NCBI RefSeq assembly: GCF_000336675.1
Contig: NZ_AOMB01000003.1
Location: forward strand, 62,001 to 126,000
Length of the DNA: 64,000 nt
Origin: Halococcus hamelinensis 100A6
GTDB lineage: Archaea; Halobacteriota; Halobacteria; Halobacteriales; Halococcaceae
Direction: 5' to 3'
The notes below the pieces were generated by a model. The model saw nothing but the letters and a program-made list of their open reading frames with translations. It did no database searches and had not been told where the DNA came from. The translations under genes and the position numbers were made by a program. Of this stretch, positions 1 to 64,000 are shown piece by piece (positions within the stretch are counted from its first letter, which is position 1; each line of letters opens with the position of its first letter).

Positions 1-234
1 GTCCGGCGGGTCGTAGTGGGCGGCGACTCGCAGGATAGCGAGCGACCCAAGCATGACCGCGGGGATGAGCGCCACCGCGATCGCTTTCGGGACTACTGTA
101 TTGGGGTCGCCACTCGCCGAGAAGTGAATCGCTACCTGTGAAGGAAGTTGACTCCAGAGCGTGAGACTGCCCAGCAGCGTGAGGGTGGCGATAGCGGTAC
201 CCACTAGATCAACGCGATTCGGGCGGAGGTTCAT
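1..234 (-). CDS. DUF1648-type membrane protein, N-terminal part (runs off the window)
   Basis: The frame opens with ATG at 234 and stays open to base 1, giving 78 residues of an incomplete protein. A hydrophobic segment (about residues 9-27) is followed by LPSQVAIHFSASGDPNTV and a second hydrophobic segment. The LP..V..HF...G.P pattern is typical of DUF1648, found in SdpI-like integral membrane proteins whose role is mostly unknown. It is transcribed away from the regulator at 339, with about 100 bp between them. Only the N-terminal half is visible, so membership of the full SdpI family cannot be tested here. Confidence 0.7.
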   Translation of the reverse strand, partial: MNLRPNRVDLVGTAIATLTLLGSLTLWSQLPSQVAIHFSASGDPNTVVPKAIAVALIPAVMLGSLAILRVAAHYDPPD

Positions 235-338
235 GCTCTCTTGATGATCTTCTCATGGTGGCGAATTGAATCTTTGGCCGATTCAGGTTTGTAGTTATCC
301 GAGAAGTTTCAATACGCTACCCGGTAGACGTGTATCCA

Positions 339-1457
339 ATGGACGCCCGCGAACTGATCGAGCACATCTCTCGAAGCGACCGACGACTCGACATTTTGTG
401 TGCGCTGCGAGAGCGCTCGGCGAAACCCGGCGAGTTGGCCGACCGCGCCGACGTCGAGCGCACACCTGTCTACACCGCTCTCGAAGACCTCGAAGAATCC
501 GGGGCTGTCGCCTCGATCGACGGCCGGCGAAAGCTCACCGCCGCTGGCGATATTCCCGTCGCCGAGACGCTCGACGCCTGCGAAGCCGTTGGCCGCGAGG
601 CGATCTTCCACCTCGCCTCCTCGACCGATAACAATCGCCTGCGGATTCTCGGCGGGCTCGCCGACTCGCTCTCGCGTGGTGAAATGGTCCACGACGACTC
701 CTACCCATCGCGTTCGACGATTAACCGAACGCTGGAGGATTTCGAGGCGTTCGGCTGGATCACGCCCCGCCCGAACAGCACGCTCACGAAAGCAGGCCGG
801 GCGGTGTACGATGCCTACACCGAGCTCGATCGCGTCGTGAACATCGTGGTGGATAAGCTAGTGTATCTCCGGCACGTCGACCCCTCGAAAGTCGACATAC
901 CCATCGACCTGATCGACGACGCGCGAGTGGTTCGCTCGCGTCCGAACCGGCCACAACGGGCGGATGCTCATATGCGAGAGCGAATCAACGAGGGCTTCGG
1001 CCACGCGAAGGTTTTTGCGAGCTACTATTCCGAAGCGGAGGTCACGCCGATGTTCGATCAGGTCGAGCAGGGTTCGTCGTGGGAAGCGGTCACGCCGCTG
1101 CCCTCGCACGCTCCACTACCCGACAGCCCGCCGGAGATCAAGCATTTTCGGATGGGGCTCGGCTCCGAGCGCGTCGAGTGGACCATCTATCCCGACGACT
1201 TGCCCATAGATATGATTCTGTTCGACAGCGATCGCGTTCTGTTGGGGACCGACGTTGAGCTCGAAACCACCCGCACCGACGCGATCCTCGATTCGACGAA
1301 TCCTTCACTGATCGAGTGGTCGCACGACCTCTACGATGAGCACAAAAAGCGGGCGTCGACACCGCTCGACTATCTGCTCGACCCGATCAAGGAGAAGGGT
1401 ATCTACCGGGCGTTGCGATTGGATTGGGCTCGCGGTCGGACGGCCGAGAACGACTAG
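339..1457 (+). CDS. Two-winged-helix transcriptional regulator (copy 1)
   Basis: A 372-residue predicted DNA-binding protein. Residues about 8-65 form a winged helix (SAKPGELADRADVERTPVY then a recognition-helix-like TALEDLEESG), and a second one lies near residues 100-150 (RGEMVHDDSYPSRSTINRTL). The C-terminal half resembles the ligand or effector part of archaeal FilR1-like regulators; that is inference from layout. An upstream in-frame ATG exists at 330, but 339 matches the start of its paralogue at 2525, which is closely similar over its whole length. Its stop codon overlaps by 4 nt the stop of the convergent small membrane gene, exactly as in the second copy. Likely controls neighbouring DUF2071 genes (inference). 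Confidence 0.85.
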   Translation: MDARELIEHISRSDRRLDILCALRERSAKPGELADRADVERTPVYTALEDLEESGAVASIDGRRKLTAAGDIPVAETLDACEAVGREAIFHLASSTDNNRLRILGGLADSLSRGEMVHDDSYPSRSTINRTLEDFEAFGWITPRPNSTLTKAGRAVYDAYTELDRVVNIVVDKLVYLRHVDPSKVDIPIDLIDDARVVRSRPNRPQRADAHMRERINEGFGHAKVFASYYSEAEVTPMFDQVEQGSSWEAVTPLPSHAPLPDSPPEIKHFRMGLGSERVEWTIYPDDLPIDMILFDSDRVLLGTDVELETTRTDAILDSTNPSLIEWSHDLYDEHKKRASTPLDYLLDPIKEKGIYRALRLDWARGRTAEND

Positions 1458-1639
1458 CTGGTTGGTTCACCATCTGGTTCGGCAACGGTTCGCTCTTGCC
1501 ATAGCACGACGGCCCAGAGAATTGCCATAAGCCCACAAAACCCGCCGAACACGTAGTTGCCCAAAGAGATGACGAATACACAGAGGCCGGCGTGACCGAG
1601 CACAACTGCTACCTGCGCCCACTTTCTCCGTTCGCTCAT
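1454..1639 (-). CDS. Small two-TM membrane protein
   Basis: A 61-residue protein with a short basic N-terminus (MSERRKWAQ) and two hydrophobic segments, roughly residues 9-26 and 31-47, then a polar tail. It overlaps the end of the upstream DUF2071 gene by 4 nt (ATGA), so the two are probably co-translated, and it converges on the regulator with a 4-nt overlap. No family is recognised. It may be an accessory of the DUF2071 protein, suggested only by coupling. Confidence 0.6.
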   Translation of the reverse strand: MSERRKWAQVAVVLGHAGLCVFVISLGNYVFGGFCGLMAILWAVVLWQERTVAEPDGEPTS

Positions 1640-2433
1640 TGCTCAATGGGCTCCGGTACTGTCTTCGGAAGCTCTCGCAGCCGCTTGGCGGCCATATACT
1701 GCCGAGAAGAGTAGTTGAAAACCGGCGACTCGGTGGGTTCGGGCACGCCGGCGGCCTCGAACAGCGTGTTGGTGGTGATCTCGGCGTCGACGTCGGTCAG
1801 CGCCCACGGTCGGTGGTCGGCGGCTCCCGCAAACATCGACGTTCCCGTATTCGTCTGCCCTGTTCGAGAGCCGCCCTCGGTCGTTCCCATGACCTCCGAA
1901 AGCCGACGAAACTCCGGGCCGGCCTCGAAATAGTAGTTGGTGCGCTCGATTAGGAACTCCTCACGGCTGCCTTCCTCGGCGAACCCGCCTTCGTGGAGAT
2001 CCTCGGGTCGGTAGGTCGCGGCGAAGCGGGCGGGCGTCCCACCCCGGCGCTCGCGGTAGCTCTCGACCGACCGCGTTCGCTGGCTGGTGTCGATGTCGAC
2101 GTCAGCGTTGTAGTAGGGAATCCCGAAGCCGTTGCGAGCCAGCCACGAGGAGAGTTGGCCGTCCATTTCGAGAGCGATGAAGTAGATGCCCGTCTCGTCG
2201 CCGTGTGAGACGTAGGTGCGGAGGTTGATCGATGGGAGAGAGGGATGATAGGGCACGGCGCGAACCCGAGCGCCGGCGATGTCGACGACGAGCACGGTAA
2301 TCCACGCGCTCCCATCGAAAGTATCGATCGAGAGCGGGTCTGGCACGACCGACCGTAGCTTCTCGGCTGCGATCGGCCAATGGGCAAAGAGCACGTCCCG
2401 AAGCATTACCTCGGCCGCTGGCTTCTCGCTCAT
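1636..2433 (-). CDS. DUF2071 (YqjF-like) protein, copy 1
   Basis: A 265-residue protein of the DUF2071/YqjF family, whose biochemical function is unknown. Visible family patterns are the N-terminal FAHWPIAAEKLRSVVP, the central SINLRTYVSHGDETGIYF, the EFLIERTNYYFE segment and the C-terminal VFNYSSRQ. The ATG at 2433 was preferred to one at 2553 because the paralogue at 5090 starts at the same place (MSE.P.AEV.LRDVL) and because a GAGGAG ribosome site and a TTTATG box lie just upstream. It is divergent from the second regulator (2525) and co-translated with the small membrane gene downstream. Confidence 0.85.
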   Translation of the reverse strand: MSEKPAAEVMLRDVLFAHWPIAAEKLRSVVPDPLSIDTFDGSAWITVLVVDIAGARVRAVPYHPSLPSINLRTYVSHGDETGIYFIALEMDGQLSSWLARNGFGIPYYNADVDIDTSQRTRSVESYRERRGGTPARFAATYRPEDLHEGGFAEEGSREEFLIERTNYYFEAGPEFRRLSEVMGTTEGGSRTGQTNTGTSMFAGAADHRPWALTDVDAEITTNTLFEAAGVPEPTESPVFNYSSRQYMAAKRLRELPKTVPEPIEQ

Positions 2434-2524
2434 ACTCCTCTTTGACTGGAATCGAACATAAACATCCGTCTGGTGGCGAGCGAACCGACAATCCTCAAGA
2501 CCCCCCACGGCAGAAAGGAATCGC
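2434..2524. promoter_or_regulatory. Divergent promoter region, DUF2071 copy 1 / regulator copy 2
   Basis: A 91-bp space between two divergent starts. On the minus strand a GTTTATG box (2457-2463) lies 24-30 nt before the ATG at 2433, the expected place for a haloarchaeal TATA box with a short leader. The layout suggests that the regulator controls the divergent gene, which is inference. No clear palindrome was seen. Confidence 0.45.
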
Positions 2525-3634
2525 ATGAACGCGCGGGAGCTCATCGAACACATCTCTCGAAGCGACCAGCGTCTCGCTATTCTCCGGGCGCTGCGAGAGC
2601 GGTCGGCGAAACCCGGCGAATTGGCCGAGCGCGCCGGCGTCGATCGAACACCCGTCTACACCGCTTTAGAGGATCTCGAAGAATCCGGGGCGGTGGCCGC
2701 GATCGAGGGCCGCCGGAAGATGACGGCGGCAGGCGACGTCGCGGTGCGCGAGACGGCGACGGCGTGCGAAGCCGTTGGCCGCGAGGCGATCTCTCATCTG
2801 GCCTCCTCGACGGACAACAACCGCTTTCGCGTTCTCAGTGGGATCGACGACGGACTCTCGCGGGGTGAAATGGTCCATGACGATGCCTACCCGTCGCGTT
2901 CGACGATCAACAGGGCAATGGAGGATTTCGAGGCGTCCGAGTGGATCACGCCGCGCCCGGAGAGCATGGTCACGAAAGAGGGAAAAGAAATTCTCGACGC
3001 CTACGAGGAATTGCATCGCGTGGTCGGAATCGTCGTCGAGAAGATCGCGTATCTTCGGCTCGTCGATCCGAAGAAAATCGAGTTCCCGATCGAGCTGATC
3101 GCCGACGCCGAGGTGGTCGAGTCGCGTCCGAACCGACCCCAGCGCGCCGACGAACACCTCCGCCAGCGGATGCTGGAAGGCTTCGATCACGCCCGAATGT
3201 TCTCGCGGTACTACTCTGAGGCGGGCGTCGAAACCATGCTACGGGCGCTCGACGAAGGTTCGACGTGGGAATCGGTGTCGCCGCTGCCCTCGCACAACCC
3301 GCTGCCCGACAGTCGCACCGAGATCCGGCACTTCCGAGAATGTATCGCCGCTGATGGTGCGGACTGGCGAGTCTACCCCGACGACCTCCCGATCGACCTG
3401 ATCATCTTCGACGACGACCGCGTGCTCTTTGGGTCGGACGAAGCTCTCGAAACCACCCGTCGGGATGCCATGCTCGATTCGACGAATCCCGCACTTATCG
3501 CGTGGGCGACCGAACTGTTCGAGGACTACCACCAGCAGGCTTCTACGCCGCTCGATTACCTGCTCGATCCGGTTCGAGAGAACGGGCTTTACAAAGCTCT
3601 CCGGCTGGATTGGGCGCGCGACCGTTTCAGTTAG
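2525..3634 (+). CDS. Two-winged-helix transcriptional regulator (copy 2)
   Basis: A 369-residue paralogue of the regulator at 339, alignable from MNARELIEHISRSDQRL to the C-terminal LDYLLDPV...LYKALRLDWARDR without large gaps. It has the same first winged helix (SAKPGELAERAGVDRTPVY) and second one (RGEMVHDDAYPSRSTINR). It is divergent from DUF2071 copy 1 and its stop overlaps by 4 nt the stop of a convergent membrane-protein gene. The likely role is control of the adjacent DUF2071 or membrane genes. The conservation of both copies, with mostly conservative substitutions, suggests that both are functional. Confidence 0.87.
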   Translation: MNARELIEHISRSDQRLAILRALRERSAKPGELAERAGVDRTPVYTALEDLEESGAVAAIEGRRKMTAAGDVAVRETATACEAVGREAISHLASSTDNNRFRVLSGIDDGLSRGEMVHDDAYPSRSTINRAMEDFEASEWITPRPESMVTKEGKEILDAYEELHRVVGIVVEKIAYLRLVDPKKIEFPIELIADAEVVESRPNRPQRADEHLRQRMLEGFDHARMFSRYYSEAGVETMLRALDEGSTWESVSPLPSHNPLPDSRTEIRHFRECIAADGADWRVYPDDLPIDLIIFDDDRVLFGSDEALETTRRDAMLDSTNPALIAWATELFEDYHQQASTPLDYLLDPVRENGLYKALRLDWARDRFS

Positions 3635-4020
3635 TTACTGTTGGCTCGGCGGTAGAGGTAGAGGCGTCCGGGAATCGCACTGACGAATGTGGCGAGCATG
3701 ATCAGGACGGTCCACATCGGAATGAACTGGATAGCTACCTGTATTCCGATGGCGGTGGAGAACAGAAACACGAATTTGAAGCGCTCGCTCTCCCACATTC
3801 GCCGTCTTACGGTCGTTAGCGAGACGAGCAGCATTGCAGTACCGAGCATGATGCCGAGAACTATCGAGACGGCGAGTTCGGCGGTTGTCGGAGTGATTTC
3901 AAAAAAGGGCTCCCAGAAAGCAAACGCGCCAAAGAGCGTGGTTGTGAGCAAGCACCAGCCGAGGTCATGCCGGAGTGCCCTTCTCGAACCGGGCGACCAC
4001 TGCTCGGAAGACGTCGACAT
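3631..4020 (-). CDS. Four-TM membrane protein
   Basis: A 129-residue protein with about four hydrophobic segments (near residues 20-38, 46-65, 82-98 and 101-119) after a polar N-terminus. No family is recognised. It occupies the position equivalent to the 61-residue membrane gene of the first block but is not obviously its homologue. It converges on regulator copy 2 with overlapping stops. Confidence 0.6.
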   Translation of the reverse strand: MSTSSEQWSPGSRRALRHDLGWCLLTTTLFGAFAFWEPFFEITPTTAELAVSIVLGIMLGTAMLLVSLTTVRRRMWESERFKFVFLFSTAIGIQVAIQFIPMWTVLIMLATFVSAIPGRLYLYRRANSN

Positions 4021-4063
4021 CGTTACCAGAGAATTGTAGCCACTCCCACAAATAACCGTGCGG

Positions 4064-4243
4064 TCAGCGGTAGAGTTCGTAGCCGCTCATGGCCGCGACG
4101 AGGAGAAATGCGAGAAACGCGCCGACCGACCAGATGCTATCGTAGTCCTGTAAAAGACCGACGCCGGTCGCCAGCGCGGCGAGCAACATTGCACCCGTGA
4201 CCAGCCACAGTCGCCGGCGATCGATACTCCGGGAACGGTTCAT
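4064..4243 (-). CDS. Small two-TM membrane protein
   Basis: A 59-residue protein beginning MNRSRSIDRRRLWLV, then two hydrophobic stretches separated by the polar loop QDYDSIWSV. The ATG at 4243 was chosen over a much longer open frame because the upstream extension is arginine/serine-rich shadow sequence of the neighbouring gene. No family is recognised. It sits between the four-TM gene and DUF2071 copy 2 on the same strand. Confidence 0.5.
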   Translation of the reverse strand: MNRSRSIDRRRLWLVTGAMLLAALATGVGLLQDYDSIWSVGAFLAFLLVAAMSGYELYR

Positions 4244-4313
4244 AGCGCAGTAGAGAATCCGACACCTGAAATAGCTAATCGAGAGCCGGACTCCAGATCG
4301 CTCTACGAGGATT

Positions 4314-5090
4314 TCAACCCTGCGTCGGTATCGAGAGCTCGCGGATTCGCGCCATTCGCATGAACTGCTCGCGTGCGTAGTTGAATCGTGGCTCGCCCTC
4401 GGGCTGGGGTATCTCGGCGGCCTGAAAGAGCGTTCCTGCATCGACGGTCCCCTCGGCGTCGGTGATCTTCCACGAGTCGTGTTCGGCGGCTCCCGCGAAC
4501 ATTCCCGATCCGCTGCCGTCCGGTGAGCCAACACCCGTGGTCGTCCCGAGCATCTCGATGGTCTGGCGAAGCCGCGGCCCCGCTTCGAAAAAGTAGTTGG
4601 TGCGCTCAGTAAGGAACTCGTCGAGCGACCCGCTCTCGATCGCGCTCACGTCCTCGGTATTCGGGCGTACTGAGGCCGAGAATCGGGCCGGCGTCATGCC
4701 TCGCCGATTCCGCGTGCTCTCGACCGTGAACGCTCCATCGTGGTAGCCCCGCTCGATCTCGGCGTGGTAGTAGGGCATCCCGAAACCCAATCGACCGAAC
4801 CACGACGAGATCAGGTCGTCGATCTCGAGATCGAGAAAGTAGACACCCGTCTCCTCCCCGTGTGAGACGTAGGTTCGGAGGTTGATCGACACGGCCGAAG
4901 GCCGGCGCGGGACGTGACGCACCTTCGCCTCGGCGAGCTTTACCGACACCGCACTGATCCACGCGCTCCCGCTGTGGGTGTCGATCGAGAGCGCATCGGG
5001 GACCAGCGCCCGGAGTTTCTCGGGCTGGATCGGCCAGTGAACGTAGAGAACGTCGCGCAACGCAACTTCGGCGAGCGGCCGCTCGGACAT
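4314..5090 (-). CDS. DUF2071 (YqjF-like) protein, copy 2
   Basis: A 258-residue paralogue of the gene at 1636-2433, sharing VHWPIQPEKLRALVPDALSI, SINLRTYVSHGEETGVYFLD, EFLTERTNYFFEAGP and the end FNYAREQF. The family is uncharacterised; a soluble cytoplasmic protein is likely, since there is no signal or TM segment. The ATG at 5090 matches copy 1, and the longer frame upstream is not family-like. Unlike copy 1 it has no divergent regulator next to it; the 450 bp upstream appear empty. Confidence 0.85.
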   Translation of the reverse strand: MSERPLAEVALRDVLYVHWPIQPEKLRALVPDALSIDTHSGSAWISAVSVKLAEAKVRHVPRRPSAVSINLRTYVSHGEETGVYFLDLEIDDLISSWFGRLGFGMPYYHAEIERGYHDGAFTVESTRNRRGMTPARFSASVRPNTEDVSAIESGSLDEFLTERTNYFFEAGPRLRQTIEMLGTTTGVGSPDGSGSGMFAGAAEHDSWKITDAEGTVDAGTLFQAAEIPQPEGEPRFNYAREQFMRMARIRELSIPTQG

Positions 5091-5539
5091 ACTCGCTCTC
5101 GGTGGGTGTCCTCCTAACCAGTTCCGACCGCGGAATCTGAGGGGTTCTCGGGCGTACTGCCCGCCCAGCGGGTGTCGAGAGCGTCTGTCTGCCGTCCTTC
5201 GCTCTCCGGCGCGCTCAAAGAGAATGTCAAACACCTGCATGGATGTTCAGGGGGTACACAGTGTTTGGGCCATGCAAATATGACCCCGACGCGATTCGAG
5301 GTGAATAGAGACGCCGGGTGTCTCTGGCATCCGTCCCGGCCGTCTCGACCAAAAACAAATTGCAATGGCACAGCAGCGGCGGCTTGCACGCCCCACCGCA
5401 ACCGATCCAACTCGCACCACGACCTCCCGCTAGGAGGATTCGTTGGTCGCGTGCAAGCCACATCGTGCAGTTTCGTTCCCGACGGCCCTTCCGGGTCGTC
5501 ACCGTTCCTCTCCCCCACCGAGCAGTGGTCAGAGCTGAC
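5091..5539. other. Gene-poor interval
   Basis: About 450 bp without a convincing gene. Open frames here are shadows: they lack family-like sequence and change character midway. No tRNA, repeat or clear terminator was found. Because DUF2071 copy 1 has a divergent regulator, this is where a third regulator copy would be expected, but no remnant is visible. Confidence 0.4.
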
Positions 5540-6070
5540 CTACTCGTCGAGGTCGACTGAACGAACCCGTCCAACGAGATCGCCGTTTCTGAGTGTGAGG
5601 TCATCGCGTGCTTCTTCGCTCGAACGCACGACGACGGGCGTTCGGTACTCGAACTGGCCTTTGACCCGCTGGGCGGCCGTGACTTGGACGTCGCTCGGGA
5701 GCTCGCCGAAGCCGTCGTAGAACACCAGCGTCTCCTCGGGCACGCGGGAGGCGGGAATCTCCTCGCTGGTGGTGTCGGGCGCGCACTCGACGGTGAGCAC
5801 GTCCCGGTCGCCCGCTGCTTTCTCAACGATCGCCTCGACCTCGGCGTCGGTCCCGTCGATCAGGTGGATCACGCTCCCTGCCCGAAGTGCGTACTCGATT
5901 TCCTCGCGCAGTTCTCCGGGGCGATTGGATATGCCGATCGCCTCATCCATGAGAAGGCGCTTCTCCTCGGATGTGAGCGGTCGCTCCTTCTTTCGCAACT
6001 TCGCTACCTGTTCTTCGATGGGGTTCTCTTGGGTGGTCTCCTCGGCGTCCATCTCGTTGTCGTCGATCAT
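5540..6070 (-). CDS. Hypothetical protein linked to the Mre11-Rad50 cluster
   Basis: A 176-residue acidic soluble protein. The N-terminal third is charged and helical (EEQVAKLRKKERPLTSEEKR); the rest alternates short strands and loops, including VLTVECAPDTTSEEIPASRV and a C-terminal DLTLRNGDLVGRVRSVDLDE. No known family is recognised. Its ATG overlaps the stop of the MBL-fold gene (6067-6070, ATGA), so it is the last gene of that transcript. Function unknown; a role with the nuclease operon is suggested only by linkage. Confidence 0.7.
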   Translation of the reverse strand: MIDDNEMDAEETTQENPIEEQVAKLRKKERPLTSEEKRLLMDEAIGISNRPGELREEIEYALRAGSVIHLIDGTDAEVEAIVEKAAGDRDVLTVECAPDTTSEEIPASRVPEETLVFYDGFGELPSDVQVTAAQRVKGQFEYRTPVVVRSSEEARDDLTLRNGDLVGRVRSVDLDE

Positions 6071-7794
6071 GGTGATGTCACCTCGGCTTTCGCGCTCTCT
6101 CGAAGCGTGACCGCAACCTCCTCACCGTGTTTGAGGTCTGGTACGTCGCCGTCCTCGGTATCGAGCAGCCGGAGCATGGTCACGCCGTCGCCGGCGTCGA
6201 CGACACGCGCTTCGACTGTTTGCTCCTCCGGTTCGAGGTGGCTCTCGATCGCGTCGAGTCGGTCGTGTATCGACGTGAGCGCGTCCGCATTGGGGTCTGC
6301 TTCGTCCGCTGTCGTCGCTTCCGGCGTCGATGCCGAGACAGCGGGCTCGGTGGGTGTTGGCTCGCTCTCGGCGCTCTCGTTGGTCTCGTAGTCGGGACTC
6401 GTTACGTCGCCACTCGGCCCGCTGAGTCGGCTCTCCAGTGCGTCCACGTCAAGACCCTCCGCCGCGAGGTCGGGCTCGGCACGTTCGCACGTCGGCAGCA
6501 AGAGGCCGGCGTCCGCACTCTCCAGTGCGGTCCCGAACCAGTTGCGTTGGGTGGGGTCGCCACCATTTCGGACGAGGGCGATGCCCTCGCTGGTCATCCA
6601 CGGCGGCGGCGACCACTCGCCGGCCTCGAAGATGGGGTACGCCTGTCGGTCGTCAGTCGCCCACACGAAGGCGTGGTAGTTTTTGTTCTTGTATCGGTCT
6701 CGGCTCCGGCCGTGTTGATGGGTCACGACGACCTGTTCGGGCGAGAGCTCCTCGACGAGTTCGTCCACCGCGTACTCGGTCGGGTGGGCGACGACCTCGA
6801 AATCGTACATCGTACACCGGGCCGAGGCGATCGGCGGGTCGCCACCACCGAGTATCTGGACGAGCGTGGCGCTCTCGTCGTTCTGAATGGTCTCGAATAG
6901 GCGGCCCGAACTTCCCTCCGTCGGGACTTCCGGGCCGGCGATCGTCACCGTCTCGGGACCGAGCAGCGCATCGGGGTCTTCGTACTCCGGTATCGACTCG
7001 ACACCCCGGAGGTTGTACCCGAGGTCATCGTAGAGCTTCGCGGCCTGTCCGACGAGGTTGATCGAGAGCCGCCGGTCGAGGCGCTCGCCGAGGTGGGAAA
7101 GCAGGTAGGCGTACCGAACGCCCATCAACCCCGAGGCACTCACGAGCACCGACGACCCGGCGTAGGCACGCTTGGCGATCGTGCCGATGGATTCGGTGAG
7201 CGCGTCGGTGTAGCAGTCGTTGGTCGCGCCCGTGAGAAAGAGGGCATCGACGTCGACCCCGAGGTCGCCGTCGAGGCCGGGATTGCCAGCGGCACGCTCG
7301 GGCGTCCAATCCCCGGTGGCGAGCACGGTTCGCTGCTCACCGCCGTCGTCCTCGTACTGCATCACGAAGCCCGCCGCACCGGGTACGTGGCCCACAGGAA
7401 CGGGCGCGACTCGAACGCCACTTAGAGGGGACGCCCACTCCGTGATCGGTTCGAGCGCACCGAGGACTGCCTCGGGGTCGCCGAGGTCCGTCGCGGCGGA
7501 GCGCTGGGCTTCGGTGAGGACGGTTTCGAGCATCGAGGCGGTCGCCTCCGTTGCGTAGATGGGTGCGCCGTCGCGATGGTTCTCGGCAAGCGAGAGGTAG
7601 TGGTCGGCGTGGGCGTGGGTCAGGAGGATTGCCGTGAGGTACTCGTCGCTGTCGAGCATGGCATCAAGGTCGACCTCCGGGCCGGCGTCGACGAGAATAC
7701 AGGCGGTTTGGTCGTGTTCGCTCTCGCGCTCACACCGGATGAGGAACGACTCGCTCCCGGCGTCCGGGTTGGCGTGCTGGAAGGAGAGTTTCAC
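6067..7794 (-). CDS. Metallo-beta-lactamase-fold hydrolase, beta-CASP nuclease-like
   Basis: A 575-residue protein. The zinc-binding motif LTHAHADH lies near residue 60, a further metal-site His near GHVPGA and an Asp in ATGDW. Around residues 330-370 the pattern VVAHPTEYAVDELVEEL then VVVTHQHG resembles motifs B/C of beta-CASP RNases and DNA-repair nucleases (CPSF/Artemis-type). The last 150 residues are an acidic linker (many E/S/T/P) and a small C-terminal domain. It lies downstream of mre11-rad50 on the same strand, about 125 bp after the zinc-ribbon gene, and overlaps the next gene by 4 nt. DNA- or RNA-end processing is plausible but inferred. Confidence 0.8.
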   Translation of the reverse strand: MKLSFQHANPDAGSESFLIRCERESEHDQTACILVDAGPEVDLDAMLDSDEYLTAILLTHAHADHYLSLAENHRDGAPIYATEATASMLETVLTEAQRSAATDLGDPEAVLGALEPITEWASPLSGVRVAPVPVGHVPGAAGFVMQYEDDGGEQRTVLATGDWTPERAAGNPGLDGDLGVDVDALFLTGATNDCYTDALTESIGTIAKRAYAGSSVLVSASGLMGVRYAYLLSHLGERLDRRLSINLVGQAAKLYDDLGYNLRGVESIPEYEDPDALLGPETVTIAGPEVPTEGSSGRLFETIQNDESATLVQILGGGDPPIASARCTMYDFEVVAHPTEYAVDELVEELSPEQVVVTHQHGRSRDRYKNKNYHAFVWATDDRQAYPIFEAGEWSPPPWMTSEGIALVRNGGDPTQRNWFGTALESADAGLLLPTCERAEPDLAAEGLDVDALESRLSGPSGDVTSPDYETNESAESEPTPTEPAVSASTPEATTADEADPNADALTSIHDRLDAIESHLEPEEQTVEARVVDAGDGVTMLRLLDTEDGDVPDLKHGEEVAVTLRESAKAEVTSP

Positions 7795-7918
7795 TGTACG
7801 ACCTCCCGATTCGGGTCAGGATTTTCTCGTGGCTCTACGTTGACCTCACAGTTCTCAGTTGTGTTGAGTCTCATCACGTCTACCGAGAATTACCGCGGAA
7901 TCCGGGATAAGCCTCGGC

Positions 7919-8170
7919 CTACTCACGCCATAAGACCGTTCCGTCGAGGAGGTACGACCCCACCTCGCAGGTTTCGTCCATACACGCGACTTCGGTGACG
8001 CTCTCGGCGTCCGGTAGTGGCTCGCCGGCGACCTCGCACTCCGGGCACTCCGGGACTTCCTCAACTGGTTCGCCCGTGAGATGCACCTCGAAGTCGCCGT
8101 CCGAGGATGGGTAGATAGCGACGTTCTCGCCCTCCGCCGGATCGCGCTCCGAGTCGGATTCGTCACTCAC
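7919..8170 (-). CDS. Small zinc-ribbon protein after rad50
   Basis: An 83-residue acidic protein starting with GTG at 8170, whose first bases overlap the rad50 stop (GTGA). Two cysteine pairs, CPEC at about residue 41 and CMDETC near 64, suggest a small zinc ribbon. Between the coupling to rad50 and its size it could be a small accessory of the Mre11-Rad50 complex, but no family name is recognised and this is inference. It is separated from the MBL gene by 124 bp. Confidence 0.72.
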   Translation of the reverse strand: MSDESDSERDPAEGENVAIYPSSDGDFEVHLTGEPVEEVPECPECEVAGEPLPDAESVTEVACMDETCEVGSYLLDGTVLWRE

Positions 8171-10968
8171 GACTGGCCACCATCCGAGAGCGCGAGCTCG
8201 CCGCCACTCCCGTCGCCGCCCTCGTAGTCCTGTCCGGCCAGCCGCATCTCCACCTGACTCGCCGAGCCCTCGTCCTTCGTGACGAGACACTCGTGGTCCG
8301 CGCCGTGAATCAAGCTCTCGTCGTGGCTCACGACGAACACCTGTGCGACGTCCCACTCTTTGATGGTGTCGAGCATCTGTTCGAGTTGCCCGACGTGACC
8401 TTCATCGAGGAACGTCGTCGGCTCGTCGAGGATGAACGGCGGAAGCGTCCCGCCAGCACCCCGGATCTGGGCGATGAGACGATAGATGCCCGCCCGGAGG
8501 GCGAGGTTCACGACCGCGCGTTCGCCACCGCTGGCGTTGGCGGGATCTTCCATCGTCCCATCATCCCGGAGCAGCTTGATGTCGTAGTCGTAGGTATCGT
8601 AGGTCTCGTCGTGTTCTTCGGTGATTCTGACCTGCTGATAGCTGCTGTTCTTGTAGATGTCTTTGAAGATGTCGTTGGCGTACTCGTTGAGATAGCCGAG
8701 GTAGGTTTCCCGAAGATCGGATTGCACCTCGTTGTAGATCGAGAGCGTGTGCTCGATGTCCTCCCGAACGCTGTCGGCCCAGCGTTCGCGGTGCTCTAAC
8801 TCGGCGATGTTCTCGTGGAGGTCACGCAGGTTGTCGAGCGTCGTCTCCACGCTGGCGATCTCGCCCCGGAGGTCTTCGACCTCGCTTTGAGCCTCGTCAC
8901 GCCACTGGCGATGATTTTCGATGTCGTTCTCGTACTCATCGATCCACTCCCGAAGCTCCTCGGGATCATACTCGCCGAGTTCGTGCTCTAGATCCTCCTT
9001 TTCGGCTTTGTAGGTCTCTTTCTGGTCGTCGAGGCGCTCGATTCGGTCGTCGGCGTGACTGATGGCCTGCTGGTGCTGGTCTATCTTGGTCTGGCGGTCG
9101 TCGATGGCGTCGTACTTCTCGTCGGCTTGTTTCACAACCTGTCGGCTCTCGTTGATCGCCTCCATCTCCGCCTCGGCTTCCTCGAAGGCTTCCTCGCGCT
9201 CCTCGACGGTGGCTTCGAGGTCGTCGATCTGCTCGTGGAGGTCGGATTCGTCGCCTTCCAGTTCCTCGATCTCCTCTCGGAGTTCGTCGCGGGCCTCGCG
9301 GAGTTGCTCGGCGTCCTCGCGGGCCTCCACCAGCGTATCGGTGTAGAAGTCGATGGCGTCGTTGACCGTGTTTCGGATGCCGCTCAACTGGCCGCTGCGG
9401 ACTTGCAGTTGCTTCTGATCGTCCTGTAGGGACTGGATCTCGGCTTCGACGTTCTCGCGTTCGCTCTCTAGCTCGCTGATTTCCTCGTCGACGTGGGCCT
9501 CCTCGACGGGCTGGCCACACTTGGGACACTCGCCCGCCTCGCCGAGTCCCTCGAACTCCTCGATCTGGTCGTCGATGGTCTCGACTTTCGATTCGAGTCG
9601 GCCGATTTCGCCGGTGAGCTCGTTGATCTCGTCGCCGAGTTCCTCCCGGCGCTCGGGGATTCGTTCTCGTGCAAGCGGGGCGAGCGCGTCCGTCGCCACG
9701 CTGAGGTCTATCTCGCCCTCGTCCATCCCGAAGTTCGCTTCCACCTCGTATTCGTCGAGTGTCTCGGCGAGGTCACTGAGTTGCTCGCGGAGTTCGGTCT
9801 CGTGGTCCTCGACGTCGCTCTCGGCCTCGTCGATCGCTCGTTCCTGTTCTTCGGCCTGCTCACGGGCCTGCTCTAACTCGTCGGTGACGTCACCGAGGTC
9901 GGATTTGGCATCCAGCAGGTTGTCGCGGGCGTTGTTGTATTCATTTTCGAGCGTGTTCTTCTCTTTCTGGGCGGCGAGTACGTCGTCGTGGGCCTCGCTA
10001 TGGGCGTCGGCCGTGCTCTCGGCGCTCGATAGGTCGTACTCCGTCTCCTCGTCGAGCGTATCGATCTCGTCTCGGAGGTCGTTGATCGCCGAGTTGTGCT
10101 CGCCAATGGTATCCTTCGCCTCTTGGCGTTCCTTCCGGGCCTCGATCTTCGAGTCCTTCGCGTCGTCGATTTGGCTCTGTTTGTTTTCCCGGCGTTCGGA
10201 GAGTGTGTCGTACCGTTCGAGTTGGTCGGTGTATTTGTTGAGTTTCGGGACAAGTTCCTCGTCGATGTGGTCCTGATGGCGCTGTACGAGGTCTTTTTGC
10301 TCGTCAATGTCGCTTTTGAGGCTCTGAACCTCCTCGATATAGCCGTCTTCATCTTTCTCGTATTCTTCGAGGTTCGCCTCTTGGCCTTTCCGGCGTTCCT
10401 GACACCGCTCGTAGGTGCGCCGAGCGCCGCGTCGGGTGAGTTTGGCGCGTTCGATGTAGCCCTCGATCTGATCGAGGCCGAGTAGGCTATCGATCATCTC
10501 GCCGCGGTCGTTCGCCTCTATGAGACGATCGATCTCGCCCTGCTGGACGTAGGCCGAGCTAGAGAAGTCGTCTTCGTCCATCCCGAGGAGATTCGTGACT
10601 TCTTGCTGCACATCCCGAATCCCCGAGACGGGATCGGAGAGCACCGGCGAGGAGAGCGTGGCCTTCGACGCCGCGCCGCTGTCGGGACTGGGCATCTCCC
10701 ACTCGACAGTGTATTCGGTGTCGTCGACGACGAAATCCAGTTCGACTTTGCCTTTGTCCGCGCCGCGGCGCACGAGGTCGCCGACGTTGAACGAGTTGCC
10801 CTCGACGTTGGTGATGTTCGAGAGAAAGAGCCCGCCGAACATCCCGATCAGCAGGGAGGTCTTCCCCGCGCCGTTCTCGCCGTGGATGAGGATGGTTCCC
10901 TCGGGAAACTCGACAGTCTGGTCCTCGTAGCTGCGGATGTTCTGGAGTCGGATTCTGGTGATCTTCAT
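8167..10968 (-). CDS. rad50: DNA double-strand break repair ATPase Rad50
   Basis: A 933-residue SMC-like ATPase that works with Mre11 at DNA ends. Walker A is at residues about 28-40 (IHGENGAGKTSLLIG). Two very long charged coiled-coil arms flank the zinc hook CPKCGQP at residues 481-487. The ABC signature ASGGERAVVNLALR and Walker B with FILDEPTTFLDEGH are near the C-terminus, and a D-loop/switch histidine follows in VVSHD. The start ATG shares one base with the mre11 stop (TAATG), a tightly coupled operon. The length is normal for archaeal Rad50. Confidence 0.97.
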   Translation of the reverse strand: MKITRIRLQNIRSYEDQTVEFPEGTILIHGENGAGKTSLLIGMFGGLFLSNITNVEGNSFNVGDLVRRGADKGKVELDFVVDDTEYTVEWEMPSPDSGAASKATLSSPVLSDPVSGIRDVQQEVTNLLGMDEDDFSSSAYVQQGEIDRLIEANDRGEMIDSLLGLDQIEGYIERAKLTRRGARRTYERCQERRKGQEANLEEYEKDEDGYIEEVQSLKSDIDEQKDLVQRHQDHIDEELVPKLNKYTDQLERYDTLSERRENKQSQIDDAKDSKIEARKERQEAKDTIGEHNSAINDLRDEIDTLDEETEYDLSSAESTADAHSEAHDDVLAAQKEKNTLENEYNNARDNLLDAKSDLGDVTDELEQAREQAEEQERAIDEAESDVEDHETELREQLSDLAETLDEYEVEANFGMDEGEIDLSVATDALAPLARERIPERREELGDEINELTGEIGRLESKVETIDDQIEEFEGLGEAGECPKCGQPVEEAHVDEEISELESERENVEAEIQSLQDDQKQLQVRSGQLSGIRNTVNDAIDFYTDTLVEAREDAEQLREARDELREEIEELEGDESDLHEQIDDLEATVEEREEAFEEAEAEMEAINESRQVVKQADEKYDAIDDRQTKIDQHQQAISHADDRIERLDDQKETYKAEKEDLEHELGEYDPEELREWIDEYENDIENHRQWRDEAQSEVEDLRGEIASVETTLDNLRDLHENIAELEHRERWADSVREDIEHTLSIYNEVQSDLRETYLGYLNEYANDIFKDIYKNSSYQQVRITEEHDETYDTYDYDIKLLRDDGTMEDPANASGGERAVVNLALRAGIYRLIAQIRGAGGTLPPFILDEPTTFLDEGHVGQLEQMLDTIKEWDVAQVFVVSHDESLIHGADHECLVTKDEGSASQVEMRLAGQDYEGGDGSGGELALSDGGQS

Positions 10969-12749
10969 TAGCTATCATCTCCTTCGCTGGCGAGGTCAGC
11001 GAACGACGTCTGACTGCTCGCGCCGTCGCTCTCGGCTTTCGTGCTCTCGCTGTCGTCGTCGGTGTCTTCATCCTCTGTATCGCTCCCGCCGTCGGTGGCC
11101 TCGGCTTCGACGGCCTCGCCTTCGCCTTCGTCGGGCGTGGGCGCGGTCTCGGCGCGTACCTCCGGTGGCTCGCCCTCGACTGGTTCGTCGTCGGCGTCCG
11201 CTTCCGTCTCGGCCTCGACGGGTTCGGGTTCGTCTCCGGTGTCGGCTGGCTCTGCGTCCGCTGGGGCCGGCTGGTCGCCGCTCTCATCGCTCTCGGCCTG
11301 TGCGGCGTCACTATCCCCACCTCCGCCCTCGACCGCCTCGACGGCGGCCTCGGCCTGCTCTCGGAGACGCTGTGCCGTCTCGATAGGGTCGGCGTCGTCG
11401 GGCTCGTTCGGCCCACCCGGCCCGGCGTTGGCGACTCGTTCGGCGAGCGGTGCGACGTCCTCCTCCTCGTCGTCTTCGGACTCGGGCTCGGCTTCCTCGT
11501 CGGCTTCCTGTTCGCCCTGTTCGGCGGCCTCATCGCTCTCGACAGGTTCCTCGGGGCTCTCGTCCGGCTCCTCGGCGGGACCATCGCCCAGCACGGCGTC
11601 GGGATTCTCGCTCTCGAAGGCGTCGTCCTGCGCTTCGGAGATCATCTGGTCGGCGTTATCATCGAGGGCCGCTGTCGAGGTGGCCTCGTCGCGGACCATG
11701 CTCTCCACATCGAGAGCGGGCTCGCTGAGGCCGGCTTTGGCGAGTCGCCGGTCGATCAGGGTATCGGGGTCTTCGACGTCCGCTGTCGGGTCCGCCCCTA
11801 TATCGAGATGTTCGCGGCCTCGGTTGTCGTCGACGCGCGCCACTGCCGCACCCCTATCGAGCGCGATCTCGTGAACGTCGCTCGCCGTCAGTGACGTTCG
11901 CTTGCCGGTGAGGCTCACGACCGCTACGGCGTCCGTGAGGTCGACCTCCTCGAACTTCGAGCGGGCGTGTTCGTACCCATCGTTCTCCTCGAAGGTGATC
12001 GGTATCTGCTCGAAATCCCGCGTGTCGAGGGTGACGTGGCTCCGCGACATCGTATGCCCAGAAAAGTCCGAAAGCATCGTGATGGTGCGTGGGCCTTCCT
12101 CACCGGCGCTCCCGCGTTCGGTGGACCCAGCATACCATACATCGACGCCTTTGACGTCCTCGCTGACGGCCTCGTGATAATCCCCGAGCGCGAGCCCGTC
12201 GATCTCGAGATCCAGTCGGTCGATGACCGACTCGGCGGGGTACTCCGCCATGATCTCCGGTACGGGTGGGTGGAGCAACTGGTGCATACACAAGAGGCGA
12301 TAGGCGTCGTCGTTCTCGGGAGGTTCGAGCTCGAAATCAGTGGTCTCCCACGCCGGGCTCGGCACGGCGTCGATGCCATAAATCGCCACTGCTTCCTCGC
12401 CCTCACCGACCATCGTCGGGGAGGAATCGAGGCGGCTGGCCGTGCCGGTGTAGGCCATGAGATCGAGCCACTGATCGTCCATCTTTCGGTCGTGGTTCCC
12501 GACGATCCCGAGGAATGGGATACCAGCGTCGTCGGCACGCCGGAGGACGTTGATACACTGGTTGACCTGCGGGAGCGGCGGCGTCCGCCGGTGAAAGAGG
12601 TCGCCGGTGTGAATGATGGCGTCGACGTCGCGCTCGATTGCGCGCTCGACTGATTGGGCGAAGGCGTCGGTGAAATCCTGCCTCCGAATGTCGCTGCCGT
12701 ACTGGCGATTCCCGAGGTGGGTGTCGCTGATGTGGGCGATGTGGACCAT
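10968..12749 (-). CDS. mre11: DNA repair nuclease Mre11 with long acidic tail
   Basis: A 593-residue protein. The calcineurin-like nuclease core (about residues 1-330) shows SDTHLG, HTGDLFH and GNHD metal-binding motifs. The later GHxH motif reads GDYH near residue 190, so its first His is replaced by Asp. The last 200 residues or so are extremely acidic and low-complexity (E/D/A/P/S), far beyond the usual Mre11 length, and probably disordered; similar tails suit high-salt cytoplasm. It is the first gene of the operon with rad50. Mre11 processes broken DNA ends together with Rad50. Confidence 0.95.
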   Translation of the reverse strand: MVHIAHISDTHLGNRQYGSDIRRQDFTDAFAQSVERAIERDVDAIIHTGDLFHRRTPPLPQVNQCINVLRRADDAGIPFLGIVGNHDRKMDDQWLDLMAYTGTASRLDSSPTMVGEGEEAVAIYGIDAVPSPAWETTDFELEPPENDDAYRLLCMHQLLHPPVPEIMAEYPAESVIDRLDLEIDGLALGDYHEAVSEDVKGVDVWYAGSTERGSAGEEGPRTITMLSDFSGHTMSRSHVTLDTRDFEQIPITFEENDGYEHARSKFEEVDLTDAVAVVSLTGKRTSLTASDVHEIALDRGAAVARVDDNRGREHLDIGADPTADVEDPDTLIDRRLAKAGLSEPALDVESMVRDEATSTAALDDNADQMISEAQDDAFESENPDAVLGDGPAEEPDESPEEPVESDEAAEQGEQEADEEAEPESEDDEEEDVAPLAERVANAGPGGPNEPDDADPIETAQRLREQAEAAVEAVEGGGGDSDAAQAESDESGDQPAPADAEPADTGDEPEPVEAETEADADDEPVEGEPPEVRAETAPTPDEGEGEAVEAEATDGGSDTEDEDTDDDSESTKAESDGASSQTSFADLASEGDDS

Positions 12750-12839
12750 GTAGCGGGTTTCTATTCCGGGGTTAGTCCGGTATCCGGTATAAGGATCGGG
12801 AGAAAGGAGAGTGAAAGTCGTCGTGGTCGCGTTGGCTTC

Positions 12840-13301
12840 CTACGGCTCCGAAACACCGGCATCAGCATCGGAATCGGCATCGGGATCTGGACCGGGAAGT
12901 GGGTGGAGAATCCCGTACCACAGTCGGTAGACGACGAGCCCCGCCGTTTCACCGATAGCGAGGCTCTCTCTGAACGCATCTGGATTCGACGCGAATCGAG
13001 CAAGCACCCGATCCTTCCCGCTCCAGAGAAAAGTGAACAGGAACCGTCGGCGTCGGCTCGTCCGAATCCCACAGACGTCGTGGTCGGAGAGCAACCCCGC
13101 GAGAACGGACGTTCCTGTCCCGAGCGCCAGAACGCCCGGCGAGAGGGGTTGATTCGCCTCGATTTCCTCGTCTTCGGGGAGGTCGGCTGTCGCCTTCCGA
13201 AGAAATAGCACGGCCCAGAGGCCGAACACGCAGAATCCAAACTCGAAAATGGCCTTGATTCGTCGGCGCACCATTCTCCCCGATAGAAGGCGCGGCCTCA
13301 T
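12840..13301 (-). CDS. Hypothetical membrane-associated protein
   Basis: A 153-residue frame (ATG at 13301; an alternative ATG is at 13274). Residues about 17-35 are hydrophobic (EFGFCVFGLWAVLFL), followed by an acidic loop and further weakly hydrophobic stretches; the C-terminus is a P/D/A repeat (PDPDADSDADAG). No family is recognised. It lies 90 bp upstream of mre11 on the same strand. It could be a real fast-evolving gene; codon bias fits the neighbourhood. Confidence 0.5.
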   Translation of the reverse strand: MRPRLLSGRMVRRRIKAIFEFGFCVFGLWAVLFLRKATADLPEDEEIEANQPLSPGVLALGTGTSVLAGLLSDHDVCGIRTSRRRRFLFTFLWSGKDRVLARFASNPDAFRESLAIGETAGLVVYRLWYGILHPLPGPDPDADSDADAGVSEP

Positions 13302-13319
13302 GTAACCCGGTGGCTGTAC

Positions 13320-14315
13320 CTACGTCGCGGTAGTTTCGACGAGTCCGTCGATCGTCGTGTTGGCGCTCTCGGTCGCTGCACCCATCGAGGACTCACTCGT
13401 TCCGAGGTGTGTGGTACGAGCGGTCGGCATCGACGAGGCAGGCGTCCCGGTCTGCTGTCGCGCCTCGGAGAGCCACGCCGGCGTTTCGAGCTCGGTCGAG
13501 TCGGCGTTCTCCAGCGTGATATGAACACGGACGGAGTTGCCGCCGGTCGGATTCGGCCGCACAGCGACCAGATCGCGGGTGACACCCTGCTCGTCGATCG
13601 AGAGCCGGTAATCAGCGGAAATGTTCGACTCCGAGAGCGCCCCGGAAACGACGTGCCGCGGCGAGCCGTTCACCTGCTGGGTCTCGACCGAGGTATTGTT
13701 TCGTTCGGCATCCGGGAGATACGTCGAGAGCGTCGTCGCGCCGAGCGTTCCATCGGTCAGAACTGAGTCGCCCGCGGGTTGTGCGTAGGCGGTCGTCCCA
13801 TTTTGGTAGGTCTGGCGGACGTACGTCTCACCGTCCGTCGTCCACCCATCGAGGCGCGTGACGTTCGTACTGCCGGGGATCGAGCCCGTGTAGTTCGCAC
13901 TGAATCCGATACGCTCGCCGGATTGGGATTTGTGGATGGTCTGGTTGAGCGAGAAGACGATGGTGCCGTTCGGCGCGACGACGCTACTGTTCGCCCGCGT
14001 GATCGTCGAGTGATTCTCCAGATACGCGGTGTGTGCTCGGAGAAGCGCCCCGGAGTTGGTGACGCCCGCGCTCGTCAGGCCGGGCGCGAGTTGCTGGGCC
14101 GAACTCGTTGTTGACTGGTCCGTGGGGGCGTCGAGGGGCGTCACGGTCGAACTGTTTGTAACCGTCTGCTGGTCGCCGCTAGAGGCGACGGTCGAATTAG
14201 TAGTGTTCTGCTGGCCGCCGCCGAGGATGCCATTGCAGCCAGCGAGCGTGAGCATCGCGGCGAGCGCGAGAACGCCAGCGATTCGTTTCGTCTGTCGAGA
14301 GCGAGATCCAGTCAT
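13320..14315 (-). CDS. Secreted lipoprotein, haloarchaeal type
   Basis: A 331-residue protein beginning MTGSRSRQTKRIAGVLALA with a lipobox LAGC near residue 30, so probably lipid-anchored outside the cell; the RSRQTKR stretch before the hydrophobic core could suit Tat rather than Sec but has no clear twin-arginine motif. After it comes a threonine/serine/glutamine-rich linker and a body with many N-x-S/T sites (potential N-glycosylation). An upstream ATG at 14327 is also possible. No enzymatic motif is seen; binding or envelope function unknown. Confidence 0.75.
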   Translation of the reverse strand: MTGSRSRQTKRIAGVLALAAMLTLAGCNGILGGGQQNTTNSTVASSGDQQTVTNSSTVTPLDAPTDQSTTSSAQQLAPGLTSAGVTNSGALLRAHTAYLENHSTITRANSSVVAPNGTIVFSLNQTIHKSQSGERIGFSANYTGSIPGSTNVTRLDGWTTDGETYVRQTYQNGTTAYAQPAGDSVLTDGTLGATTLSTYLPDAERNNTSVETQQVNGSPRHVVSGALSESNISADYRLSIDEQGVTRDLVAVRPNPTGGNSVRVHITLENADSTELETPAWLSEARQQTGTPASSMPTARTTHLGTSESSMGAATESANTTIDGLVETTAT

Positions 14316-14413
14316 GGAGGTATCCACAGAAGAATGCCCCGGCTTCCCGGATAAATGCCGGTCGGATCGGGTTCGGAGAATAACTTATCTGAGTGGTCGT
14401 CCTATAGCGAATT

Positions 14414-14599
14414 ATGGCCAACTGGACACGCGGAGCTCGCGGCGAAGGACTTTATATGCTCGTGTGGGGGCTACTCACGCTCGCGTTCGTTCCGTTCGCC
14501 GGCTCGACCATTGGTATGGTGTTGGTTGGTATCTTCGGCCTCGCCTTTTGTTGGTACGGCGTTGGGATGGTTCGGTCGGACTCGCGGGCGCTTGCGTAG
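14414..14599 (+). CDS. Small two-TM membrane protein
   Basis: A 61-residue protein with hydrophobic segments at about 13-30 and 34-50 separated by the short GSTIGM turn. An AATAACTTATC box lies about 30 nt upstream of the ATG, fitting a leaderless haloarchaeal promoter. It is divergent from the lipoprotein gene. No family is recognised. Confidence 0.6.
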   Translation: MANWTRGARGEGLYMLVWGLLTLAFVPFAGSTIGMVLVGIFGLAFCWYGVGMVRSDSRALA

Positions 14600-14649
14600 C
14601 GTCTCCGACCCGGCGAAAATTGTATAGGATATGCCAGAACAGTGAGCGT

Positions 14650-15021
14650 ATGGATCGAGACGCGCTCGCCGAGCGGATTCGGGACTCGCTCCCTGATTTC
14701 GAGTCGGTGCTGATCGGCGTTCTCTGTCTCGGTGGGCTGTTGATCTTCCTCGATATACTCGGCATCGACGTTATCGAGAACATCCGCAACTCACAGGGCG
14801 GTGTCGTCTACTTCGTCTATCCAGTAACGATAGCATTGCTCTCGTATCTCATCGAGCGCTTCCGGGATGCCTTCGACGAACCCCACACGGCCGACGTTCC
14901 CGACCCGCTCGGCGACCGCGAGAGTGAAAGTGAGACCGAGGGCGACGAAAGTGAGGCCGAACCGGCGGCCGAGGAACGAACCGTCGAGTTCGCCCGCTCA
15001 CGGAACGACTCCTCGGAGTAA
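14650..15021 (+). CDS. Membrane protein with acidic C-terminal tail
   Basis: A 123-residue protein. The ATG at 14650 was chosen because the earlier open sequence is the end of the preceding gene region in another frame. Two TM segments (about residues 20-38 and 53-70) are followed by a highly acidic cytoplasmic tail (ESESETEGDESEAEPAAEE). An AATTGTATAGGATATG stretch upstream looks like a promoter. Unrecognised family; the tail is typical of halophile proteins. Confidence 0.62.
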   Translation: MDRDALAERIRDSLPDFESVLIGVLCLGGLLIFLDILGIDVIENIRNSQGGVVYFVYPVTIALLSYLIERFRDAFDEPHTADVPDPLGDRESESETEGDESEAEPAAEERTVEFARSRNDSSE

Positions 15022-15056
15022 GGATTCCTGCCGTCGCTACGACCTATCGGGGAACG

Positions 15057-15137
15057 ATGATTGGTGCCGCTGCCGGAATCGGGTTAATTCTCTTTGGCAT
15101 TGGCATCGTCTTCGTGAAATCGGCGGCGGATTCGTAG
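15057..15137 (+). CDS. Very small single-TM peptide
   Basis: A 26-codon frame encoding MIGAAAGIGLILFGIGIVF followed by a polar VKSAADS end: one clean TM helix with glycine-rich spacing. It starts 35 bp after the previous gene on the same strand. Such mini-membrane proteins are common in haloarchaea but poorly annotated. The frame also reads open upstream without a start codon, so chance cannot be excluded. Confidence 0.4.
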   Translation: MIGAAAGIGLILFGIGIVFVKSAADS

Positions 15138-15193
15138 CAACTTCGTCGAGAAATCGTGTCTGAGTCGTATAGCATCCATCCACCGGAGCTTAC

Positions 15194-15472
15194 TCACTCG
15201 GTATGGCCGCCCTCGAAAGAGAAGATTGTCCGCCGCGCCCACGCCGCGAGCTCAGCCCGACACCCCTTATCGAGCATTTCGCCCCTCCACGTCCATAGTT
15301 CGGGCTCGGCACCCAGCCCGCCCTGATTGTAGACGTCGTGCATGAGAGCGTACTCCGCCTGCGGGTGGGCGAGAATATCCACTCCAAGAACGGACGTGTG
15401 ATCGCTGATATTCAGCCGATTCTTCCGGGCTTGGTGGTCCACCGTGTCGGATTCTGTGGCGTTGGACTGCAT
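15194..15472 (-). CDS. Hypothetical protein
   Basis: A 92-residue soluble protein without recognised domains. It has a polar N-terminus, then HTSVLGVDILAHPQAEYAL and an aromatic/charged C-terminal half (GRGEM-like turn, RAELAAWARRTIFS). It precedes no obvious partner and lies just after (in transcription order) the small membrane gene ending at 15493, so it may be the last gene of that transcript. Function unknown. Confidence 0.6.
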   Translation of the reverse strand: MQSNATESDTVDHQARKNRLNISDHTSVLGVDILAHPQAEYALMHDVYNQGGLGAEPELWTWRGEMLDKGCRAELAAWARRTIFSFEGGHTE

Positions 15473-15492
15473 GGTGTGTAGTGCTCTCGGAG

Positions 15493-15690
15493 CTACGGCC
15501 GAGCGGTCAGATACCCCGCCGCGGTGAGCACTGCGAGCGCGGTCATGACGGCGAGCCCGATCGAGAGCGAGCTCGCCCCGCCGACGCCGGCGAGCGCGAA
15601 TACAGGCAAGAGGACGACCAGCCCGGCGGCCCCGAGAACGCTCGTCTCGGGGATCGAGAGCCCGCGCTGCTCGACGGGTTCGGGATTCAT
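15493..15690 (-). CDS. Small two-TM membrane protein
   Basis: A 65-residue protein with hydrophobic segments at about 17-35 and 39-60 after a polar start (MNPEPVEQRG). Its ATG overlaps the stop of the upstream regulator gene by 4 nt (ATGA), so the pair is translationally coupled. A membrane partner or target of that regulator is possible; no family is recognised. Confidence 0.62.
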   Translation of the reverse strand: MNPEPVEQRGLSIPETSVLGAAGLVVLLPVFALAGVGGASSLSIGLAVMTALAVLTAAGYLTARP

Positions 15691-16232
15691 ACTTCGGCCT
15701 CCGCTTCTATGTCCTCCGGGTTGGCCTCCTCCTCATCGTCGTCGAAGGTCGTGACGTTCGCCTCCGCCGAGAGATGAGTCCCGTTGACGAGGATCGGGTT
15801 CACGGCAATGTTCTCGGTCGCTAGCACGGGCTTGATCGTATTCCTATCGGGATGCTCGCGCTCGATCACCCCGACCTCGTAGAGAATATCGAGGTCGTCC
15901 GAGACATCCGAGTAGTTGCGATCGAGGTGACGAGCGAGCGCCCGCTGGGATTCGATCTCCACATCGGAGCCGAGGGCGTCGAGAATTTCCAGTCGCTTCT
16001 CGGTCATCACATCCCGAGCGTCCTCCCACGACAGTACCATCGGCCTCTCGTATCCGGCGGCGTTGAGCGCCGTCGAGAACAGGTGCGTGCGGAGGATGGC
16101 GTGGCTCTCCTCGTCCATCTCCGCCTCGGCGTACTGCTGGTCTATCGCCGACGCCCCCTTCTCTAGGAGCGTCGATTTCCCGGTGCTCTCGCTCGCTGGC
16201 TGGTCGTCCGCCGAGTCACTTGATTCGTCCAT
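15687..16232 (-). CDS. Winged-helix transcriptional regulator
   Basis: A 181-residue predicted DNA-binding protein. The N-terminal 40 residues are acidic and disordered. Residues about 80-140 form a winged helix: EKRLEILDALG, ESQRALARHLDRNYSDVSDD and LDILYEVGVIEREH. This resembles haloarchaeal HVO_A0114-like/MarR-type predicted regulators. It is coupled to a small membrane gene downstream. The acidic C-terminus (DDDEEEANPEDIEAEAEV) suits a haloarchaeon. Confidence 0.75.
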   Translation of the reverse strand: MDESSDSADDQPASESTGKSTLLEKGASAIDQQYAEAEMDEESHAILRTHLFSTALNAAGYERPMVLSWEDARDVMTEKRLEILDALGSDVEIESQRALARHLDRNYSDVSDDLDILYEVGVIEREHPDRNTIKPVLATENIAVNPILVNGTHLSAEANVTTFDDDEEEANPEDIEAEAEV

Positions 16233-16280
16233 ATGATAGGGCGATAGCCTATCGGTAAAAGAGTTGGGGAGATTGAGTGT

Positions 16281-16469
16281 TCATTGCCGGGTTTGCTCGT
16301 AGCGAGTTTCGCCGACAAAGCCGGCAATGAGCACGATGAGTCCGGCAAGAAACATGAGGGGGCCAAGCGTTCCGAGGATCGGCGCGGTGGCGGCGAACAT
16401 ACTGCCGGTGGTCATGAGTGTCGCACCCAATATCATCCATTTGATCTCGCGTACCGCTTCGCTGTGCAT
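16281..16469 (-). CDS. Small two-TM membrane protein
   Basis: A 62-residue protein from ATG at 16469 (a TTG start at 16484 would add five residues). Two hydrophobic segments, about residues 10-28 and 32-52, follow the basic-polar start MHSEAVREIKW; the end RYEQTRQ is polar. No family is recognised. Confidence 0.55.
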   Translation of the reverse strand: MHSEAVREIKWMILGATLMTTGSMFAATAPILGTLGPLMFLAGLIVLIAGFVGETRYEQTRQ

Positions 16470-16520
16470 GGGTTCGGTATCCAATGCCTACGAGAAACAG
16501 CCCTCGGATAGCCTCTCGAT

Positions 16521-16745
16521 TCACACACCGTGGGTGGAGTTCCTGATTCCGAGGTGGGCGAACACGAATAGAGTAGCGAGAAACCACACCCCGACCACGC
16601 CGTTCACAAGGGCGCTTGGAAACCCGGCAACGAGTATCGAGAACGCGGCCATGATGACCGCGACCACGGTCAGCGATTTGTAGACACGGACGAAATTTGC
16701 CTTCGTTAGTACCCGGTCGGACGAAACAGCGCGGTTAGTCGTCAT
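16521..16745 (-). CDS. Small two-TM membrane protein
   Basis: A 74-residue protein from the ATG at 16745, with a basic N-terminus (TKANFVRVYKS) and two hydrophobic segments at about residues 24-42 and 46-65. The longer frame to 16772 was not used because it would leave no room for the TATATA promoter-like stretch just upstream. No family recognised. Confidence 0.55.
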   Translation of the reverse strand: MTTNRAVSSDRVLTKANFVRVYKSLTVVAVIMAAFSILVAGFPSALVNGVVGVWFLATLFVFAHLGIRNSTHGV

Positions 16746-16812
16746 ATATAGCGCTCTAGAACGCACAACCATGAGTCTTCAGGCGGCGCTGTGGCGACTC
16801 TCGGTGGTTTAA

Positions 16813-17173
16813 TCGACAAAACACCTCGTGGGTTGCTCTGAAACCGAGTCTGGTAGTTGAAGGCCAGATGGCCGTAGTAATTGCAAAACCTCGGGGGTTG
16901 CTCTGGAACAGGTGTCGAGTAGGACGATGTGGCCGCGTCGGTGGTTGCAAAACCTCAGTGGGTTGCTCTGGAATTGTATTCCAATCAGCAGTGGTATGAA
17001 ACTGCCTCTCGCAATTGCAAAACCTCAGTGGGTTTCTCTGGAAGTGGGACTACGGCGCACCTCATAGGGATTTAGCTTCTTTCAAGACCTCGTGGGTTGC
17101 TCTGGAACAAGTCCCTCGGAGGTCAGCACCATCCCATCGTTGCTGTTTCAAGACCCTCCGGTTGCTCTGGAAC
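16813..17173. CRISPR. Degenerate CRISPR-like repeat array (6 units), no cas genes nearby
   Basis: Six related about 30-nt repeats start near 16813, 16880, 16944, 17014, 17079 and 17145. The shared core is ACCTC(G/A)(G)TGGGTTGCTCTGG, preceded by TTGCAAA or TTTCAAG and followed by AAC. Core-to-core distances are 65, 64, 70, 65 and 66 nt, leaving unrelated 34-40 nt spacers, as in type I-B haloarchaeal arrays. ACC...GGT can pair as a small hairpin. The first and last units are the most diverged. No cas gene is in the window and the repeats differ from each other, so this looks like a decaying orphan array; another kind of interspersed repeat is possible. Confidence 0.6.
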
Positions 17174-17258
17174 ACTCGCTCGTTCGGCCGCCGTTTTGGT
17201 ATATCTTCGGGTCGCTCTCGGAGTGGGATATTTCACGTCCCACGTACAATTATCTCGT

Positions 17259-17456
17259 ATGGAGATCCGGGGACGCTCGCTCCGAAATCGTGTGTTCAAT
17301 GCCGTGTTCGCCACTGTGCTCATGTTTATCGGCGCGAGTCTCGCCGAGGGCTCGCTTAACTGGACGCTCCTACTGATCGGCGTGCCGTTGCTACTCGTCC
17401 TCGAACTGCTCGGTGACGTCCTCGGTCGACGCATCCGGGAGTGGCGAGCATCATGA
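17259..17456 (+). CDS. Small two-TM membrane protein at head of the paralogue array
   Basis: A 65-residue protein (MEIRGRSLRNRVFNAVF start) with two hydrophobic segments at about 13-30 and 34-52 and a basic end (GRRIREWRAS). The ATG at 17259 follows the CRISPR-like array by 85 bp. Its stop overlaps the next ATG (ATGA), so it is co-translated with the first paralogue-family member, although its own sequence is shorter and not clearly related to the family. Confidence 0.65.
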   Translation: MEIRGRSLRNRVFNAVFATVLMFIGASLAEGSLNWTLLLIGVPLLLVLELLGDVLGRRIREWRAS

Positions 17457-17746
17457 GCACTCGGATCGCCGGTATCCCGACGCTGTATCTCTACAACGGG
17501 TCGATTATCGCCTACGGCGGCGCGTTCTTCCTCGACAATCTGACCGCGATTCTCGACGGAACCGCTGGGCTCGCGGAGCAAGTCGCTGTGTTTGCTGCGG
17601 CGCTGTTGGTCGTCATTGGGGGCTACGAACTACTCACGAACGACCCCGCCGAGTACGATGCTGATACCCCCATCGTCGCGTTGCTGGTCGTCGGGGCGAC
17701 ACTAGTGCTGGCCAGCTACGCGATCGAGTTTCTCGCGTTGGGCTGA
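17453..17746 (+). CDS. Tandem-array small membrane protein, member 1
   Basis: A 97-residue protein with about four TM segments. It shares with later members an N-terminal LYLYNG-type motif (LYLW.G elsewhere) and the loop GYELLTNDPAEYDADTP, matching W.VR..NPAEFSKSAYW in members 6 and 8. A GTG 12 nt upstream is in frame but the ATG overlaps the preceding stop (ATGA) and is favoured. Family function unknown; an integral membrane protein in the cytoplasmic membrane. Confidence 0.72.
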   Translation: MSTRIAGIPTLYLYNGSIIAYGGAFFLDNLTAILDGTAGLAEQVAVFAAALLVVIGGYELLTNDPAEYDADTPIVALLVVGATLVLASYAIEFLALG

Positions 17747-17790
17747 GGCTCATACTGTGGATTTAAGCCTCGACACGCAAAGGCGAGAGT

Positions 17791-18081
17791 ATGGAACAGA
17801 ACGCGGGGCGCTTCTCTCCCTCGATCGAATACGGGTTGGTGATCGTCTTCGCCCTCATGGGTGTCGCCGTCGTGGGCTCGGGTGCTCTCGGTTTCTATCT
17901 CGGTATCACGGCCCTCTCGAATTACGTGCTCGTGACGGCCGGACTCGTGATGGTCGGGACGACGGCCTTCGAGATCGTCACTGGCGACCCCGGCAGATAC
18001 ACGGGGACGAACGGCTGGATCATCGCTCTCGTCGTAATGGCGATGGTGTCGTTGGCTGCGATCGCGCTACAATTCCTCTAA
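17791..18081 (+). CDS. Tandem-array small membrane protein, member 2
   Basis: A 96-residue protein with four predicted TM segments. The third loop reads FEIVTGDPGRYTGTNGW, in the same place as the NPAEF/DPAEY loop of the other members, so it is a divergent paralogue. Its upstream region has a GATTTAAGCC box about 30 nt before the ATG instead of the TTGTGGGATG element, so its control may differ. Function unknown. Confidence 0.72.
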   Translation: MEQNAGRFSPSIEYGLVIVFALMGVAVVGSGALGFYLGITALSNYVLVTAGLVMVGTTAFEIVTGDPGRYTGTNGWIIALVVMAMVSLAAIALQFL

Positions 18082-18101
18082 ATCCACGACGTCCGGCGCG
18101 A

Positions 18102-18115
18102 CTTTTTGTGCGATG
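18102..18115 (+). promoter_or_regulatory. Array promoter element (weak match)
   Basis: CTTTTTGTGCGATG ends 18 nt before the ATG at 18133. It is the most diverged copy of the element found before members 4-7 and the 25.2-kb copy, but has the same spacing. Confidence 0.5.
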
Positions 18116-18132
18116 CCGGGGCAACTCTCGAT

Positions 18133-18423
18133 ATGCTCGGTATTCTCGATCGACTCTCGCTCGAACCACTGTATCTGTGGGTCGGGCTCGTTCTCGGCGT
18201 CGGTGGGGCTGGCATTTTGTACGGCGTGCTCTTTCTCCGTGGGGCCGGCTCGCTGGCCGTCGGGGCCTGCCTGCTGGTCGGCGGCGCGCTCAACATCCTG
18301 CTCGCCGTCCGCGAAGGACTGTCCCGCGTTCCCGACGAGCTCGGCCTTCGGGAGTGGGCGACGATCGCCGTTTCCGCTGTAGTCTCGATCGGTGTCGCCG
18401 TCGGGCTCGTCTTCGGGGCCTAA
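18133..18423 (+). CDS. Tandem-array small membrane protein, member 3
   Basis: A 96-residue membrane protein starting MLGILDRLSLEPLYLWVGLV, clearly sharing the DRL...LYLW.GL start with members 4-7. Three to four hydrophobic segments follow, but the acidic/aromatic loop after segment 3 is changed to REGLSRVPDELGLREW. The ATG at 18133 is favoured by the 18-nt spacing to the shared upstream element. Function unknown. Confidence 0.72.
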   Translation: MLGILDRLSLEPLYLWVGLVLGVGGAGILYGVLFLRGAGSLAVGACLLVGGALNILLAVREGLSRVPDELGLREWATIAVSAVVSIGVAVGLVFGA

Positions 18424-18435
18424 ACTGTCGCCGGT

Positions 18436-18449
18436 ATTTTTGTGGGATG
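18436..18449 (+). promoter_or_regulatory. Array promoter element
   Basis: ATTTTTGTGGGATG, preceded by GTCGCCGGT, ends exactly 18 nt before the ATG at 18467. It covers the -31 to -18 zone where a leaderless haloarchaeal promoter places its TATA box. Confidence 0.6.
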
Positions 18450-18466
18450 CCGCTTGATGGGTCGGT

Positions 18467-18769
18467 ATGAGCGAGACGATCGACCGCCTGCCGATTCCCC
18501 GACTCTACCTCGGACTCGCTCCAATATTGCTCGTTGGTGTGGTCTATACCCTCGCCGGCGTCGTGGCGTTCCTGACGAATACGGAACCGGCGTATGGGTG
18601 GATGATCCCCGTGTTCGGAGTGCTGTTCCTCGGGATTTCCGGCCACAAGCTCTACACGACCTCGCCCGACGACGACTCGGTAGCGGACTACTGGATCGTG
18701 CTCCAGTATTTCTTCGCGGTCGTTCTGCTGGTGTCGTATGCGAGCGGTGCCGGCCTGATCAGTCTGTAG
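18467..18769 (+). CDS. Tandem-array small membrane protein, member 4
   Basis: A 100-residue protein with four TM segments, starting MSETIDRLPIPRLYLGLAP. The loop after segment 3 (HKLYTTSPDDDSVADYW) corresponds to R.RNPAEFSKS.YW of members 6 and 8. It is preceded by the shared promoter element. Probably an integral cytoplasmic-membrane protein; no catalytic residues are visible. Confidence 0.75.
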   Translation: MSETIDRLPIPRLYLGLAPILLVGVVYTLAGVVAFLTNTEPAYGWMIPVFGVLFLGISGHKLYTTSPDDDSVADYWIVLQYFFAVVLLVSYASGAGLISL

Positions 18770-18793
18770 TCGACGAGAGCGTTCGTCGCCGGA

Positions 18794-18807
18794 ATTTTTG
18801 TGGGATG
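18794..18807 (+). promoter_or_regulatory. Array promoter element
   Basis: ATTTTTGTGGGATG with upstream GTTCGTCGCCGGA ends exactly 18 nt before the ATG at 18825. The sequence is nearly identical to the copy at 18436. Confidence 0.62.
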
Positions 18808-18824
18808 GCAAGCAAACCCGAGCT

Positions 18825-19118
18825 ATGAGCAATCTGGTCGACCGACTCCCGATGCCCCAACTCTACCTCCAGTCGGGAATGATGGCCCTCGGCGGTCTTC
18901 TGCTTGGCCTGCTTGGCGTTCTCTTTTTACTGGATGGGGAGGATTACTGGTGGGCGATAGCCCTCATGGGTGGAAGCAACGTTTTCGGTGGAGCGGCGAT
19001 GCACTACGAATACGATCCCACCGAGTATTCGATCGGAAACAGATGGCTTGCGTTCGCGTTCGGTGCTCTCGTCGTCGAGCTCGCACTGTTCGTTTTCGTA
19101 GCGCTCGCATTGGTGTGA
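18825..19118 (+). CDS. Tandem-array small membrane protein, member 5
   Basis: A 97-residue four-TM protein starting MSNLVDRLPMPQLYLQSGMM. The conserved loop reads MHYEYDPTEYSIGNRWLA. An in-frame TTG at 18798 would add nine residues, but the equivalent upstream frame carries a stop codon in members 4 and 7, so the ATG is the common start and the upstream sequence is regulatory. Function unknown. Confidence 0.75.
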   Translation: MSNLVDRLPMPQLYLQSGMMALGGLLLGLLGVLFLLDGEDYWWAIALMGGSNVFGGAAMHYEYDPTEYSIGNRWLAFAFGALVVELALFVFVALALV

Positions 19119-19142
19119 GAAATCGGCGCGTTCGTCGCTGGG

Positions 19143-19156
19143 ATTCTTGTGGGATG
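19143..19156 (+). promoter_or_regulatory. Array promoter element
   Basis: ATTCTTGTGGGATG with upstream GCGTTCGTCGCTGGG ends exactly 18 nt before the ATG at 19174. Confidence 0.62.
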
Positions 19157-19173
19157 GAAGACAACGTTTGGAT

Positions 19174-19473
19174 ATGTCGACGACTACTGAGCGGTTCCCG
19201 GTCGACCGACTCTACGTCTGGTCGGGCCTCATGGCCGTCATTGGACTCTCGACTCTGTTGAGTAGCGCGGCGAGCATTCTCGCGGGCTCGGGGAGTATCG
19301 GCAACTGGATGATGGTCGTCGGTGGCGGAGCACTGGTGTTCGTCGTGGGCTGGGAAGTTCGCCACCGTAACCCGGCGGAGTTCTCGAAAAGCGCCTACTG
19401 GTTCGTCGTTCTCGCGTTTGCTGCTCTGCTCTCGCTCCTCGGCTCCCTCATGACGGTTCTTTCCTTTCTCTAA
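19174..19473 (+). CDS. Tandem-array small membrane protein, member 6
   Basis: A 99-residue four-TM protein starting MSTTTERFPVDRLYVWSGLM. It is closest to the dispersed copy at 25178: both share SILAGSG, NWMM.VGGGALL and R.RNPAEFSKS.YWFV blocks and end in LLSFL-like hydrophobic sequence. This pair suggests a relatively recent duplication and movement. Function unknown. Confidence 0.78.
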   Translation: MSTTTERFPVDRLYVWSGLMAVIGLSTLLSSAASILAGSGSIGNWMMVVGGGALVFVVGWEVRHRNPAEFSKSAYWFVVLAFAALLSLLGSLMTVLSFL

Positions 19474-19493
19474 AGCGCGCGTTCGCCGGGTGG

Positions 19494-19507
19494 ATTCTTG
19501 TGGGATG
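19494..19507 (+). promoter_or_regulatory. Array promoter element
   Basis: ATTCTTGTGGGATG with upstream GCGTTCGCCGGGTGG ends exactly 18 nt before the ATG at 19525. Confidence 0.62.
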
Positions 19508-19524
19508 GTCGATAAACCCGAGGT

Positions 19525-19824
19525 ATGGCGACTGTTGTCGAACGGTTGCCGGTTGAACCGCTCCACCTCTGGGCGGGGCTAACAGGAATAACCGGGCTCG
19601 CGGTCTTGGTGAGCAGCACGGTGAGCCTTCTCGCCGGGGTAGGCTACTTCTTCAACTGGCTCATGATCGTCGCCGGCCTGTCGATGGTACTCGGCATGGC
19701 ATGGGTCATTCGTCACCCCGACTCAGCGGAGGTCTCGACGAGCAGCTACCAGCTCGCCTTTCTCGTTGTCTGTGCGGTAGTGGCGGTCGGGGCTACTCTC
19801 CTCCAGATCCTCACGTTGGCGTGA
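19525..19824 (+). CDS. Tandem-array small membrane protein, member 7
   Basis: A 99-residue four-TM protein starting MATVVERLPVEPLHLWAGLT. The conserved blocks SSTVSLLAGVG, FNWLMIVAG and the loop IRHPDSAEVSTSSYQLAF mark it as a family member. The in-frame upstream codons contain a stop, which confirms the ATG. It is the last gene of the array. Confidence 0.77.
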   Translation: MATVVERLPVEPLHLWAGLTGITGLAVLVSSTVSLLAGVGYFFNWLMIVAGLSMVLGMAWVIRHPDSAEVSTSSYQLAFLVVCAVVAVGATLLQILTLA

Positions 19825-19891
19825 GCTCTCGCAAGCGTCCGCACGTCCGTTCTCGTCGCCACGTTCGCCGGGGGCGAAGAAATCCACGTGC

Positions 19892-20110
19892 CTAATTGGA
19901 TGTCGAGCGCCGAGTAGAGCGCCTCTCGGAGTAGATGACCACCGCCGCGAACGTGAGCGCGCCGACGACCGTCGAGACGTCGACCGCTTCGGCGAGAGTA
20001 TCGCCGAAGACCACACCAAAGAGCGCTGCCGTGAGTATCCACGTCACAAACGCTAGTGCTCCAAGCAGCCACGGGCTCTCGAACTCGGTCCACTCGTTGA
20101 GCGTGGTCAT
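19892..20110 (-). CDS. Small two-TM membrane protein
   Basis: A 72-residue protein: polar start MTTLNEWTEFESPWL, two hydrophobic segments (about 14-33 and 44-60) and a basic end (YSERRSTRRSTSN). It lies 13 bp downstream of the truncated gene at 20124 on the same strand, so it was probably part of the same transcript. No family recognised. Confidence 0.6.
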   Translation of the reverse strand: MTTLNEWTEFESPWLLGALAFVTWILTAALFGVVFGDTLAEAVDVSTVVGALTFAAVVIYSERRSTRRSTSN

Positions 20111-20123
20111 TTCTCTGTCTCGC

Positions 20124-21140
20124 TTAGAGGTGCGAGCCGATAGGGTTGTAATCTTTGTTCTCGGGTTCGAACTCCGCGAACGTCTCCGTGCTCGTCCCGG
20201 CGTCGAGTTCCGTGACGGTCGTATCCCGAAGCCGGAGGTAGTGATAGTTGATTCTGGCTTTCACGCGCCCGGACATCGAGGCCCGCCGGGACTCGCGCGG
20301 GTCGTGAAAGGCCACGCTATACCCCACGCAGATGCCGTCCCGGAGGTCCTCTCCCACCTCGTACTCCAGTTCGTCGAGTGAGCACTCGTAGTGCTCACCG
20401 TGAGCGGTGTCGATCTCGTGGTCGCCGAGTACGTCCGCGGGCTCGGTGGTGATCCGACTGTAGCTCCCGGCGTCCGTCCCGCTCACGCGGATATACTGTT
20501 CGTCGCTCCCCTCGAAGGCGATCCGGTGAGAGGTCGATGAGCGGCCCTCGTAACTCGTCGCCCGGAGATCGAGGTAGGTCTCGGCGTCGGCGAGCAGGGT
20601 TGTCATGCCCTCGATCACGTGCTCGGTCTCCTCCTCGATACTGATGGGGCCGACGTCCGCTCTCGGGGGCTCGTAGTCGTCGTGGTCGGGCTCGTGTACG
20701 GTCTTGGTGGTGAACAGAAAGTCGCCGTCGGGCGCGCGGAGGACGAACCCCTCGACGCCACAGGCGATCAGGGTGAGGTCGTCGGCGCTGTAGCGTCCGC
20801 CGCCGGTGGCGAAGCGGACGGCCATCTCGACGAGCCAACTGTTGATACCCAGCCCGTAGCCCGAACTGAGGGTGGTGATCATGCCGACGTAGGTGGGGAA
20901 GTCGTCCATCGCGGTGTAGGTCGCGGGGATCTCTAGCTCTCGGTCGGCGTGCTCGTCGAGGTAGTCCTCAACGCCTTCGACGATGAGGCCGCCCTGTTGA
21001 TGGGCGAGGTAGCGCCCGTCGAGGCTAATATCGCCGTCGGGGAAGACGAGTGTGAGCGACCCCGTTCCGGTCGTGGGCTCGCCTTCCCACGCGAAGTCGC
21101 GCTCCGGGAGCGAGAGCTCGGCGAGCGGGTTAGTTTGTCG
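20124..21140 (-). pseudogene. Haloarchaeal hypothetical protein lacking its 5' end
   Basis: The frame is open from 21164 down to 20124, and the part upstream of the first ATG (20909) reads as ordinary coding sequence, for example LTLVFPDGDISLDGRYLAHQ and ELEIPATYTAMDDFPTYVG, with normal haloarchaeal codon bias. Yet no ATG, GTG or TTG occurs between 20909 and the in-frame stop at 21165-21167. The start has therefore been lost, most simply by insertion of the lower-GC block that begins near 21140. A shortened 261-residue product from 20909 is possible. The family and function are not recognised. Confidence 0.65.
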
Positions 21141-21205
21141 ATAAAACCTACCTGGACTCGCTTTTCAACGAGTGCAGCGATGTATCCTACAGACGCTCTA
21201 CCGAA

Positions 21206-22012
21206 TCAGAAATCGCTCGGTAAGTTTAGTCCAATTTCCTCAGGATCGACCTGCCTTTGCTCCCACTTCTTATGATGGTCGCAGCAGATAGTTAGGAGAT
21301 TGGCAAGCTGATTCCCATGCTCGTCGATCGTCATGCTATCCTGGTAATAGAACCATTCCCGAGGAACGAGATGATGAACGTGCAAGTCTACCCCGTGATG
21401 CATTCTCCGATGCTCATCTCGCGAACGGCCACAATCAACGCAAACGCCTCCATCTCGTTCAATAGCCTTCTCCCGTTGTTTGTACCACCCTCCTCCGATC
21501 GGTATGTAGTCTATACCTTCCTTTCGAGCGGTTTTCTTAGGCCCCTGTCCCTGGGAATGTGGAGAAAAACCGGCTTTCAACACTCCTTCTCTCCACGACC
21601 CGAACACGTTCCGCACTGTCGATTGACACGGAAAACTATTATCTGTTCGTGACCAGCGGTCCATCTCCCTTGCTGTTGGAGCCCCGTCTCGATCTATCTC
21701 TTTGTGAAGCCGCTGGATCTTAGCAAGGAGCTGTTCCTTCCGATGCTCATCTACTGTAATCCCTGGCTTATTCGGGTCTAAGCCACATTCTTTGATTGCG
21801 TTGTTCCATGACCCGAAGTGCGATTTGTATGTTGCCGGACTCGCTGTGTAGGGATATTGTTTCATCTGGTGACAGGTGGGTGTTTCATCTAGGTCTTCGG
21901 CTACTTCCTGCAACCGATTTAACAAGCCCTCATCAGTATAGTTTATAACTGTTTTATCAGCTTTTTGCCGTCGCTTGGCAGCTTCAAGTCTATCCCAGTC
22001 TATGTCTCCCAT
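21206..22012 (-). CDS. HNH endonuclease with two homing-endonuclease-associated repeats
   Basis: A 268-residue protein. Two similar about 50-residue repeats come first (near 25-80 and 95-155); each ends in a FGSW..A/GV..AG or ECG motif (HFGSWNNAIKECG, VFGSWREGVLKAG), as in homing-endonuclease-associated repeats. The C-terminus has CVDCG (about 190), HVHHLVPREW (about 212) and a closing NLLTICCDHHKKWE, a canonical HNH zinc nuclease. Sequence is clearly lower in GC than the flanks. ATG 22012 is preferred to 22033 because the first operator copy lies between them. Likely a mobile or self-propagating nuclease. Confidence 0.88.
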   Translation of the reverse strand: MGDIDWDRLEAAKRRQKADKTVINYTDEGLLNRLQEVAEDLDETPTCHQMKQYPYTASPATYKSHFGSWNNAIKECGLDPNKPGITVDEHRKEQLLAKIQRLHKEIDRDGAPTAREMDRWSRTDNSFPCQSTVRNVFGSWREGVLKAGFSPHSQGQGPKKTARKEGIDYIPIGGGWYKQREKAIERDGGVCVDCGRSRDEHRRMHHGVDLHVHHLVPREWFYYQDSMTIDEHGNQLANLLTICCDHHKKWEQRQVDPEEIGLNLPSDF

Positions 22013-22036
22013 ACCATACGGCAACTGACGCATGGT
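22013..22036. promoter_or_regulatory. Operator copy 1 (24-bp imperfect palindrome)
   Basis: Arms ACCAT and ATGGT flank ACGGCAACTGACGC. It is 20/24 identical to the copy at 22048 and lies immediately before the HNH start codon. Candidate binding site for the adjacent wHTH protein (inference). Confidence 0.6.
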
Positions 22037-22047
22037 ACTTGGTTCTT

Positions 22048-22071
22048 ACCATTCTGCAACTGCCGAATGGT
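22048..22071. promoter_or_regulatory. Operator copy 2 (24-bp imperfect palindrome)
   Basis: Arms ACCATTC and GAATGGT are perfect reverse complements around TGCAACTGCC. Start-to-start distance to copy 1 is 35 bp. It lies between the divergent HNH gene and the wHTH gene at 22124. Confidence 0.65.
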
Positions 22072-22123
22072 CAAAAATCCGGTAGTTATACCACTTCACG
22101 CCGGCCAGCGAGTTGCAGAGACG

Positions 22124-22366
22124 ATGGTTGGTAAAGACCGGGATGAATCGAGCGGCGAATACGAGGACACATACTCAGAGCAAGCATTTCTCGATGCGAT
22201 TTCTGAACTCAATGGTGGTGGAACCCGAGAAATCGCTGACCGGATTGGTTGCCACCGAGATACAGCACGCAGACGACTCAATACGCTTGCTGAAGAAGGA
22301 GTAGTTGAACGCCGAGATGTTGGTGATGCCGCTTTTTGGACCATTAGAAGTTCCAACAGTAGCTGA
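22124..22366 (+). CDS. Small winged-helix DNA-binding protein
   Basis: An 80-residue protein. Residues about 20-75 form a winged helix: EQAFLDAISELNGGGTREIA, then DRIGCHRDTARRRLNTLAEEG and the wing VVERRDVGDAAFWTI. The acidic 20-residue N-terminus is probably disordered. The ATG at 22124 was chosen because upstream in-frame sequence crosses the operator region. Divergent from the HNH gene with two operator copies between, so it is probably the local repressor (inference). Confidence 0.75.
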   Translation: MVGKDRDESSGEYEDTYSEQAFLDAISELNGGGTREIADRIGCHRDTARRRLNTLAEEGVVERRDVGDAAFWTIRSSNSS

Positions 22367-22668
22367 AATTCCGGATTATGTTATGAGAGCTACTACTAAG
22401 CGAAGGTAATTGTATGGAATATCGTGTTACGCTAGCTGAGGCTGACGGCAGCCACTGAACTGCGTGAGAGAGCACGAGGGCTCATCACACATCTGTGGGT
22501 TCCTAAAGCGGTATCTGGCACGCTGAACAATGATGGCGGACTAGGGGCCGACCTCTCTTTATTTATTTTGCAAGTCTGCATTAATATTGAGGAACGACGG
22601 GTTACTAAGTGCGACGCGAATATATGACCTGTAGATAGTTTTATTGATGTCTAGTTCGAAAGGGCAGC
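22367..22668. other. Gene-poor interval inside the mobile block
   Basis: About 300 bp with lower GC. A short frame at 22414 (MEYRVTLAEADGSH then stop) and an adjacent frame (TELRERARGLITHLWVPKAV) look like remnants of a gene, but no family can be named. TTTTATTG at about 22640 may be a promoter box for the gene at 22669. Confidence 0.35.
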
Positions 22669-23190
22669 ATGGCAGAAGATGCACCGGGTGCTAAGGCGTG
22701 GAAAGAGCATACCAGCGCATTCGACCGAGTACGGTCAGTCGTCGAAACCGCCTCTCAACCCCGCTCCGCTTCGGAGATCGCCAACGAAGCTCTGGTTGCG
22801 GAGAACACGGCGCGTACCCACCTCAATCGACTCACCGACATGCACGTCTTGGTAGAACTCGATCGCGACGGGACAACCCTCTATACTCCTGATCCACTGT
22901 ATCAGCGAGCGCAGACCATACGGGAACTCCTCGACGAGTACGACCACGAGGGTCTCATCGAGCTCAAAGAGGATCTGCTGGAGCAAATCGAGGCCTGGGA
23001 AAGGAGCTTCCACGTGACGTCACCCGAAGGTCTTCGCGAACGGGCAGCACAAGCTGACCAAGTCGACCAGACCAAGGAGATCCGGACTGCTGCAAGCGAC
23101 TGGGAACTCGTTGTCCATCGTCTATCGATCGTCGAGGATGCGATCAAGAATTATGCCACGTACAGTCGAGACACGAGGGCCCTAGCGTAG
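22669..23190 (+). CDS. HTH regulator, possible antitoxin partner
   Basis: A 173-residue protein resembling haloarchaeal DUF7342-type regulators. Residues about 15-75 are a winged helix: FDRVRSVVETASQPRSASEI, ALVAENTARTHLNRLTDM and HVLVELDRDGTTLY. The C-terminal part is helical and charged. It precedes the next gene by 3 nt, so the two are coupled. In archaeal two-gene cassettes a HTH protein often serves as antitoxin and repressor for the downstream protein; this role is inferred. Confidence 0.75.
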   Translation: MAEDAPGAKAWKEHTSAFDRVRSVVETASQPRSASEIANEALVAENTARTHLNRLTDMHVLVELDRDGTTLYTPDPLYQRAQTIRELLDEYDHEGLIELKEDLLEQIEAWERSFHVTSPEGLRERAAQADQVDQTKEIRTAASDWELVVHRLSIVEDAIKNYATYSRDTRALA

Positions 23191-23193
23191 GCG

Positions 23194-23625
23194 ATGGATG
23201 GGGTTGATTCATATGATTCGGCAGCAGCCTCTCATCGCGCCCTCCGAGGTATCAGACGCGAGCTTGAACGTCACCCGATGATTTTGACGGCGCAAGGATT
23301 TCCCTCTGACACTCATACTCGCGTCGTCGCAGAGTTGAATCCCCACCAACTCACCGAGAGTATTTCAGAAGCGACGCTCACGGTGCGATGGTTCGCTGGC
23401 GAAACGTCCGAGGCACCTCCCGAGTTCTCGTTCCACTATGCTGACGAAACAGGACAGGATTTCGGATGGCATCATGAACCGAACCCTCATGTCGAAGAGT
23501 GGGGACATTACCAAGAGCGCGAGATGGCGGGCTCTGAGTACTCCTACGAGTCACGGACGTTCTCATCGATGAACCCGAGTCGTGTCGTCTGGGAGGTGCT
23601 GGCGCTTCTCGATTCCAAGACGTGA
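23194..23625 (+). CDS. Possible TumE/DUF6516-like toxin
   Basis: A 143-residue protein directly behind a HTH gene. Central sequence EFSFHYADETGQDFGWHHEP and the following HVEEWGHYQERE resemble the H/R/D-rich region of TumE (DUF6516) toxins, where FHY-D and a second His-rich segment recur. The N-terminal half has LTVRWFAGE strands. Family assignment is from pattern only; it might instead be an uncharacterised partner of DUF7342 regulators. The first 25 residues are polar and unrelated to the core. Confidence 0.55.
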   Translation: MDGVDSYDSAAASHRALRGIRRELERHPMILTAQGFPSDTHTRVVAELNPHQLTESISEATLTVRWFAGETSEAPPEFSFHYADETGQDFGWHHEPNPHVEEWGHYQEREMAGSEYSYESRTFSSMNPSRVVWEVLALLDSKT

Positions 23626-23673
23626 ATTCCACTGCATGGTGGACATTCCTACGGATTCTACGACCAATCCATT

Positions 23674-23871
23674 ATGACTGAACAGCACCGAATCATATTG
23701 ACTGAGGGCGACACCGGGTACTGGACTGCACGAGAGGAGCCAAGTGGTTTCACCACGTATGGTACGACTCTTGAAGCGGCGCTTAGTGCATTGGATCATG
23801 ACAATGAACCAGAAGTTTATCCTGATGCTTCCTCGGTCGCGGTTGGCGGGAGATCGACACGGAGCGTGTAG
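23674..23871 (+). CDS. HicB-like antitoxin, truncated at its C-terminus
   Basis: A 65-residue protein whose first 45 residues (RIILTEGDTGYWTAREEPSG then TTYGTTLEAALSALD) follow the HicB-like pattern of strands and a helix. After DHDNEPEVY the sequence becomes unlike HicB because the frame runs into the antisense of the next gene (23817-24695, overlap 55 bp). The helical or DNA-binding end expected for HicB is missing and no HicA partner is present, so it is an orphan, probably broken at the edge of the inserted block. Confidence 0.55.
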   Translation: MTEQHRIILTEGDTGYWTAREEPSGFTTYGTTLEAALSALDHDNEPEVYPDASSVAVGGRSTRSV

Positions 23872-24695
23872 ACGCCACCGGGCTCGAAGGTCCTGATGTT
23901 GGCGTCGATGAACGTCTGGTTGGCCTCGCTCGTCGGGGACCACACCGGACCGGGCTTCTCGTAGCTCGCGAGAGTGAGCGTCACCGGGTCTGCACCCTCG
24001 GCGATCCGGAAGCTCACACGCGCAGTCCCGTTGCTCATTACGACTATATCGGAGCTCTCGACCGCGCTCGCGAGCGTATCGTTCGTGGTAAATTCACCAT
24101 CCGAAGACCGTTTGAGGGTGTTCTCGGTGCTCCCGTGGGCGTAGCGGATCAGTTTGTCCGGGGTGTAGTAATTCGACGGCGGGTGACGAAGGTTCTCGAT
24201 CGCTTCACCCTGCACGAAGTCGATCTGATAGTGGGTTGCGTTTGCTTCCGAGCTCTCCGATTCGGTAGCGGTAGAAGTCTCGGAGGTGGCCGTCTGGGCC
24301 GACGTGTTCAACTGTAGCGAGCGGAGCATCCGATTGCCGAGCGTAGTAGGATTCTCGTCCCCATCAGTCGCGACCTGGACGGTTGCGACGTGCTGCTCGA
24401 CGTTCGTCACCTGGATACTACTCGCCTGCACCCGTTTGGCGTCGACCGTCCGCACGAGCGCGTTCTCTAATTCACCCTTCTGATAGGCTCCGTTGTACGA
24501 AATCTCGTACGTGAGCAATCCCTCGGTCTGATTGATCAGGTCGATGCTGCTCACGCTCATGGGGCCGGCGTCCCCACCGGCTCCTGTTCCAATACTCTGA
24601 CTTGTGTCTCCCTGGGGATTAATCTGAAACCCAATGAGAGCCGCCGAAACGATGAGTACGGCCACTACGGCCCAAACTGCAACTCTCTTACGCAT
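23817..24695 (-). CDS. Membrane-anchored exported protein
   Basis: A 292-residue protein with an N-terminal membrane anchor or signal (MRKRVAVWAVVAVLIVSAAL) and a polar extracellular body rich in N-x-T/S sites. The end TLRVDLPPTATEEASG is reached just at the boundary of the inserted block. There is no lipobox cysteine. No domain is recognised. High GC and codon use match the core regions, unlike the DNA to its right in transcription direction. Confidence 0.72.
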   Translation of the reverse strand: MRKRVAVWAVVAVLIVSAALIGFQINPQGDTSQSIGTGAGGDAGPMSVSSIDLINQTEGLLTYEISYNGAYQKGELENALVRTVDAKRVQASSIQVTNVEQHVATVQVATDGDENPTTLGNRMLRSLQLNTSAQTATSETSTATESESSEANATHYQIDFVQGEAIENLRHPPSNYYTPDKLIRYAHGSTENTLKRSSDGEFTTNDTLASAVESSDIVVMSNGTARVSFRIAEGADPVTLTLASYEKPGPVWSPTSEANQTFIDANIRTFEPGGVYTLRVDLPPTATEEASG

Positions 24696-24756
24696 TAACA
24701 GATAGCCCTCTTACATTCGGCTTAAGCTTAATCAACACACGTCAGCGGAATATCAG

Positions 24757-25101
24757 TTATTCGCGAAGATACTCGAGAATCACATCGCCATGACACGGCT
24801 TCGGTTTGCACCAACAGGCGAGCGTCCGTCCGCGTAGGTCCTCGACGGCCTCGCGGAACGCTTCGTCCTGGTCGACCCGAGCGAGAAAGTCCTCGCGGTA
24901 GTTGGCGATCGACTCCTCGCGAGAATAGTCCGATACCGGATAGGGATTCCCGAGCCACCCCGGCTCGCCGATCTCGGTGTTCATCATGTGGCTCGTCCCG
25001 CCGTCTGCTCGCCCAATATCGACGTCGTAAGCGTCCGTGTTCCGCTGGTTCACGAGTCGGGTCTGAATCTCGCCGGTGAGCGTGGTCTGTTTCTCGGTCA
25101 T
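24757..25101 (-). CDS. DUF4326-family protein
   Basis: A 114-residue soluble protein with the DUF4326 hallmarks EPGWLGNPYPVSDYSREESI and RTLACWCKPKPCHGDVILEY; the closing CWCKPxPCHGD motif could bind metal or nucleic acid. The family is of unknown function, common in phages and archaea. It stands alone, divergent from the small membrane paralogue at 25178. Confidence 0.82.
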   Translation of the reverse strand: MTEKQTTLTGEIQTRLVNQRNTDAYDVDIGRADGGTSHMMNTEIGEPGWLGNPYPVSDYSREESIANYREDFLARVDQDEAFREAVEDLRGRTLACWCKPKPCHGDVILEYLRE

Positions 25102-25146
25102 ATGTTATCTGTATTGTTAGTAGCGACTCAGATATTCGTGGGTCAG

Positions 25147-25160
25147 ATTCTTGTCGGATG
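25147..25160 (+). promoter_or_regulatory. Dispersed copy of the array promoter element
   Basis: ATTCTTGTCGGATG ends exactly 18 nt before the ATG at 25178, the same spacing as in the 18-19.5 kb array 6 kb away. Confidence 0.6.
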
Positions 25161-25177
25161 GAATACAAACGTCTCGT

Positions 25178-25477
25178 ATGTCGACCGCGACAGAACGATT
25201 CCCGATTGATCGGTTCTACATCTGGATGGGCTTAATGGCCATTATTGGGCTCTCGATCATAGTAAGTAGCGTGGCGAGCATCCTCGCAGGTTCGGGAGGT
25301 TTCTGGAACTGGATGATGATCGTCGGCGGCGGAGCATTGCTGGTTATGGCGGGCTGGGAAGCCCGACAGCGCAACCCGACGGAGTTCTCAAAAAGTGATT
25401 ACTGGTTTGTCTTCCTCGCGCTCGCCGCCCTGCTCTCGGTCGTCGGCTCCGCCCTAACGCTTCTCTCGTTCCTGTAG
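25178..25477 (+). CDS. Dispersed member of the small membrane-protein family
   Basis: A 99-residue four-TM protein starting MSTATERFPIDRFYIWMGLM. It is closely similar to the array member at 19174 along its full length (SILAGSGGFWNWMMIVGGGA; RQRNPTEFSKSDYWFVFLA). It lies outside the array, beyond the mobile block, and keeps the shared upstream element, so gene and promoter moved or duplicated together. Function unknown. Confidence 0.78.
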   Translation: MSTATERFPIDRFYIWMGLMAIIGLSIIVSSVASILAGSGGFWNWMMIVGGGALLVMAGWEARQRNPTEFSKSDYWFVFLALAALLSVVGSALTLLSFL

Positions 25478-25570
25478 AACTCACGTTCGCACGCATCTTC
25501 TCGCCCTCAACTACGAAGGTATACTGCTGAAAGGCGCACTAACGTCCCAACAGTTCTCTCTAACAGTTGT

Positions 25571-25957
25571 TCAACGCTCGATCTTCCTGACGACTGTTGC
25601 TACAAACAGGGCTACGAAGAACGCGCCAAGAAAACTCTCTATTGCCGTCACCACCTGCACAAAGATATCCAACTCGCGCGTTGCTATTCCTGGGATGAAC
25701 GACGTGAAGGACTGAACGCTCAAGAGCACGTTGTCCAAATCAAGATACAAGCTAGCGCCAGTGAGCGGTACCTCACCCCTAACCCAGAATTCAGAGGTTC
25801 TTCCTATGATCCAATTAAGTAGCAAAAAGAAGATACCGATCGTTGCGACAGACCAGCCGAACACCCGTAGAGAGCTCTCTCCATAAACAACCACGGTGAC
25901 TGTAGTCTCGATTTTCTGAATCGACTTATCAGTAATTAGGAGGTTTGTAGAAATCAT
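25571..25957 (-). CDS. Ion-channel-like membrane protein without selectivity filter
   Basis: A 128-residue protein. One TM segment (VFGWSVATIGIFFLLLNWII), then an amphipathic loop and the C-terminal helix VVTAIESFLGAFFVALFVAT. This end is typical of two-TM potassium-channel (Ion_trans_2) domains, but the pore position reads QSFTSFIPGIATRE in place of TxGYGD. It is therefore a divergent or defective channel fragment. Coupled to the upstream Bat-like regulator (TGATG overlap). The N-terminal 20 residues are unlike the family and may mark a fusion. Confidence 0.6.
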   Translation of the reverse strand: MISTNLLITDKSIQKIETTVTVVVYGESSLRVFGWSVATIGIFFLLLNWIIGRTSEFWVRGEVPLTGASLYLDLDNVLLSVQSFTSFIPGIATRELDIFVQVVTAIESFLGAFFVALFVATVVRKIER

Positions 25958-26616
25958 CACGGGTTGCTGACAACTCGATGAACGAGAGCGGCCTCTGCTT
26001 TGCGGAGGTGTTCGGCCGCTGTCCCAGGAGCACAGTTGAGACGGTCGGCGACGTCAGCGACCCCAGATTCACGGGGTGATTCGTAATACCCAATCTCGAT
26101 CGCGACAGTTACCGCTTCAGATTGGCGGTCGCTGAGAGCATTTGCGGCATCCATTCGGCTGGCATCGTACTGACCGACACGCTGGACGTCGACATCAACG
26201 CTAGCTGGAGCTTCGTCGAGTGCCTGCTGGAGGGAAGAGGCTGTCCCGACGACAGTGAGTCCTATCCTGCGGTCGCTACGAAATTCGATCGGAGGCATCA
26301 CGACGAGGCTTCCATGGGTGAATGCGTTGGTCAGACGTTGTGCTCCCGCGTCGAGGCGTTCGCGCACGTAGAGATAGAACGCATTCTCCTCAGCCGGTAC
26401 TATCTCGTGGTCTAAAATCGTGCTCACGTCTTCGAGAGCGGACTCATACGGACCGGGTGGCCCCTCAGCGTAGAATATCATCGTGTTCGTCTCACCGACA
26501 GCAGGATTCCATTGCAGAAGTCGATATGAGCTGTATTCGTCGTGTTCGGCGACGAACTCGTGCATCGGATGGATGATCTCCTCACTCTGGTCGAGACACA
26601 ACTGGAGATACTTCAC
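25957..26616 (-). CDS. Bat-type HTH transcriptional regulator
   Basis: A 219-residue regulator. The N-terminal 150 residues are of the type seen before HTH_10 (bacterioopsin-activator) domains in haloarchaea. The C-terminus has ALSDRQSEAVTVAIEIGYYE, SGVADVADRLNCAPGTAAEH and LRKAEAALVHRVV, the canonical HTH_10. Co-translated with the channel-like gene and divergent from NuoCD 115 bp away; either could be its target (inference). Confidence 0.85.
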   Translation of the reverse strand: MKYLQLCLDQSEEIIHPMHEFVAEHDEYSSYRLLQWNPAVGETNTMIFYAEGPPGPYESALEDVSTILDHEIVPAEENAFYLYVRERLDAGAQRLTNAFTHGSLVVMPPIEFRSDRRIGLTVVGTASSLQQALDEAPASVDVDVQRVGQYDASRMDAANALSDRQSEAVTVAIEIGYYESPRESGVADVADRLNCAPGTAAEHLRKAEAALVHRVVSNP

Positions 26617-26730
26617 ACCAAGCCATCAGTCTCCTCATTTAAACAACCCTCACCAGAGAGGCAGAACGCGCTCGCCGGCAGCCTTCCAATGCCCAGCTAT
26701 CGTTCGGCTATCAGAATCAACGATTCCACA

Positions 26731-28386
26731 ATGAGCTCACAGACATCCAGTGAAACCCAAAACGGAGCTGTCGAAGAGTCGCTCGCTGCTCTCCTCTCAT
26801 CCCATACAATCGCCCGCGATGACCATCGCAATGCGCCGGGATTCGTCGTCCGACCTGATGAAATCGAGGACGCGCTGCGCGTCTTGCGGGATGAGGCGGG
26901 CTTCGACCACTGCTCGAACGTCACAGCACAGGAATACGAAGACCGCTTCGAGAGCATCTATCACCTGAAAAAGTACAGCGACCCTACTGACGAAGTGAGC
27001 ATTATCGTCCCGACCTCACGGGACGACCCGGTGAGCGAGAGTGCGGCATCGGTCTATCGGACGGCCGAGTGGCACGAACGCGAAGCCTACGACTTGGTGG
27101 GTATTCACTACGAGAACCATCCCGACCTTCGCCGTATTCTCCTCCCCGAGACGTGGCAGGGCCACCCGCTAGGACTCGATTACGACCAGGACGAGCCACA
27201 GGTGGTCACACTCGAATCCCACGCCAATCCATTAGAGGACGACCATCGCGAGGACGGCGCGGATACGATGTATCTGAACATCGGGCCGCATCATCCCGCA
27301 ACCCACGGTGTGCTCCATATCGAGACCATCCTAAGCGGTGAGCAGGTAGTCGGTCTGGACCCCGACCCGGGCTATCTTCACCGCTGTGAGGAGCAGATGT
27401 GCCAAAATAGCACGTACCGCCACCAGATCATGCCATACCCTGACCGCTGGGACTACCTCGGCGGGCAGATACTCAACGAGTGGGCATACGCTCGCACTGC
27501 CGAGGACCTCGCCGGTCTCGAGGTCTCCGACTACGCACAGCTCATTCGGACGATGAGCGGTGAACTCTCGCGGATTCTCTCCCATCTGCTCGCGATCGGC
27601 ACTTTTGCGCTCGACGTCTACGGCGAGTTCACTGCCACGTTCATGTACGCCCTGCGGGATAGGGAAGTCGTCCAGAGTATCTTCGAGGATCTGACGGGCC
27701 AGCGCCTGATGTTCAACTATCTCCGGTTGGGAGGGGTCGCATGGGACCTCCCTGAACCGCGCGCAGAGTTCTTCGAAAAGGTTCGAGAATTCCTCGATGA
27801 CCTGCCGCATAAACTCGATGAGTATCACGACCTGCTCACCACGAACGAACTGTTTCAACTCCGGTGCGTCGATACGGGTGTTTTGGAAGTCGACGAGGCA
27901 AAGGAGTACGGCTGTACCGGGCCGGTAGCGCGCGCTTCGGGCGTGGATTACGACCTTCGGCGAGACGACCCCTACGGGTACTATCCCGAACTCGACTGGG
28001 AGGTGGTGACTGCTGCAGAGGGTGACAACTACGCGCGCGTGCTGTGCCGATTACAGGAGATCGAGCAATCAGCGCGTATCATCGACCAGTGTGTCGACCT
28101 ACTCGAAGACTGGCCCGAGAACAACCGCGAAATCCAATCAAGTGTTCCACGAACGTTGCGACCGAACGAGGACGCCGAGATCTATCGTGCAGTGGAGGCC
28201 GCGAAAGGCGAACTCGGGATCTACATCCGAAGCGACGGGACCGACAAGCCAGCCCGGTTTCACATTCGGAGTCCGTGCTTTTCGAACCTTCATGCACTGG
28301 AGGAGATGGCTACAGGTGGGTACGTCCCGGACCTAATTGCGTCGTTAGCGAGCCTCGATATTGTTCTCGGTGAAGTCGATCGGTAG
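26731..28386 (+). CDS. nuoCD: Stand-alone NADH-quinone oxidoreductase subunit C/D fusion
   Basis: A 551-residue protein. Residues about 20-165 are NuoC-like (WHEREAYDLVGIHYENHPDL, RRILLPETWQGHPL). From about 180 the NuoD core follows: MYLNIGPHHPATHGVLHIET, GYLHRCEEQ and RFHIRSPCFSNLHALE near the end. The quinone-site HH of GPHHPATHG is kept. ATG 26731 was chosen since the upstream extension to 26542 is antisense of the regulator. In complex I this peripheral-arm subunit forms the quinone pocket; here no other nuo gene flanks it, so it is an extra copy or part of a split complex. Confidence 0.9.
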   Translation: MSSQTSSETQNGAVEESLAALLSSHTIARDDHRNAPGFVVRPDEIEDALRVLRDEAGFDHCSNVTAQEYEDRFESIYHLKKYSDPTDEVSIIVPTSRDDPVSESAASVYRTAEWHEREAYDLVGIHYENHPDLRRILLPETWQGHPLGLDYDQDEPQVVTLESHANPLEDDHREDGADTMYLNIGPHHPATHGVLHIETILSGEQVVGLDPDPGYLHRCEEQMCQNSTYRHQIMPYPDRWDYLGGQILNEWAYARTAEDLAGLEVSDYAQLIRTMSGELSRILSHLLAIGTFALDVYGEFTATFMYALRDREVVQSIFEDLTGQRLMFNYLRLGGVAWDLPEPRAEFFEKVREFLDDLPHKLDEYHDLLTTNELFQLRCVDTGVLEVDEAKEYGCTGPVARASGVDYDLRRDDPYGYYPELDWEVVTAAEGDNYARVLCRLQEIEQSARIIDQCVDLLEDWPENNREIQSSVPRTLRPNEDAEIYRAVEAAKGELGIYIRSDGTDKPARFHIRSPCFSNLHALEEMATGGYVPDLIASLASLDIVLGEVDR

Positions 28387-28410
28387 GAGAAGATTGAAGA
28401 GGGGTAGCTG

Positions 28411-28575
28411 TCACTCAATTTCAGGAATAAAGATATTCTCGATAGTACAGTCGAAGTGGCAAGCAAGTTCGAACGCGAGCTCCAACGATGGATTGTATCG
28501 CCCTCGTTCGATTGCGTTGATGGTCTGCCGACTCACTCCGACAGCCCCCGCCAGCTCGCCTTGGCTGAGGTTCAT
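28411..28575 (-). CDS. XRE-family HTH regulator, 5'-truncated
   Basis: From the ATG at 28575, 54 residues: [40 protein letters not shown] and the end ENIFIPEIE, a classical small Cro/CI-type HTH. Related proteins start about ten residues earlier, and the expected sequence (DLPQRRDA) is present upstream in frame but without a start codon, because it is joined to another gene fragment. It may still be translated from the internal ATG, which overlaps the stop of that fragment (ATGA). Confidence 0.65.
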
Positions 28576-28739
28576 TGCGTCACGCCGCTGCGGAAGGTCA
28601 CTGCTGCAAGACCCGATAAGAACGCACCCGCTACTGGACGAGCGATTTCTTGGAGTGCTTCTTCCATCTCCCGCTCGAGAATGTTCTGATACGAAAGAGA
28701 TGCGCTGGATGGTTCATCACTCCCTGTTTCGGTACTCAT
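28572..28739 (-). pseudogene. N-terminal fragment of a formate/nitrite-type transporter
   Basis: A 55-codon frame: [40 protein letters not shown] and LSGLAA. Haloarchaeal FNT-family transporters begin in this way, with a cytoplasmic acidic start and the first TM entry LSGLxAG. After SGLAA the sequence switches abruptly to the XRE gene in another frame (VTFRSGVTQ, stop). The fusion point is near 28605. All other TM segments are missing, so it cannot transport. Confidence 0.65.
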
Positions 28740-28909
28740 TCAAACCAGCACATTTTCCCAACGATATTCCTCCCAACGGTAAGTCCGCTGGGCTTTCCAA
28801 GTGGAAATAGAAAAGAGCAGTATCGATTGCGAATTAGACTTTTACCAGTGGCACCTTAGAGATGACAGTCTCTATACTACCACACCTGGTGTAAATGCTG
28901 AGGCCGACC

Positions 28910-31747
28910 TTACGATTCTGGCTCAAGCAGAGTTGAGAATATCTTTCGTTGAACGGTACGGTTAAGTTGGGAAAATGCAGAGGGAGACACCCCCAATGTT
29001 TCTGCAACCTCCGAGCCGGTGCTCTCACGTGGCGTTTCGAAATACCCACTCAGATAGGCTGTCCTCACAACCTCTAACTGTCGGTCAGTAAGTTGATCAA
29101 AGATTTGTGGACGAGCCAAATCACGAATATCGTTCGAACGCTGCCGTCCGTACTGTGTAATAAGAGACAGGTCTTTGAACTCATTTGAGAGAATGTTGTT
29201 GATAGGTCGAGTGGCCGTTGGATGTGGGACTTCTATTTTGAGGCGCATTGCTTCTGGATTCACGGATATTTCACGGAGGATAGCTCCATGATCAATGAGC
29301 TTAGTCGCGATAAAGGGATTCGAGAATCGGAGTTGAACGCTTGAAGCACCTCCATCAGTCGATTCAGAAATCACACGGAAATCTTCAACACCGACGATCG
29401 ATATGGCCGCTTCGCGAAGGTGGTCGAGAGAATCTTGCTCAACTTTAGCGATTGCTGATATCCCTTGGGAAGTCTGTTGGAGACCTTCATCAAAACAGAT
29501 GGCACAGTCAGCTGTACGCGCAAGCTGGAGCAAAACAGATTCTTTATCAGTTGTTTTGTACTCCAACTCGGTGGCAGTATCACTAAGAAGTGCATCCCGT
29601 TGCTTTGCTGCAGTAATAGCCGCAGCGATCGTTTCGCTCAACTCGTTAAGTACTGATAGCGTGGTTTCATCAAATGCCTCCTGTTGGCTTGCATAGACGG
29701 TTACAACGCCGTAGAACGCTTCTTCATGGACCAAGGGAAGGCTAAGAGCAGAACGGAATCCATGAGCAAGTGCTTCCGATCTCCAGGTCTCTGAATGAAT
29801 CTTACTCGCGATATTTGAGACTACTGTCGCCTGTCGTGTTTCAGCTGCCTGAGCAGTGGGTTCCTCATGTGGCACATCTTCGGAAAATGTAGAATTGAGA
29901 TACTCCATTCCTCGGCCGGCCCACGCTTGAGGAATGACCTGACCGGTACTTTCGCCTGGGAAGCCGATCCACGCGAAATTAAACCGATCGGATGCTGTGA
30001 GACGCTCGCAAACAGCGTACTCAATTCCCTCCTGTGTTCTGGCTGTGACGAGTTCTTGGTCGATTTCTCTAATAATATCGTTTATCCGGTTGAGCTTTGA
30101 GAGTCGACGATTCCGCTGTTGCAACTCGCGGTCTCGTTTATGGAGTTTCTCATCTCGTTGTACGCGATCAAATGCTGCCTCAGCAGTTGCACCAAGAAGA
30201 TCTGTTATTTCTCGAACAACATCGTTTAGCGAATCCGGTGTGGTTGAACTTGCAAATAGCACACCTTCATCTCCTATTGGCACTGCGAGCGAGCTCCTGA
30301 GATCACTAGGTTGAATGACTGGGCTCTCTATTCCTTCATCGGTAATCATCAATCTGCCCTCAAGGAAAGCTTGGCTGACAACGTTTTCTTCAGAGAGTTC
30401 TATCCTGGTGTCGGATTTCTGGGGTGTCTTCAGTGAGTCAGAACTGGCTGACGAGTGGAGAACATTTGTTCGCTCATCTAATGAATAGTACTCGATGTAC
30501 TCTAGAGGGAGTGCTCGTCTTGCATGCTGAACAAGACTCTGAGCAATCTCTTCGCGAGATTCCGTATAAAGAAGCTCTCGAGCTAGATCATGAAGGGTTG
30601 AGAGTGCTTCTTCGCGCTGCTTTCGCGTAGTAATATCACGGCAACTGATGAGTGTTGTCCCACCGTTGATTGAAACCCGTTTTATGTTTATGAGTAGTGT
30701 GTGCTCGTCGGCGTACTTGTCTGTCACTTCTCGCTCTTTGTTAGTTATAATCCCTTTTTTATCGAGGTCATCAGTGTCAAATAGACCGTCTCCCAGTAAT
30801 TCGGAGATAGTTCCAATTTCTTCGATCTCTTCAGCAGTGTAACCAAAAATAAACCGTACGTTAGGGCAGATGTACGTGAACTCACCATCATCGTCAGCAA
30901 TAAGAATAGTTTCATTCATATTGTTGAGTATAACTCGGTGTAACTGCTCGGAATGCCGAAGATCACGCTCTAACTCAACACGCTCGGAAATGTTCTTCAT
31001 TGTCACCAGAACCGATCTAGCTTCTTTCTCTCCTTCAGGAGCTGCTCGTATCGAGAGATCTACGACTGAATCGCCATTAGGAGTATCGTATGTAGTTTCC
31101 AATGTTTGTGGCATTCCTAAGACAGCAGCCTCAAACGAATTTCGAATATTACGAATATCTCGCTGTTGTGTCCAAAGTGGGAGATCCCAGAGGCGCTTGT
31201 TCTTTGGCGACTTAGAGGTAGCGTCCGTCAATTCGAGAGCAGTATCGTTCATTCGATGAATAAACCCATCCGAATCAAGCAATATCGTCGCAGTAAGAGG
31301 GTCACTAAACTGTATTTCGAACTGTTCGGCTTGTTGGATTTTGTCTTCCTCTCTCTTCGCGTTGGTCAGTACTTGCTCTACACGCTCTTGTAATTGCAAG
31401 TCTGGAATATCACCAGAGGGAACGATGTAGTCAGTTGTTCCAGCAGCGATTGCATTGCTAGCAAGGCTTTCACTACCATTTCTCGGATAAAGAATTACTG
31501 GAAGCTGAGCATGCGTCGAACGGACGGCACGAAGCAACGATATTCCGTCCCCGTCCGGGATCGTGTAGGCGCTGACGATACAACTAATGTCACATGATTC
31601 ATTTCTCAGACGACCGAGGCCTTCCTCGACCGTTTGAGCGCAGTGTAAGGTCTCAGCAGTTCCTTCAAGTGATGTTGCAACACTACTCAACCAACTTTCA
31701 GTACCAACCAAAAGTACCGAGGGAGGGGTATAGGAATTGATGAGCAC
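28910..31747 (-). CDS. Large REC-PAS-GAF sensor with Bat-type HTH output
   Basis: A 945-residue predicted sensor-regulator starting with GTG at 31747. In order: a receiver-like domain (about 10-125, SVLLVGTESW...YTIPDGDGI), a PAS domain (about 145-265), a second PAS (about 270-385, ILNNMNETILIADDDGEFTY), GAF domains (about 395-560 and 590-720), a bacterioopsin-activator-like region and the C-terminal HTH_10 (QLTDRQLEVVRTAYLSGYFE, SGSEVAETLGVSPSAFSQ). The receiver's phosphorylatable aspartate region reads CDISCIVSAY, without a clear Asp at the usual place. It is divergent from the rubrerythrin-like gene. Signal unknown. Confidence 0.88.
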   Translation of the reverse strand: MLINSYTPPSVLLVGTESWLSSVATSLEGTAETLHCAQTVEEGLGRLRNESCDISCIVSAYTIPDGDGISLLRAVRSTHAQLPVILYPRNGSESLASNAIAAGTTDYIVPSGDIPDLQLQERVEQVLTNAKREEDKIQQAEQFEIQFSDPLTATILLDSDGFIHRMNDTALELTDATSKSPKNKRLWDLPLWTQQRDIRNIRNSFEAAVLGMPQTLETTYDTPNGDSVVDLSIRAAPEGEKEARSVLVTMKNISERVELERDLRHSEQLHRVILNNMNETILIADDDGEFTYICPNVRFIFGYTAEEIEEIGTISELLGDGLFDTDDLDKKGIITNKEREVTDKYADEHTLLINIKRVSINGGTTLISCRDITTRKQREEALSTLHDLARELLYTESREEIAQSLVQHARRALPLEYIEYYSLDERTNVLHSSASSDSLKTPQKSDTRIELSEENVVSQAFLEGRLMITDEGIESPVIQPSDLRSSLAVPIGDEGVLFASSTTPDSLNDVVREITDLLGATAEAAFDRVQRDEKLHKRDRELQQRNRRLSKLNRINDIIREIDQELVTARTQEGIEYAVCERLTASDRFNFAWIGFPGESTGQVIPQAWAGRGMEYLNSTFSEDVPHEEPTAQAAETRQATVVSNIASKIHSETWRSEALAHGFRSALSLPLVHEEAFYGVVTVYASQQEAFDETTLSVLNELSETIAAAITAAKQRDALLSDTATELEYKTTDKESVLLQLARTADCAICFDEGLQQTSQGISAIAKVEQDSLDHLREAAISIVGVEDFRVISESTDGGASSVQLRFSNPFIATKLIDHGAILREISVNPEAMRLKIEVPHPTATRPINNILSNEFKDLSLITQYGRQRSNDIRDLARPQIFDQLTDRQLEVVRTAYLSGYFETPRESTGSEVAETLGVSPSAFSQLNRTVQRKIFSTLLEPES

Positions 31748-31861
31748 GAGTGTAAGTTGGCTTACTACCTAATAAGGCCTTACAGGCTGAAGTGTGTGTC
31801 GCGGACTCAATATGTATCTTTGAAGCACCACAGCCTTCGTGGTTTGGCAAGTATTGCGTTT

Positions 31862-32071
31862 ATGGTCACTGTGCCAAAAGACCAGAGCTCCGAAGAAGAG
31901 CAAGAGACCCGTTCAGAAGTAACGCGTGTGTGGAACGTAGGTTACGACCCGGAGGGAACGTCCGAATATGAATGCCTCCGGTGTGGAGAGCTTGTCCTCG
32001 GAGAATCTCATCCAGGCGATTGCCCACAGTGTCACTCAATGCTTCGAAATCGCTCCATGTCCTTCGAATAA
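31862..32071 (+). CDS. Rubrerythrin-like zinc-ribbon protein
   Basis: A 69-residue protein with an acidic, disordered start and two CxxC pairs, [10 protein letters not shown] and [10 protein letters not shown], forming a rubredoxin/zinc-ribbon-like site as in the haloarchaeal rubrerythrin-like domain proteins. The ATG at 31862 was chosen; the upstream open frame is not acidic. It lies 14 bp before gdhB, a recurrent pairing in haloarchaea, so the two are probably co-transcribed. Confidence 0.8.
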
Positions 32072-32085
32072 GAGGAGGAGACCCC

Positions 32086-33384
32086 ATGTCATCAGAAACT
32101 CCCCAATCGGCAATAAAATCGACCGTCTCGCCACCCGAACAGAGTAATGAATCGGCCATTGAAACCGCTCGTCAGCAGTTAGAGCAGGCGGCTGCACATA
32201 TCGACCTTAACCAAGGGATCGCTGAGCGACTAAAGCACCCTCGCCACGTCCACCGGGTGTCTCTTCCACTCGAACGTGATAATGGAGAACTCGAAGTACT
32301 GACCGGATATCGTGTCCAGCATGACAGTGTGCGCGGTCCGTACAAAGGGGGCCTCCGCTATCATCCTGAAGTTAGTGAGGCAGAATGTACTGGCCTAGCG
32401 ATGTGGATGACGTGGAAGACTGCGGTTATGGATCTTCCATTCGGCGGCGCGAAGGGCGGTGTCGTTGTCAATCCAAAGTCCCTGAGCGAAGGAGAAAAAG
32501 AGCGGCTCACTCGTCGATTAGCGCAGGAGCTCCGGGAGAGCATCGGTCCCTTGCAAGACATTCCAGCACCAGATATGGGAACTGATGCTCAGACGATGGG
32601 CTGGCTCATGGATGCGTATAGTATGCAACAGGGGGAAACCTCACCTGGTGTCGTCACCGGCAAGCCACCAGTTATCGGCGGAAGCTATGGACGCGAGGAA
32701 GCACCTGGTCGGAGTGTTGCAATTATCACGCGAGAGGTTTGTGATTACTACAATCATCCTTTAGAAGGAGCGACAGTCGCTGTGCAGGGGTTTGGAAGTG
32801 TGGGTGCAAACGCTGCTCGATTACTCGATAGTTGGGGAGCGACCGTCATCGCGGTAAGCGACGTCAATGGTGTTGCATATGACGGTGATGGGATCGACGT
32901 TCAAAGAATCCCTTCGCATGATGAAGAGCCGGAATCAGTCACAAAATATGCGAACGAGGTTCTATCTGCAGCGAAATTATTCGAAATCGATGTAGATGTT
33001 CTCATTCCCGCTGCAGTTGGGAACGTCATCACTCAAGATAACGCGGATACGCTCCAAGCAGACATTATCGTAGAAGGGGCAAACGGCCCCACAACCTCCA
33101 TAGGAGACGAAATTCTTAGAGAGCGCAATATCCCTGTCATCCCAGACATTCTCGCAAATGCTGGGGGTGTGACTGTCAGCTACTTCGAATGGCTACAGGA
33201 TATCAATCGTCGACCATGGTCGCTTGAGGAGGTCAATAACGAACTAGAAAAGGAGATGTTGACCGCATGGAACGAAGTCAGAACGGAAGTTGAAAAGAGG
33301 AATGTATCGTGGCGTGATGCTGCATACATCGTTGCTCTTTCTCGTCTGGCAGAAGCCCACGAAGCCCGTGGTCTCTGGCCGTAA
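32086..33384 (+). CDS. gdhB: Glutamate dehydrogenase (Glu/Leu/Phe/Val family)
   Basis: A 432-residue enzyme interconverting glutamate and 2-oxoglutarate plus ammonium. The substrate lysine region [11 protein letters not shown] and catalytic [13 protein letters not shown] lie near residues 80-125; the Rossmann nucleotide-binding motif [12 protein letters not shown] is near 230. Closing [15 protein letters not shown] is family-conserved. A strong GGAGGAG ribosome site at 32074-32080 sits 5 nt before the ATG. The operon partner is the rubrerythrin-like gene. Confidence 0.93.
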
Positions 33385-33442
33385 TATGCGATCGGTGCTC
33401 GCGAGATTCGCTTCTTCGGCTTTTGGCTAAGCAACTTCTGTC

Positions 33443-34621
33443 TCAGAAGCCGAGATCAAGCATCCGATTGCCGGCAAGTAACAGGCAAATCACCAGGAGA
33501 AACACGAGAAATGTCCCAAAAGCGACTCCCCAACCAGCAGCATCCGCGATCGTTCCTATGACGACGCTCCCAGTTGCACTCATCATCATATAGGTCGTCC
33601 GCACGAGACCGAATCCAGCACCTCGCTCGGCACTCGAAAGGTTATCTACAAAACGCGGGAGGAGTGCTGCACCCCATCCCATCGAGACGCCAACGAGAAT
33701 GATTCCAACGAGCAGAACTAGTAACTTCGATCCAATAAGGAGCAGTCCGAATCCCCCGATCCCGAGAACTGCACACAGCCCCCCAATCTCTTCACGACCG
33801 TATCGATCCGATAGCGATCCAATTCCGGGTTGTGTGAGTCCCTGTATTACGAAGTATGTCGAAAACAGCGTACTAGCGAACGTTACCGAGTACCCATGAT
33901 ACGCGATCAGAAACGTCGGAAGAAACGATGCTGTCGCCTGCCAAATAAACTCGAATAAAAACGCCAGCAGAGCAGTGAACGCAATTTTTCGCCGGGAGAG
34001 CAACTCGATGACCGGTTTGAGCGCGAACCGATCACCCATTGGCTGTGTGGGCCGTGCGGGTTCTGTTGGGCGTACTTTCCACTGAAAGAGAATGAATACT
34101 GGTAAGGCGGCCACAGCTCCGAGGGCGATTGCAGCCCGCCAGCCAAGCCACTGACTCACAGCTGCCGCTGCGATTGGAGCTATCAACCCAGCGAGTGGTG
34201 CACCGGAATTGTGGAGACCGATCGCAGTGCCGATGTTGTTCAGTTTCCGGGTAAGGAGTGTCGTTGCAACGCTATAGTGCAGCCCTGCAACACCGCCTAA
34301 AAGGAGTGTAAGGGCGATGAAAATAGGCATCGATGGCGAGAGTGCAAGCAGGCCACTGACGACTGTTGTGAGTCCAACTGCGGCGAGGATGATACGTCGC
34401 TCGCCGTATCGGTCAGCGAGAACACCGCTCGGAAACTGCACAAACGCGTACGCCATCCAGAGACCAGTCAGAGCCAGTCCAAGGATACCGCTTGAGGAAT
34501 CGAATGTATCGACGATTTCCGGCACTACTGGACTGATGACCAATCGAGCGACCATTGTCGCGAAAAACGCCAGCGTACAGAGTACAACGAGAGTAACTCG
34601 ATAGTCCCATACTCGCTTCAC
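33443..34621 (-). CDS. MFS transporter
   Basis: A 392-residue major-facilitator protein with about 12 TM helices. Motif A appears after TM2 as GVLADRYGERRII and its repeat in the second half as GSLSDRYGREEIG. The start MKRVWDYRVTLV is basic. No substrate can be read from the sequence; the closest visual resemblance is to drug or small-anion exporters. Convergent with gdhB (58 bp between stops) and not in an operon. Confidence 0.85.
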   Translation of the reverse strand: MKRVWDYRVTLVVLCTLAFFATMVARLVISPVVPEIVDTFDSSSGILGLALTGLWMAYAFVQFPSGVLADRYGERRIILAAVGLTTVVSGLLALSPSMPIFIALTLLLGGVAGLHYSVATTLLTRKLNNIGTAIGLHNSGAPLAGLIAPIAAAAVSQWLGWRAAIALGAVAALPVFILFQWKVRPTEPARPTQPMGDRFALKPVIELLSRRKIAFTALLAFLFEFIWQATASFLPTFLIAYHGYSVTFASTLFSTYFVIQGLTQPGIGSLSDRYGREEIGGLCAVLGIGGFGLLLIGSKLLVLLVGIILVGVSMGWGAALLPRFVDNLSSAERGAGFGLVRTTYMMMSATGSVVIGTIADAAGWGVAFGTFLVFLLVICLLLAGNRMLDLGF

Positions 34622-35284
34622 TATCTGCGTTATCCCCTTGAGATGGGAAAACGTGCTGACTTACCGCAGCATTTATCAAAATTTTTATGCTCATATGCTT
34701 TAGTCGAGTGCATTAGATTTCTTGATTGATGTGATTGGTATTGTATTAGTTATTACTTCGGTATCCAAACGTCAATTCATCCTGAGTGCAGTGTCTCTGA
34801 ACACTTGTTCCGCAAATTCAGAAATCCCATATTTCCTGCCAGCAGCCATTAGGCCACTAACAGGGTGGTACTACACCTCTTCCTAATCACTGATTGGGTC
34901 CGTGCAACTACTGGTGAGTCACCGATATGGGCTTGAACAGTTCTATCGCGAAATCATATCCTCCTAAACGCTGTGTGTGCCTTCGTTTACTGTGAGATTA
35001 TCACAAGACCCGAGATAAGTCTGCAACTCCCAGAACACATTCTGATGTATCCCCCAGTCTTAGAAGTGGAGACTAATGCTCTCAATGCACAGAATAGCTG
35101 GTGACTTCTCTCCGAATACAGATTCTGTCGATTCTCAAATTCTGTCACCCCTGTCAGTAATCACTAGTTTACTAATGGAGGGAATGAGAAATGGGCAAAC
35201 GAGTGATCGCGTGTGAGACTTAGTTAGTAAACGTACTGATTTGGCTTTGTCGCTGCCGCTGCATACCGAATAATGTCTGAATCC
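34622..35284. other. AT-richer gene-free interval
   Basis: About 660 bp with no convincing gene. A minus-strand stretch encodes MAAGRKYGISEFAEQVFRDT near 34850-34780, which reads like a protein fragment but belongs to no family I recognise. No tRNA or clear repeat was found. Confidence 0.4.
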
Positions 35285-36040
35285 TTATTGGACTGTGAGT
35301 CCTCCATCAATAGTCAGCGGATGTCCCATCACGAACGAGGAGTCATCCGAACAGAGCCAAACGACCGCTTGGGCAATTTCCTCAGGGGTACCTAACCGAC
35401 CAGCAGGTACACCCGCTGTTATTTGTTCCATCATTTCGGGGTCAGCCTCGCCAGCCCGCTGTACCATCGGGGTATCAATAACGCCCGGACAGACAGCATT
35501 GATTCGGATATTTTCATCCGCGTAGTCTAATGTAGCCTTTCGCGTTAATCCAATAACGCCGTGCTTGCTGGCGACGTAGGGTGATCCGCCGCTACCGGTC
35601 AGCCCGGAAATGGAAGCGGTGTTGACAATGCTTCCCTTCCCTTGCTTGAGCATCTCCGGTATCTCGCGCTTCATACATCGCCAGACGCCTTTCAGGTTGA
35701 CACCAATTACCTGATCCCAGTTCTCCTCAGAGTGTTCAGCCAGCAGAACGCTATCGCCTTCGACCCCAGCATTGTTGTGAGCAAAATCGAGTCGCCCATA
35801 TTGGTCAATGGCTTCTTGCACCATCTGGTCGACATCTTCCTGCTCAGTAACATCTGTTCGAATGAATGTTGCCTTTCCCTCTTTTTCTTGAATCATCTCA
35901 ACGGTTTCATTTCCACCGTCTTCGAAGATGTCGGCGACGACCACGCTAGCCCCCTCTTCAGCAAAGCGCAGTGCTGATTGCCGTCCGATTCCCGACCCCG
36001 CTCCGGTCACGACCGCTACTCCCTCCTTTACTCCTTTCAT
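35285..36040 (-). CDS. Short-chain dehydrogenase/reductase (SDR), copy 1
   Basis: A 251-residue classical SDR. The cofactor motif VTGAGSGIGRQSA lies at residues 12-24, followed by VVVADIFEDG where Asp suggests an NAD(H) preference. HNNAGVEG, the catalytic Ser in SISGLTGSGG, and YVASKHGVIGLT (YxxxK) are intact, as is the C-terminal LTIDGGLTVQ. Substrate unknown; glucose/alcohol dehydrogenase-like. It is paralogous to 53374-54120. Confidence 0.9.
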   Translation of the reverse strand: MKGVKEGVAVVTGAGSGIGRQSALRFAEEGASVVVADIFEDGGNETVEMIQEKEGKATFIRTDVTEQEDVDQMVQEAIDQYGRLDFAHNNAGVEGDSVLLAEHSEENWDQVIGVNLKGVWRCMKREIPEMLKQGKGSIVNTASISGLTGSGGSPYVASKHGVIGLTRKATLDYADENIRINAVCPGVIDTPMVQRAGEADPEMMEQITAGVPAGRLGTPEEIAQAVVWLCSDDSSFVMGHPLTIDGGLTVQ

Positions 36041-36404
36041 GGATTTTGGTTCCTATCCCATATGTATGAGACAACATAACAATTGGCGTGAACCGTATAG
36101 AAGGTTTCGTCTATCATAGACGTCCTGAGTAGCCGTTCTCAACAATGTGGTAGAGCGTTCTTAGGGAATCGAAAAGTAAGGTATCAGAGCACCCTCTGGA
36201 CATCGATATAAGGGGTTAGCGACCGTGTACTTCGCGTTCCCTGTGAGGGGGCTATGTTAGCAATTCTTCCTCGTTGCCTTGATATCGAACACTTTGTAGC
36301 AAGTGACGTGTAATCCACTAATATCGTTCTCACTATGGAATGATAGCACTCCATTAGGACAAAACTGTCCTACTTAATCGGAGATAGCACTCGCCGATAG
36401 AGTT
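36041..36404. other. Gene-free interval
   Basis: About 360 bp upstream of the SDR and downstream of the next minus-strand gene. Open frames are short and without family-like sequence. It should hold the SDR promoter but no box can be assigned with confidence. Confidence 0.35.
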
Positions 36405-36821
36405 CTACAACTCTTTGAGTAGCACACGGAGGGCAATGGCGACCGTTTCAAAACTGGCGAGATCAAGTCCATCAGTCGTAAGAATGATGCCCTGGTCGCC
36501 AACGATGACGCGGCTGATGAATCCCTCGGAGAACACGCGAATAGTGAATTCGTACGTGCCGATATCAGGTTCGCTGTCCGGGTCCGTTTCAAGCCCTCTA
36601 TACGTCTCCTTGGAATCAAACCCGAGACGTTCGTTATCGACAAATGATCGTTTCGCCTTGCGTGCCTGCTCTCTATCGTTCTCGTAGAGGTCGCTCCGGA
36701 GATAGAGCATCTCGAAGTCAGTAGGCGTGAAATGGATTACACTTCGGAGTGAATCACCGATACCAGTTCGACAAATGCTAACAACACCCTCCACAAATTC
36801 ATTTGACAACTCCTCTTTCAT
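36405..36821 (-). CDS. Haloarchaeal conserved small protein (related to 38630-39046)
   Basis: A 138-residue protein from the ATG at 36821: MKEELSNEFVEGVVSICRTG, then GDSLRSVIHFTPTDFEMLYL and a C-terminal ISRVIVGDQGIILTTDGLDL. This layout (GD.LRSV..F....FE..Y.R.D) recurs in the gene at 38630 and in many haloarchaeal hypothetical proteins. Upstream ATG 36893 adds 24 residues that do not look like the family. Function unknown; soluble and possibly a stress or signalling accessory. Confidence 0.72.
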   Translation of the reverse strand: MKEELSNEFVEGVVSICRTGIGDSLRSVIHFTPTDFEMLYLRSDLYENDREQARKAKRSFVDNERLGFDSKETYRGLETDPDSEPDIGTYEFTIRVFSEGFISRVIVGDQGIILTTDGLDLASFETVAIALRVLLKEL

Positions 36822-36959
36822 GTCAATGAAATGGTTGGCTCTGATAATAACTCTATCGCCAGGACGCGAAATACGTATCCAGAACTTACCCAACCGAACA
36901 AGGTAGAGATATTCAAATTTATCTGTTAGATCAATCGTCGAATGAAAGATGTGATCCCC

Positions 36960-37898
36960 TCAAAACAGGAAATCGACAACCCAATTTACAGCATTCAAAA
37001 CGACGAGAATGCCGCCCTCTACTCGGGAGAGTTCGTTCCGAGTTCTGAACAAGAAACTCACAATGAGGACGATCCCAAGTAACCACCACATACTTTCAAT
37101 CGCAGTAGATGCAACGGAAAGTGGTCGAATAACAGAAGCCAACCCTAGCACACCTAAGAAATTGAAGACACAACTACCAACAAGATTTCCTGCCGACATC
37201 CCGGCTCTCCCGTGTCGAATTGCAACGACTGAGGTAGCGAACTCCGGCATTGACGTGCCAGCAGCAACGATCGTTACACCGATTACCCATTCGGAAACCC
37301 CGACATCCCGCGCAAGGTTTACTGCCGCGAGAACGAGCAAGTGGGCTCCAAGAACTACGACTGCGATCCCGACGATCAGTCGAATAACATCGAACCAATT
37401 GAATGAAGTCGTAGGTGTTTCCTCGACTGCGATATATTCGCTGTCGCTTCGAACTAATACGACAATATATCCGCCCAAAAATGCGAGCAACACGCTCCCT
37501 TCGAGACGAGAGACCTGTAGGTCCCACAATAGTACAAAAACCAACACAGTTGCTCCGAAGAGCACGGTATTATCACGTCGCAGAAGATCCCTCGAAATCG
37601 GAAGTGCGCGCATGAGGGCTGCTCCACCAAGAACGAAACCGAGATTGAGAATGTTGGAGCCGACGACGTTGCCGACGGAAATATCTGCCTTCCCGACGAG
37701 CGCGGCGTCGAGCGTCACGGCAAATTCGGGGGCGGACGTTCCGAAAGCGACGATCGTGAGCCCCACGATGAGTTCTGAGACACGGAATCGCCGAGCGATC
37801 CGACTTGCTCCGTTGACGAACTGTGATGCACCGACCCATAGTCCGAAGGCACCGATGGCGAGAAGTATGAGATCGACAATCGTTTCCGGGACGGTCAT
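36960..37898 (-). CDS. CaCA-family cation (calcium/sodium) antiporter
   Basis: A 312-residue YrbG-like exchanger from the ATG at 37898 (37922 also possible). Two homologous halves of about five TM helices each carry the alpha-repeats: VGLTIVAFGTSAPEFAV near residue 45 and GVTIVAAGTSMPEFATS near 210, with the ion-binding Glu/Thr/Ser residues kept. NVVGSNILNLGFVLG and NLVGSCVFNFLGVLG follow each. The inter-half linker is short and acidic (DSEYIAVEE). It exports calcium or sodium across the cytoplasmic membrane. Confidence 0.92.
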   Translation of the reverse strand: MTVPETIVDLILLAIGAFGLWVGASQFVNGASRIARRFRVSELIVGLTIVAFGTSAPEFAVTLDAALVGKADISVGNVVGSNILNLGFVLGGAALMRALPISRDLLRRDNTVLFGATVLVFVLLWDLQVSRLEGSVLLAFLGGYIVVLVRSDSEYIAVEETPTTSFNWFDVIRLIVGIAVVVLGAHLLVLAAVNLARDVGVSEWVIGVTIVAAGTSMPEFATSVVAIRHGRAGMSAGNLVGSCVFNFLGVLGLASVIRPLSVASTAIESMWWLLGIVLIVSFLFRTRNELSRVEGGILVVLNAVNWVVDFLF

Positions 37899-38052
37899 GA
37901 GCGTCGACAAGACGAGCCACATCCCCAGGAGAGTCGGACGTGCTTCCGGACTACGGGCAGTGACAGCGCTGTGCTAGTCCGTCGCGAAAGGGGCGAAGGT
38001 AGTACGTGTTTTGGCTTCCGGACCGGATACTCGAATCGATGGGTTCGGCTCA

Positions 38053-38538
38053 TTATTCACCACGGAGATTCTGCGAGACGAACTCGGAGAACAGTTGGGT
38101 TACGTCGCTGCGGACCAACTCTTCACTGACGACAGCGAGACCGATAGCACCGATTTCTACGGCGATGCGCGTGAGGTCATCACTGTCGTTGGCGAAAATG
38201 GTAACGACCACGTTTCGCTCGCCGGTTGCGAGCTCGCGCACACCGATGACGCCGGAAACATCCAGCGCTTGATCGCTCAACATAGCGCGGTCGGTGATCG
38301 GTGCGGTACAGACGATTCGGACGTGTAGCTGGTAGCCCACCTGTTCGTAATCGACTGCGGCGCGGTACGCCATGATGATGTCTTGGCGTTCTAGCCGTTG
38401 GATACACTTTCGAACCGTACTCGGCGATGGCGACGACGACACCCGTTCGGCGATGTCACTTGAGGAGGTTCCTCGTGCATCGTGTTGTAGCTCGTGGAGG
38501 ATTTGACGGTCCAATTCATCTATTCCCTGCAGAGTCAT
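38053..38538 (-). CDS. Lrp/AsnC-family transcriptional regulator
   Basis: A 161-residue regulator. HTH at residues about 8-60 (DELDRQILHELQHDARGTSS, SPSPSTVRKCIQRLE), then an AsnC-type effector domain (VGVRELATGERNVVVTIFAN). The start follows the typical LDRQILHEL spacing. It is the last gene downstream of the Mrp antiporter operon, 91 bp after the small protein gene, and could regulate it, which is inference. Confidence 0.86.
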   Translation of the reverse strand: MTLQGIDELDRQILHELQHDARGTSSSDIAERVSSSPSPSTVRKCIQRLERQDIIMAYRAAVDYEQVGYQLHVRIVCTAPITDRAMLSDQALDVSGVIGVRELATGERNVVVTIFANDSDDLTRIAVEIGAIGLAVVSEELVRSDVTQLFSEFVSQNLRGE

Positions 38539-38629
38539 GTGATCTCCTCAGCGATGGTTCGTGGACCGATGACGGTATAAGTATCCGACCGGCATCGTTC
38601 ACTCATTCCGAGCCCCGATCCCCCGTCGG

Positions 38630-39046
38630 TCACGGTCCTTCTTCCTCGGGAAACAACGCGTTGAGACAGTCGTCGGTGAACGTCGGCAACGTGATCATGT
38701 TTCCAGCCTTGATCTTGATGATCACGCCCGTAATGTCGGAGAGATACAGGTGAACGGCGGTCGCCCGCTCGTGTTCGATGACGAGCGTCCGCGCCGGCCC
38801 GAGGTGTGCGTACACTTCCTCGACGTACGGTCGGCGGAACAGGGCGATCGAGCGGTGGACGACGACGTCGAACTCGTGGCCCGACAGTTCGGTCTTGAGG
38901 TCCGGGCGGATGTACCGCATCGCGTAGTCGTAGCTCGTCGCATTGAACGAGGCCACCCACCGGAGGTCGTCGTCGAATCGGCCTTCGAGGTAGTTGGTGA
39001 GGCTGTCGTAGTCCGGGTTCGTGTTGCTGTTGTTCGTGGTTGTCAT
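38630..39046 (-). CDS. Haloarchaeal conserved small protein at the end of the Mrp operon
   Basis: A 138-residue soluble protein with a polar start (TTTNNSNTNPDYDSL) and the family layout DDLRWVASFNATSYDYAMRY, then HLGPARTLVIEHERATAVHL and GVIIKIKAGNMITL. It is related in pattern to 36405-36821. It starts 24 bp after the last antiporter gene, so it is probably in the same transcript. Function unknown. Confidence 0.75.
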   Translation of the reverse strand: MTTTNNSNTNPDYDSLTNYLEGRFDDDLRWVASFNATSYDYAMRYIRPDLKTELSGHEFDVVVHRSIALFRRPYVEEVYAHLGPARTLVIEHERATAVHLYLSDITGVIIKIKAGNMITLPTFTDDCLNALFPEEEGP

Positions 39047-39070
39047 GGTGTTGTTACCTTGGTTGATCGA

Positions 39071-40750
39071 TCACGCGAGCGCGGCGACGAGGAGCGCAAC
39101 GGCCGTCGTCGTGATCAGCGCGAGCAGCGCCGTGTGAAGCGTCGTTTCGGCGATCTCCGGATCGCGTCCGGCGAGCGACCCGAGACGGCCGGTCAGTTCT
39201 TCGCCCGCAACCGTCGCTGCCGAACCAACACGGACGGCGAGCGCCGCAGTCGACGTCGTGGCTGCCGCAGCGACCGGATGTAACACCCGGTCGACGTCGA
39301 CCGGCTGGATGCGAGCGAGCCGGGTGCGGAACAGTGCGAATGCGCCGACGCCGGCCGCCGCCACAACGAGCGCTTTTGCGAGTTCGCTCGCAGCGTAGGG
39401 CTCGAACCCGTCCGCGTCGCCGGCAAACAGGCCGAGAAACACCTCGGGGAGTATACCGAACAGTATCGAGGGGAGCGCAATGACGACGAGCACGGTCGAG
39501 AGCGTTATTCGACTCGGCGCAACCGACAGCGGTTCGGGAGCACGGCGCACGAATGCGTAGTAGCCGAACTTGGCAAACGAGAGTGCCGTCCCGACACTCC
39601 CGAGAACGAGTACCCACCAGAGGAGATCCGCACCGGCGTTCTCGACGGCCTTCATCACGAGACCCTTGCTGACGAATCCTGAGAACCCGGGTACCCCTGT
39701 GATGGCGAGCGCGGCGATCAAGAACGTCCCGAAAACGACGGGCATCTCCCAGGCCAGCCCTCCGAGTCGTTTGAGCGACGTCTCGCCGGTTCGGACGATG
39801 ATCGCCCCGGCCACCATGAACAGCAGTCCCTTGTAGAGGACGTTTGCCGTCAGGTGGGCGAACGCGCCGGCGAGTCCGGCGGCCGTTCCGATATCGAGGG
39901 CGACGATCATGTACCCGAGCTGTGAGATGATGTGATACGAGAGCAGGCGGCGCATATCCGTCTGGAGTATCGCCTGTGTGACGCCGTAGAATACCATCAC
40001 AGCGCCCAGCCACGCGACGACCGCGTTGCCGTCGAGAGCGAGTCGGGCGAGGGCATAGACGGCGACCTTCGTAGTGAAGCCAGCCAACACGACGGTCGTG
40101 GTGACGTGTGGTCTGGAGTATGTCTCGGGCAGCCACGCATGGAGACCGATGAATCCGAGATTGACGCCGACGCCCGCGAGCGCCAGCACCGTCGGGAGTC
40201 CCTCCGTGAAGCCGCCGTCATCGACGAACGTCCCCGCCGTAGCGTAGTGAAGTGCAATGGCCCCAACGAGAAACGCGCCGCCGACAAGGTGGTAGATCGC
40301 GTAGCGGAACGCCGGTCGGACGGCGTCGCCGCCGTGGTGCCAGAGGAGTATCGTCGCCGACACAGCGAGTAGTTCCCACGCAACGAGCAGCGTCAGCCAG
40401 TCTCCCGCGAGCACCACGGCGACGCCTGCACTCATGTACACCAATGAGTAGGCGCTCTGACGGACGTCAGCTTCGGTCGCGTACCCGTAGAGAACGTTCA
40501 GCGCAGCGACGAACCCGAAGAGTGCGGCGACCGGACGCGAGAGGCCGTCGATGCGGACTGGGACTTGCTCGAAACCTAGGGGAGCGATCGTCGGTCCCGC
40601 TCCGGTCGGCGCGGCTAGTATCCACGGCACCGTCAGTGCGGCGAGTGCGACTGCGACCACCGTGCCGACACGGCGCGACGCCAGCAGGACGACTACGGCT
40701 CCGAGGAGGTACGCCACCCATGGCGGGACGAGCACCAGCACGTCGTTCAT
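39071..40750 (-). CDS. Mrp antiporter subunit D-type (D3)
   Basis: A 559-residue NuoL/M/N-like proton/sodium translocating subunit with about 14 TM helices. The key TM5 Glu is in LLVAWELLAVSATILLW and the TM7 Lys in VLAGFTTKVAVYALARL; LLSYHIISQLGYMIVALDIG follows. The C-terminal 80 residues form an extra helical, soluble-looking extension. The ATG at 40750 overlaps the preceding stop (ATGA). It is the third D-like gene of the operon. Confidence 0.9.
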   Translation of the reverse strand: MNDVLVLVPPWVAYLLGAVVVLLASRRVGTVVAVALAALTVPWILAAPTGAGPTIAPLGFEQVPVRIDGLSRPVAALFGFVAALNVLYGYATEADVRQSAYSLVYMSAGVAVVLAGDWLTLLVAWELLAVSATILLWHHGGDAVRPAFRYAIYHLVGGAFLVGAIALHYATAGTFVDDGGFTEGLPTVLALAGVGVNLGFIGLHAWLPETYSRPHVTTTVVLAGFTTKVAVYALARLALDGNAVVAWLGAVMVFYGVTQAILQTDMRRLLSYHIISQLGYMIVALDIGTAAGLAGAFAHLTANVLYKGLLFMVAGAIIVRTGETSLKRLGGLAWEMPVVFGTFLIAALAITGVPGFSGFVSKGLVMKAVENAGADLLWWVLVLGSVGTALSFAKFGYYAFVRRAPEPLSVAPSRITLSTVLVVIALPSILFGILPEVFLGLFAGDADGFEPYAASELAKALVVAAAGVGAFALFRTRLARIQPVDVDRVLHPVAAAATTSTAALAVRVGSAATVAGEELTGRLGSLAGRDPEIAETTLHTALLALITTTAVALLVAALA

Positions 40751-42294
40751 CCGAACACCTCCACAACGACGGTCTCCGCGAGCTCCCAAAACGGGAAGAG
40801 CGTCGGTGCGATGCCGAGCGCAACGGCAACGCCTACGGTACTCAGAACGGGCACGAGCAGGAGTGGGGACGCTTCCCTACCGGGGGGAGGATGCTTCCAC
40901 GCTGTGCGGTTGACGTAGCCAACGTCCGTTGTATGTGGTGGCGCGAACGCATGGCGGCTTTCGGGCGTGTCCGCTCCGGGTCGGCCGAAAAAGGCGAGAT
41001 AGATGATCGGCCAGAAGTAGAGCAGTTTCAATAGCCCGGCGAGGAGGTACGCCCCAACGAACACCGGGGACGGACCCCCTGCCGCCCCGAGGATGAGGTG
41101 GAACTTGCTGACGAAGCCGGCAACCAACGGGAAGCCGATGAGTCCGGCCGCGGCGACGGCGAACGCCGTCATCGTCGCTGGAAGGCGACGGCCGACGCCC
41201 GCGAGGTTGGAGACATATTTCTCGCCGGTTTCGACGGCGATGACGCCCGCGGCGAGAAAGAGAGTGATCTTCATGAAGGCGTGGGCGACGATATGCAGAA
41301 AGGCTCCGAACACCGAAAGAGGCGTTGCAAGCGCGAACCCGAGGGCGATGTACGAAAGCTGGCTCACCGTCGAGTAGGCCAGTCCGCGTTTCAGGTTGTC
41401 CTGTCGGAGGCCGATGACGCCCGCGATCACCATCGTGATCGCGGCGGCGACCGCGAGGGGAAGACCGACGCCGAGGTCCCACGTCATGTCCGGGCCAAAG
41501 ATATAGAGAGTAGTTCGACCGATCGCGAAGACGCCACTTTTCACGACGGCGACGGCGTGGAGCAATCCCGAGACAGGCGTCGGCGCGACCATCGCCGTCG
41601 GTAGCCAGCCGTGGAGTGGCATGACAGCAGCCTTGACGCCGAACCCGACGACGAGAAGGGCGAACGCGGCGCGCGTGAGCGTCGGGTCGGCGGTCGTGAG
41701 TGCGTCGATGCCGCCCGGAGCGAACCCGACCGAACCGGCAAGAACGCTCACGAGCACGGTTCCGCCGAGCGCGACGACACCACCGCCGAGCGTGTACGCC
41801 ACGTACGTACGTCCTGCGTCGCGTGCTTCGGGCGACCCGGTGTGGACGACCAGCGGATAGGTGGCAAGCGTCAGCAGTTCGTAGAACACGAACAGTGTGA
41901 GGAGATTCGCGGCGAAGGCGACGCCCATTGTCGCCGCGATGCTCGCCGCGAACGCCGCGAAGTACGTGGTCTGAGATCGCTCGTCTAATGCACGAACGTA
42001 GCCGATGCTATAGACACTTGTCACGAGCCACAGCGTCGCCGCGAGCAGCGCAAACAGAAGTCCGGCGGCGTCGGCCCGAAGCACGAACGCGACCCCCGCT
42101 ATCGATCCCAGCGGCATAACGTGGGTCACGGAGGACTGGATCAGCAGCCAGACGGTCACGAGTGTCGCCACCGCCGCCAGCAGCGTCCACGCCTCCCGCA
42201 GATTCGGCCGAGCCCGCGATACGGAGACGAATACGATCGCCAGCGCGGGTAGCGCGACCGGCGTAGCCGGCAGTACCGATACGACGTCGGTCAC
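40747..42294 (-). CDS. mnhD: Mrp antiporter subunit D-type (D2)
   Basis: A 515-residue NuoM/MnhD-like subunit with about 14 TM helices. TM5 Glu lies in FYELLTLATYPLVVHTG; HGWLPTAMVAPTPVSGLLHA and the TM7 Lys in AVVKSGVFAIGR are intact. A later SYSTVSQLSYIALGFALATP is typical. GTG at 42294 overlaps the preceding stop (GTGA); GTG at 42300 is an alternative. With the other D subunits it forms the ion-translocating core. Confidence 0.92.
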   Translation of the reverse strand: MTDVVSVLPATPVALPALAIVFVSVSRARPNLREAWTLLAAVATLVTVWLLIQSSVTHVMPLGSIAGVAFVLRADAAGLLFALLAATLWLVTSVYSIGYVRALDERSQTTYFAAFAASIAATMGVAFAANLLTLFVFYELLTLATYPLVVHTGSPEARDAGRTYVAYTLGGGVVALGGTVLVSVLAGSVGFAPGGIDALTTADPTLTRAAFALLVVGFGVKAAVMPLHGWLPTAMVAPTPVSGLLHAVAVVKSGVFAIGRTTLYIFGPDMTWDLGVGLPLAVAAAITMVIAGVIGLRQDNLKRGLAYSTVSQLSYIALGFALATPLSVFGAFLHIVAHAFMKITLFLAAGVIAVETGEKYVSNLAGVGRRLPATMTAFAVAAAGLIGFPLVAGFVSKFHLILGAAGGPSPVFVGAYLLAGLLKLLYFWPIIYLAFFGRPGADTPESRHAFAPPHTTDVGYVNRTAWKHPPPGREASPLLLVPVLSTVGVAVALGIAPTLFPFWELAETVVVEVFG

Positions 42295-43781
42295 AGCCAC
42301 CCCTCCACGACGGGGGTAAACCAGTTGGCCAGTTCGGTTGATCCGAGACCGAGTACGACTGTCGTGACGGCCGCGATGATCACGACCACGACGGCGCGGG
42401 TGTCGGACAGAGCGCTCGCATTCGCAGCGTTCGTACTGCGGCCGCCGTCAGTCACCCTCCTATTAGCCGACGAACTCTCTGGGGCGAAATACAGTTGTTC
42501 GACCACGCGACCAGCGTAGACGAGCGACAGCAGAGTGCTGCCGACGACGACGGCGGTGGTTCCCCATGCGCTGGTCTCGATCGCGGCGAGGGCGAGGTAC
42601 CACTTGCCGGCGAACCCGACCGTCGGGGGAAGGCCGACGAGTGATGCGAACCCAACGGCGATGGCGGCCGAAAGCACCGGGGCTTCGCGCGCAAGCCCGG
42701 CGTAGTCGGCGACAGTTGTCGCCACCAGGTCGCGCTCAAACAGCCCCGCCGCGACGAACAGCCCGCCCTTGGCGACCGCGTTGCCGACAAGGAGGAGGAG
42801 TGCTCCGACGACGGCGGCGGTGGTCCCCAGCGCGATTCCGATGGTAACGAGACCGAACTGGAGGACCGAGGAGGTCGCGAGGAGCCGCTGGACGTTCGAC
42901 TGTCGAAAGGTGAGATACCCACCCACAAGGACGCTGACGACGCCGACCGCGAGCAGACCGGTTCGAGCGAGCGGGGCGGCGGTGAGGAAAGCCACCGTGA
43001 ACACGTCAAAAACGATACGAACCAGTGCGTAGCCGGCGACGGTCGAGCCGAGCGTCGCGAGCAGCGCCGTCACGTCGAGTGGCGCGGCAGCGTACGCATC
43101 GGGTTTCCACGTGTGCAGCGGGAACAACGCGATCTTCACGCTGAGCCCGATCGCAATGAGTACGAACGCCGCGACGACGAGCGGCGAACCGTATCCCGCA
43201 CTCGCCAGTCCACTCCGAAGACTAGCCATCGCGAGCGTTCCGGTGGCGACGTATGCGTAGCCGACGCCGAGCAGATAGAAGGTTGCGCCGACGGTGCCGA
43301 CGAGCAGGTAGTGCAACGCGGCGAACGCCGCCGTCGCGCCCCGACGACCTGCGACCAGGGCGTATGCGGCCACCCCGGAGATCTCGAGGAATACGTAGAG
43401 ATTGAACACATCGGCAGTGACGGTCACACCCGTTAGACCGGCCACGAGGAGCAACCAGAGACTATCGGTCATCCCCGAAACCTCGGAGCGGACGGCGAGG
43501 TACAGCGTCGCCGCGGCGACCGCGACGAGCACGACAAAGACGCTTGATACCCCGTCAGCGAGCAACCCGATGCCATAGACGGCGGGCAGCCCGCCGACTA
43601 CGTACGTGACTGGGCCGTTCGCGGCGACCATGGCGGTGACGGCGATGGCGAGCGCGACCTGCATGAGGAGAACGACGATGGTCGCCCGTCTCGCAGCTAT
43701 TGGCCACTTTGAGCCAGCGGCGAACGGCACGAGCGAACCTACCAGCGGAACCGCAACCAACAGCGGGAGGACGTGAGTCAG
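42291..43781 (-). CDS. mnhD: Mrp antiporter subunit D-type (D1), probable CTG start
   Basis: A 496-residue MnhD/NuoN-like subunit with 13-14 TM helices. TM5 Glu is in VFLEISGVAAYALVAG. The TM7 segment reads DVTALLATLGSTVAGYALVR, in which the usual Lys is absent. No ATG or GTG precedes the first TM helix; a CTG at 43781 overlaps the preceding stop (CTGA), has a GGAGGTG ribosome site 8 nt before it, and gives MTHVLPLLVAVPLVG. TTG at 43760 is the alternative. Confidence 0.85.
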   Translation of the reverse strand: MTHVLPLLVAVPLVGSLVPFAAGSKWPIAARRATIVVLLMQVALAIAVTAMVAANGPVTYVVGGLPAVYGIGLLADGVSSVFVVLVAVAAATLYLAVRSEVSGMTDSLWLLLVAGLTGVTVTADVFNLYVFLEISGVAAYALVAGRRGATAAFAALHYLLVGTVGATFYLLGVGYAYVATGTLAMASLRSGLASAGYGSPLVVAAFVLIAIGLSVKIALFPLHTWKPDAYAAAPLDVTALLATLGSTVAGYALVRIVFDVFTVAFLTAAPLARTGLLAVGVVSVLVGGYLTFRQSNVQRLLATSSVLQFGLVTIGIALGTTAAVVGALLLLVGNAVAKGGLFVAAGLFERDLVATTVADYAGLAREAPVLSAAIAVGFASLVGLPPTVGFAGKWYLALAAIETSAWGTTAVVVGSTLLSLVYAGRVVEQLYFAPESSSANRRVTDGGRSTNAANASALSDTRAVVVVIIAAVTTVVLGLGSTELANWFTPVVEGWL

Positions 43782-44152
43782 GACCTGCGCACCTCCCTGA
43801 TCTCGGCTTCGCTATACGTGTCGTACTCGTCGTGGATTCGGGCGACGAGCGCGAGCGCAACGGCGGTAACGCTCACGCCGACGACGATGGCCGTCAGCAC
43901 GAGGACGTGTGGGAGCGGGTTGACGAATGGGCCGTCCGCCGAGACCAGCGGTGCTCGGCCGCCGGCACGAAAGGCACTCGTGACGAGAAACAGGAACACA
44001 CCGGTCTGAAAGAGGTTCAGTCCAAGTACCTTTCTCACGAGGTTATCGTCATCGACGAGAACCAACAGCCCAATACCGACGAGGAGGGCGTAAACGACGT
44101 ACGCGCCGTGGGACGTAAGAAGTGACTCGCTTACGACGACTCCTGCTATCAT
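43778..44152 (-). CDS. mnhC: Mrp antiporter subunit C (NuoK-like)
   Basis: A 124-residue protein with three TM helices. It has the NuoK-like blocks VYALLVGIGLLVLVDDDNL, KVLGLNLFQTGVFLFLV and LPHVLVLTAIVVGVSVTA. The polar end carries the cytoplasmic tail DEYDTYSEAEIREVRRS. Overlaps subunit B by 4 nt. In Mrp complexes C connects B and D subunits. Confidence 0.92.
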   Translation of the reverse strand: MIAGVVVSESLLTSHGAYVVYALLVGIGLLVLVDDDNLVRKVLGLNLFQTGVFLFLVTSAFRAGGRAPLVSADGPFVNPLPHVLVLTAIVVGVSVTAVALALVARIHDEYDTYSEAEIREVRRS

Positions 44153-44589
44153 TGACGCTTTCTCTCCTCAACGGTCGTCGAGAGGGCCACGAACAGCACG
44201 ATGACGACGGTCCCGACCGTCGCGCCAATGCCGAGCTCGATCGCTTCGGTTGCGTACACCGACGCTTTCGGGATTGGGAGGGTGTCGAACTGGAGGAAGG
44301 CTCCGCCGGCGGCGATCCCCGCGAGCGCGACGACGCCGAAAACGACGGGACCGATGACGACGAGTACAAGCAGGCGATTCTCCAACAGCCACGCTGCGGT
44401 GGTCGGAACGCCGAACCCAAACGCGAGCATTATGACAGTCGTTGCCGCGACGACACCACCTTGGAATCCCCCTCCAACCGAACTAGTGCCGTGAAACAGC
44501 GTGAATAGGGCGAACGTCAGCACGAAAGGCGCGAGGACCCGCACCGTCGCCGTTACAACCGGGCTGTCAGTCCGTGCAGGGGAACTCAT
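44149..44589 (-). CDS. mnhB: Mrp antiporter subunit B
   Basis: A 146-residue MnhB-type protein with about four TM helices: RVLAPFVLTFALFTLFHGT, then the hallmark GGGFQGGVVAATTVIMLAFG and the end ELGIGATVGTVVIVLFVAL. ATG at 44589 overlaps the DUF4040 gene stop by 4 nt. Part of the heteromeric sodium/proton antiporter. Confidence 0.92.
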   Translation of the reverse strand: MSSPARTDSPVVTATVRVLAPFVLTFALFTLFHGTSSVGGGFQGGVVAATTVIMLAFGFGVPTTAAWLLENRLLVLVVIGPVVFGVVALAGIAAGGAFLQFDTLPIPKASVYATEAIELGIGATVGTVVIVLFVALSTTVEERKRQ

Positions 44590-45128
44590 ACCACCGTCTC
44601 CCGACCGAGGACCGCGAGGACCGCGACAGCGGCGGCGAACACGACGCCGATCTCGCCGAACGTATCGAAGCCACGGTAGACAACGAGCACCGCCGTCACG
44701 GCGTTGTTGATCCCGCGAGCGGCCGTATCTTCAAGGTAGAACTGGGTGACCGGACCGAACGCAGGCGTCGCTGTCGCCCCGACAGCTGGCAGCGACGGCA
44801 CGGTAGCGAGAACACCAAGGGTCACGAGGACAGCGGTGGCGATCGATCGTGGTCGAATGCGTTGTGTGTGGGGGGACACTGTGTCCCTGTGGCGCGTCGT
44901 TCGCGCTACGAGAAGCAAGAACAGTGCCGTCGTCACGCCCACCCCCACCGCGGCCTCGGTGAAGGCGACGTCGGGCGCACGAAAGACAACCCACACCATT
45001 GCGAGGCCGAGGCTGTAGGCGGCGAACGCGATCACGGCGGTCAAGAGCGTTCTCGCAATTGCCGTCACAACCGCAGCCAAGAGGACATATCCGAATATTC
45101 CAACTAAAAGGACTGCTGTTGGAGTCAC
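44586..45128 (-). CDS. DUF4040 / MrpA-C-terminal-like subunit
   Basis: A 180-residue membrane protein. It has the MbhD/DUF4040 part (RTLLTAVIAFAAYSLGLAMV, VFRAPDVAFTEAAVGVGVTT) followed by a MbhE-like part (RGINNAVTAVLVVYRGFDTF, GEIGVVFAAAVAVLAVLG). In bacterial Mrp these lie at the C-terminus of the large MrpA; here they are a separate gene and no full-length MrpA is present. Overlaps both neighbours by 4 nt. Confidence 0.9.
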   Translation of the reverse strand: MTPTAVLLVGIFGYVLLAAVVTAIARTLLTAVIAFAAYSLGLAMVWVVFRAPDVAFTEAAVGVGVTTALFLLLVARTTRHRDTVSPHTQRIRPRSIATAVLVTLGVLATVPSLPAVGATATPAFGPVTQFYLEDTAARGINNAVTAVLVVYRGFDTFGEIGVVFAAAVAVLAVLGRETVV

Positions 45129-45460
45129 CGCTCTCCTCCTGTAAGCTCCCTCTCGTTGCCAGTACGCGTCCAGGGAGTAGTCCCGCCGAGCATGGCCGCC
45201 CTGACGATGGCATGAGTCGCTGTCGGTCCCGTCACCAGAATGAACATCATAAGGAGTGCGATCTTCACCGTTTCGGTCCCGGGGTTGAGAACGACGGCGG
45301 CGGCTGCCAGTCCACAGAGCGCGCCGAGCGTCTCGCTCTTTGAGGCCGCGTGAGCGCGAGCGAACACGTCCGGGAGTCGGACGAATCCGACGACCGCGAC
45401 AAACGAGAAAAATACGCTTACCGCGACGAGAGCGAGCGCCACTATCTCGACGAGGTTCAC
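45125..45460 (-). CDS. mnhG: Mrp antiporter subunit G
   Basis: A 111-residue protein with three TM helices: ALALVAVSVFFSFVAVVGFV then RLPDVFARAHAASKSETLG, the MnhG signature, and ALLMMFILVTGPTATHAIVR. Co-translated by 4-nt overlaps with F and the DUF4040 gene. Confidence 0.93.
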   Translation of the reverse strand: MNLVEIVALALVAVSVFFSFVAVVGFVRLPDVFARAHAASKSETLGALCGLAAAAVVLNPGTETVKIALLMMFILVTGPTATHAIVRAAMLGGTTPWTRTGNERELTGGER

Positions 45461-45738
45461 AACACTTCTCCTCGGCCGATTGAAAAACGCGCGAAGCCGA
45501 GCGAGAGCAGGAAATTCAACAGCGCGTACACCAACGCCACGTCGAGGAATCCCGGTTCGTCGAGCGCTGCGCTCAAAAGCGCGATGACGACGACCGTAGC
45601 GGTTCCGATGACGTTTGCCGCCACAATCCGGTCGGCGGTCGTCGGTCCGATGGTAATTCGGCGAAACAAACTCATCGCGAGACCGACGAGGACGGACGCT
45701 CCTATCAAAAGACCAGTCGAAACGAGCTCGGACGTCAT
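45457..45738 (-). CDS. mnhF: Mrp antiporter subunit F
   Basis: A 93-residue three-TM protein with the MnhF pattern FRRITIGPTTADRIVAANVI and EPGFLDVALVYALLNFL. The typical order E-F-G is kept, with 4-nt overlaps on both sides. Confidence 0.93.
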   Translation of the reverse strand: MTSELVSTGLLIGASVLVGLAMSLFRRITIGPTTADRIVAANVIGTATVVVIALLSAALDEPGFLDVALVYALLNFLLSLGFARFSIGRGEVL

Positions 45739-46277
45739 GAGTGTTCTCCGTCCCGCTGTATGGAAGCTACCTCATCGCCGGTGACAAACGCAACCGACTG
45801 GGCAAGCGCCCCCTCCAGCAACTCGTCCCGTGTCGCCTCAGTCAGCGCGTGAACGAGAAGGTCATCGTCAAGCACGTCGAGCGTCACAGTTCCGGGCGTC
45901 AACGTGATACTATTCGCCAGCAGTGCGCGAGCGAACCGACCCTCAGGTGCAGGAACGCGAACGACGAACGGATCAATCGGGAGACTTGGATGGAGCACGA
46001 CTGCCGCCAGCGACAGGTTCGCCCGGATTACTGCGACTAGGAGCACCGGAACGAAAACGAGGGCACGCATACTCGCTGTGACAGTCTCGACTGTTGGTGC
46101 TCGCTCGAAGACAATATCCCCGAGAACAGCTGCGACAACCGCTGCGCTCACCAGTCCGGTCACAATGTCGAAAATATCTGATGGATCTCCGAGCGTGAGA
46201 TAGAATATGAACGCGATAATTCCCGTCCCGCCAAAGCGCGTGACTAGTCCTGATGTACTTTCCGATGGTTTGTTCAC
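45735..46277 (-). CDS. mnhE: Mrp antiporter subunit E, first gene of the operon
   Basis: A 180-residue protein with two to three N-terminal TM segments and a C-terminal cytoplasmic domain containing LLANSITLTPGTVTLDVLDD, the MnhE hallmark. GTG at 46277 is preferred to an adjacent TTG at 46280. It is preceded by a GATATAAC promoter-like box and opens a nine-gene run of almost continuous start-stop overlaps ending at 39071. Confidence 0.9.
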   Translation of the reverse strand: MNKPSESTSGLVTRFGGTGIIAFIFYLTLGDPSDIFDIVTGLVSAAVVAAVLGDIVFERAPTVETVTASMRALVFVPVLLVAVIRANLSLAAVVLHPSLPIDPFVVRVPAPEGRFARALLANSITLTPGTVTLDVLDDDLLVHALTEATRDELLEGALAQSVAFVTGDEVASIQRDGEHS

Positions 46278-46310
46278 CAAATGGGTTGTCCCGTTCTCTC
46301 ATCGTGTCCG

Positions 46311-46320
46311 TTGTTATATC
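46311..46320 (-). promoter_or_regulatory. Probable promoter box of the Mrp operon
   Basis: On the minus strand the sequence GATATAACAA lies 34-43 nt before the GTG at 46277. It is the only TATA-like stretch in the upstream region. Confidence 0.4.
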
Positions 46321-46348
46321 TCATCCCGTACTGTCCGTTTTCCGCGTA

Positions 46349-46373
46349 CTAATAGAGTCTACAATCCTATTAG
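46349..46373. promoter_or_regulatory. Inverted repeat in the divergent region of the Mrp operon
   Basis: CTAATAG and CTATTAG, perfect reverse complements, flank an 11-nt spacer. It lies between the minus-strand promoter box (46311) and a plus-strand TTTTATATT box (46399). Candidate regulator site. Confidence 0.4.
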
Positions 46374-46462
46374 ACCATATCGGTAGTATAGTACTGGATT
46401 TTATATTGGAACGGGACGTGTGACATTCATGCACATAGAATTCAAGCAACTGGTAGAGATGC

Positions 46463-46720
46463 ATGAGAGGTGACTTTCGTTTTCCTAGACGACTCTGGTT
46501 GGTCATTACGGGACTTTTGGTTATTTTCATGCTAGTTTTCACTCTCGTCGCCGCTATCAGCATTCTAAGCATAACACAGAGCGCTATCTTTGAACAGCTA
46601 ACGTTTTTCGAGGCTGTAGAATTGTACCTTATAGAATCAGCTACATTAGTTATATTCAGCTACTTGTTGTACCGAGTTACGATTCACCTCGTACGGAGCC
46701 AGAACAAGGAACTCCAATGA
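46463..46720 (+). CDS. Small two-TM membrane protein
   Basis: An 85-residue protein with a basic start (MRGDFRFPRRLW), TM segments at about 12-34 and 55-72 and a polar end (VRSQNKELQ). A TTTTATATT box lies about 56-64 nt upstream of the ATG. It is divergent from the Mrp operon. AT-richer than its neighbour; no family recognised. Confidence 0.5.
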   Translation: MRGDFRFPRRLWLVITGLLVIFMLVFTLVAAISILSITQSAIFEQLTFFEAVELYLIESATLVIFSYLLYRVTIHLVRSQNKELQ

Positions 46721-47070
46721 AGCGGCCGTGAATCGTCCCATCGACGACCGAGAACAAACCGTGCATTGGCTGCTGATAAAGCGGTCGGATATCGACCCTA
46801 AATAAACGAGATATTCTAACGCGTCGTCGGAACACCCGACGAAGAGACCGAGGCCAGCATGTGGAGCCGTACTTTAGTGAGCTTATAGCAAGGATCATAC
46901 TTACATCCACGTTCTTCGCTCAGGCGACGCCAAAATCTGTGTTTTCGAATGATACGGTGGTTCAGTTGGGTCCACTACTTCACTTGCACAGATTTAGCAT
47001 ACTTCTTCGTTCGCTGTAATCGCCCTAGCAAACGATAAATCGGATGGGAAGCGTATTGAGAGCTAAGAGC
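46721..47070. other. Gene-free interval upstream of a usp gene
   Basis: About 350 bp without a recognisable gene. ACGATAAATCGGATGG just before 47071 may hold the usp promoter. Short open frames have no family-like sequence. Confidence 0.35.
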
Positions 47071-47952
47071 ATGTACGACCGTATCACAATCGCTATCGAT
47101 GGGAGCGACGAAGCCAAATACGCGGCCAAACGTGGGCTTGAACTTGCACTGACTCTCAATGCAACTGTCGATGCACTTTATGTGGTCCCACAGAAATCGC
47201 TCCAGCTTACACAGACAACCGAAGAGCAAACACGACTTCGAGACCGCGGCGAGGCGTTTCTCTCTGAAATCGAGGAGCTTGCGTCAGAGATCGACTATCC
47301 CATTGTAACAGCACTATCTGAAGGCAAACCGGCTGTGCAGATCAGTAAACATGCATCCGACCAGAATACTAACCTTATCATCATCGGGCGCCAGGGAATA
47401 ACTGGATTGGGTAAGCGTTTTCTTGGCGGTGTCAGCGAGCAAGTTCTTTATCAGAGCGATGTGCCGGTATTCGTCATCCCTGATACTGATCAGATAACCG
47501 AATACTGTCGGATTCTCATTCCGACGGACGGGAGTGGAAATGCCGAGGTAGCGGCGCCGTTTGGTGCAACCATAGCTCAGTTCTACGATTCAGAGATTCA
47601 CGTTCTAAATGTTGTAGACATACAGGCAGCGGGGGGTGTGTTTAACGCAGGTGGACTCGAGAAAGAGTTTATCGAACGACTCGAAGCGAGAGGACAGAAG
47701 GCTGTCAAGCGGACCGTAACCGGGATTGATGACACAACACCTAATGCTAATGTGCAAACTAATATCAAACGGATGACTTCATTTGAGGGGGTTGCTGCTG
47801 GCATCCGTGAATACGCCGAAGGCAACGATATTGACCTTATTGTTATGGGATCTCACGGGCGATCGAACCTTCGGCGTCAACTTCTTGGGAACGTAGCCTC
47901 AACTATACTCAGAACTGTTGATGTTCCAGTATTGATTGTAAAAAGGACCTGA
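47071..47952 (+). CDS. Tandem-domain universal stress protein (UspA)
   Basis: A 293-residue cytoplasmic protein with two Usp domains. Domain 1 (about 1-145) starts MYDRITIAIDGSDEAKYAAK and ends with LIIIGRQGITGLGKRFLGGV; domain 2 starts CRILIPTDGSGN and has VMGSHGRSNLRRQLLGNVAS, the G-x2-G-x9-G-(S/T) ATP-binding pattern. Such proteins are induced in stress and bind ATP or dimerise. DNA here is AT-richer than the Mrp operon. Confidence 0.9.
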   Translation: MYDRITIAIDGSDEAKYAAKRGLELALTLNATVDALYVVPQKSLQLTQTTEEQTRLRDRGEAFLSEIEELASEIDYPIVTALSEGKPAVQISKHASDQNTNLIIIGRQGITGLGKRFLGGVSEQVLYQSDVPVFVIPDTDQITEYCRILIPTDGSGNAEVAAPFGATIAQFYDSEIHVLNVVDIQAAGGVFNAGGLEKEFIERLEARGQKAVKRTVTGIDDTTPNANVQTNIKRMTSFEGVAAGIREYAEGNDIDLIVMGSHGRSNLRRQLLGNVASTILRTVDVPVLIVKRT

Positions 47953-48093
47953 TAATATAAGGGGTTTCTCTGCAGACTATTGCATATGTAGATGCTGAGT
48001 CGCGAGATATAGAGAGATCCAGCCTTTGTTGAAACCTTTGCTGAGAAACATGCTCTGTGAGTAGCGCGATGGATGATGGATTGCCCCCCGAAA

Positions 48094-48356
48094 TTTCAAT
48101 TTCTCCACTTCGTCGAACGTGCGATAGCGCTGGCTCGCCGTGTAGTAGCTTGCTTCTCAACACGCTATTCGTGGAAGCGATTCACGCTGCGTCAGTAAGT
48201 CATCTTGCTCTGTCTGAAAGCGAAGAAAACGATCACTTACTGCGGCCTCGTAGACGAAATCATCAAGATGCCCTCCATCCGTGACACCCTCGCTCTTGAT
48301 TCAATCCACGTATCCTCGACGTTCTGTAAGGCGTTCGACTACCTGCAGGCCAACTC
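48094..48356 (+). mobile_element. Remnant of an IS5-type transposase (N-terminal part)
   Basis: One frame reads FQFLHFVERAIALARRVVAC, RYSWKRFTLRQ, a stop at about 48190-48192, then VILLCLKAKKTITYCGLVDE, IIKMPSIRDTLALDSIHV and STFCKAFDYLQ. The second part (LKAKKT.TY..L.DEIIKMP.IR..L.LDSI..SSTFCKAFD) matches the N-terminal region of haloarchaeal IS5-family transposases. It has an in-frame stop and no catalytic DDE part, so it is a dead fragment. Confidence 0.65.
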
Positions 48357-48595
48357 TTTGACCTGCTCACTATTAACTAAACAGTACCCCTTCTCTCTAC
48401 TTCACTTCCCAAATCGTTGGCATTGCCCTATCATACTCATCAAATCCAAGATATTGTACACCATGGATATCCAACAAACTAATAGAGGGTCAAAATTTCC
48501 AGCTCTAAGGGTTCCTCCTAGCGATAATAGCGCACCGAAATATAATCCAGGAAGATCAGGGCTACTCTATCTCTAATGCAGGTCCTAGCCGTCAT

Positions 48596-48765
48596 ATGAG
48601 TAACCCAGTGATGCCCGCCTACTTCGAAGTATATCGAGACACAGATGTCGGTTGGCGATGGCAGTTCATCACGAAAACTGGGCCGTCATTGCTGACTCCT
48701 ATCAATACTACAAGCACAAAGAAGAGGCACTCGTGGAAATTGAGACTGACGCTCTCAATGCATGA
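48596..48765 (+). pseudogene. Frameshifted DUF1508/HVO_2922-like small protein
   Basis: The first frame gives AYFEVYRDTDVGWRWQFIT, then fails. In the next frame the expected continuation is present, ENWAVIADSYQYYKHKEEAL then VEIETDALNA and a stop (48763-48765). Together they match the DUF1508/YegP-like pattern (FEVY.D....WRWR......I.ADS...Y.....A...I). A 1-nt shift near 48675 separates them. Non-functional unless the shift is a sequencing error. Confidence 0.65.
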
Positions 48766-48898
48766 TCAGTATGATCTCAAAGTTGACACGCTCTCTGGTG
48801 ATGAATAGATAGCGAATATAGGTCAGGCGGGCGTAGCGATGACGCGGACAGCCGTTATCGATGTAGCTTTGATAGCGCCTCCGTTCTAAGGGAGGAAT

Positions 48899-49003
48899 AT
48901 GTACGACAACATCTTGGTTCCGACAGACGGGAGTCATGGGGCGAACGCCGCGCTCGAGCACGGCATAGAAATCGCTGGGTTGAGTCGTTTAGTGTGGAAG
49001 TGA
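48899..49003 (+). pseudogene. UspA N-terminal fragment
   Basis: MYDNILVPTDGSHGANAALE HGIEIAG is a perfect universal-stress-protein start, with a GGAGG ribosome site 5 nt upstream, but after about 28 residues the sequence turns into SRLVWK and a stop. The rest of the gene is absent, so a deletion has joined it to unrelated DNA near 48982. Confidence 0.7.
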
Positions 49004-49025
49004 CGAACCAAGCAAGAAGGAAATA

Positions 49026-49601
49026 TTATACACGCTGAATCTTCTCATTCGTGGTCGTAAGATTGCCGAGGAGATGGTCGCCGAAGACGAGAACGAGGAG
49101 TGCACCGACGAGGTCGAAACCGAGGTCGAAAGCCACATCGGCCCGCCCATAGGAAACGAGGATTGGCTCGACCCCGATGTACTTTGCTATCGCGTGAATG
49201 GCGTACTCGAACGCTTCCCAGAGGACCCCGAGACAGACCACGACCGCGATAACTCGTGGATAAGGGTCACGCCCCCGGCGGCGAGCCGCCGCGAAGACAA
49301 CCCCACCGAGAAGCGTCGCGGAGGACGTGTGCGTGACGTTGTCCCACCACCAGACGTCATCGTACGGTCCGAGCATCCCGACGGCGTGGGCGAGCATACC
49401 GGTGTTCACGTAGAGGCGTTGCCATTCCTTGAACTCGATATCGTAGCGACGTTCGATGCAGGGAGAGAGATGGGTGACGAGAAGCGCACAAGCGGCGTTG
49501 ACGACCGCACCCGGGTTCCGTTGACGAAGCCCGACGACGAACACGACGAAGATACCGGCCTGAAGCCCGCGTTCGGCCGCTTGTCCTACGAATCGCAGCA
49601 T
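49026..49601 (-). CDS. DUF2238-like polytopic membrane protein
   Basis: A 191-residue protein with about five TM segments. Characteristic parts are VWWWDNVTHTSSATLLGGVV and, after VLWEAFEYAIH, DVAFDLGFDLVGALLVLV: the WDN.TH, WE..E and D...D residues are conserved in DUF2238/YjdF-like proteins, which may be membrane enzymes of unknown reaction. ATG 49601 chosen over 49661 because the extra residues are not TM-like. Confidence 0.7.
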   Translation of the reverse strand: MLRFVGQAAERGLQAGIFVVFVVGLRQRNPGAVVNAACALLVTHLSPCIERRYDIEFKEWQRLYVNTGMLAHAVGMLGPYDDVWWWDNVTHTSSATLLGGVVFAAARRRGRDPYPRVIAVVVCLGVLWEAFEYAIHAIAKYIGVEPILVSYGRADVAFDLGFDLVGALLVLVFGDHLLGNLTTTNEKIQRV

Positions 49602-49665
49602 GGTCTTCGTCGAGTAAGATGTCCTGGGGGGATGAAAACATCGGCAGGAAGCCGAGAACACGTCA

Positions 49666-50298
49666 TTACGAAAACCCGTGCCCGCTCAAATAGCGGGCGG
49701 GCACGCGTGCCAGCACCTGGTCCGGAAGCGATTGGATGAGTGAGTGGCCGACGAGCCACGTGGCAACACTCGGGAGGAGCCGTCTAACGGCAGTGTAAAT
49801 GGTCGCAACGACCACCGCCGAAACGATCAGCCAGCGAACTGCGCCGTCGAGCACAATCAGGAGCGAGACGGCAACCACAACCGATAGGAGGAGGTCCTCG
49901 GGAGCGCCGTCGTACCGCACCCAGCGGCGGGGCGCGAGCCATTCGCCGCGGTGATGGTCGTAAACGGCGCGGTCGGAGGTTGCCTCCCATGGACGCAGCT
50001 CCAGCCCCCCGCCGAAAATGTCCATGACGCTGTGGACGGCCGCGCCGAGCAGGAGACAAGCCGTGGCAACCGTAGGTGCCGTCGGGACAAGTACCACGAA
50101 CGGAACCGCCGCGACGGCAGCAAGCGAGAAGTACGTCGGGTAGTGGAGGGTCCTTCGGTGATCGACGTACAGATCGAGGTCCGGAACGATACCGCCGAGG
50201 AATCCCGCCAGCAGTGCGATGGCAGCGAACTCGGGGACCATGAGAGAAACGGGTATCGCAAGCGCCAGGCCGACCAGCGCGTGCGTCGGGAGCATCAT
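49666..50298 (-). CDS. YdjM-type metal-dependent membrane hydrolase
   Basis: A 210-residue protein starting MMLPTHALVGLALAI with the H..VG pattern, then GFLGGIVPDLDLYVDHRRTL HYP, and GAAVHSVMDIFGGG followed by DHHRGEW. The H, D-x-D, H...H and H..D residues match LexA-binding, inner-membrane YdjM/DUF457-like hydrolases. It is 64 bp from the DUF2238-like gene on the same strand. Substrate unknown. Confidence 0.82.
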   Translation of the reverse strand: MMLPTHALVGLALAIPVSLMVPEFAAIALLAGFLGGIVPDLDLYVDHRRTLHYPTYFSLAAVAAVPFVVLVPTAPTVATACLLLGAAVHSVMDIFGGGLELRPWEATSDRAVYDHHRGEWLAPRRWVRYDGAPEDLLLSVVVAVSLLIVLDGAVRWLIVSAVVVATIYTAVRRLLPSVATWLVGHSLIQSLPDQVLARVPARYLSGHGFS

Positions 50299-50512
50299 TA
50301 GAGAATAGACAGGGGCTACACCCGTTTGAGGCCATCGGTGGTTCATTGGGCTGAACTCGTGAATCGTCTTGCGACGGGAAGTCCGCCCGGACACACGCCG
50401 CGATATGCTCCCCGCTAACCAGATAGATCGGGACGCCAACGCCCGGATCTGTCGCCGATTGCTGCCGAGTAAGACCCCTCAGCTTTTGTATATCCGAAAG
50501 CATTCTTCCTCT

Positions 50513-50956
50513 ATGAGCGGACTCCGCTGGTTACAAATGTCGGAGGAGGAACTGGATGAGTTCCTTGGCGACGGCGGCACGGGTATCCTCTCGTTTTCGA
50601 CCGGGAGCGACGAGCCGCCGCTTTCGCTCCCTGTCTCGTATGGCTACCTCGCGGATACCGGCCGCTTTCACTACCGACTCGCGATCCCGGAGGATAGCTC
50701 CAAGGAGCGATACCTCGATCGACCCGTCTCGTTCGTCGTCCACGACCACACGGACGAAGGATGGCGCAGCGTCATCGCGAGCGGCAAACTCGAAGATCTC
50801 ACGGAGCTTCCCTACGAAGCCGATGCCCTCCAGGAGCGTTGGGGGGTCGATATCCCGCTGGTCGACATCTTCGAGAAGCCCCCGGACGACGTGACATTCC
50901 GGCAGTTCCGTCTCGACCCTGAGCGACTAAGTGGTCGAAAAGAAGTCAAGACATAG
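50513..50956 (+). CDS. Pyridoxamine 5'-phosphate oxidase-like flavin-binding protein
   Basis: A 147-residue split-barrel FMN-type protein: MSEEELDEFLGDGGTGILSF, SLPVSYGYLADTGRFHYRLA, DRPVSFVVHDHTDEGWRSVI then ASGKLEDL. It is paralogous to 59291-59737, sharing the end DVTFRQFRLDPERLSGRK. Such proteins often bind FMN, F420 or haem; the activity here is unknown. Located next to a c-di-AMP cyclase gene and usp genes. Confidence 0.85.
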   Translation: MSGLRWLQMSEEELDEFLGDGGTGILSFSTGSDEPPLSLPVSYGYLADTGRFHYRLAIPEDSSKERYLDRPVSFVVHDHTDEGWRSVIASGKLEDLTELPYEADALQERWGVDIPLVDIFEKPPDDVTFRQFRLDPERLSGRKEVKT

Positions 50957-50997
50957 TTAGATCGTGGGTCGTTGGTACCGGGGAGTATTGTCGGCAG

Positions 50998-51567
50998 TCA
51001 TCCGCGCCACTCGGAGGCCAGTTCGTCGCGCGTTCGAGCGTCGAATGTTCCGTCCCGAAAGACGGTCACGCGTCCGTTCTCGGCACTGAGTGTGACCGTC
51101 GCGACCACTTCGTCCCGGGCGGAGGTTTCGAGCGCGCTCATGTGGCGCGAGCCCATCCACTCTGCGTATTTCAGATCTGGAGCCTCGGCCCGATCAGCCA
51201 TCCCGGTCGAGGAGGGGTCCCTGAACCGAACCATCTGGCGCTGGATAATGCCGTCGACACCGATGACGACCGCGCCGTCACGCGAGCGAGCGATCTCTCG
51301 CGTCGTCTCGTAGAAGGTGGTAATGCCCCCACGGACCCGCCAGCAGTTGTCGGTGGGCCAGATGTTCTCGCCGATCGGATCGGCGTATCCACGGAGCGAG
51401 TGGCCCGATACGATGGCGAAGTAGACGCCCGGTCCACGAACGTACGGCTCGTCCCAGCGCTCGTACCCGAGGCTCAGATCCTCCAGACAGTACAGCACGA
51501 TGTCGAGAAGCTCCCGTACCGGTGGGTGGTGTCCGTAATCGATAGTGAGTGGATGGGGGTCGACCAT
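50998..51567 (-). CDS. dacZ: Diadenylate cyclase, DacZ-type (DisA_N domain)
   Basis: A 189-residue protein with a DisA_N catalytic domain that makes c-di-AMP from ATP. Visible motifs are the DGA loop in SRDGAVVIGVDGIIQRQMV and the distal EWMGSRHMSALETSARDEVV (the RH.(S/A) site). The N-terminal 80 residues are archaeal-specific. Length and layout suit the haloarchaeal DacZ. It converges on the flavin-protein gene (41 bp between stops). Confidence 0.85.
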   Translation of the reverse strand: MVDPHPLTIDYGHHPPVRELLDIVLYCLEDLSLGYERWDEPYVRGPGVYFAIVSGHSLRGYADPIGENIWPTDNCWRVRGGITTFYETTREIARSRDGAVVIGVDGIIQRQMVRFRDPSSTGMADRAEAPDLKYAEWMGSRHMSALETSARDEVVATVTLSAENGRVTVFRDGTFDARTRDELASEWRG

Positions 51568-51692
51568 GCCCGCTTCTTTCCTTCGAACCGGTAAGTACGT
51601 TGTCGGCCTCGTATTGGTGTTATTTTAGGTGATGAATTTATGGAGATAGGTTTCGGATAGCCTTTTATGCAGCGGAATGCCGTAGTTCTACC

Positions 51693-52009
51693 ATAAAAAT
51701 ACTAGCTCCGGTCAACATCTCCGAACAGAGCCGCGAAGCCCTCCGGTTCGCTGCGGAGATGGTGCGTGCCTTTGAGGGTGAAATCTATGTTATCCACATC
51801 ACTGATGTACGGGGAAGCTACACCGAGGAACTCCTCGACAAAGCTCGGATGGTACTAGAGGAGGAAGGATCGACGAGGACCCGAAAGTAATAATGAATCT
51901 CACCCTCCATCGACCGAAGTCCTCCGACCGGATCGGACCAGTGATTCTCGGGAGTGCGGCCGAGACGGTCGTCCGCGCGGCCGAGATACCCGTAACGATA
52001 ATCCCATAG
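51693..52009 (+). pseudogene. UspA pseudogene with ATA in place of the start
   Basis: ATA-AAA-ATA-CTA at 51693 gives (M)KILAPVNISEQSREALRFA, a Usp start whose first codon is ATA and not ATG. The frame continues through GEIYVIHITDVRGSYTEELL to TAA at 51888. A second frame resumes with SSDRIGPVILGSAAETVVRA AEIPVTIIP to TAG at 52007-52009, the C-terminal ATP-binding end. The middle and the correct frame are missing. It is a dead gene with at least two lesions. Confidence 0.7.
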
Positions 52010-52354
52010 TGCGTATCCGGAATGAGCGCCGGTGCCCGAGCACTAATTCGGTGGCGGAGGAGTCTTCGTTTTAGCTGACCCGAACCCGTTATCTATCGAA
52101 CACTCATTTGAAGATGGTCGTGAGCGAACACATATTATCCTTCCAAATACATCGAGTTCTCGGAATAGGACAACTATGAAAAATGTGTACTATTTCAAGG
52201 TTTTTCAGGAGGTCTCTCTTACTCCGGGCACGATAGCGGTCAGCAAAGTTGTTCGGGACCAAGCGAAGGGCTAAGCTGACTGAAGACATATATTTCGATA
52301 CGAAAGCAGAACTCATGTGATCCGTGTCCGAATAACCACATCAACCATAGTCAA

Positions 52355-53371
52355 TTGAAGCCTGAAGCAACTCGTCCCCGAGACGAGATATCGACAGCGC
52401 GAAATAAATCGAGTCAGTCCCGGACTCGCATCCAGAAGCGTGAGGAGGCCTATGTCTGCCCGGAGTGTCGCGGCCGCCTCGTTGACGACGACGGGCATGG
52501 CGAGACAACCTGTGTCGATTGCGGCCTTGTGGTTAGGACAGGGGAGACCGATCGCGGACCGGAATGGCACGCTTATGAACAGGCAGAACGTGTCCAGAAA
52601 TCGAGGGTGGGGTCCCCCATGACGAACATGATGCACGATAAGGGTTTGTCGAGTCAAATCGGATGGCAGAATAGAGACGCCAGCGGGAACGTGCTCTCCA
52701 CACGCCAGCGGATGACGATGCACCGGCTTCGGACATGGGACGAGCGCTTTCGCACTCGCAATTCGAAGGAGCGTAACCTGAAGCAAGCTCTTGGCGAGAT
52801 CGACCGAATGTCAAGTTCACTCGGTCTTCCAGAGCCTATTCGCGAGACCGCCTCGGTGATCTACCGCCGCGCTCTAGCGAGTGACCTTTTGCCGGGGCGA
52901 TCTATTGAAGCTATTGCCACCGCTGCACTCCATGCTGCTGCCCGACAGGCGGGTATCCCACGAACCGTCGACGAAGTCGCGGCAGTCAGTCGCGTTGACG
53001 AAATGGAGTTCAAGCGTGCCTACCGCTATATTGTGCGAGAACTTCATCTCGAGATCGCGCCGCCTGACCCCGAACAGTATGTTTCACGGTTCGCGTCGGA
53101 GTTGAGTCTCTCGGAGGAGACCGAAATCCGTGCTCGCGAGCTCCTTCGAATAGCCGAGGAGAACGAACTTCAAAGCGGAAAGAGTCCCGTTGGGTTGGCG
53201 GCTGCGGCGCTCTACGCGGCCGCACTCCTTACTGACGAAAAACTCACTCAGGATGATGTCTCGGTGGTCGCGGACGTGAGTAGCGTCACGATTCGTAATC
53301 ACTATCGAGAACTCTTAGAGGCTGATAGCAAGTCGCCCTCGATGGATAACGAGAGGCTGCAAAGATACTGA
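52355..53371 (+). CDS. tfb: Transcription initiation factor IIB (TFB) paralogue
   Basis: A 338-residue general factor guiding RNA polymerase to BRE/TATA promoters. Zinc ribbon CPECRGRLVDDDGHGETTC VDCG lies at residues 34-56, the B-reader at about 65-95 (RGPEWHAYEQ...RVGSPMT), then two cyclin-like repeats (about 125-220 and 225-320). It starts with TTG at 52355, since no ATG or GTG lies before the zinc ribbon. Haloarchaea carry several TFBs for condition-specific promoters; this one sits in a stress-gene neighbourhood. Confidence 0.93.
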   Translation: MKPEATRPRDEISTARNKSSQSRTRIQKREEAYVCPECRGRLVDDDGHGETTCVDCGLVVRTGETDRGPEWHAYEQAERVQKSRVGSPMTNMMHDKGLSSQIGWQNRDASGNVLSTRQRMTMHRLRTWDERFRTRNSKERNLKQALGEIDRMSSSLGLPEPIRETASVIYRRALASDLLPGRSIEAIATAALHAAARQAGIPRTVDEVAAVSRVDEMEFKRAYRYIVRELHLEIAPPDPEQYVSRFASELSLSEETEIRARELLRIAEENELQSGKSPVGLAAAALYAAALLTDEKLTQDDVSVVADVSSVTIRNHYRELLEADSKSPSMDNERLQRY

Positions 53372-53373
53372 TT

Positions 53374-54120
53374 TTACTGGGCTACTCGGCCACCGTCAAC
53401 TGAAAGCGGATGAGCGGTCACGTAGGAGGCTTCATCCGAACAGAGCCACACCACAGCGTTCGCGACTTCTTCAGGTTGTCCCATCCGACGCATAGGTGTA
53501 TATTCTACCACTTCCTTCGAATCTACCGACGGATCATCGGTCATTGGCGTCTCAATGGGGCCAGGACACACGGCGTTCACCCGGATCCCATCTTCAGCAT
53601 ACTCAAGGCCAGCCGCTCGTGTAAGTCCGATAACGCCATGCTTGCTCGCAACGTAGTTTGCGATTCCTGGAAACCCAACCAGTCCGGCTTCGGAAGCGGT
53701 GTTGACGATCGCTCCACCACCGTCTTCAAGCATTGCTGGGATTTCGTGCTTCAACCCGAGCCACACGCCCTTTAGATTCACATTCAACAATGCATCCCAG
53801 TCAGACTCATCGAGGTCGGTTAGCGGGTCGAAGCCTGTAAGAATCCCTGCGTTGTTGTGGACCACGTCGAGACTGCCATAGTTTTCGACCGCCGCATCTA
53901 CCATCTTAGAGACGTCATCATCGTTTGTAACGTCCGTCTGCACGAACATCGCCTCACCCCCTTCGTCTTCGATTATATCTACTGTGTCATTCCCACCCTC
54001 TTCAACAAGGTCTGCAACAACAACGCTTGCCCCCTCTTCGGCAAAGCGTCGTGCAGTTGCCCGACCAATACCACTACTGGCACCTGTGACGATCGCCGAC
54101 TTGCTGTCCATTCTGTGCAT
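53374..54120 (-). CDS. Short-chain dehydrogenase/reductase (SDR), copy 2
   Basis: A 248-residue classical SDR paralogous to 35285-36040. It has IVTGASSGIGRATARRFAEE, VVVADLVEEGG, HNNAGILTG, the catalytic Ser in TASEAGLVGFPG, YVASKHGVIGLTRA and a C-terminal LSVDGGRVAQ. ATG 54111 is an alternative. It converges on the TFB gene with only 2 bp between stops. Substrate unknown. Confidence 0.9.
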   Translation of the reverse strand: MHRMDSKSAIVTGASSGIGRATARRFAEEGASVVVADLVEEGGNDTVDIIEDEGGEAMFVQTDVTNDDDVSKMVDAAVENYGSLDVVHNNAGILTGFDPLTDLDESDWDALLNVNLKGVWLGLKHEIPAMLEDGGGAIVNTASEAGLVGFPGIANYVASKHGVIGLTRAAGLEYAEDGIRVNAVCPGPIETPMTDDPSVDSKEVVEYTPMRRMGQPEEVANAVVWLCSDEASYVTAHPLSVDGGRVAQ

Positions 54121-54907
54121 GGTCGATGATATGATGTATTTGCGCTATTCAAGAAGATGGTCGCTTACTATCAATGTTGTATATAACCAGCCAGAGCAGA
54201 TTGTTCCTATTTAAGGACATGACAAATAGACCAATTTTCTCTTGGAGTCAGCGATAGTATTATCGTTGATCGATCGAACTATCGGATCTGATCTTGGGCT
54301 TCAGAATCTAATTCATCCATATCAATACTTGTTCAGGCGGGCTTCGACCCTCTCTGTCCTATATGCGATGTAATCGGCACAGACCTACTTGAATCGGTAA
54401 ATGAGTTTTTCCGCCAGCGCACGGTATACTGGGTTTAACGTGGTATTCACTTTGCTACGGCAAGATGGGATCAGACACTCATCACTCCATTTACCATAAT
54501 CGTTTGCTGGCACAGAGTAACGGCTATATCAACGTTACACATGGTCAACAAGGGATTTTATTTGATCGTTCAAGCTTGAAATCATTTAACTCATGATATT
54601 GAGGATATGGCAGAAATAAGGCCCTTCATCTATATCAAATCAATCAAAGCCGAGAAACAAACCCTATAGCATACTGAGTTGAGAAACAGGGTGCTGGTAG
54701 TTTGCGCTATTCTTGCTGAGCAGTGGTGGAGAAGGAAAGGGAATAGCATACCTCTCGATCGCCAAGTAGGAAGTCCTTACGAATTAAACAGCAATTGCTA
54801 GTTCTAGTGTGATGTATCTCGCCAATTCGACAGATCTAGATCTTGTGAGGTATATATTGTGAGTAACGCTGTTCTGGACCGATTCGGAGCTCAGTTGTGC
54901 TTCTCGA
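54121..54907. other. AT-rich gene-free interval
   Basis: About 785 bp of AT-rich sequence with many stops in all frames and no family-like peptide. It may be decayed DNA or a former insertion site. No tRNA, IS end or repeated motif was identified by eye. Confidence 0.4.
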
Positions 54908-55741
54908 TTACCTTACAATTGTAACTGGAACCTGGGACCGACGCGCAACAGTCTCGGCTACGCTACCGAGAAGAACACGTGATACACCAGAGCGGCCGTG
55001 GCTGCCCATAATGACGTGATCGGTCTTCCCTTCATCTACATAGCTAAGAATCGCGGTTGCCGGCAGACGTGGAACCGGTTCGACAGCCGTCGCCGTCGTT
55101 ATCTCAACACCGAATTCATCAGCGAGATTGGTGGCTTTGGTATACAATCGTTTCGTCTCTTTGAGAATCTGTTCGTACTCCTCTTCAGTGTGGACTAACT
55201 GGCCATCACCGTAACGTGTTTCAAATGGGTCTATTGCATGGAGAACAGTGATTTCCGCATCAGGGAACGTTTCTAGGGCATATTGTAATGCCTTCGTCGA
55301 TTGCGATGATGCATCGATTGGTACCAGCAAACGAGGACCCCCCTCGCGCTGATGGGTCCTAATGATCGTTGTAGGGACCGGCGAGCGGCGTGCAACTGTT
55401 TCGGCTACGCTGCCGAACAGGATTCGAGAACCGAGTTCACGTCCATGACTGCCTATGACTAACTCATCGATTTCATGTTCCTCTACGTATTTTACGATCG
55501 CGCGCGCAGGGCGGCCAACTACTGTTCTGGACGATACTGCCCCCTCATGGTCCGCAACCACTTCGTTTAATGCCTCAAAAAGCTGGTAAGGATCCTTACT
55601 GGTGGTTCCGTATTTGGTTGGCCACGAACCAGCTACGTGTAGCAGAGTAAGGTCTTCCTGAGGAAACGCCGCCAATGCATACTCGAGTGCAGCTTCAGAA
55701 AGCGGCGAACCCTCGATCGGGATGAGAACTTGGTCGGTCAT
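54908..55741 (-). CDS. Tandem-domain universal stress protein
   Basis: A 277-residue protein with two Usp domains, each ending in the ATP-binding pattern: IGSHGRELGSRILFGSVAET and MGSHGRSGVSRVLLGSVAET. Start MTDQVLIPIEGSPLSEAAL. In both domains the usual DGS near the start is altered (EGS, DAS). ATG 55747 would add two residues. Stress role inferred from family. Confidence 0.9.
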   Translation of the reverse strand: MTDQVLIPIEGSPLSEAALEYALAAFPQEDLTLLHVAGSWPTKYGTTSKDPYQLFEALNEVVADHEGAVSSRTVVGRPARAIVKYVEEHEIDELVIGSHGRELGSRILFGSVAETVARRSPVPTTIIRTHQREGGPRLLVPIDASSQSTKALQYALETFPDAEITVLHAIDPFETRYGDGQLVHTEEEYEQILKETKRLYTKATNLADEFGVEITTATAVEPVPRLPATAILSYVDEGKTDHVIMGSHGRSGVSRVLLGSVAETVARRSQVPVTIVR

Positions 55742-55925
55742 ACCCACTATCTACTGTGTCGTGCGGTCTCAAACACACCTAACCTGATATATAGTGGTTG
55801 TTTAAATAGAATCCCCGGGTTATCCTTTCAAAGAAACATCGCATGGCCACCCTGATGTTGTGGCCAAGTCGTAGCTATAATCTTCACCCCCTAAGATTAT
55901 GATTCTGCAGAACAGAGTAGGCTCC

Positions 55926-56348
55926 ATGTACAGTCACATTCTTGTCCCAACTGATGGAAGTGAGCATGCTTATCGCGGGGTCGAGCGCGGTTTAGAACTC
56001 GCCCAAGAACACGATGCACACCTCCACGTTCTTTTCGTAGTGGATGAAAGCGTCTACGGTTCGACGCCAGCCCTCAGCAGTTACGAAGCGTTCCTCGAGA
56101 ACGTCGCGGATATGGCCGAAGACCTCGTTGAGGACATCGTCGAAGATGCCACCGAACAGGGCATTGATTCGACTATGTCCGTCCTTCGTGGTGTCCCATA
56201 CAAAGAGATCCTAAAATATCCTGAGTTACACGAGATTGACCTCATCGTGATGGGGAAACGCGGAGCCACGGGCGTCGAACCACCCCATATTGGCTCGGTT
56301 ACGGACCGGGTCCTCAGGGAGGCTGATATTCCTGTCATTCCCGTCTAA
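55926..56348 (+). CDS. Universal stress protein, single domain
   Basis: A 140-residue Usp: MYSHILVPTDGSEHAYRGVE, LHVLFVVDESVYGSTPALSS and DLIVMGKRGATGVEPPHIGS VTDR. The ATP loop has GKRG rather than GSHG. It is divergent from the two-domain usp at 54908, with 184 bp between them; both are probably stress-induced. Confidence 0.9.
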   Translation: MYSHILVPTDGSEHAYRGVERGLELAQEHDAHLHVLFVVDESVYGSTPALSSYEAFLENVADMAEDLVEDIVEDATEQGIDSTMSVLRGVPYKEILKYPELHEIDLIVMGKRGATGVEPPHIGSVTDRVLREADIPVIPV

Positions 56349-56405
56349 GAGTTACTCCGCACTCACGACTCGCCTTTTTGTCCATTCGTACCATACCATG
56401 TTTGC

Positions 56406-57317
56406 TTAGCTCGTCGACCGTTCTCTTTCCATTATTTGTCGCGCGTTGACGGCCATCACCGGCATTTCGGCGTGTCTGATGACTCGTTCGGTGGTGCTTC
56501 CGAGGAGATAGCGATTGAGGCCCGTTCGGCCGGTCGTACCCATCGTGATGAGATCAACGTCGTTCTCGTCGGCGTATGCGAGCAGATCGCTCGCCGGCAG
56601 GCCCTCGTGGACACTCGTCGTCACATCGAGCCCTGCGTCCGCGGCGCGGTCGGCGATCGTCCCGGTGGCACGTTCACCCTCGGTTTCAAAACGCTTGACC
56701 AGCTCCGACGGTGCGGAGTAGTCCGGAGTGAATGTTATCGCTCCAACATCCACGACATTGACGGCATGAACGTGAGCCTTGGCCTGTTTCGCGATCTCGA
56801 TGCCATGGTTGATGGCGGTGCTCGAGGCATCGCTGCCGTCGGTCGGGATCATAACCTCCTCGTAGCCCTTAGCGAGCTCGCTTTTCTCGACTGCTTTGAC
56901 CGTTAGCACTGGACACGAAGCACGGCGTACGACGTGTTCGGTGATGCTGCCCATGACGTACCGACTGACTCCAGTCCGGCCATGCGTGCCCATCGCAATA
57001 AGGTCAATATCGTGCTTATCCACGTACTCGATAATCGCATCGGCGGGTTTTCCTCTGAGTACTGCGGTTCGCAGTGGCTCGATTTCCTCAAGGGTACCCT
57101 TTGTTGTCTCCATTGCCCGCTCATTTTCAGCCTCGATACGCTCGATGAATTGGCGATCGACGCCACCAGCGTCGAACATGCCACCGGCTGTTTGAACATC
57201 GGCGGCACTAACGAGATGGACTGTCGAATCAAACATCCGTGCGAGATAGCGAGCGTGTTCAGCGGCCCGAATTGCGTGCTCACTGCCGTCGGTCGGAACG
57301 AGAATCGTATCGTACAT
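56406..57317 (-). CDS. Tandem-domain universal stress protein
   Basis: A 303-residue protein starting MYDTILVPTDGSEHAIRAAE, with ATP loops AMGTHGRTGVSRYVMGSITE and TMGTTGRTGLNRYLLGSTTE. ATG 57317 was used; the frame is open for another 250 bp upstream with plausible codons but unrelated sequence (see findings). Closely related in the first domain to 47071-47952 (DVQTAGGMFDAGGV, DIQAAGGVFNAGGL). Confidence 0.9.
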   Translation of the reverse strand: MYDTILVPTDGSEHAIRAAEHARYLARMFDSTVHLVSAADVQTAGGMFDAGGVDRQFIERIEAENERAMETTKGTLEEIEPLRTAVLRGKPADAIIEYVDKHDIDLIAMGTHGRTGVSRYVMGSITEHVVRRASCPVLTVKAVEKSELAKGYEEVMIPTDGSDASSTAINHGIEIAKQAKAHVHAVNVVDVGAITFTPDYSAPSELVKRFETEGERATGTIADRAADAGLDVTTSVHEGLPASDLLAYADENDVDLITMGTTGRTGLNRYLLGSTTERVIRHAEMPVMAVNARQIMERERSTS

Positions 57318-57544
57318 CATCCCATGAATCGGGCTGTTAGAGCATAAATTTGGTCGGTAGTTCCGGAGCACGGAGAATGGGCCTTTGAATTCATGTTTTG
57401 TTCGACCGTAGTGGCCAAGTCGCTTCGATTTGAAGCCAAAGAGAATTGGGTCGTTCATCGCATCATTCACGCCGTGAGTAAGAGATTTCACAAGTCTTGT
57501 TGAATAGATAGTGTGTTTGTGATAGTCCCAGATATCGGGGATCG

Positions 57545-58012
57545 TGAACTTCTCCAAAGTGGCAAACACTGACCAAATTCAAGGAATCTATCTATTGCTT
57601 CAGTGAATCCGTCGGGATTCTCCATGTTCAACGTGTGGCTGGCATCTGATATCACGTATGCCTCTATATCTGGAATATGCTGTTCCAGCGTCTTCGCCTG
57701 ACGGAACACTGAATCGCTCTCGAACTCTCCATTGAGCACCAGCGTCGGGACATATTGCCTCTAAGTTCACTATCCTGAAGTCGTATATCGCTCCGAAAAT
57801 CTTGTTATAATCTTCGATGGTGAACGCTGCCCTCTGCTCCAGAACGTACGACTGGACATACTCGTTACGACCAAACCAACTTTCACCTCGCGTAAACGTC
57901 GCCAGTCGAAATGCGAGATCAACCCACCACTTGGGGCCGAGTAAGCGAACAGTAACCATCATTGCCCATTTCGGGAAAAACACTGTCTGGATCGTAGCTG
58001 ACAGTGGGATCT
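57545..58012 (-). pseudogene. Alpha/beta-hydrolase remnant with frameshift
   Basis: Frame 1 reads FFPKWAMMVTVRLLGPKWWV and YDFRIVNLEAI, then frame 2 continues with VPTLVLNGEFESDSVFRQAK, HIPDIEAYVISDASHTLNME and AIDRFLE. This is the C-terminal half of an alpha/beta hydrolase: VLNGE.D then the catalytic His in DASHTLNMENP. A single-base shift lies near 57752. The N-terminal half with the nucleophile elbow is missing. Confidence 0.7.
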
Positions 58013-58157
58013 AACAATATGTTCTAATTTGTAAAATATTTGATTATTGATGGCAAATAGAACAGCCTGAAATATAATGCTCTATTCCTAATTGGAGACA
58101 GATTGTTGGTCTGTTGGGCTTCCTATGTAGTACTTAAATTTGAGGAATATATTTACA

Positions 58158-58607
58158 TTACGGATCTATTGATGGTGGGTCGTTCGACATTCGTACGGTA
58201 AGGACTGGAACGCTGGCGAGTCTGACGACACGCTCGGCCACGCTACCGATGAGATACCGTCTGATTCCACGCCGACCGTGGGTGCCCATGACGATCAAGT
58301 CGATATCGTGTTTGTCAGCGTATTCAAGAATCGCGATAGCGGGCGACCCTTCGAGAATAGTTGCTTCTATTGAACAGACTCCTGCTGCTTCCGCTTGGTC
58401 GACAGCCTCGTCGATTGCTTCTTGTCCTGCTTTCTCGAAGGCTGCGTATAGCCTTTCTAGGTCGACCTCGGTATACGGTGGGTGAAGATCCACGACATGA
58501 ATCACATGTAATGCGGAATCGTACGTCTTCGCGAGATCGACACCCTGTTTCGCTGCTAAGGTTGCACCCTCGCTCCCGTCGGTTGGTATCAAAATTCGAG
58601 TGTACAT
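58158..58607 (-). CDS. Universal stress protein, single domain
   Basis: A 149-residue Usp starting MYTRILIPTDGSEGATLAAK with an intact ATP loop MGTHGRRGIRRYLIGSVAER and IVMG. The end VPVLTVRMSNDPPSIDP is typical. It lies between a broken hydrolase and AT-rich DNA. Confidence 0.92.
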   Translation of the reverse strand: MYTRILIPTDGSEGATLAAKQGVDLAKTYDSALHVIHVVDLHPPYTEVDLERLYAAFEKAGQEAIDEAVDQAEAAGVCSIEATILEGSPAIAILEYADKHDIDLIVMGTHGRRGIRRYLIGSVAERVVRLASVPVLTVRMSNDPPSIDP

Positions 58608-58783
58608 ATTTGGACCACGATCAAATTATGGAAGTCAAACTATATGAATGGCCCGTTGGTATTTCTTTATTGCATTTGGGTGAGCTATCTCAGTCCGGAA
58701 TTTATTCTCAAGAATAGCTCACAGGAATACTAGATGATGTTTTTTTTGGTGTTGAGACGGCTTCGATTACAGAGTAACGAGAA

Positions 58784-59017
58784 TTGGTTACAGAAATTCG
58801 CGGTCGTTTTAATTGGCAGAGCATAGCAGTTACTGGCCCAGTAAAAAGAGTAAATAGTAGTGGAGATCAATGGGAACATCTACTGAACACATTAGAGGAC
58901 AATGGTTGGTTTATGAAAGCTTTTCAGCGATCTAATGCAATTGATTCTATCCATGGATGGGAGTTACAGATTGAAGAAATCAAGGGGCTAGAAAGAAAAG
59001 AAGGTGATTATGAATAG
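58784..59017 (+). CDS. Possible small hypothetical protein
   Basis: A 77-codon frame from a TTG at 58784 with sequence GDQWEHLLNTLEDNGWFMKA and IHGWELQIEEIKGLERKEGD. There is no ATG before residue 44. It is AT-rich and may be a fragment of a longer gene, or chance. Low confidence. Confidence 0.3.
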   Translation: MVTEIRGRFNWQSIAVTGPVKRVNSSGDQWEHLLNTLEDNGWFMKAFQRSNAIDSIHGWELQIEEIKGLERKEGDYE

Positions 59018-59071
59018 TGATAACTATTTATAAAATATATGACTGAGCTGTCCGACTCAGAGGCGCTGTCT

Positions 59072-59158
59072 AATTGAAAACCTCCTTGGCCGGCGTACGT
59101 CAACCGAGCGCTTGGTTCGGTCTATCGTAATTATAATACTGCTTGAACCGTCGCAGTC
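59072..59158 (-). mobile_element. C-terminal remnant of an integrase-core transposase
   Basis: Minus-strand frame RFKQYYNYDRPNQALG, a stop, then RTPAKEVFN and stop. The (F)..YYN..RP.QAL.GRTPAE pattern closes the DDE integrase core in IS481/IS3-like transposases. Only this end is left, with a stop inside. Confidence 0.6.
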
Positions 59159-59290
59159 AGCCCCGTGCGCTAGCCGGACTAGGGGTGAGGAAACGGTTAT
59201 CAGGGCGGTCGAAGCTTATGAGACGAGAATCCCATAGCGCATAGGTGGGATGGATATCGACGACCGAGCACCGAATCACGAAACAGGTTC

Positions 59291-59737
59291 TTAGAGTTCG
59301 GTTTTCCCTTCCTTACGGGTCGTGAATTCGGTGGGTACGAGCCGATAGAATCCGAACGACACTTCCTTCGGGGGTTTTCCAAATATATCGATGAGCGGGA
59401 TGTGGGTTCGTTCGAGCCCTTGGAGAGCTTCGATACCGGTCGACTCGTCGGTGGTTTCCTCCAATGCCCCTGTCGCGATAACACTGCGCCAGCCCGTCTC
59501 CACTTGGCCGTACGTGACGAACGAAACGACACGGCCAGCGAGGTCGCCTTTTACGCTGTCCGAACTAAGTGCCAATCGAAAGTAAAAGACCGACTCGGTC
59601 TGATCGTAACCGTACGAAACCGGTCTTGAATACGGCGCTGGCTCGTCCGTCGTGAGCGACAGCACACCGGTACCGCTGGCACCGAGAAGTTCGTCTCGTT
59701 CGTTGGAATTCATCTCCTCAATATCGATGTCGTCCAT
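59291..59737 (-). CDS. Pyridoxamine 5'-phosphate oxidase-like flavin-binding protein
   Basis: A 148-residue paralogue of 50513-50956: IEEMNSNERDELLGASGTGV, YSRPVSYGYDQTESVFYFRL, GRVVSFVTYGQVETGWRSVI and KEVSFGFYRLVPTEF. ATG 59737 matches the paralogue start. Split-barrel flavin- or haem-binding fold; reaction unknown. Confidence 0.85.
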   Translation of the reverse strand: MDDIDIEEMNSNERDELLGASGTGVLSLTTDEPAPYSRPVSYGYDQTESVFYFRLALSSDSVKGDLAGRVVSFVTYGQVETGWRSVIATGALEETTDESTGIEALQGLERTHIPLIDIFGKPPKEVSFGFYRLVPTEFTTRKEGKTEL

Positions 59738-59814
59738 ATAGTGATCACGACACGGATCAATAAAACTCCATCTTTGGAGAAGGAGCGCTCTCAAACCGAA
59801 TGCTTCTCCCGCAC

Positions 59815-60003
59815 TCAAGACGATGAGAACAGCAACTCTGCTTCAAACTCCCCAATCACATCGTTGAGCCCGTCGGCTATCACCATTGTGTGAACATCGG
59901 CCGAGATTGTTCGTTCTTCGTTCTGTTCGTCAAACCGGACGACTATTCCAATTTGCTGTTTTTCTGTGACGACTAGCTTGCCGACATCTTCTTGCTTGAT
60001 GGA
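59815..60003 (-). pseudogene. Possible small conserved gene lacking its start
   Basis: The frame KQEDVGKLVVTEKQQIGIVV then RFDEQNEERTISADVHTMVI looks protein-like and resembles small haloarchaeal proteins with a G..V......IG.V layout, but no in-frame start codon lies close to it, and the upstream sequence belongs to the divergent usp gene at 60020. Probably truncated. Low confidence. Confidence 0.35.
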
Positions 60004-60019
60004 GGAATAGAGTGAGTAA

Positions 60020-60475
60020 ATGTACAACCGGATCCTGCTTGCCACCGATGGAACGATCGCATCGGCGAATGCCGAATCCCATGCTATAGACCTTGCAGCG
60101 ACTCACGATGCCGACCTGTACGTGCTTTACGTTGTCGACGAGAGCGTCTATACAGCATACAGCGGCGACGAGTACGTCAATGAGGCGGAAGGACCGGAGC
60201 ATGGCCTCACGGAACACGGGCAGGAGACGCTCGATAGGGTACACGCTGTCGCAAACGACAATGGCGTCGAGTTCGTCGAGACGCTCAGACACGGTGGGCC
60301 AGTCAAAACCATCATCGAATACGGCGATGACCAAGACGTAGATCTAATCGTTCTCGGAACGAAACATCGTTCGGCGGAGTACCGCGCGCTCCTCGGCAGC
60401 GTCACCGACCGCGTGCTCAGGTTGACGGCTCGACCGACACTTGTAATTAAAACTGAAGCTGATAGCAGAGAATAG
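60020..60475 (+). CDS. Universal stress protein, single domain
   Basis: A 151-residue Usp: MYNRILLATDGTIASANAES, DLYVLYVVDESVYTAYSGDE and DVDLIVLGTKHRSAEYRALL GSVTDR. The ATP loop reads GTKHRS, so ATP binding may be altered. ATG 60020 agrees with family start. Confidence 0.9.
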   Translation: MYNRILLATDGTIASANAESHAIDLAATHDADLYVLYVVDESVYTAYSGDEYVNEAEGPEHGLTEHGQETLDRVHAVANDNGVEFVETLRHGGPVKTIIEYGDDQDVDLIVLGTKHRSAEYRALLGSVTDRVLRLTARPTLVIKTEADSRE

Positions 60476-60533
60476 AATCCCAGTGGGAGTCAGAAATGGC
60501 AGCGAACATCGATACGACCTTTTTCGGGCGTAA

Positions 60534-60776
60534 CTCGGCGTCGCGATGGGCGGCGCAGGGACCGACGTCGCCCTCGACACTGCCAACGTAGTGCTGATGG
60601 GCGACGACCTCAGCAAGATCCCCTACGTTCTCGGCCTCGGACGCAAGACCCGCCGAACGCTCACTATCAATCTCGCCATCGCCTTCGGCGCGGGTATGAG
60701 CACGCTTGTGATCGGATTAGTATCGTCCCAAGCCTCTCTGAGAGAGATCTCTCCTTGGGTCAATACGCTGCTCTAG
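60534..60776 (+). pseudogene. C-terminal fragment of a heavy-metal P-type ATPase
   Basis: The frame enters with LGVAMGGAGTDVALDTANVV, then LMGDDLSKIPYVLGLGRKTR and TLTINLAIAFGAG: the hinge motif and following TM entry of P1B-type ATPases. An in-frame stop (TAA) lies just upstream and the sequence after FGAG changes (MSTLVIGLVSSQASLREI) to unrelated residues. The catalytic DKTG and metal sites are absent, so it is a dead fragment. Confidence 0.7.
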
Positions 60777-60951
60777 TCCGAGTGATTGGAAGTGTCGCCT
60801 TCGTCGGTATCGGTCTCTACGTTACGTGGTACACCCTGCGGTCATTTGGATTCATATCAGTCGGTTCATCTCTGGGTTAACAGCGTGTCTATAGTACGTT
60901 TCGCTACTATATTCGGATGGGTCACAAAGAGACTGAGTGCCTCTATTTGGC

Positions 60952-61722
60952 TCACTCAATATCATCCCAAGCACCGACATCGCTTCGGCGGAGTTCACCC
61001 GTGGCCTGCCAGACACGTGGCCGAAATGTGATCCCAGCGAGGAGCGCATAGAACCCTCCGATGAAGGTAATCACAATCCAGCCTGGTAGCATGCCGATTG
61101 CGGCGCTTGCAGGCCAATTCTGCCCCCCTGAGATGAAGTGAATTCGGACCAGCCAGGCTACGAGTAGTACCGTAACTAAGGGAAGGTATACTCGGCGAAG
61201 CCGATGTGCAATTGCTTCCTCATAGGAGATTTTCGTCCGGGGTACCCGATAGTCACGTGAGAGTCGCGGACGCCAATCCGGGTCTTCAATCCCCTGCGAT
61301 GGGTCGAGCGAGTATGCGAACACATTCCGCTGGAGGATTCGAACTCGAGAGCGCCACATATCGTATCCCCGATAGCGACGGGCCTCAATGATGAGGAAGA
61401 CCGTCACCATCACAACACCCACGAGAATAAGGTAGTGTGGCTGATCCGAACCCGAGAACGCATACGTAAGAATGGCTGCAATGAGCGTTACCGCCCAATT
61501 TGAGGTTCGATCGAGACGCTCACGCCAGAGCTTCATCCGGTGGATCTCACCTCGATAGAGGTGTGCCATCGCCGATCCAGGTGCACTCGACTCCTCAAAG
61601 AATCCTCGGCCCATCGTCCGGGCCTCTTCACTTACTGCATCAAATGAGGTATCCTGGTCATATTCATTCTCCTCTGAGTTTGAGTCACCGTCTTCTCTTG
61701 AATTTGATTGCGAGTCACTCAT
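60952..61722 (-). CDS. DUF2270 membrane protein
   Basis: A 256-residue protein from ATG 61722. An acidic start (about 1-40) is followed by the DUF2270 core: MAHLYRGEIHRMKLWRERLD, RTSNWAVTLIAAILTYAFSG, EARRYRGYDMWRSRVRILQR and, further on, two TM segments and TFRPRVWQATGELRR. Four TM helices in total. Function unknown, widespread in haloarchaea. Confidence 0.9.
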   Translation of the reverse strand: MSDSQSNSREDGDSNSEENEYDQDTSFDAVSEEARTMGRGFFEESSAPGSAMAHLYRGEIHRMKLWRERLDRTSNWAVTLIAAILTYAFSGSDQPHYLILVGVVMVTVFLIIEARRYRGYDMWRSRVRILQRNVFAYSLDPSQGIEDPDWRPRLSRDYRVPRTKISYEEAIAHRLRRVYLPLVTVLLVAWLVRIHFISGGQNWPASAAIGMLPGWIVITFIGGFYALLAGITFRPRVWQATGELRRSDVGAWDDIE

Positions 61723-61804
61723 CAGATGTGAGAATTTCATATGAGGCTTCTTCTGTGGGTATGTTATTCGCGTAAGTTGTCATTTAATGCCTTCTATGGT
61801 AGTA

Positions 61805-62191
61805 TTATAGCGAGTCAAGAACGCGCTCGAATCGGTCCGAAACATCCATCGCTATCGAGCTAAGATTTGAATTGTCAGTAACTCCAATGAGCTGATTCGG
61901 GTCGATCGCACTCACGATAACCTGCTTATCGTCTTTTTCGTAGACAATGACATTACATGGAAGAAGTGCCCCGAGTTCAGGCTCCTCTTCAAGGCCCTGG
62001 TAAGCTAGTTCGGGGTTGCATGCTCCGAGGATCCGATACTGGCGGAATTCCTCATTGAGCTTCTCCGCGAATGTCGCCTGCACATCAATGTCACAGAGAA
62101 CGCCAAACCCTTCGTTTTCGAGCGCGCTGATCGTCTGTTCGATGACGTCGTTGAACTGTCCGTCTACCTGTTTCTGCGTTGTGTAACTCAT
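61805..62191 (-). CDS. DUF302 protein
   Basis: A 128-residue protein: ALENEGFGVLCDIDVQATFA, YRILGACNPELAYQGLEEEP, LLPCNVIVYEKDDKQVIVSA, all typical of DUF302. The family is of unknown function, often near sulfur genes. It lies 42 bp after the DsrE-like gene on the same strand. Confidence 0.9.
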   Translation of the reverse strand: MSYTTQKQVDGQFNDVIEQTISALENEGFGVLCDIDVQATFAEKLNEEFRQYRILGACNPELAYQGLEEEPELGALLPCNVIVYEKDDKQVIVSAIDPNQLIGVTDNSNLSSIAMDVSDRFERVLDSL

Positions 62192-62233
62192 GGCAATTGG
62201 GTCTTGGTCGTGTATCTGTTCGGTGAGTGGAAC

Positions 62234-62842
62234 TCAGACGAGTAGTTGGACATCGGCGCTGGCCATACGCTGGAGCGCCGTTGCAGCGCCGACACCGGTT
62301 TCGACCCCGTCATAGAACTCCTCTTCGTCGTAATCCATGAGGTCGATAGTCATCTGACAGGCCTGTAGGTCGACACCCTGGTCAATCGAGACATCGATGA
62401 GCTCTTCGATGGTCGCTGTTCCGTTGTCGGCAATTTTCCTGTTCATCATCTTCGTCGCCATTGAGTCCATCCCTGGGAGCGATGCGATAGCGTTCGGTAC
62501 TGGCATGCTGGGATTCCCCACCGCTGAGAGTTTGAGGTTCTTCGACTTTTCCTCATGGAGAATATCCAGCCCCCAGAACGTATGGAACACTGTGACATCC
62601 CAACCGAAGGCAGCGGCCGTCGAGGCGAGGATGAGTGGCGGATACGCCATATCCAGCGTTCCCTTCGTCGACACGATTACCATCGACGTCTCATCGTCAG
62701 CGATGTCAGCTTTGACGTCCGCGAGTTCTTCCCGTAGCTCTTGGACCTCTGTAGCGAGTTCTGCCGCGGACAAGTCTTCAGGCGCGTCAACCGGCTCAGC
62801 TGTTTCCTGATTATCCGAAGTTTCCGATATATCCGTACTCAT
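62234..62842 (-). CDS. DsrE/DsrF-like sulfur-carrier family protein
   Basis: A 202-residue protein. The N-terminal 55 residues are an acidic coiled region; then the DsrE-type fold: SMVIVSTKGTLDMAYPPLIL, GWDVTVFHTFWGLDILHEEK, and the Cys in VDLQACQMTIDLMDY, which in this family can carry a persulfide. ATG overlaps the TusA-gene stop by 4 nt, so the two are co-translated. Cytoplasmic. Confidence 0.88.
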   Translation of the reverse strand: MSTDISETSDNQETAEPVDAPEDLSAAELATEVQELREELADVKADIADDETSMVIVSTKGTLDMAYPPLILASTAAAFGWDVTVFHTFWGLDILHEEKSKNLKLSAVGNPSMPVPNAIASLPGMDSMATKMMNRKIADNGTATIEELIDVSIDQGVDLQACQMTIDLMDYDEEEFYDGVETGVGAATALQRMASADVQLLV

Positions 62843-63084
62843 TCTGTTTTGCGCGCGTAGTGTTTGAAGACGTCCCCGTCTTCGACCTGCTCGAGGAGTT
62901 CGACACCTTCGGTCGTCTCTGCCCAGCCGGCGATGTCGCTCATGCTCCCGGAATCAGTAGCGAGCACCTCCAGCACCTCGCCTTCTTTCAGGTCATCGAT
63001 AGCGCCTTTCGTCTTTACGACAGGCATTGGACACGATTCGCCTTTCACGTCGAGAGTTTCGGAGACAGTGTATTCCGTATTCAT
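62839..63084 (-). CDS. TusA-family sulfurtransferase
   Basis: An 81-residue protein with the persulfide-carrying CPMPVVKTKGAI motif at about residue 18 after ETLDVKGES, then GEVLEVLATDSGS. It transfers sulfur as a protein persulfide. It is the first gene of the minus-strand sulfur cluster, divergent from the rhodanese-MBL gene. Confidence 0.92.
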   Translation of the reverse strand: MNTEYTVSETLDVKGESCPMPVVKTKGAIDDLKEGEVLEVLATDSGSMSDIAGWAETTEGVELLEQVEDGDVFKHYARKTE

Positions 63085-63254
63085 TCTGAATTAGCCCGTT
63101 TTGTAGTGGGCTCACTCCACAATATTACTGGGTGACTGAAAAGTGTGTCGATTCTTGGGTAATCAGCGCACTATTCTAAGAGAGAATTAAGGCATAGATC
63201 GTCTTTAGGTTGACTTCACGCGTATCTGAACACATGTATCGGTAGCTGTATTGC

Positions 63255-63271
63255 AGTAATTTTGAATTACT
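63255..63271. promoter_or_regulatory. Perfect 7-3-7 palindrome in the sulfur-cluster divergent region
   Basis: AGTAATT TTG AATTACT, whose arms are exact reverse complements, lies 10 bp before the TATA-like box of the plus-strand gene. Candidate operator shared by both divergent units. Confidence 0.55.
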
Positions 63272-63280
63272 ATGCGAACC

Positions 63281-63288
63281 CTTATACG
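63281..63288 (+). promoter_or_regulatory. TATA-like box of the rhodanese-MBL gene
   Basis: CTTATACG lies 27-34 nt before the ATG at 63315. A GGGAGGT ribosome site is also present just before the start codon. Confidence 0.55.
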
Positions 63289-63314
63289 AAAGGATGGGAT
63301 ATTGGGAGGTACAG

Positions 63315-64000
63315 ATGGACGCTCCGGAATCGAACACGGAAGTAGAATCGATCCCACCTGAAGAAGTCAAGCAACGCATCGATAACGGCGAGCACGTCGA
63401 TATCCTCGATGCGCGTGCCGAAAGCGAGTTTGAGGAGTGGCAAATAGACGGTGATAACGTCGAAATCGTCAATATTCCCTACTTCGAACTGCTTGAGGGA
63501 GTCAGCGACGAACAACTCGAGCGCATTCCAAAAGGCGATCCAACCATCGTTGTCTGCGCGAAGGGTGGCTCAAGCGAGTACGTCGCTGGTCAACTTCTTG
63601 AGGAAGGAGTGAACGCCGCGAACCTTGGAGCTGGCATGAAGGGTTGGGCGCGGATCTACGAGTATCGCGAGCTCGAGGTTGATACCGAGGCAACGGTTGC
63701 CCAGTATCAACGTCCCTCCAGTGGTTGTCTGGCGTATATGGTCGTCAGTGACGGCGAGGCTGCCGTCATCGATCCTCTGCGAGCGTTTGTCGATGACTAC
63801 ATTGCTGACGCGCGAGCGATGGGTGCGGAGATTAGATATGCGGTCGACACTCATATCCACGCTGATCACGTTAGCGGCGTTCGCGAACTCGCTGCCGAGA
63901 CAGGCGCACGTGTTGTCCTCCCTGAACCCGCAGTTGAGCGTGGTATTGAGTACGATATTGACTACCAGACGGTCACCGATGGTGACGCGCTCTCGGTCGG
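63315..64000 (+). CDS. Rhodanese-metallo-beta-lactamase fusion (persulfide dioxygenase-like), runs off the window
   Basis: At least 228 residues. The rhodanese domain comes first (about 10-120: EEVKQRIDNGEHVDILDARA, VVCAKGGSSEYVAGQL with the active-site Cys), then an MBL domain with VDTHIHADHVSGVRELA near residue 180. The order rhodanese then MBL is seen in persulfide-handling enzymes; it should oxidise or transfer sulfane sulfur. Start ATG follows GGGAGGT by 4 nt. The end is outside the window. Confidence 0.88.
   Translation, partial: MDAPESNTEVESIPPEEVKQRIDNGEHVDILDARAESEFEEWQIDGDNVEIVNIPYFELLEGVSDEQLERIPKGDPTIVVCAKGGSSEYVAGQLLEEGVNAANLGAGMKGWARIYEYRELEVDTEATVAQYQRPSSGCLAYMVVSDGEAAVIDPLRAFVDDYIADARAMGAEIRYAVDTHIHADHVSGVRELAAETGARVVLPEPAVERGIEYDIDYQTVTDGDALSV

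Follow-up and report, generated by a model that had tools for sequence, protein, structure and literature searches.

A split mre11-rad50-nurA-herA cassette in Halococcus hamelinensis and its accessory relatives in Halobacteria

The mre11 and rad50 genes detected in a 64,000-nucleotide stretch of the genome of Halococcus hamelinensis 100A6 (the window; positions 62,001 to 126,000 of contig NZ_AOMB01000003.1, here C3) belong to an accessory mre11-rad50-nurA-herA cassette, which is present in this genome in two separated halves and in addition to a second mre11-rad50 pair on another contig. With a probability of about 0.6, mre11 and rad50 of the window are one half of a mobile accessory cassette that an insertion of approximately 9 kb has split and whose selective value comes more probably from the handling of mobile or viral DNA than from housekeeping. 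An earlier note on the window had described five of its genes as an extended Mre11-Rad50 operon with a zinc-ribbon protein, a beta-CASP-like nuclease of the Artemis/CPSF type and a further protein, a cluster that could form an end-processing system. This description is partly supported: it was partly right in kind, as end processing is concerned, and mostly wrong in membership.

Gene content and replicon of the split cassette

The relevant features of the window are as follows:

10968 to 12749, minus strand: accessory-cassette mre11, encoding 593 aa with a phosphoesterase domain (Metallophos) and an acidic tail of about 210 residues
8167 to 10968, minus strand: accessory-cassette rad50, encoding 933 aa with Walker A, the signature motif and a zinc hook of the sequence CPKC (AAA_23)
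7919 to 8170, minus strand: gene for a small near-orphan protein of 83 aa with four cysteines, overlapping rad50 at GTGA
6067 to 7794, minus strand: MBL-fold hydrolase of the beta-CASP type, 575 aa (Lactamase_B/Lactamase_B_2)
5540 to 6070, minus strand: protein of 176 aa, fold unknown, ATGA overlap with the MBL gene, near-orphan
1 to 8166, both strands: window part of the putative insert of about 9.0 kb between rad50 and nurA, from nucleotide alignment with G007 C3

The five genes occupy the minus strand from 12749 to 5540, and their positions as well as the TAATG junction of mre11 and rad50, the GTGA junction of rad50 and the Cys protein gene and the ATGA junction of the MBL and 176-aa genes were read in the sequence exactly as the earlier note had recorded them. 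A gap of 124 bp separates the Cys protein gene from the MBL gene.

The first two proteins were identified by domain matches (Metallophos, E 1e-11, for Mre11; AAA_23, E 4e-21, for Rad50) and by complete motifs, comprising SDTHLG, GNHDR and GDYH in the active site of Mre11 and GENGAGKT, the CPKC hook, SGGER and the Walker B residues DE in Rad50. Both have the folds of the ordinary haloarchaeal pair (NF041030/NF041035), and motif V of Mre11 is of the GDxH variant in the two pairs alike, but the window type of Mre11 forms a separate clade and both proteins score far under the equivalog cut-offs, with about 302-303.8 bits for Mre11 against NF041030 (Mre11_Halo; curated cut-off 550) and 431 bits for Rad50 against the NCBI haloarchaeal equivalog Rad50_Halo (cut-off 1000).

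The genome contains two mre11 genes, one on C3 and the other on contig C40, where the gene order mre11-rad50-nurA-herA is followed by a gene for an ATPase labelled PAN-type from its domain match, with a gene for a B-family DNA polymerase on the opposite side. Identity between the C3 and C40 copies amounts to 56-58% for Mre11 and, in the main matched pieces, to 43-51% for Rad50. A recent duplication within the genome was rejected because of this low Mre11 identity, the two copies also falling into separate sub-clades. The closest relative of the window pair is encoded in the same-genus genome G007 (Mre11, 87-88% identity; Rad50, 78%).

The regular partners of the pair were located just left of the window on the strand of mre11-rad50, with nurA at C3:59824-61128 (NurA, E 3e-14) and herA at C3:57870-59849 (HerA, DUF87, E 2e-12). 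The four cassette genes consequently share one contig and one strand without being contiguous, since the spacing of rad50 and nurA amounts to 9.0 kb versus approximately 320 bp in G007. The nucleotide synteny with G007 C3 covers both halves (75-78% for mre11-rad50, 79% for nurA-herA) and is interrupted by the stretch C3:61161-70176 of about 9.0 kb. Both strands of this stretch are coding, and it includes the genes for the Cys protein, the MBL protein and the 176-aa protein as well as an HTH/DUF2071 module in duplicate. The cassette of G007 is devoid of the MBL gene and of the 176-aa gene. An insertion into the window cassette appears to be the simpler reading, the alternative being a loss of DNA in G007, because in 36 of 43 related cassettes the four genes are found together in the stretch that was fetched; such an insertion would have brought the Cys-rich, MBL and 176-aa genes into the cassette. 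Neither the nurA-herA genes past the window edge nor the second mre11-rad50 pair can be seen in the window sequence itself.

Contig C3 carries ParA and Orc1/Cdc6 genes that resemble plasmid ones, including an Orc1/Cdc6-type match of 82% to Orc1 of a Halococcus dombrowskii plasmid, and its GC content of 55.5-57% compares with 67% in the 20 kb surrounding the C40 copy. These features make C3, a contig of an incomplete assembly, plasmid-like and a putative plasmid.

The two small proteins yielded no Pfam or NCBIfam family at cut-off. Four cysteines in the pattern CxxC...CxxxxC were confirmed in the 83-aa protein, which is as far as the former zinc-ribbon label can be followed; matches at E<=0.01 occurred in 10 of 341 genomes, its own included (best other E 9e-4), and none of these matches is a convincing relative. 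Relatives of the 176-aa gene at E<=0.001 were present in 3 of 391 genomes, its own included, and none was found on plasmids at E 1e-3; a single-sequence structure model of the protein (pLDDT 39.6) was too low in confidence for use. With the MBL and 176-aa genes missing from the G007 cassette and the Cys protein lacking a convincing relative in 341 genomes, the proposal of a conserved extended operon is not supported.

Distribution of accessory cassettes in Halobacteria

A search of 391 Halobacteria genomes for window-type Mre11 resulted in 44 matches in 40 genomes at E<=4.9e-78, a cut between accessory and ordinary Mre11 that was chosen after scores and gene contexts had been viewed. The 43 loci studied comprise these matches minus the unfetched second copy of G302 and the rad50-less locus of G289 (L182), plus L100 of G014, which was added from outside the class draw. 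The genes mre11, rad50, nurA and herA occur together in 36 of these 43 loci, as judged from gene calls of a simple in-house script rather than a standard caller, with visible errors such as the missed mre11 of L107, and from stretches that in part stop at contig or stretch ends. In a Mre11 tree of 46 rows, the 43 accessory proteins were separated from three ordinary haloarchaeal ones with a split support of 100/100, in a tree that carries a long-branch warning and draws its ordinary rows from a total of four such loci (L102, L103, L114 and L115). At L102 and L103, two of the ordinary loci, nurA-herA genes are missing beside the pair, unlike in most accessory cassettes.

Near-identical cassettes were detected across family borders, since L184 and L185 are identical in families f2 and f5 and L181 and L183 form a near-identical pair in f5 and f3, which shows that accessory cassettes have moved between families. 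The cassette is also present on the named plasmids pBNX82-4 of Haloferax alexandrinus and unnamed1 of Halocatena salina. Matches of Mre11 in viral contigs were distant only.

The chromosomal polB-PAN locus differs in content between related genomes. In the genus of H. hamelinensis it is occupied by a cassette of type A in G000, G005 and G006 and of type C in G004, and in G001 by a type D cassette with an additional gene of 228 aa, where the family members G015 and G017 keep an ordinary mre11-rad50 pair. Relative to the flanks, type A is inverted compared with the others, which suggests that the end-resection sets of this locus were replaced rather than having drifted apart. As types A, C and D are found where relatives keep the ordinary pair, accessory-type cassettes are apparently able to serve a housekeeping role. 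The genomes G001, G002, G003 and G009 had been candidates for a lack of Mre11-Rad50; this was rejected, as they contain the divergent type D set mre11-rad50-nurA-228 aa-herA.

The MBL-fold hydrolase and its genomic settings

The MBL protein displays the residues of a beta-CASP-type metallo-hydrolase, with HxHxDH at 60-65, H136, D162, His337 as motif B and His359 as motif C. Among 87 aligned proteins, MBL motifs 1 to 4 (D36; H60/H62/D64/H65; H136; D162) are conserved in 94-99% and the two histidines of motifs B and C in 99%; for the metal ligands taken with motifs B and C, the range is 97-99%. The histidines of motifs B and C are in register with H389 and H411 of an RNase J-like protein at the same spacing of 22 residues, in a low-confidence part of the profile alignment that the shorter default alignment did not reach, as it ended ahead of motifs B and C. 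The acid of motif A is missing, the position of the Glu in TTHA0252 being a Thr in the MBL alignment. The best-scoring PDB relatives are RNases, with TTHA0252 on top and INTS11 among them, and Artemis and SNM1A score lower. A single-sequence structure model (pLDDT 36.7) was too low in confidence to judge the clamp domain. According to a published rule, motif C is His in RNA-type and Val in DNA-type beta-CASP enzymes (PMC3095777, excerpt); His359 therefore contradicts the Artemis type that had been ascribed to the protein. The MBL residues HxHxDH, H136, D162 and the motif B and C histidines are shared with the RNA-type enzymes RNase TTHA0252, aCPSF1/CPSF73, INTS11 and RNase J, whereas the missing motif A acid, a C-terminal region of its own, the patchy distribution and the plasmid linkage set the window protein apart.

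The MBL family was detected in 100 of 391 Halobacteria genomes at E<=1e-15 and on 37 plasmid records; phages gave no MBL match and viral contigs no relative. Within the window's own family, a full-length relative is present in 2 of 18 genomes and weak matches occur in 12 more, three of which were opened and labelled by reading, as an RNase J-like gene in G003 and G017 and as another small MBL gene in G013. The second MBL match of the window genome is likewise an RNase J-like gene. A pattern scan of genome contigs returned distant MBL proteins, the pattern being too common.

The earlier note had held that independent transcription and random placement of the MBL gene in other genomes would speak against its system, and with respect to placement this is largely what was seen: the accessory cassette is absent from 82 of 88 MBL loci, a subset of the family matches that was fetched mostly best-first and hence non-randomly, and 37 of the 43 cassette loci are without an MBL gene. 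The MBL gene as a conserved operon member was rejected on these grounds. The six MBL loci with a cassette are the window and five loci of genus g9, which represent a single lineage in the Mre11 tree and whose MBL proteins belong to a different subfamily (33% identity to the window MBL); four of them carry the MBL gene next to the cassette in divergent orientation, its frame being broken in L148, and the fifth has it about 11 kb off. A comparison by eye of MBL matches with the places of accessory mre11 genes revealed no further pair within 12 kb. In L072, an MBL gene is located divergently beside a lone cassette-type herA gene (37% to herA of C40) with no recognised nurA, and in L082 an ordinary polB-rad50 locus lies about 3-8 kb from the MBL gene (rad50 itself at about 8 kb), with a Rad50 piece of 76% identity to that of the ordinary locus L102. 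Genes for end resection were thus encountered near MBL genes in four settings, namely the window, the g9 lineage, L072 and L082, so that a functional link is possible.

Long versions of the MBL protein are encoded near vWA genes in 5 of 26 loci, AAA-DUF4143 genes in 7 of 26 and pAgo genes in 2 of 26, with UvrD-PDDEXK and Mrr-like genes as further neighbours; none of the vWA, AAA-DUF4143 and pAgo genes was found in 56 loci with short versions. In L121 the long MBL gene adjoins pAgo, with AgaP on the opposite side of pAgo, and MBL and pAgo genes lie within 12 kb of each other in the four genomes G105, G390, G377 and G084, as compared by eye.

Most likely, the MBL protein represents a zinc nuclease in its own right, which belongs to the RNA-type beta-CASP group and to a family that roams among plasmids and is partly associated with defence. 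It is not a core part of the cassette, although it may be co-transcribed with it in H. hamelinensis. A rival view, to which we give appreciable weight short of even odds, takes the protein for a plasmid-borne RNA-processing or toxin-like RNase whose arrival in the cassette was accidental and which is unrelated to DNA ends. The motif C histidine, the RNases as best-scoring solved relatives, the 37 plasmid records and the complete absence of pAgo, AgaP and OLD genes from the 56 short-MBL loci are consistent with it. The neighbours of the long versions, which indicate a setting of DNA conflict, and the four settings with end-resection genes argue in the other direction, and enzymes with the His motif may still cut DNA.

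Possible roles of the cassette

Genes for pAgo were detected in 60 of 391 Halobacteria genomes, 10 of which also contain an accessory cassette, and pAgo and cassette lie within 12 kb of each other in four genomes from three lineages (G020, G081, G262 and G276). Uniform placement would lead to 0.07 expected cases (P(>=3) 5e-5), and a confinement of all these genes to 15% of the genome to 0.47 expected cases (P 0.012). Six of the 43 loci contain an AgaP-like PLD gene at most four genes from the cassette, and in two of these (L184 and L185) it is directly beside mre11; the cassette-side protein is 30% identical to the pAgo-side AgaP of L121 (E 1e-91). Genes for OLD-type ATPases lie at most two genes from herA in 4 of 43 loci. 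In total, pAgo, AgaP-like PLD or OLD genes were found in 10 of 43 cassette loci from about five lineages, AgaP and OLD having been picked as partner families after being seen and the rows not being independent; 33 of 43 stretches contain none of the three, a number that drops to 27 once MBL genes are included as well. No pAgo, AgaP or OLD gene occurred in the 56 short-MBL loci, and the window genome gave no pAgo match. At E<=1e-5, neither Mre11 nor NurA was matched by a PADLOC family, and the PADLOC matches to Rad50 and HerA look generic.

We infer the following activity and substrate. Rad50 would bind and bridge DNA ends through ATP-driven clamping, Mre11 would nick and trim them, and HerA would translocate and hand the strand over to its partner NurA, a mode of action that corresponds to the one in archaeal thermophiles, with the outcome that free DNA ends are resected or degraded. 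The patchiness of the cassettes, their transfer between families and their location partly beside pAgo, AgaP-like PLD, OLD and MBL nuclease genes make a selective value in the handling of mobile or viral DNA, through its destruction or through protection of the replicon that carries the cassette, more likely than one in housekeeping repair.

That the cassette instead provides ordinary plasmid-carried repair, as a backup for breaks caused by desiccation or radiation or for plasmid replication ends, with defence neighbours reflecting common accessory regions and no immune role, is a tenable second choice. Types A, C and D replace the ordinary pair at the polB-PAN locus in g1 genomes, 33 of 43 loci are without pAgo, AgaP and OLD, and the P value of the pAgo statistic is weakened to about 0.01 once a bias towards accessory regions is allowed for. 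In thermophiles, moreover, nurA and herA share an operon with rad50 and mre11, and HerA-NurA work together with Mre11-Rad50 (PMC7776575, excerpt). Speaking against plain repair, the 56 short-MBL loci, many of which are plasmid-type too, lack the same defence genes, and the cassette is patchy and was transferred between families. The handling of mobile or viral DNA is the preferred reading.

An extension of the preferred reading is considered doubtful: the cassettes would sense and resect DNA at the centre of a modular system against mobile elements, with pAgo, AgaP-like PLD, OLD or beta-CASP MBL nucleases as interchangeable partners, and host lineages would have exchanged their end-resection module for such cassettes time and again, the polB-PAN locus being an example. 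The proposal that Mre11, Rad50, the Cys protein, the MBL protein and the 176-aa protein form one extended system with Artemis-like trimming by the MBL protein can draw on the common strand with overlapping starts and stops, the g9 MBL genes beside or about 11 kb from a cassette and the settings of L072 (lone herA) and L082 (ordinary rad50), but it is improbable in view of cassettes without MBL in G007 and 37 of 43 loci, the RNA-type motif C histidine (PMC3095777, excerpt), an insert with genes on both strands that parts the cassette from its usual partners and two near-orphan small genes. What endures of the earlier note is a true Mre11-Rad50 operon with a beta-CASP-type hydrolase nearby and its assignment to an end-processing set, in which NurA and HerA, encoded beyond the window edge, regularly accompany the pair; the MBL protein does so occasionally, and its direct partnership with Mre11-Rad50 is unproven.

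The cassette was furthermore compared with described systems. The mre11-rad50-nurA-herA operon of thermophiles comprises the same four families in an order common to G007 and most accessory loci, whereas the haloarchaeal cassette is patchy, sometimes a plasmid-borne second copy and, in the window genome, split by about 9 kb. HerA and NurA are stated to be absent from Haloferax volcanii (PMC7776575, excerpt), against which the Pfam NurA model does match in the H. volcanii control. For the ancestor of haloarchaea and Hikarchaea, nurA was inferred to be lost and the herA and mre11 families to be replaced (PMC7599335, excerpt). A Natrinema genome was annotated with all four proteins (PMC9995536, excerpt), and the presence of the four proteins in halophiles is therefore already on record. 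Among the matches listed, open-access titles and abstracts contained no description of mobile mre11-rad50-nurA-herA cassettes in haloarchaea.

With respect to defence systems, SMC/Rad50-like systems act in defence (PMC10586767, excerpt), and haloarchaeal pAgo-AgaP (APAP) is a defence system as well (PMC11442185, excerpt), which the AgaP-like PLD genes near six accessory cassettes recall; a difference from APAP is that pAgo gave no match in the window genome and that most cassettes are without a nearby pAgo gene. A Rad50-like ATPase is shared with Lamassu (LmuABC), and the window Rad50 matches the LmuB profile (E 5e-38), but it is a long Rad50 with a complete Walker B and true Mre11, NurA and HerA partners, and no adjoining LmuA or LmuC was seen; the PADLOC profiles of LmuA and LmuC matched none of the three neighbours scanned (MBL, 176-aa protein and Mre11). 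MBL nucleases paired with a protease, such as HamM, take part in bacterial defence (PMC12799240, excerpt). As with HamM-type pairs in this source, an MBL-fold nuclease recurs beside unrelated immune systems; HamM-type nucleases are described there as ComEC-like with a trypsin-like protease, whereas the window MBL is of the beta-CASP type, and no protease was recognised among the neighbour genes of the window that were searched for families.

Beyond the correction of the Artemis-type reading of the MBL gene, the occurrence of mobile end-resection cassettes partly among defence genes, as far as it can be derived from gene neighbourhoods, is the more interesting result. Mre11-Rad50 is usually regarded as a core repair complex. 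In Halobacteria, complete end-resection cassettes behave as accessory genes, with second copies, plasmid locations, transfer between families, differing sets at a chromosomal locus of related genomes and partly immune neighbours. If the cassettes indeed act on invading DNA, they would represent a direct archaeal case of repair machinery serving defence, a link between repair and defence that is testable in genetically tractable haloarchaea.

Sets at the polB-PAN locus

Non-orthologous, differing mre11-rad50(-nurA-herA) sets were found in related genomes at the chromosomal site between the genes of a B-family DNA polymerase and a PAN-type ATPase, the latter labelled from a domain match (loci L047, L096, L098, L099, L110, L102 and L103), and one set type among these loci occupies the site in inverted orientation. 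This polB-PAN locus is likely to be a replacement hotspot for such sets.

Divergent and pAgo-associated sets

The divergent type D set (L107-L111) displays the gene order mre11-rad50-nurA-228 aa-herA, and the 227-aa representative of the additional protein family in L110 was without a match to any NCBIfam family. In genomes G020 (L184) and G081 (L185), mre11-rad50-nurA-herA is bordered by a gene for an AgaP-like protein on one side and by pAgo on the other, with the pAgo match of G081 being split in two pieces.

Other genes of the window

The window additionally comprises the following features:
339-5240, two consecutive copies of a module encoding a FilR1-type HTH regulator, a small membrane protein and a DUF2071 protein (first copy labelled by eye)
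17453-19824, tandem array of seven similar-looking membrane proteins of 96-100 aa
25178-25477, further copy of the 96-100-aa membrane protein, 5 kb past the seven-gene array
39071-45738, run of membrane genes resembling a multi-subunit Na+/H+ (Mrp-type) antiporter cluster (labelled by eye)

Neighbours of MBL genes

In L072 (9022-12692), a gene of the beta-CASP-type metallo-hydrolase (MBL) family divergently adjoins a cassette-type herA gene, and nurA was not recognised at this locus. The long MBL version shares a few-base overlap with a vWA-domain gene in L132, L137, L143 and L144, and UvrD-PDDEXK or MkoA-like helicases are encoded close to this gene pair. The grouping of long MBL, vWA and helicase genes possibly represents an undescribed defence-type cluster.

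Follow-up and report, generated by a model that had tools for sequence, protein, structure and literature searches.

Membrane proteins of the SMR type, represented by EmrE, consist of about 100 residues, are often encoded in tandem pairs, and contain four helices together with a membrane-embedded glutamate. The array described here, located in the window (the entire stretch of 64,000 nucleotides of Halococcus hamelinensis 100A6 that was analysed), also encodes proteins of similar size in tandem, which, however, have three helices and no conserved glutamate in helix 1. Foldseek searches with two structural models of the family against the PDB and viral models gave no match, an EmrE mutant being reached with an E value of 3.8 only, and a PDB sequence search gave none for the family. 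Pfam DUF1304 (PF06993) shows weak similarity to two relatives of the array proteins (E = 0.002 and 0.019), with scores of 18.5 and 15.4 bits that fall under the cut-off of 26.9, and is matched by no window member. In Pfam, NCBIfam, PHROGs and PADLOC, sub-threshold matches only were obtained, with no curated family above its cut-off, and no papers on the family were found in the literature.

The array proteins belong to an undescribed haloarchaeal family, which usually occurs as a single copy in other haloarchaea. The single-copy relatives, annotated as hypothetical proteins (e.g., WP_094579926.1) in Natrialba taiwanensis, Natrinema hispanicum, Halorubrum distributum, Halonotius aquaticus and others, are related to the array proteins by profile, are of the same length class with three helices, and carry an N-terminal RLYxY and a DPxEF loop. 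They differ from the array in being usually encoded by one copy, in having an N-terminus shorter by about 9 residues, in having neither the shared promoter-like element nor the two-helix partner gene, and in forming a separate clade (98/97), outside which the array members fall. Tandem expansions are familiar among small membrane proteins; the family itself is uncatalogued, and haloarchaea thus gain a family of small membrane proteins with a candidate shared promoter and an overlapping partner gene.

Members of the array and their predicted fold

All eight family genes of the window, that is, the seven consecutive genes for 96–100 residues and the further copy at 25178 pointed out in the sequence-only reading, are open on the + strand. 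They comprise g1 (17453..17746, 97 residues), a three-helix protein of the same subfamily as G005a and C25; the divergent g2 (17791..18081, 96 residues) and g3 (18133..18423, 96 residues); g4 (18467..18769, 100 residues), with orthologues on C33 and in G005 (89% and 84% at the amino acid level, respectively); g5 (18825..19118, 97 residues), with relatives on C30 and in G006; g6 (19174..19473, 99 residues); g7 (19525..19824, 99 residues), with an orthologue on C33 (83% at the amino acid level); and the distal g8 (25178..25477, 99 residues), where C25, C30 and C33 are other contigs of the genome and G005 and G006 other species. The gradation from clear to divergent homology described earlier is reflected in the identities to the g6 protein, which are 71% for g8 and 20–38% for the others. 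Because hydrophobic proteins align easily, homology was tested with profiles built without the subfamily of the tested protein, against 200 shuffles keeping the composition of each TM/loop segment. The scores of g1–g8 were 31–96 bits with shuffle maxima of 8–21 bits, the divergent g2 and g3 reaching 36 bits (maximum 15) and 31 bits (maximum 8), so that the relatedness extends well beyond shared hydrophobicity; as judged from these profiles, the eight proteins are homologous to one another. Outside the window, C33 carries two further family matches and C30 one, and C25 adds a divergent one, which brings the genome to about 12 in total.

Family members are about 90–100 residues long, and their three glycine-rich membrane helices are connected by two loops, of which loop 1 is short and loop 2 is acidic, with 9 residues (D/N-P-x-E-F/Y). 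In the AlphaFold2 model of g6, for which the eight window sequences were the input, the predicted helices span residues 12–36, 42–64 and 74–98 (pLDDT 86, pTM 0.74), and the model of a widespread relative (pLDDT 90, 16 aligned rows) has the same three. The count of four transmembrane helices made from the letters is accordingly to be lowered to three, and the (D/N)PxE(F/Y) loop, formerly placed after the third helix, sits between helices 2 and 3; g3, g4 and g7 carry a degenerate form of its motif. The LYLW.GL start ascribed to the array genes holds for part of the set, being absent in g2 (17791) and variant in the genes at 18467, 18825 and 17453. The positive-inside charge bias of the members favours no single topology. 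No conserved catalytic residue or catalytic motif was found, in agreement with the initial impression that no enzyme motif is visible. That the proteins are small pore, channel or transporter subunits differing in specificity is suggested by their small, glycine-rich, three-helix build and by the sequence divergence of the paralogues, but appears unlikely, as the family alignments contain no conserved charged or polar residue within the helices, no fold match to any channel was obtained, and the SMR-type four-helix fold with its membrane glutamate is absent.

Distribution of the family and selection

A profile search of haloarchaeal genomes, proposed in the sequence-only reading, revealed a broad family that is mostly a lone gene per genome. 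Of the 392 genomes searched in the order, 84 had a match at E ≤ 1e-4, and a count made from the output gives 49 at E ≤ 1e-9; carriers include Natrialba, Natrinema, Halonotius, Halorubrum, Halogranum, Haladaptatus and Haloprofundus, and the matching genomes nearly always have one or two copies, mostly one. The lone gene, being the ordinary state of the family elsewhere, offers a simple entry point to its function. On plasmids, matches were confined to four records of Halorubrum and Haladaptatus, all of the single-copy type. A match in G007 (E = 4.8e-4), contained in a 242-residue frame, was judged false.

In the tree, one branch (98/97) separates the array-type proteins of the genus from all other relatives, the long branches of g2, g3 and C25 calling for caution. 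A short DNA match to Halococcus dombrowskii (82%) is in line with Halococcus, or a close neighbour of it, as the genus. Within the genus, array-type genes were found in G005 and G006 as well as in the window species, several subfamilies recurring in sister species, and most genomes of the genus are without them; G004, of the same genus, has a single-copy-type gene that groups with the broad clade. Judging from this tree and distribution, the array is a lineage-specific expansion that forms a genus-restricted branch beside the broad family. With a broad-family profile from which the window rows were omitted, g1, g2 and g5–g8 scored clearly above the shuffles, g4 was marginal (8.9, shuffle maximum 6.7), and g3 (9.8) was below its shuffle maximum of 14.1; it is the array profile that ties g4 (60 bits) and g3 (31 bits) to the family.

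The Ka/Ks comparison, likewise proposed beforehand, indicates purifying selection in the ortholog-level pairs, for which dN/dS by Nei–Gojobori is 0.12 (g4/C33a), 0.17 (g4/G005b), 0.21 (g6/g8), 0.29 (g7/C33b) and 0.23–0.28 in the g5 subfamily (g5 versus C30, 0.28; versus G006, 0.24), with bootstrap upper limits <0.55; values between subfamilies are near saturation and uninformative. The argument for function drawn from the retained frames is strengthened by these low ratios, by the intact frames of the array, and by the subfamilies shared with sister species. Frame breakage is not the rule in close relatives, in which the genes are mostly absent. Two relict copies were seen, one in G005 (G005:C5), where the promoter-like element is kept and the reading frame is cut after about 23 residues, and a second copy in G006 (G006:C8), which has lost its N-terminus.

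Patchy presence, lineage-specific expansion and relict copies might be expected of an immunity or defence repertoire, in which each three-helix protein guards the membrane against a different toxin (e.g., a halocin) or virus; such a role would favour tandem copies that diversify and are gained and lost, and would also suit the accessory-gene surroundings with IS elements and regulators. It is nevertheless improbable in our view, given that selection between orthologues is purifying, not diversifying, that no recognised toxin adjoins the array, and that no match was obtained with the PADLOC models of known anti-phage defence systems, with PHROG, or for the family in the viral contigs searched.

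Promoter-like element, two-helix genes and probable recombination

Most members are preceded by a 13-nt element, TTYTTGTSGGATG, whose first nucleotide is exactly 30 nt upstream of the start codon. In the window, it is located on the + strand at 18103..18115 before g3 (12/13 match), at 18437..18449 before g4 and 18795..18807 before g5 (both TTTTTGTGGGATG), at 19144..19156 before g6 and 19495..19507 before g7 (both TTCTTGTGGGATG), and at 25148..25160 before g8 (TTCTTGTCGGATG), in every case 30 nt before the ATG. It is also present at −30 with 12–13 of 13 positions before C33b and C30 and, in other species, before the G006 gene and G005b (12/13), and a weaker copy lies upstream of the two-helix gene of G005; it is absent before g1, g2, G005a and C33a. 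The 3.4-Mb genome has 8 exact sites, 7 of which are found at the 30-nt distance from family genes; the remaining one falls within a reading frame resembling a DNA methyltransferase gene and was rejected as a chance occurrence. If one mismatch is tolerated, the genome contains 12 sites, 8 of them at family genes (reversed control, 4), and a 12/13 match arises in shuffled 60-nt upstream regions about once in 10,000.

The 30-nt spacing to the ATG fits a leaderless promoter, the type from which 72% of the coding transcripts of Haloferax volcanii are produced (PMC4983044), and the element probably is a shared leaderless promoter. It (TTYTTG) matches the haloarchaeal TATA box, given as TTWT (PMC4983044), and BRE motifs poorly. 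Its likeness among the tandem copies may be kept partly by recombination, although it is also retained before members that stand alone on other contigs or in other species. The common promoter-like element supports co-expression of the array genes, which would fit a multi-subunit or jointly regulated set without naming its role.

In two species (L136, L137; G008:C29, G005:C25), a fourth thermosome-type gene, beside acetamidase/formamidase-like genes, also has the element upstream. If the element were a common stress promoter, the array would encode stress-inducible membrane proteins of the heat-shock type, as might be read from its position 42 nt upstream of the extra thermosome gene in G008 (13/13) and, for the orthologue in G005 (12/13), 50 nt upstream of its matched start. 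We give little credence to this explanation: the thermosome link is post hoc; roughly one site of this kind is seen per genome with no connection to the family; the standard thermosome genes of the genus have ordinary TATA promoters without the element; and the extra gene adjoins genes resembling amidases. A single regulon comprising the thermosome promoters and the array is suggestive only.

The array is preceded by g0 (17259..17456, + strand), encoding a two-helix membrane protein of 65 residues, and its reading frame ends in a 4-nt overlap with that of g1, formed by stop and start codon (ATGA). Array-type genes are also preceded by a homologue of g0 on C33 (about 50% identity), on C25 (an internally deleted remnant) and in G005 (G005:C4), with the overlap recurring on C33, degenerate on C25, and replaced by a short gap in G005. 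The wider haloarchaeal family of g0 was found in 18 of 293 genomes, in which no member outside the genus adjoins three-helix genes; the neighbours of the single-copy three-helix relatives include no recurrent partner beyond close relatives, and the neighbourhood of neither family is conserved outside the genus, so that the partnership may be local. A convergent two-helix gene (19892..20110, − strand; 72 residues) closes the cassette, and its homologues occupy the same relative place on C33 (two copies) and C25.

Collinear homologous blocks of the window segment 14353–20293 and, further along, of 25942–28608 are present on C33, where the cassette is a shortened paralogous version with only two family members, the orthologues of g4 and g7. 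At the first junction, the two-helix gene is joined to the start of g4 at a shared TGAGC; the second lies in the promoter repeat (corresponding to the element before g7), between g4–g5- and g6–g7-type sequence. Both junctions are at sequences common to array genes, a pattern expected from recombination between array repeats, and the size of the array probably changes by recombination at the shared start and promoter sequences, a process of which the paralogous cassette is a record. Loss on C33 rather than gain on C3 is favoured by the occurrence of g1-, g5- and g6-type genes in other species. A neutral or selfish accumulation, in which recombination and IS elements spread a duplicated cassette that serves no joint function, would agree with the three cassettes in one genome, the IS-like transposases around C33, and the two relicts in a genus most of whose species are missing array-type genes; we consider it doubtful, because dN/dS is low in several independent pairs, subfamilies are common to several species, and the promoter position is conserved.

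Proposed role and surroundings of the array

Taken as a whole, the best explanation combines expansion, a shared promoter, a recombining array and accessory subunits, and we assign to it a probability of about 0.4. Most array genes would be transcribed singly and leaderlessly from the common promoter and thereby be co-expressed, and the array would grow and shrink through recombination between the repeated start and promoter sequences. The proteins would be non-enzymatic, small accessory subunits that use their glycine-rich helices to pack against one another or against the two-helix proteins, and the packed subunits may tune a larger envelope function, which is the weakest step of the proposal. 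Co-expression and the overlap with the two-helix gene favour such subunits of a membrane assembly, and it is, with modest confidence, most likely that the array proteins are small co-expressed accessory subunits of this kind. We further speculate, as a rather remote extension of the proposed accessory-subunit role, that one family-specific sequence serves both as promoter and as site of recombination in a modular array of small membrane proteins, with close relatives thus carrying different co-expressed subunit sets of a hetero-oligomeric envelope complex.

Several features surround the array. Directly 5′ of it, at 16814–17174, are six degenerate repeats of ~29 nt (e.g., TTGCAAAACCTCAGTGGGTTGCTCTGGAA) at 64–70 nt spacing with unrelated sequence between them, which look like a relict CRISPR array; no cas genes adjoin the repeats, which were not found elsewhere in the genome, and Rfam gave no match in the window at 14000–28000. 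The segment 14650–17456 before the array contains further genes for predicted small membrane proteins of 60–125 residues (at 14650, 15493, 16281, 16521 and 17259), most of which are present in the C33 copy too. Downstream, a gene with homing-endonuclease-associated HNH repeats is located at 21206–22033 in a low-GC stretch, and at 22669–23625 a DUF7342 helix-turn-helix gene is followed 4 nt on by a gene for 143 residues, an arrangement resembling that of toxin–antitoxin pairs. The NADH-dehydrogenase CD-type gene at 26731–28386 occurs three times in the genome, in the window, on C33 (91% DNA identity) and on C22 (78%), and is spanned by a duplicated segment that C3 and C33 have in common. Finally, another family of small membrane proteins (HGT...PRxW) is encoded near three-helix genes in two species (L029:8908–9234 and L032:6536–6805).
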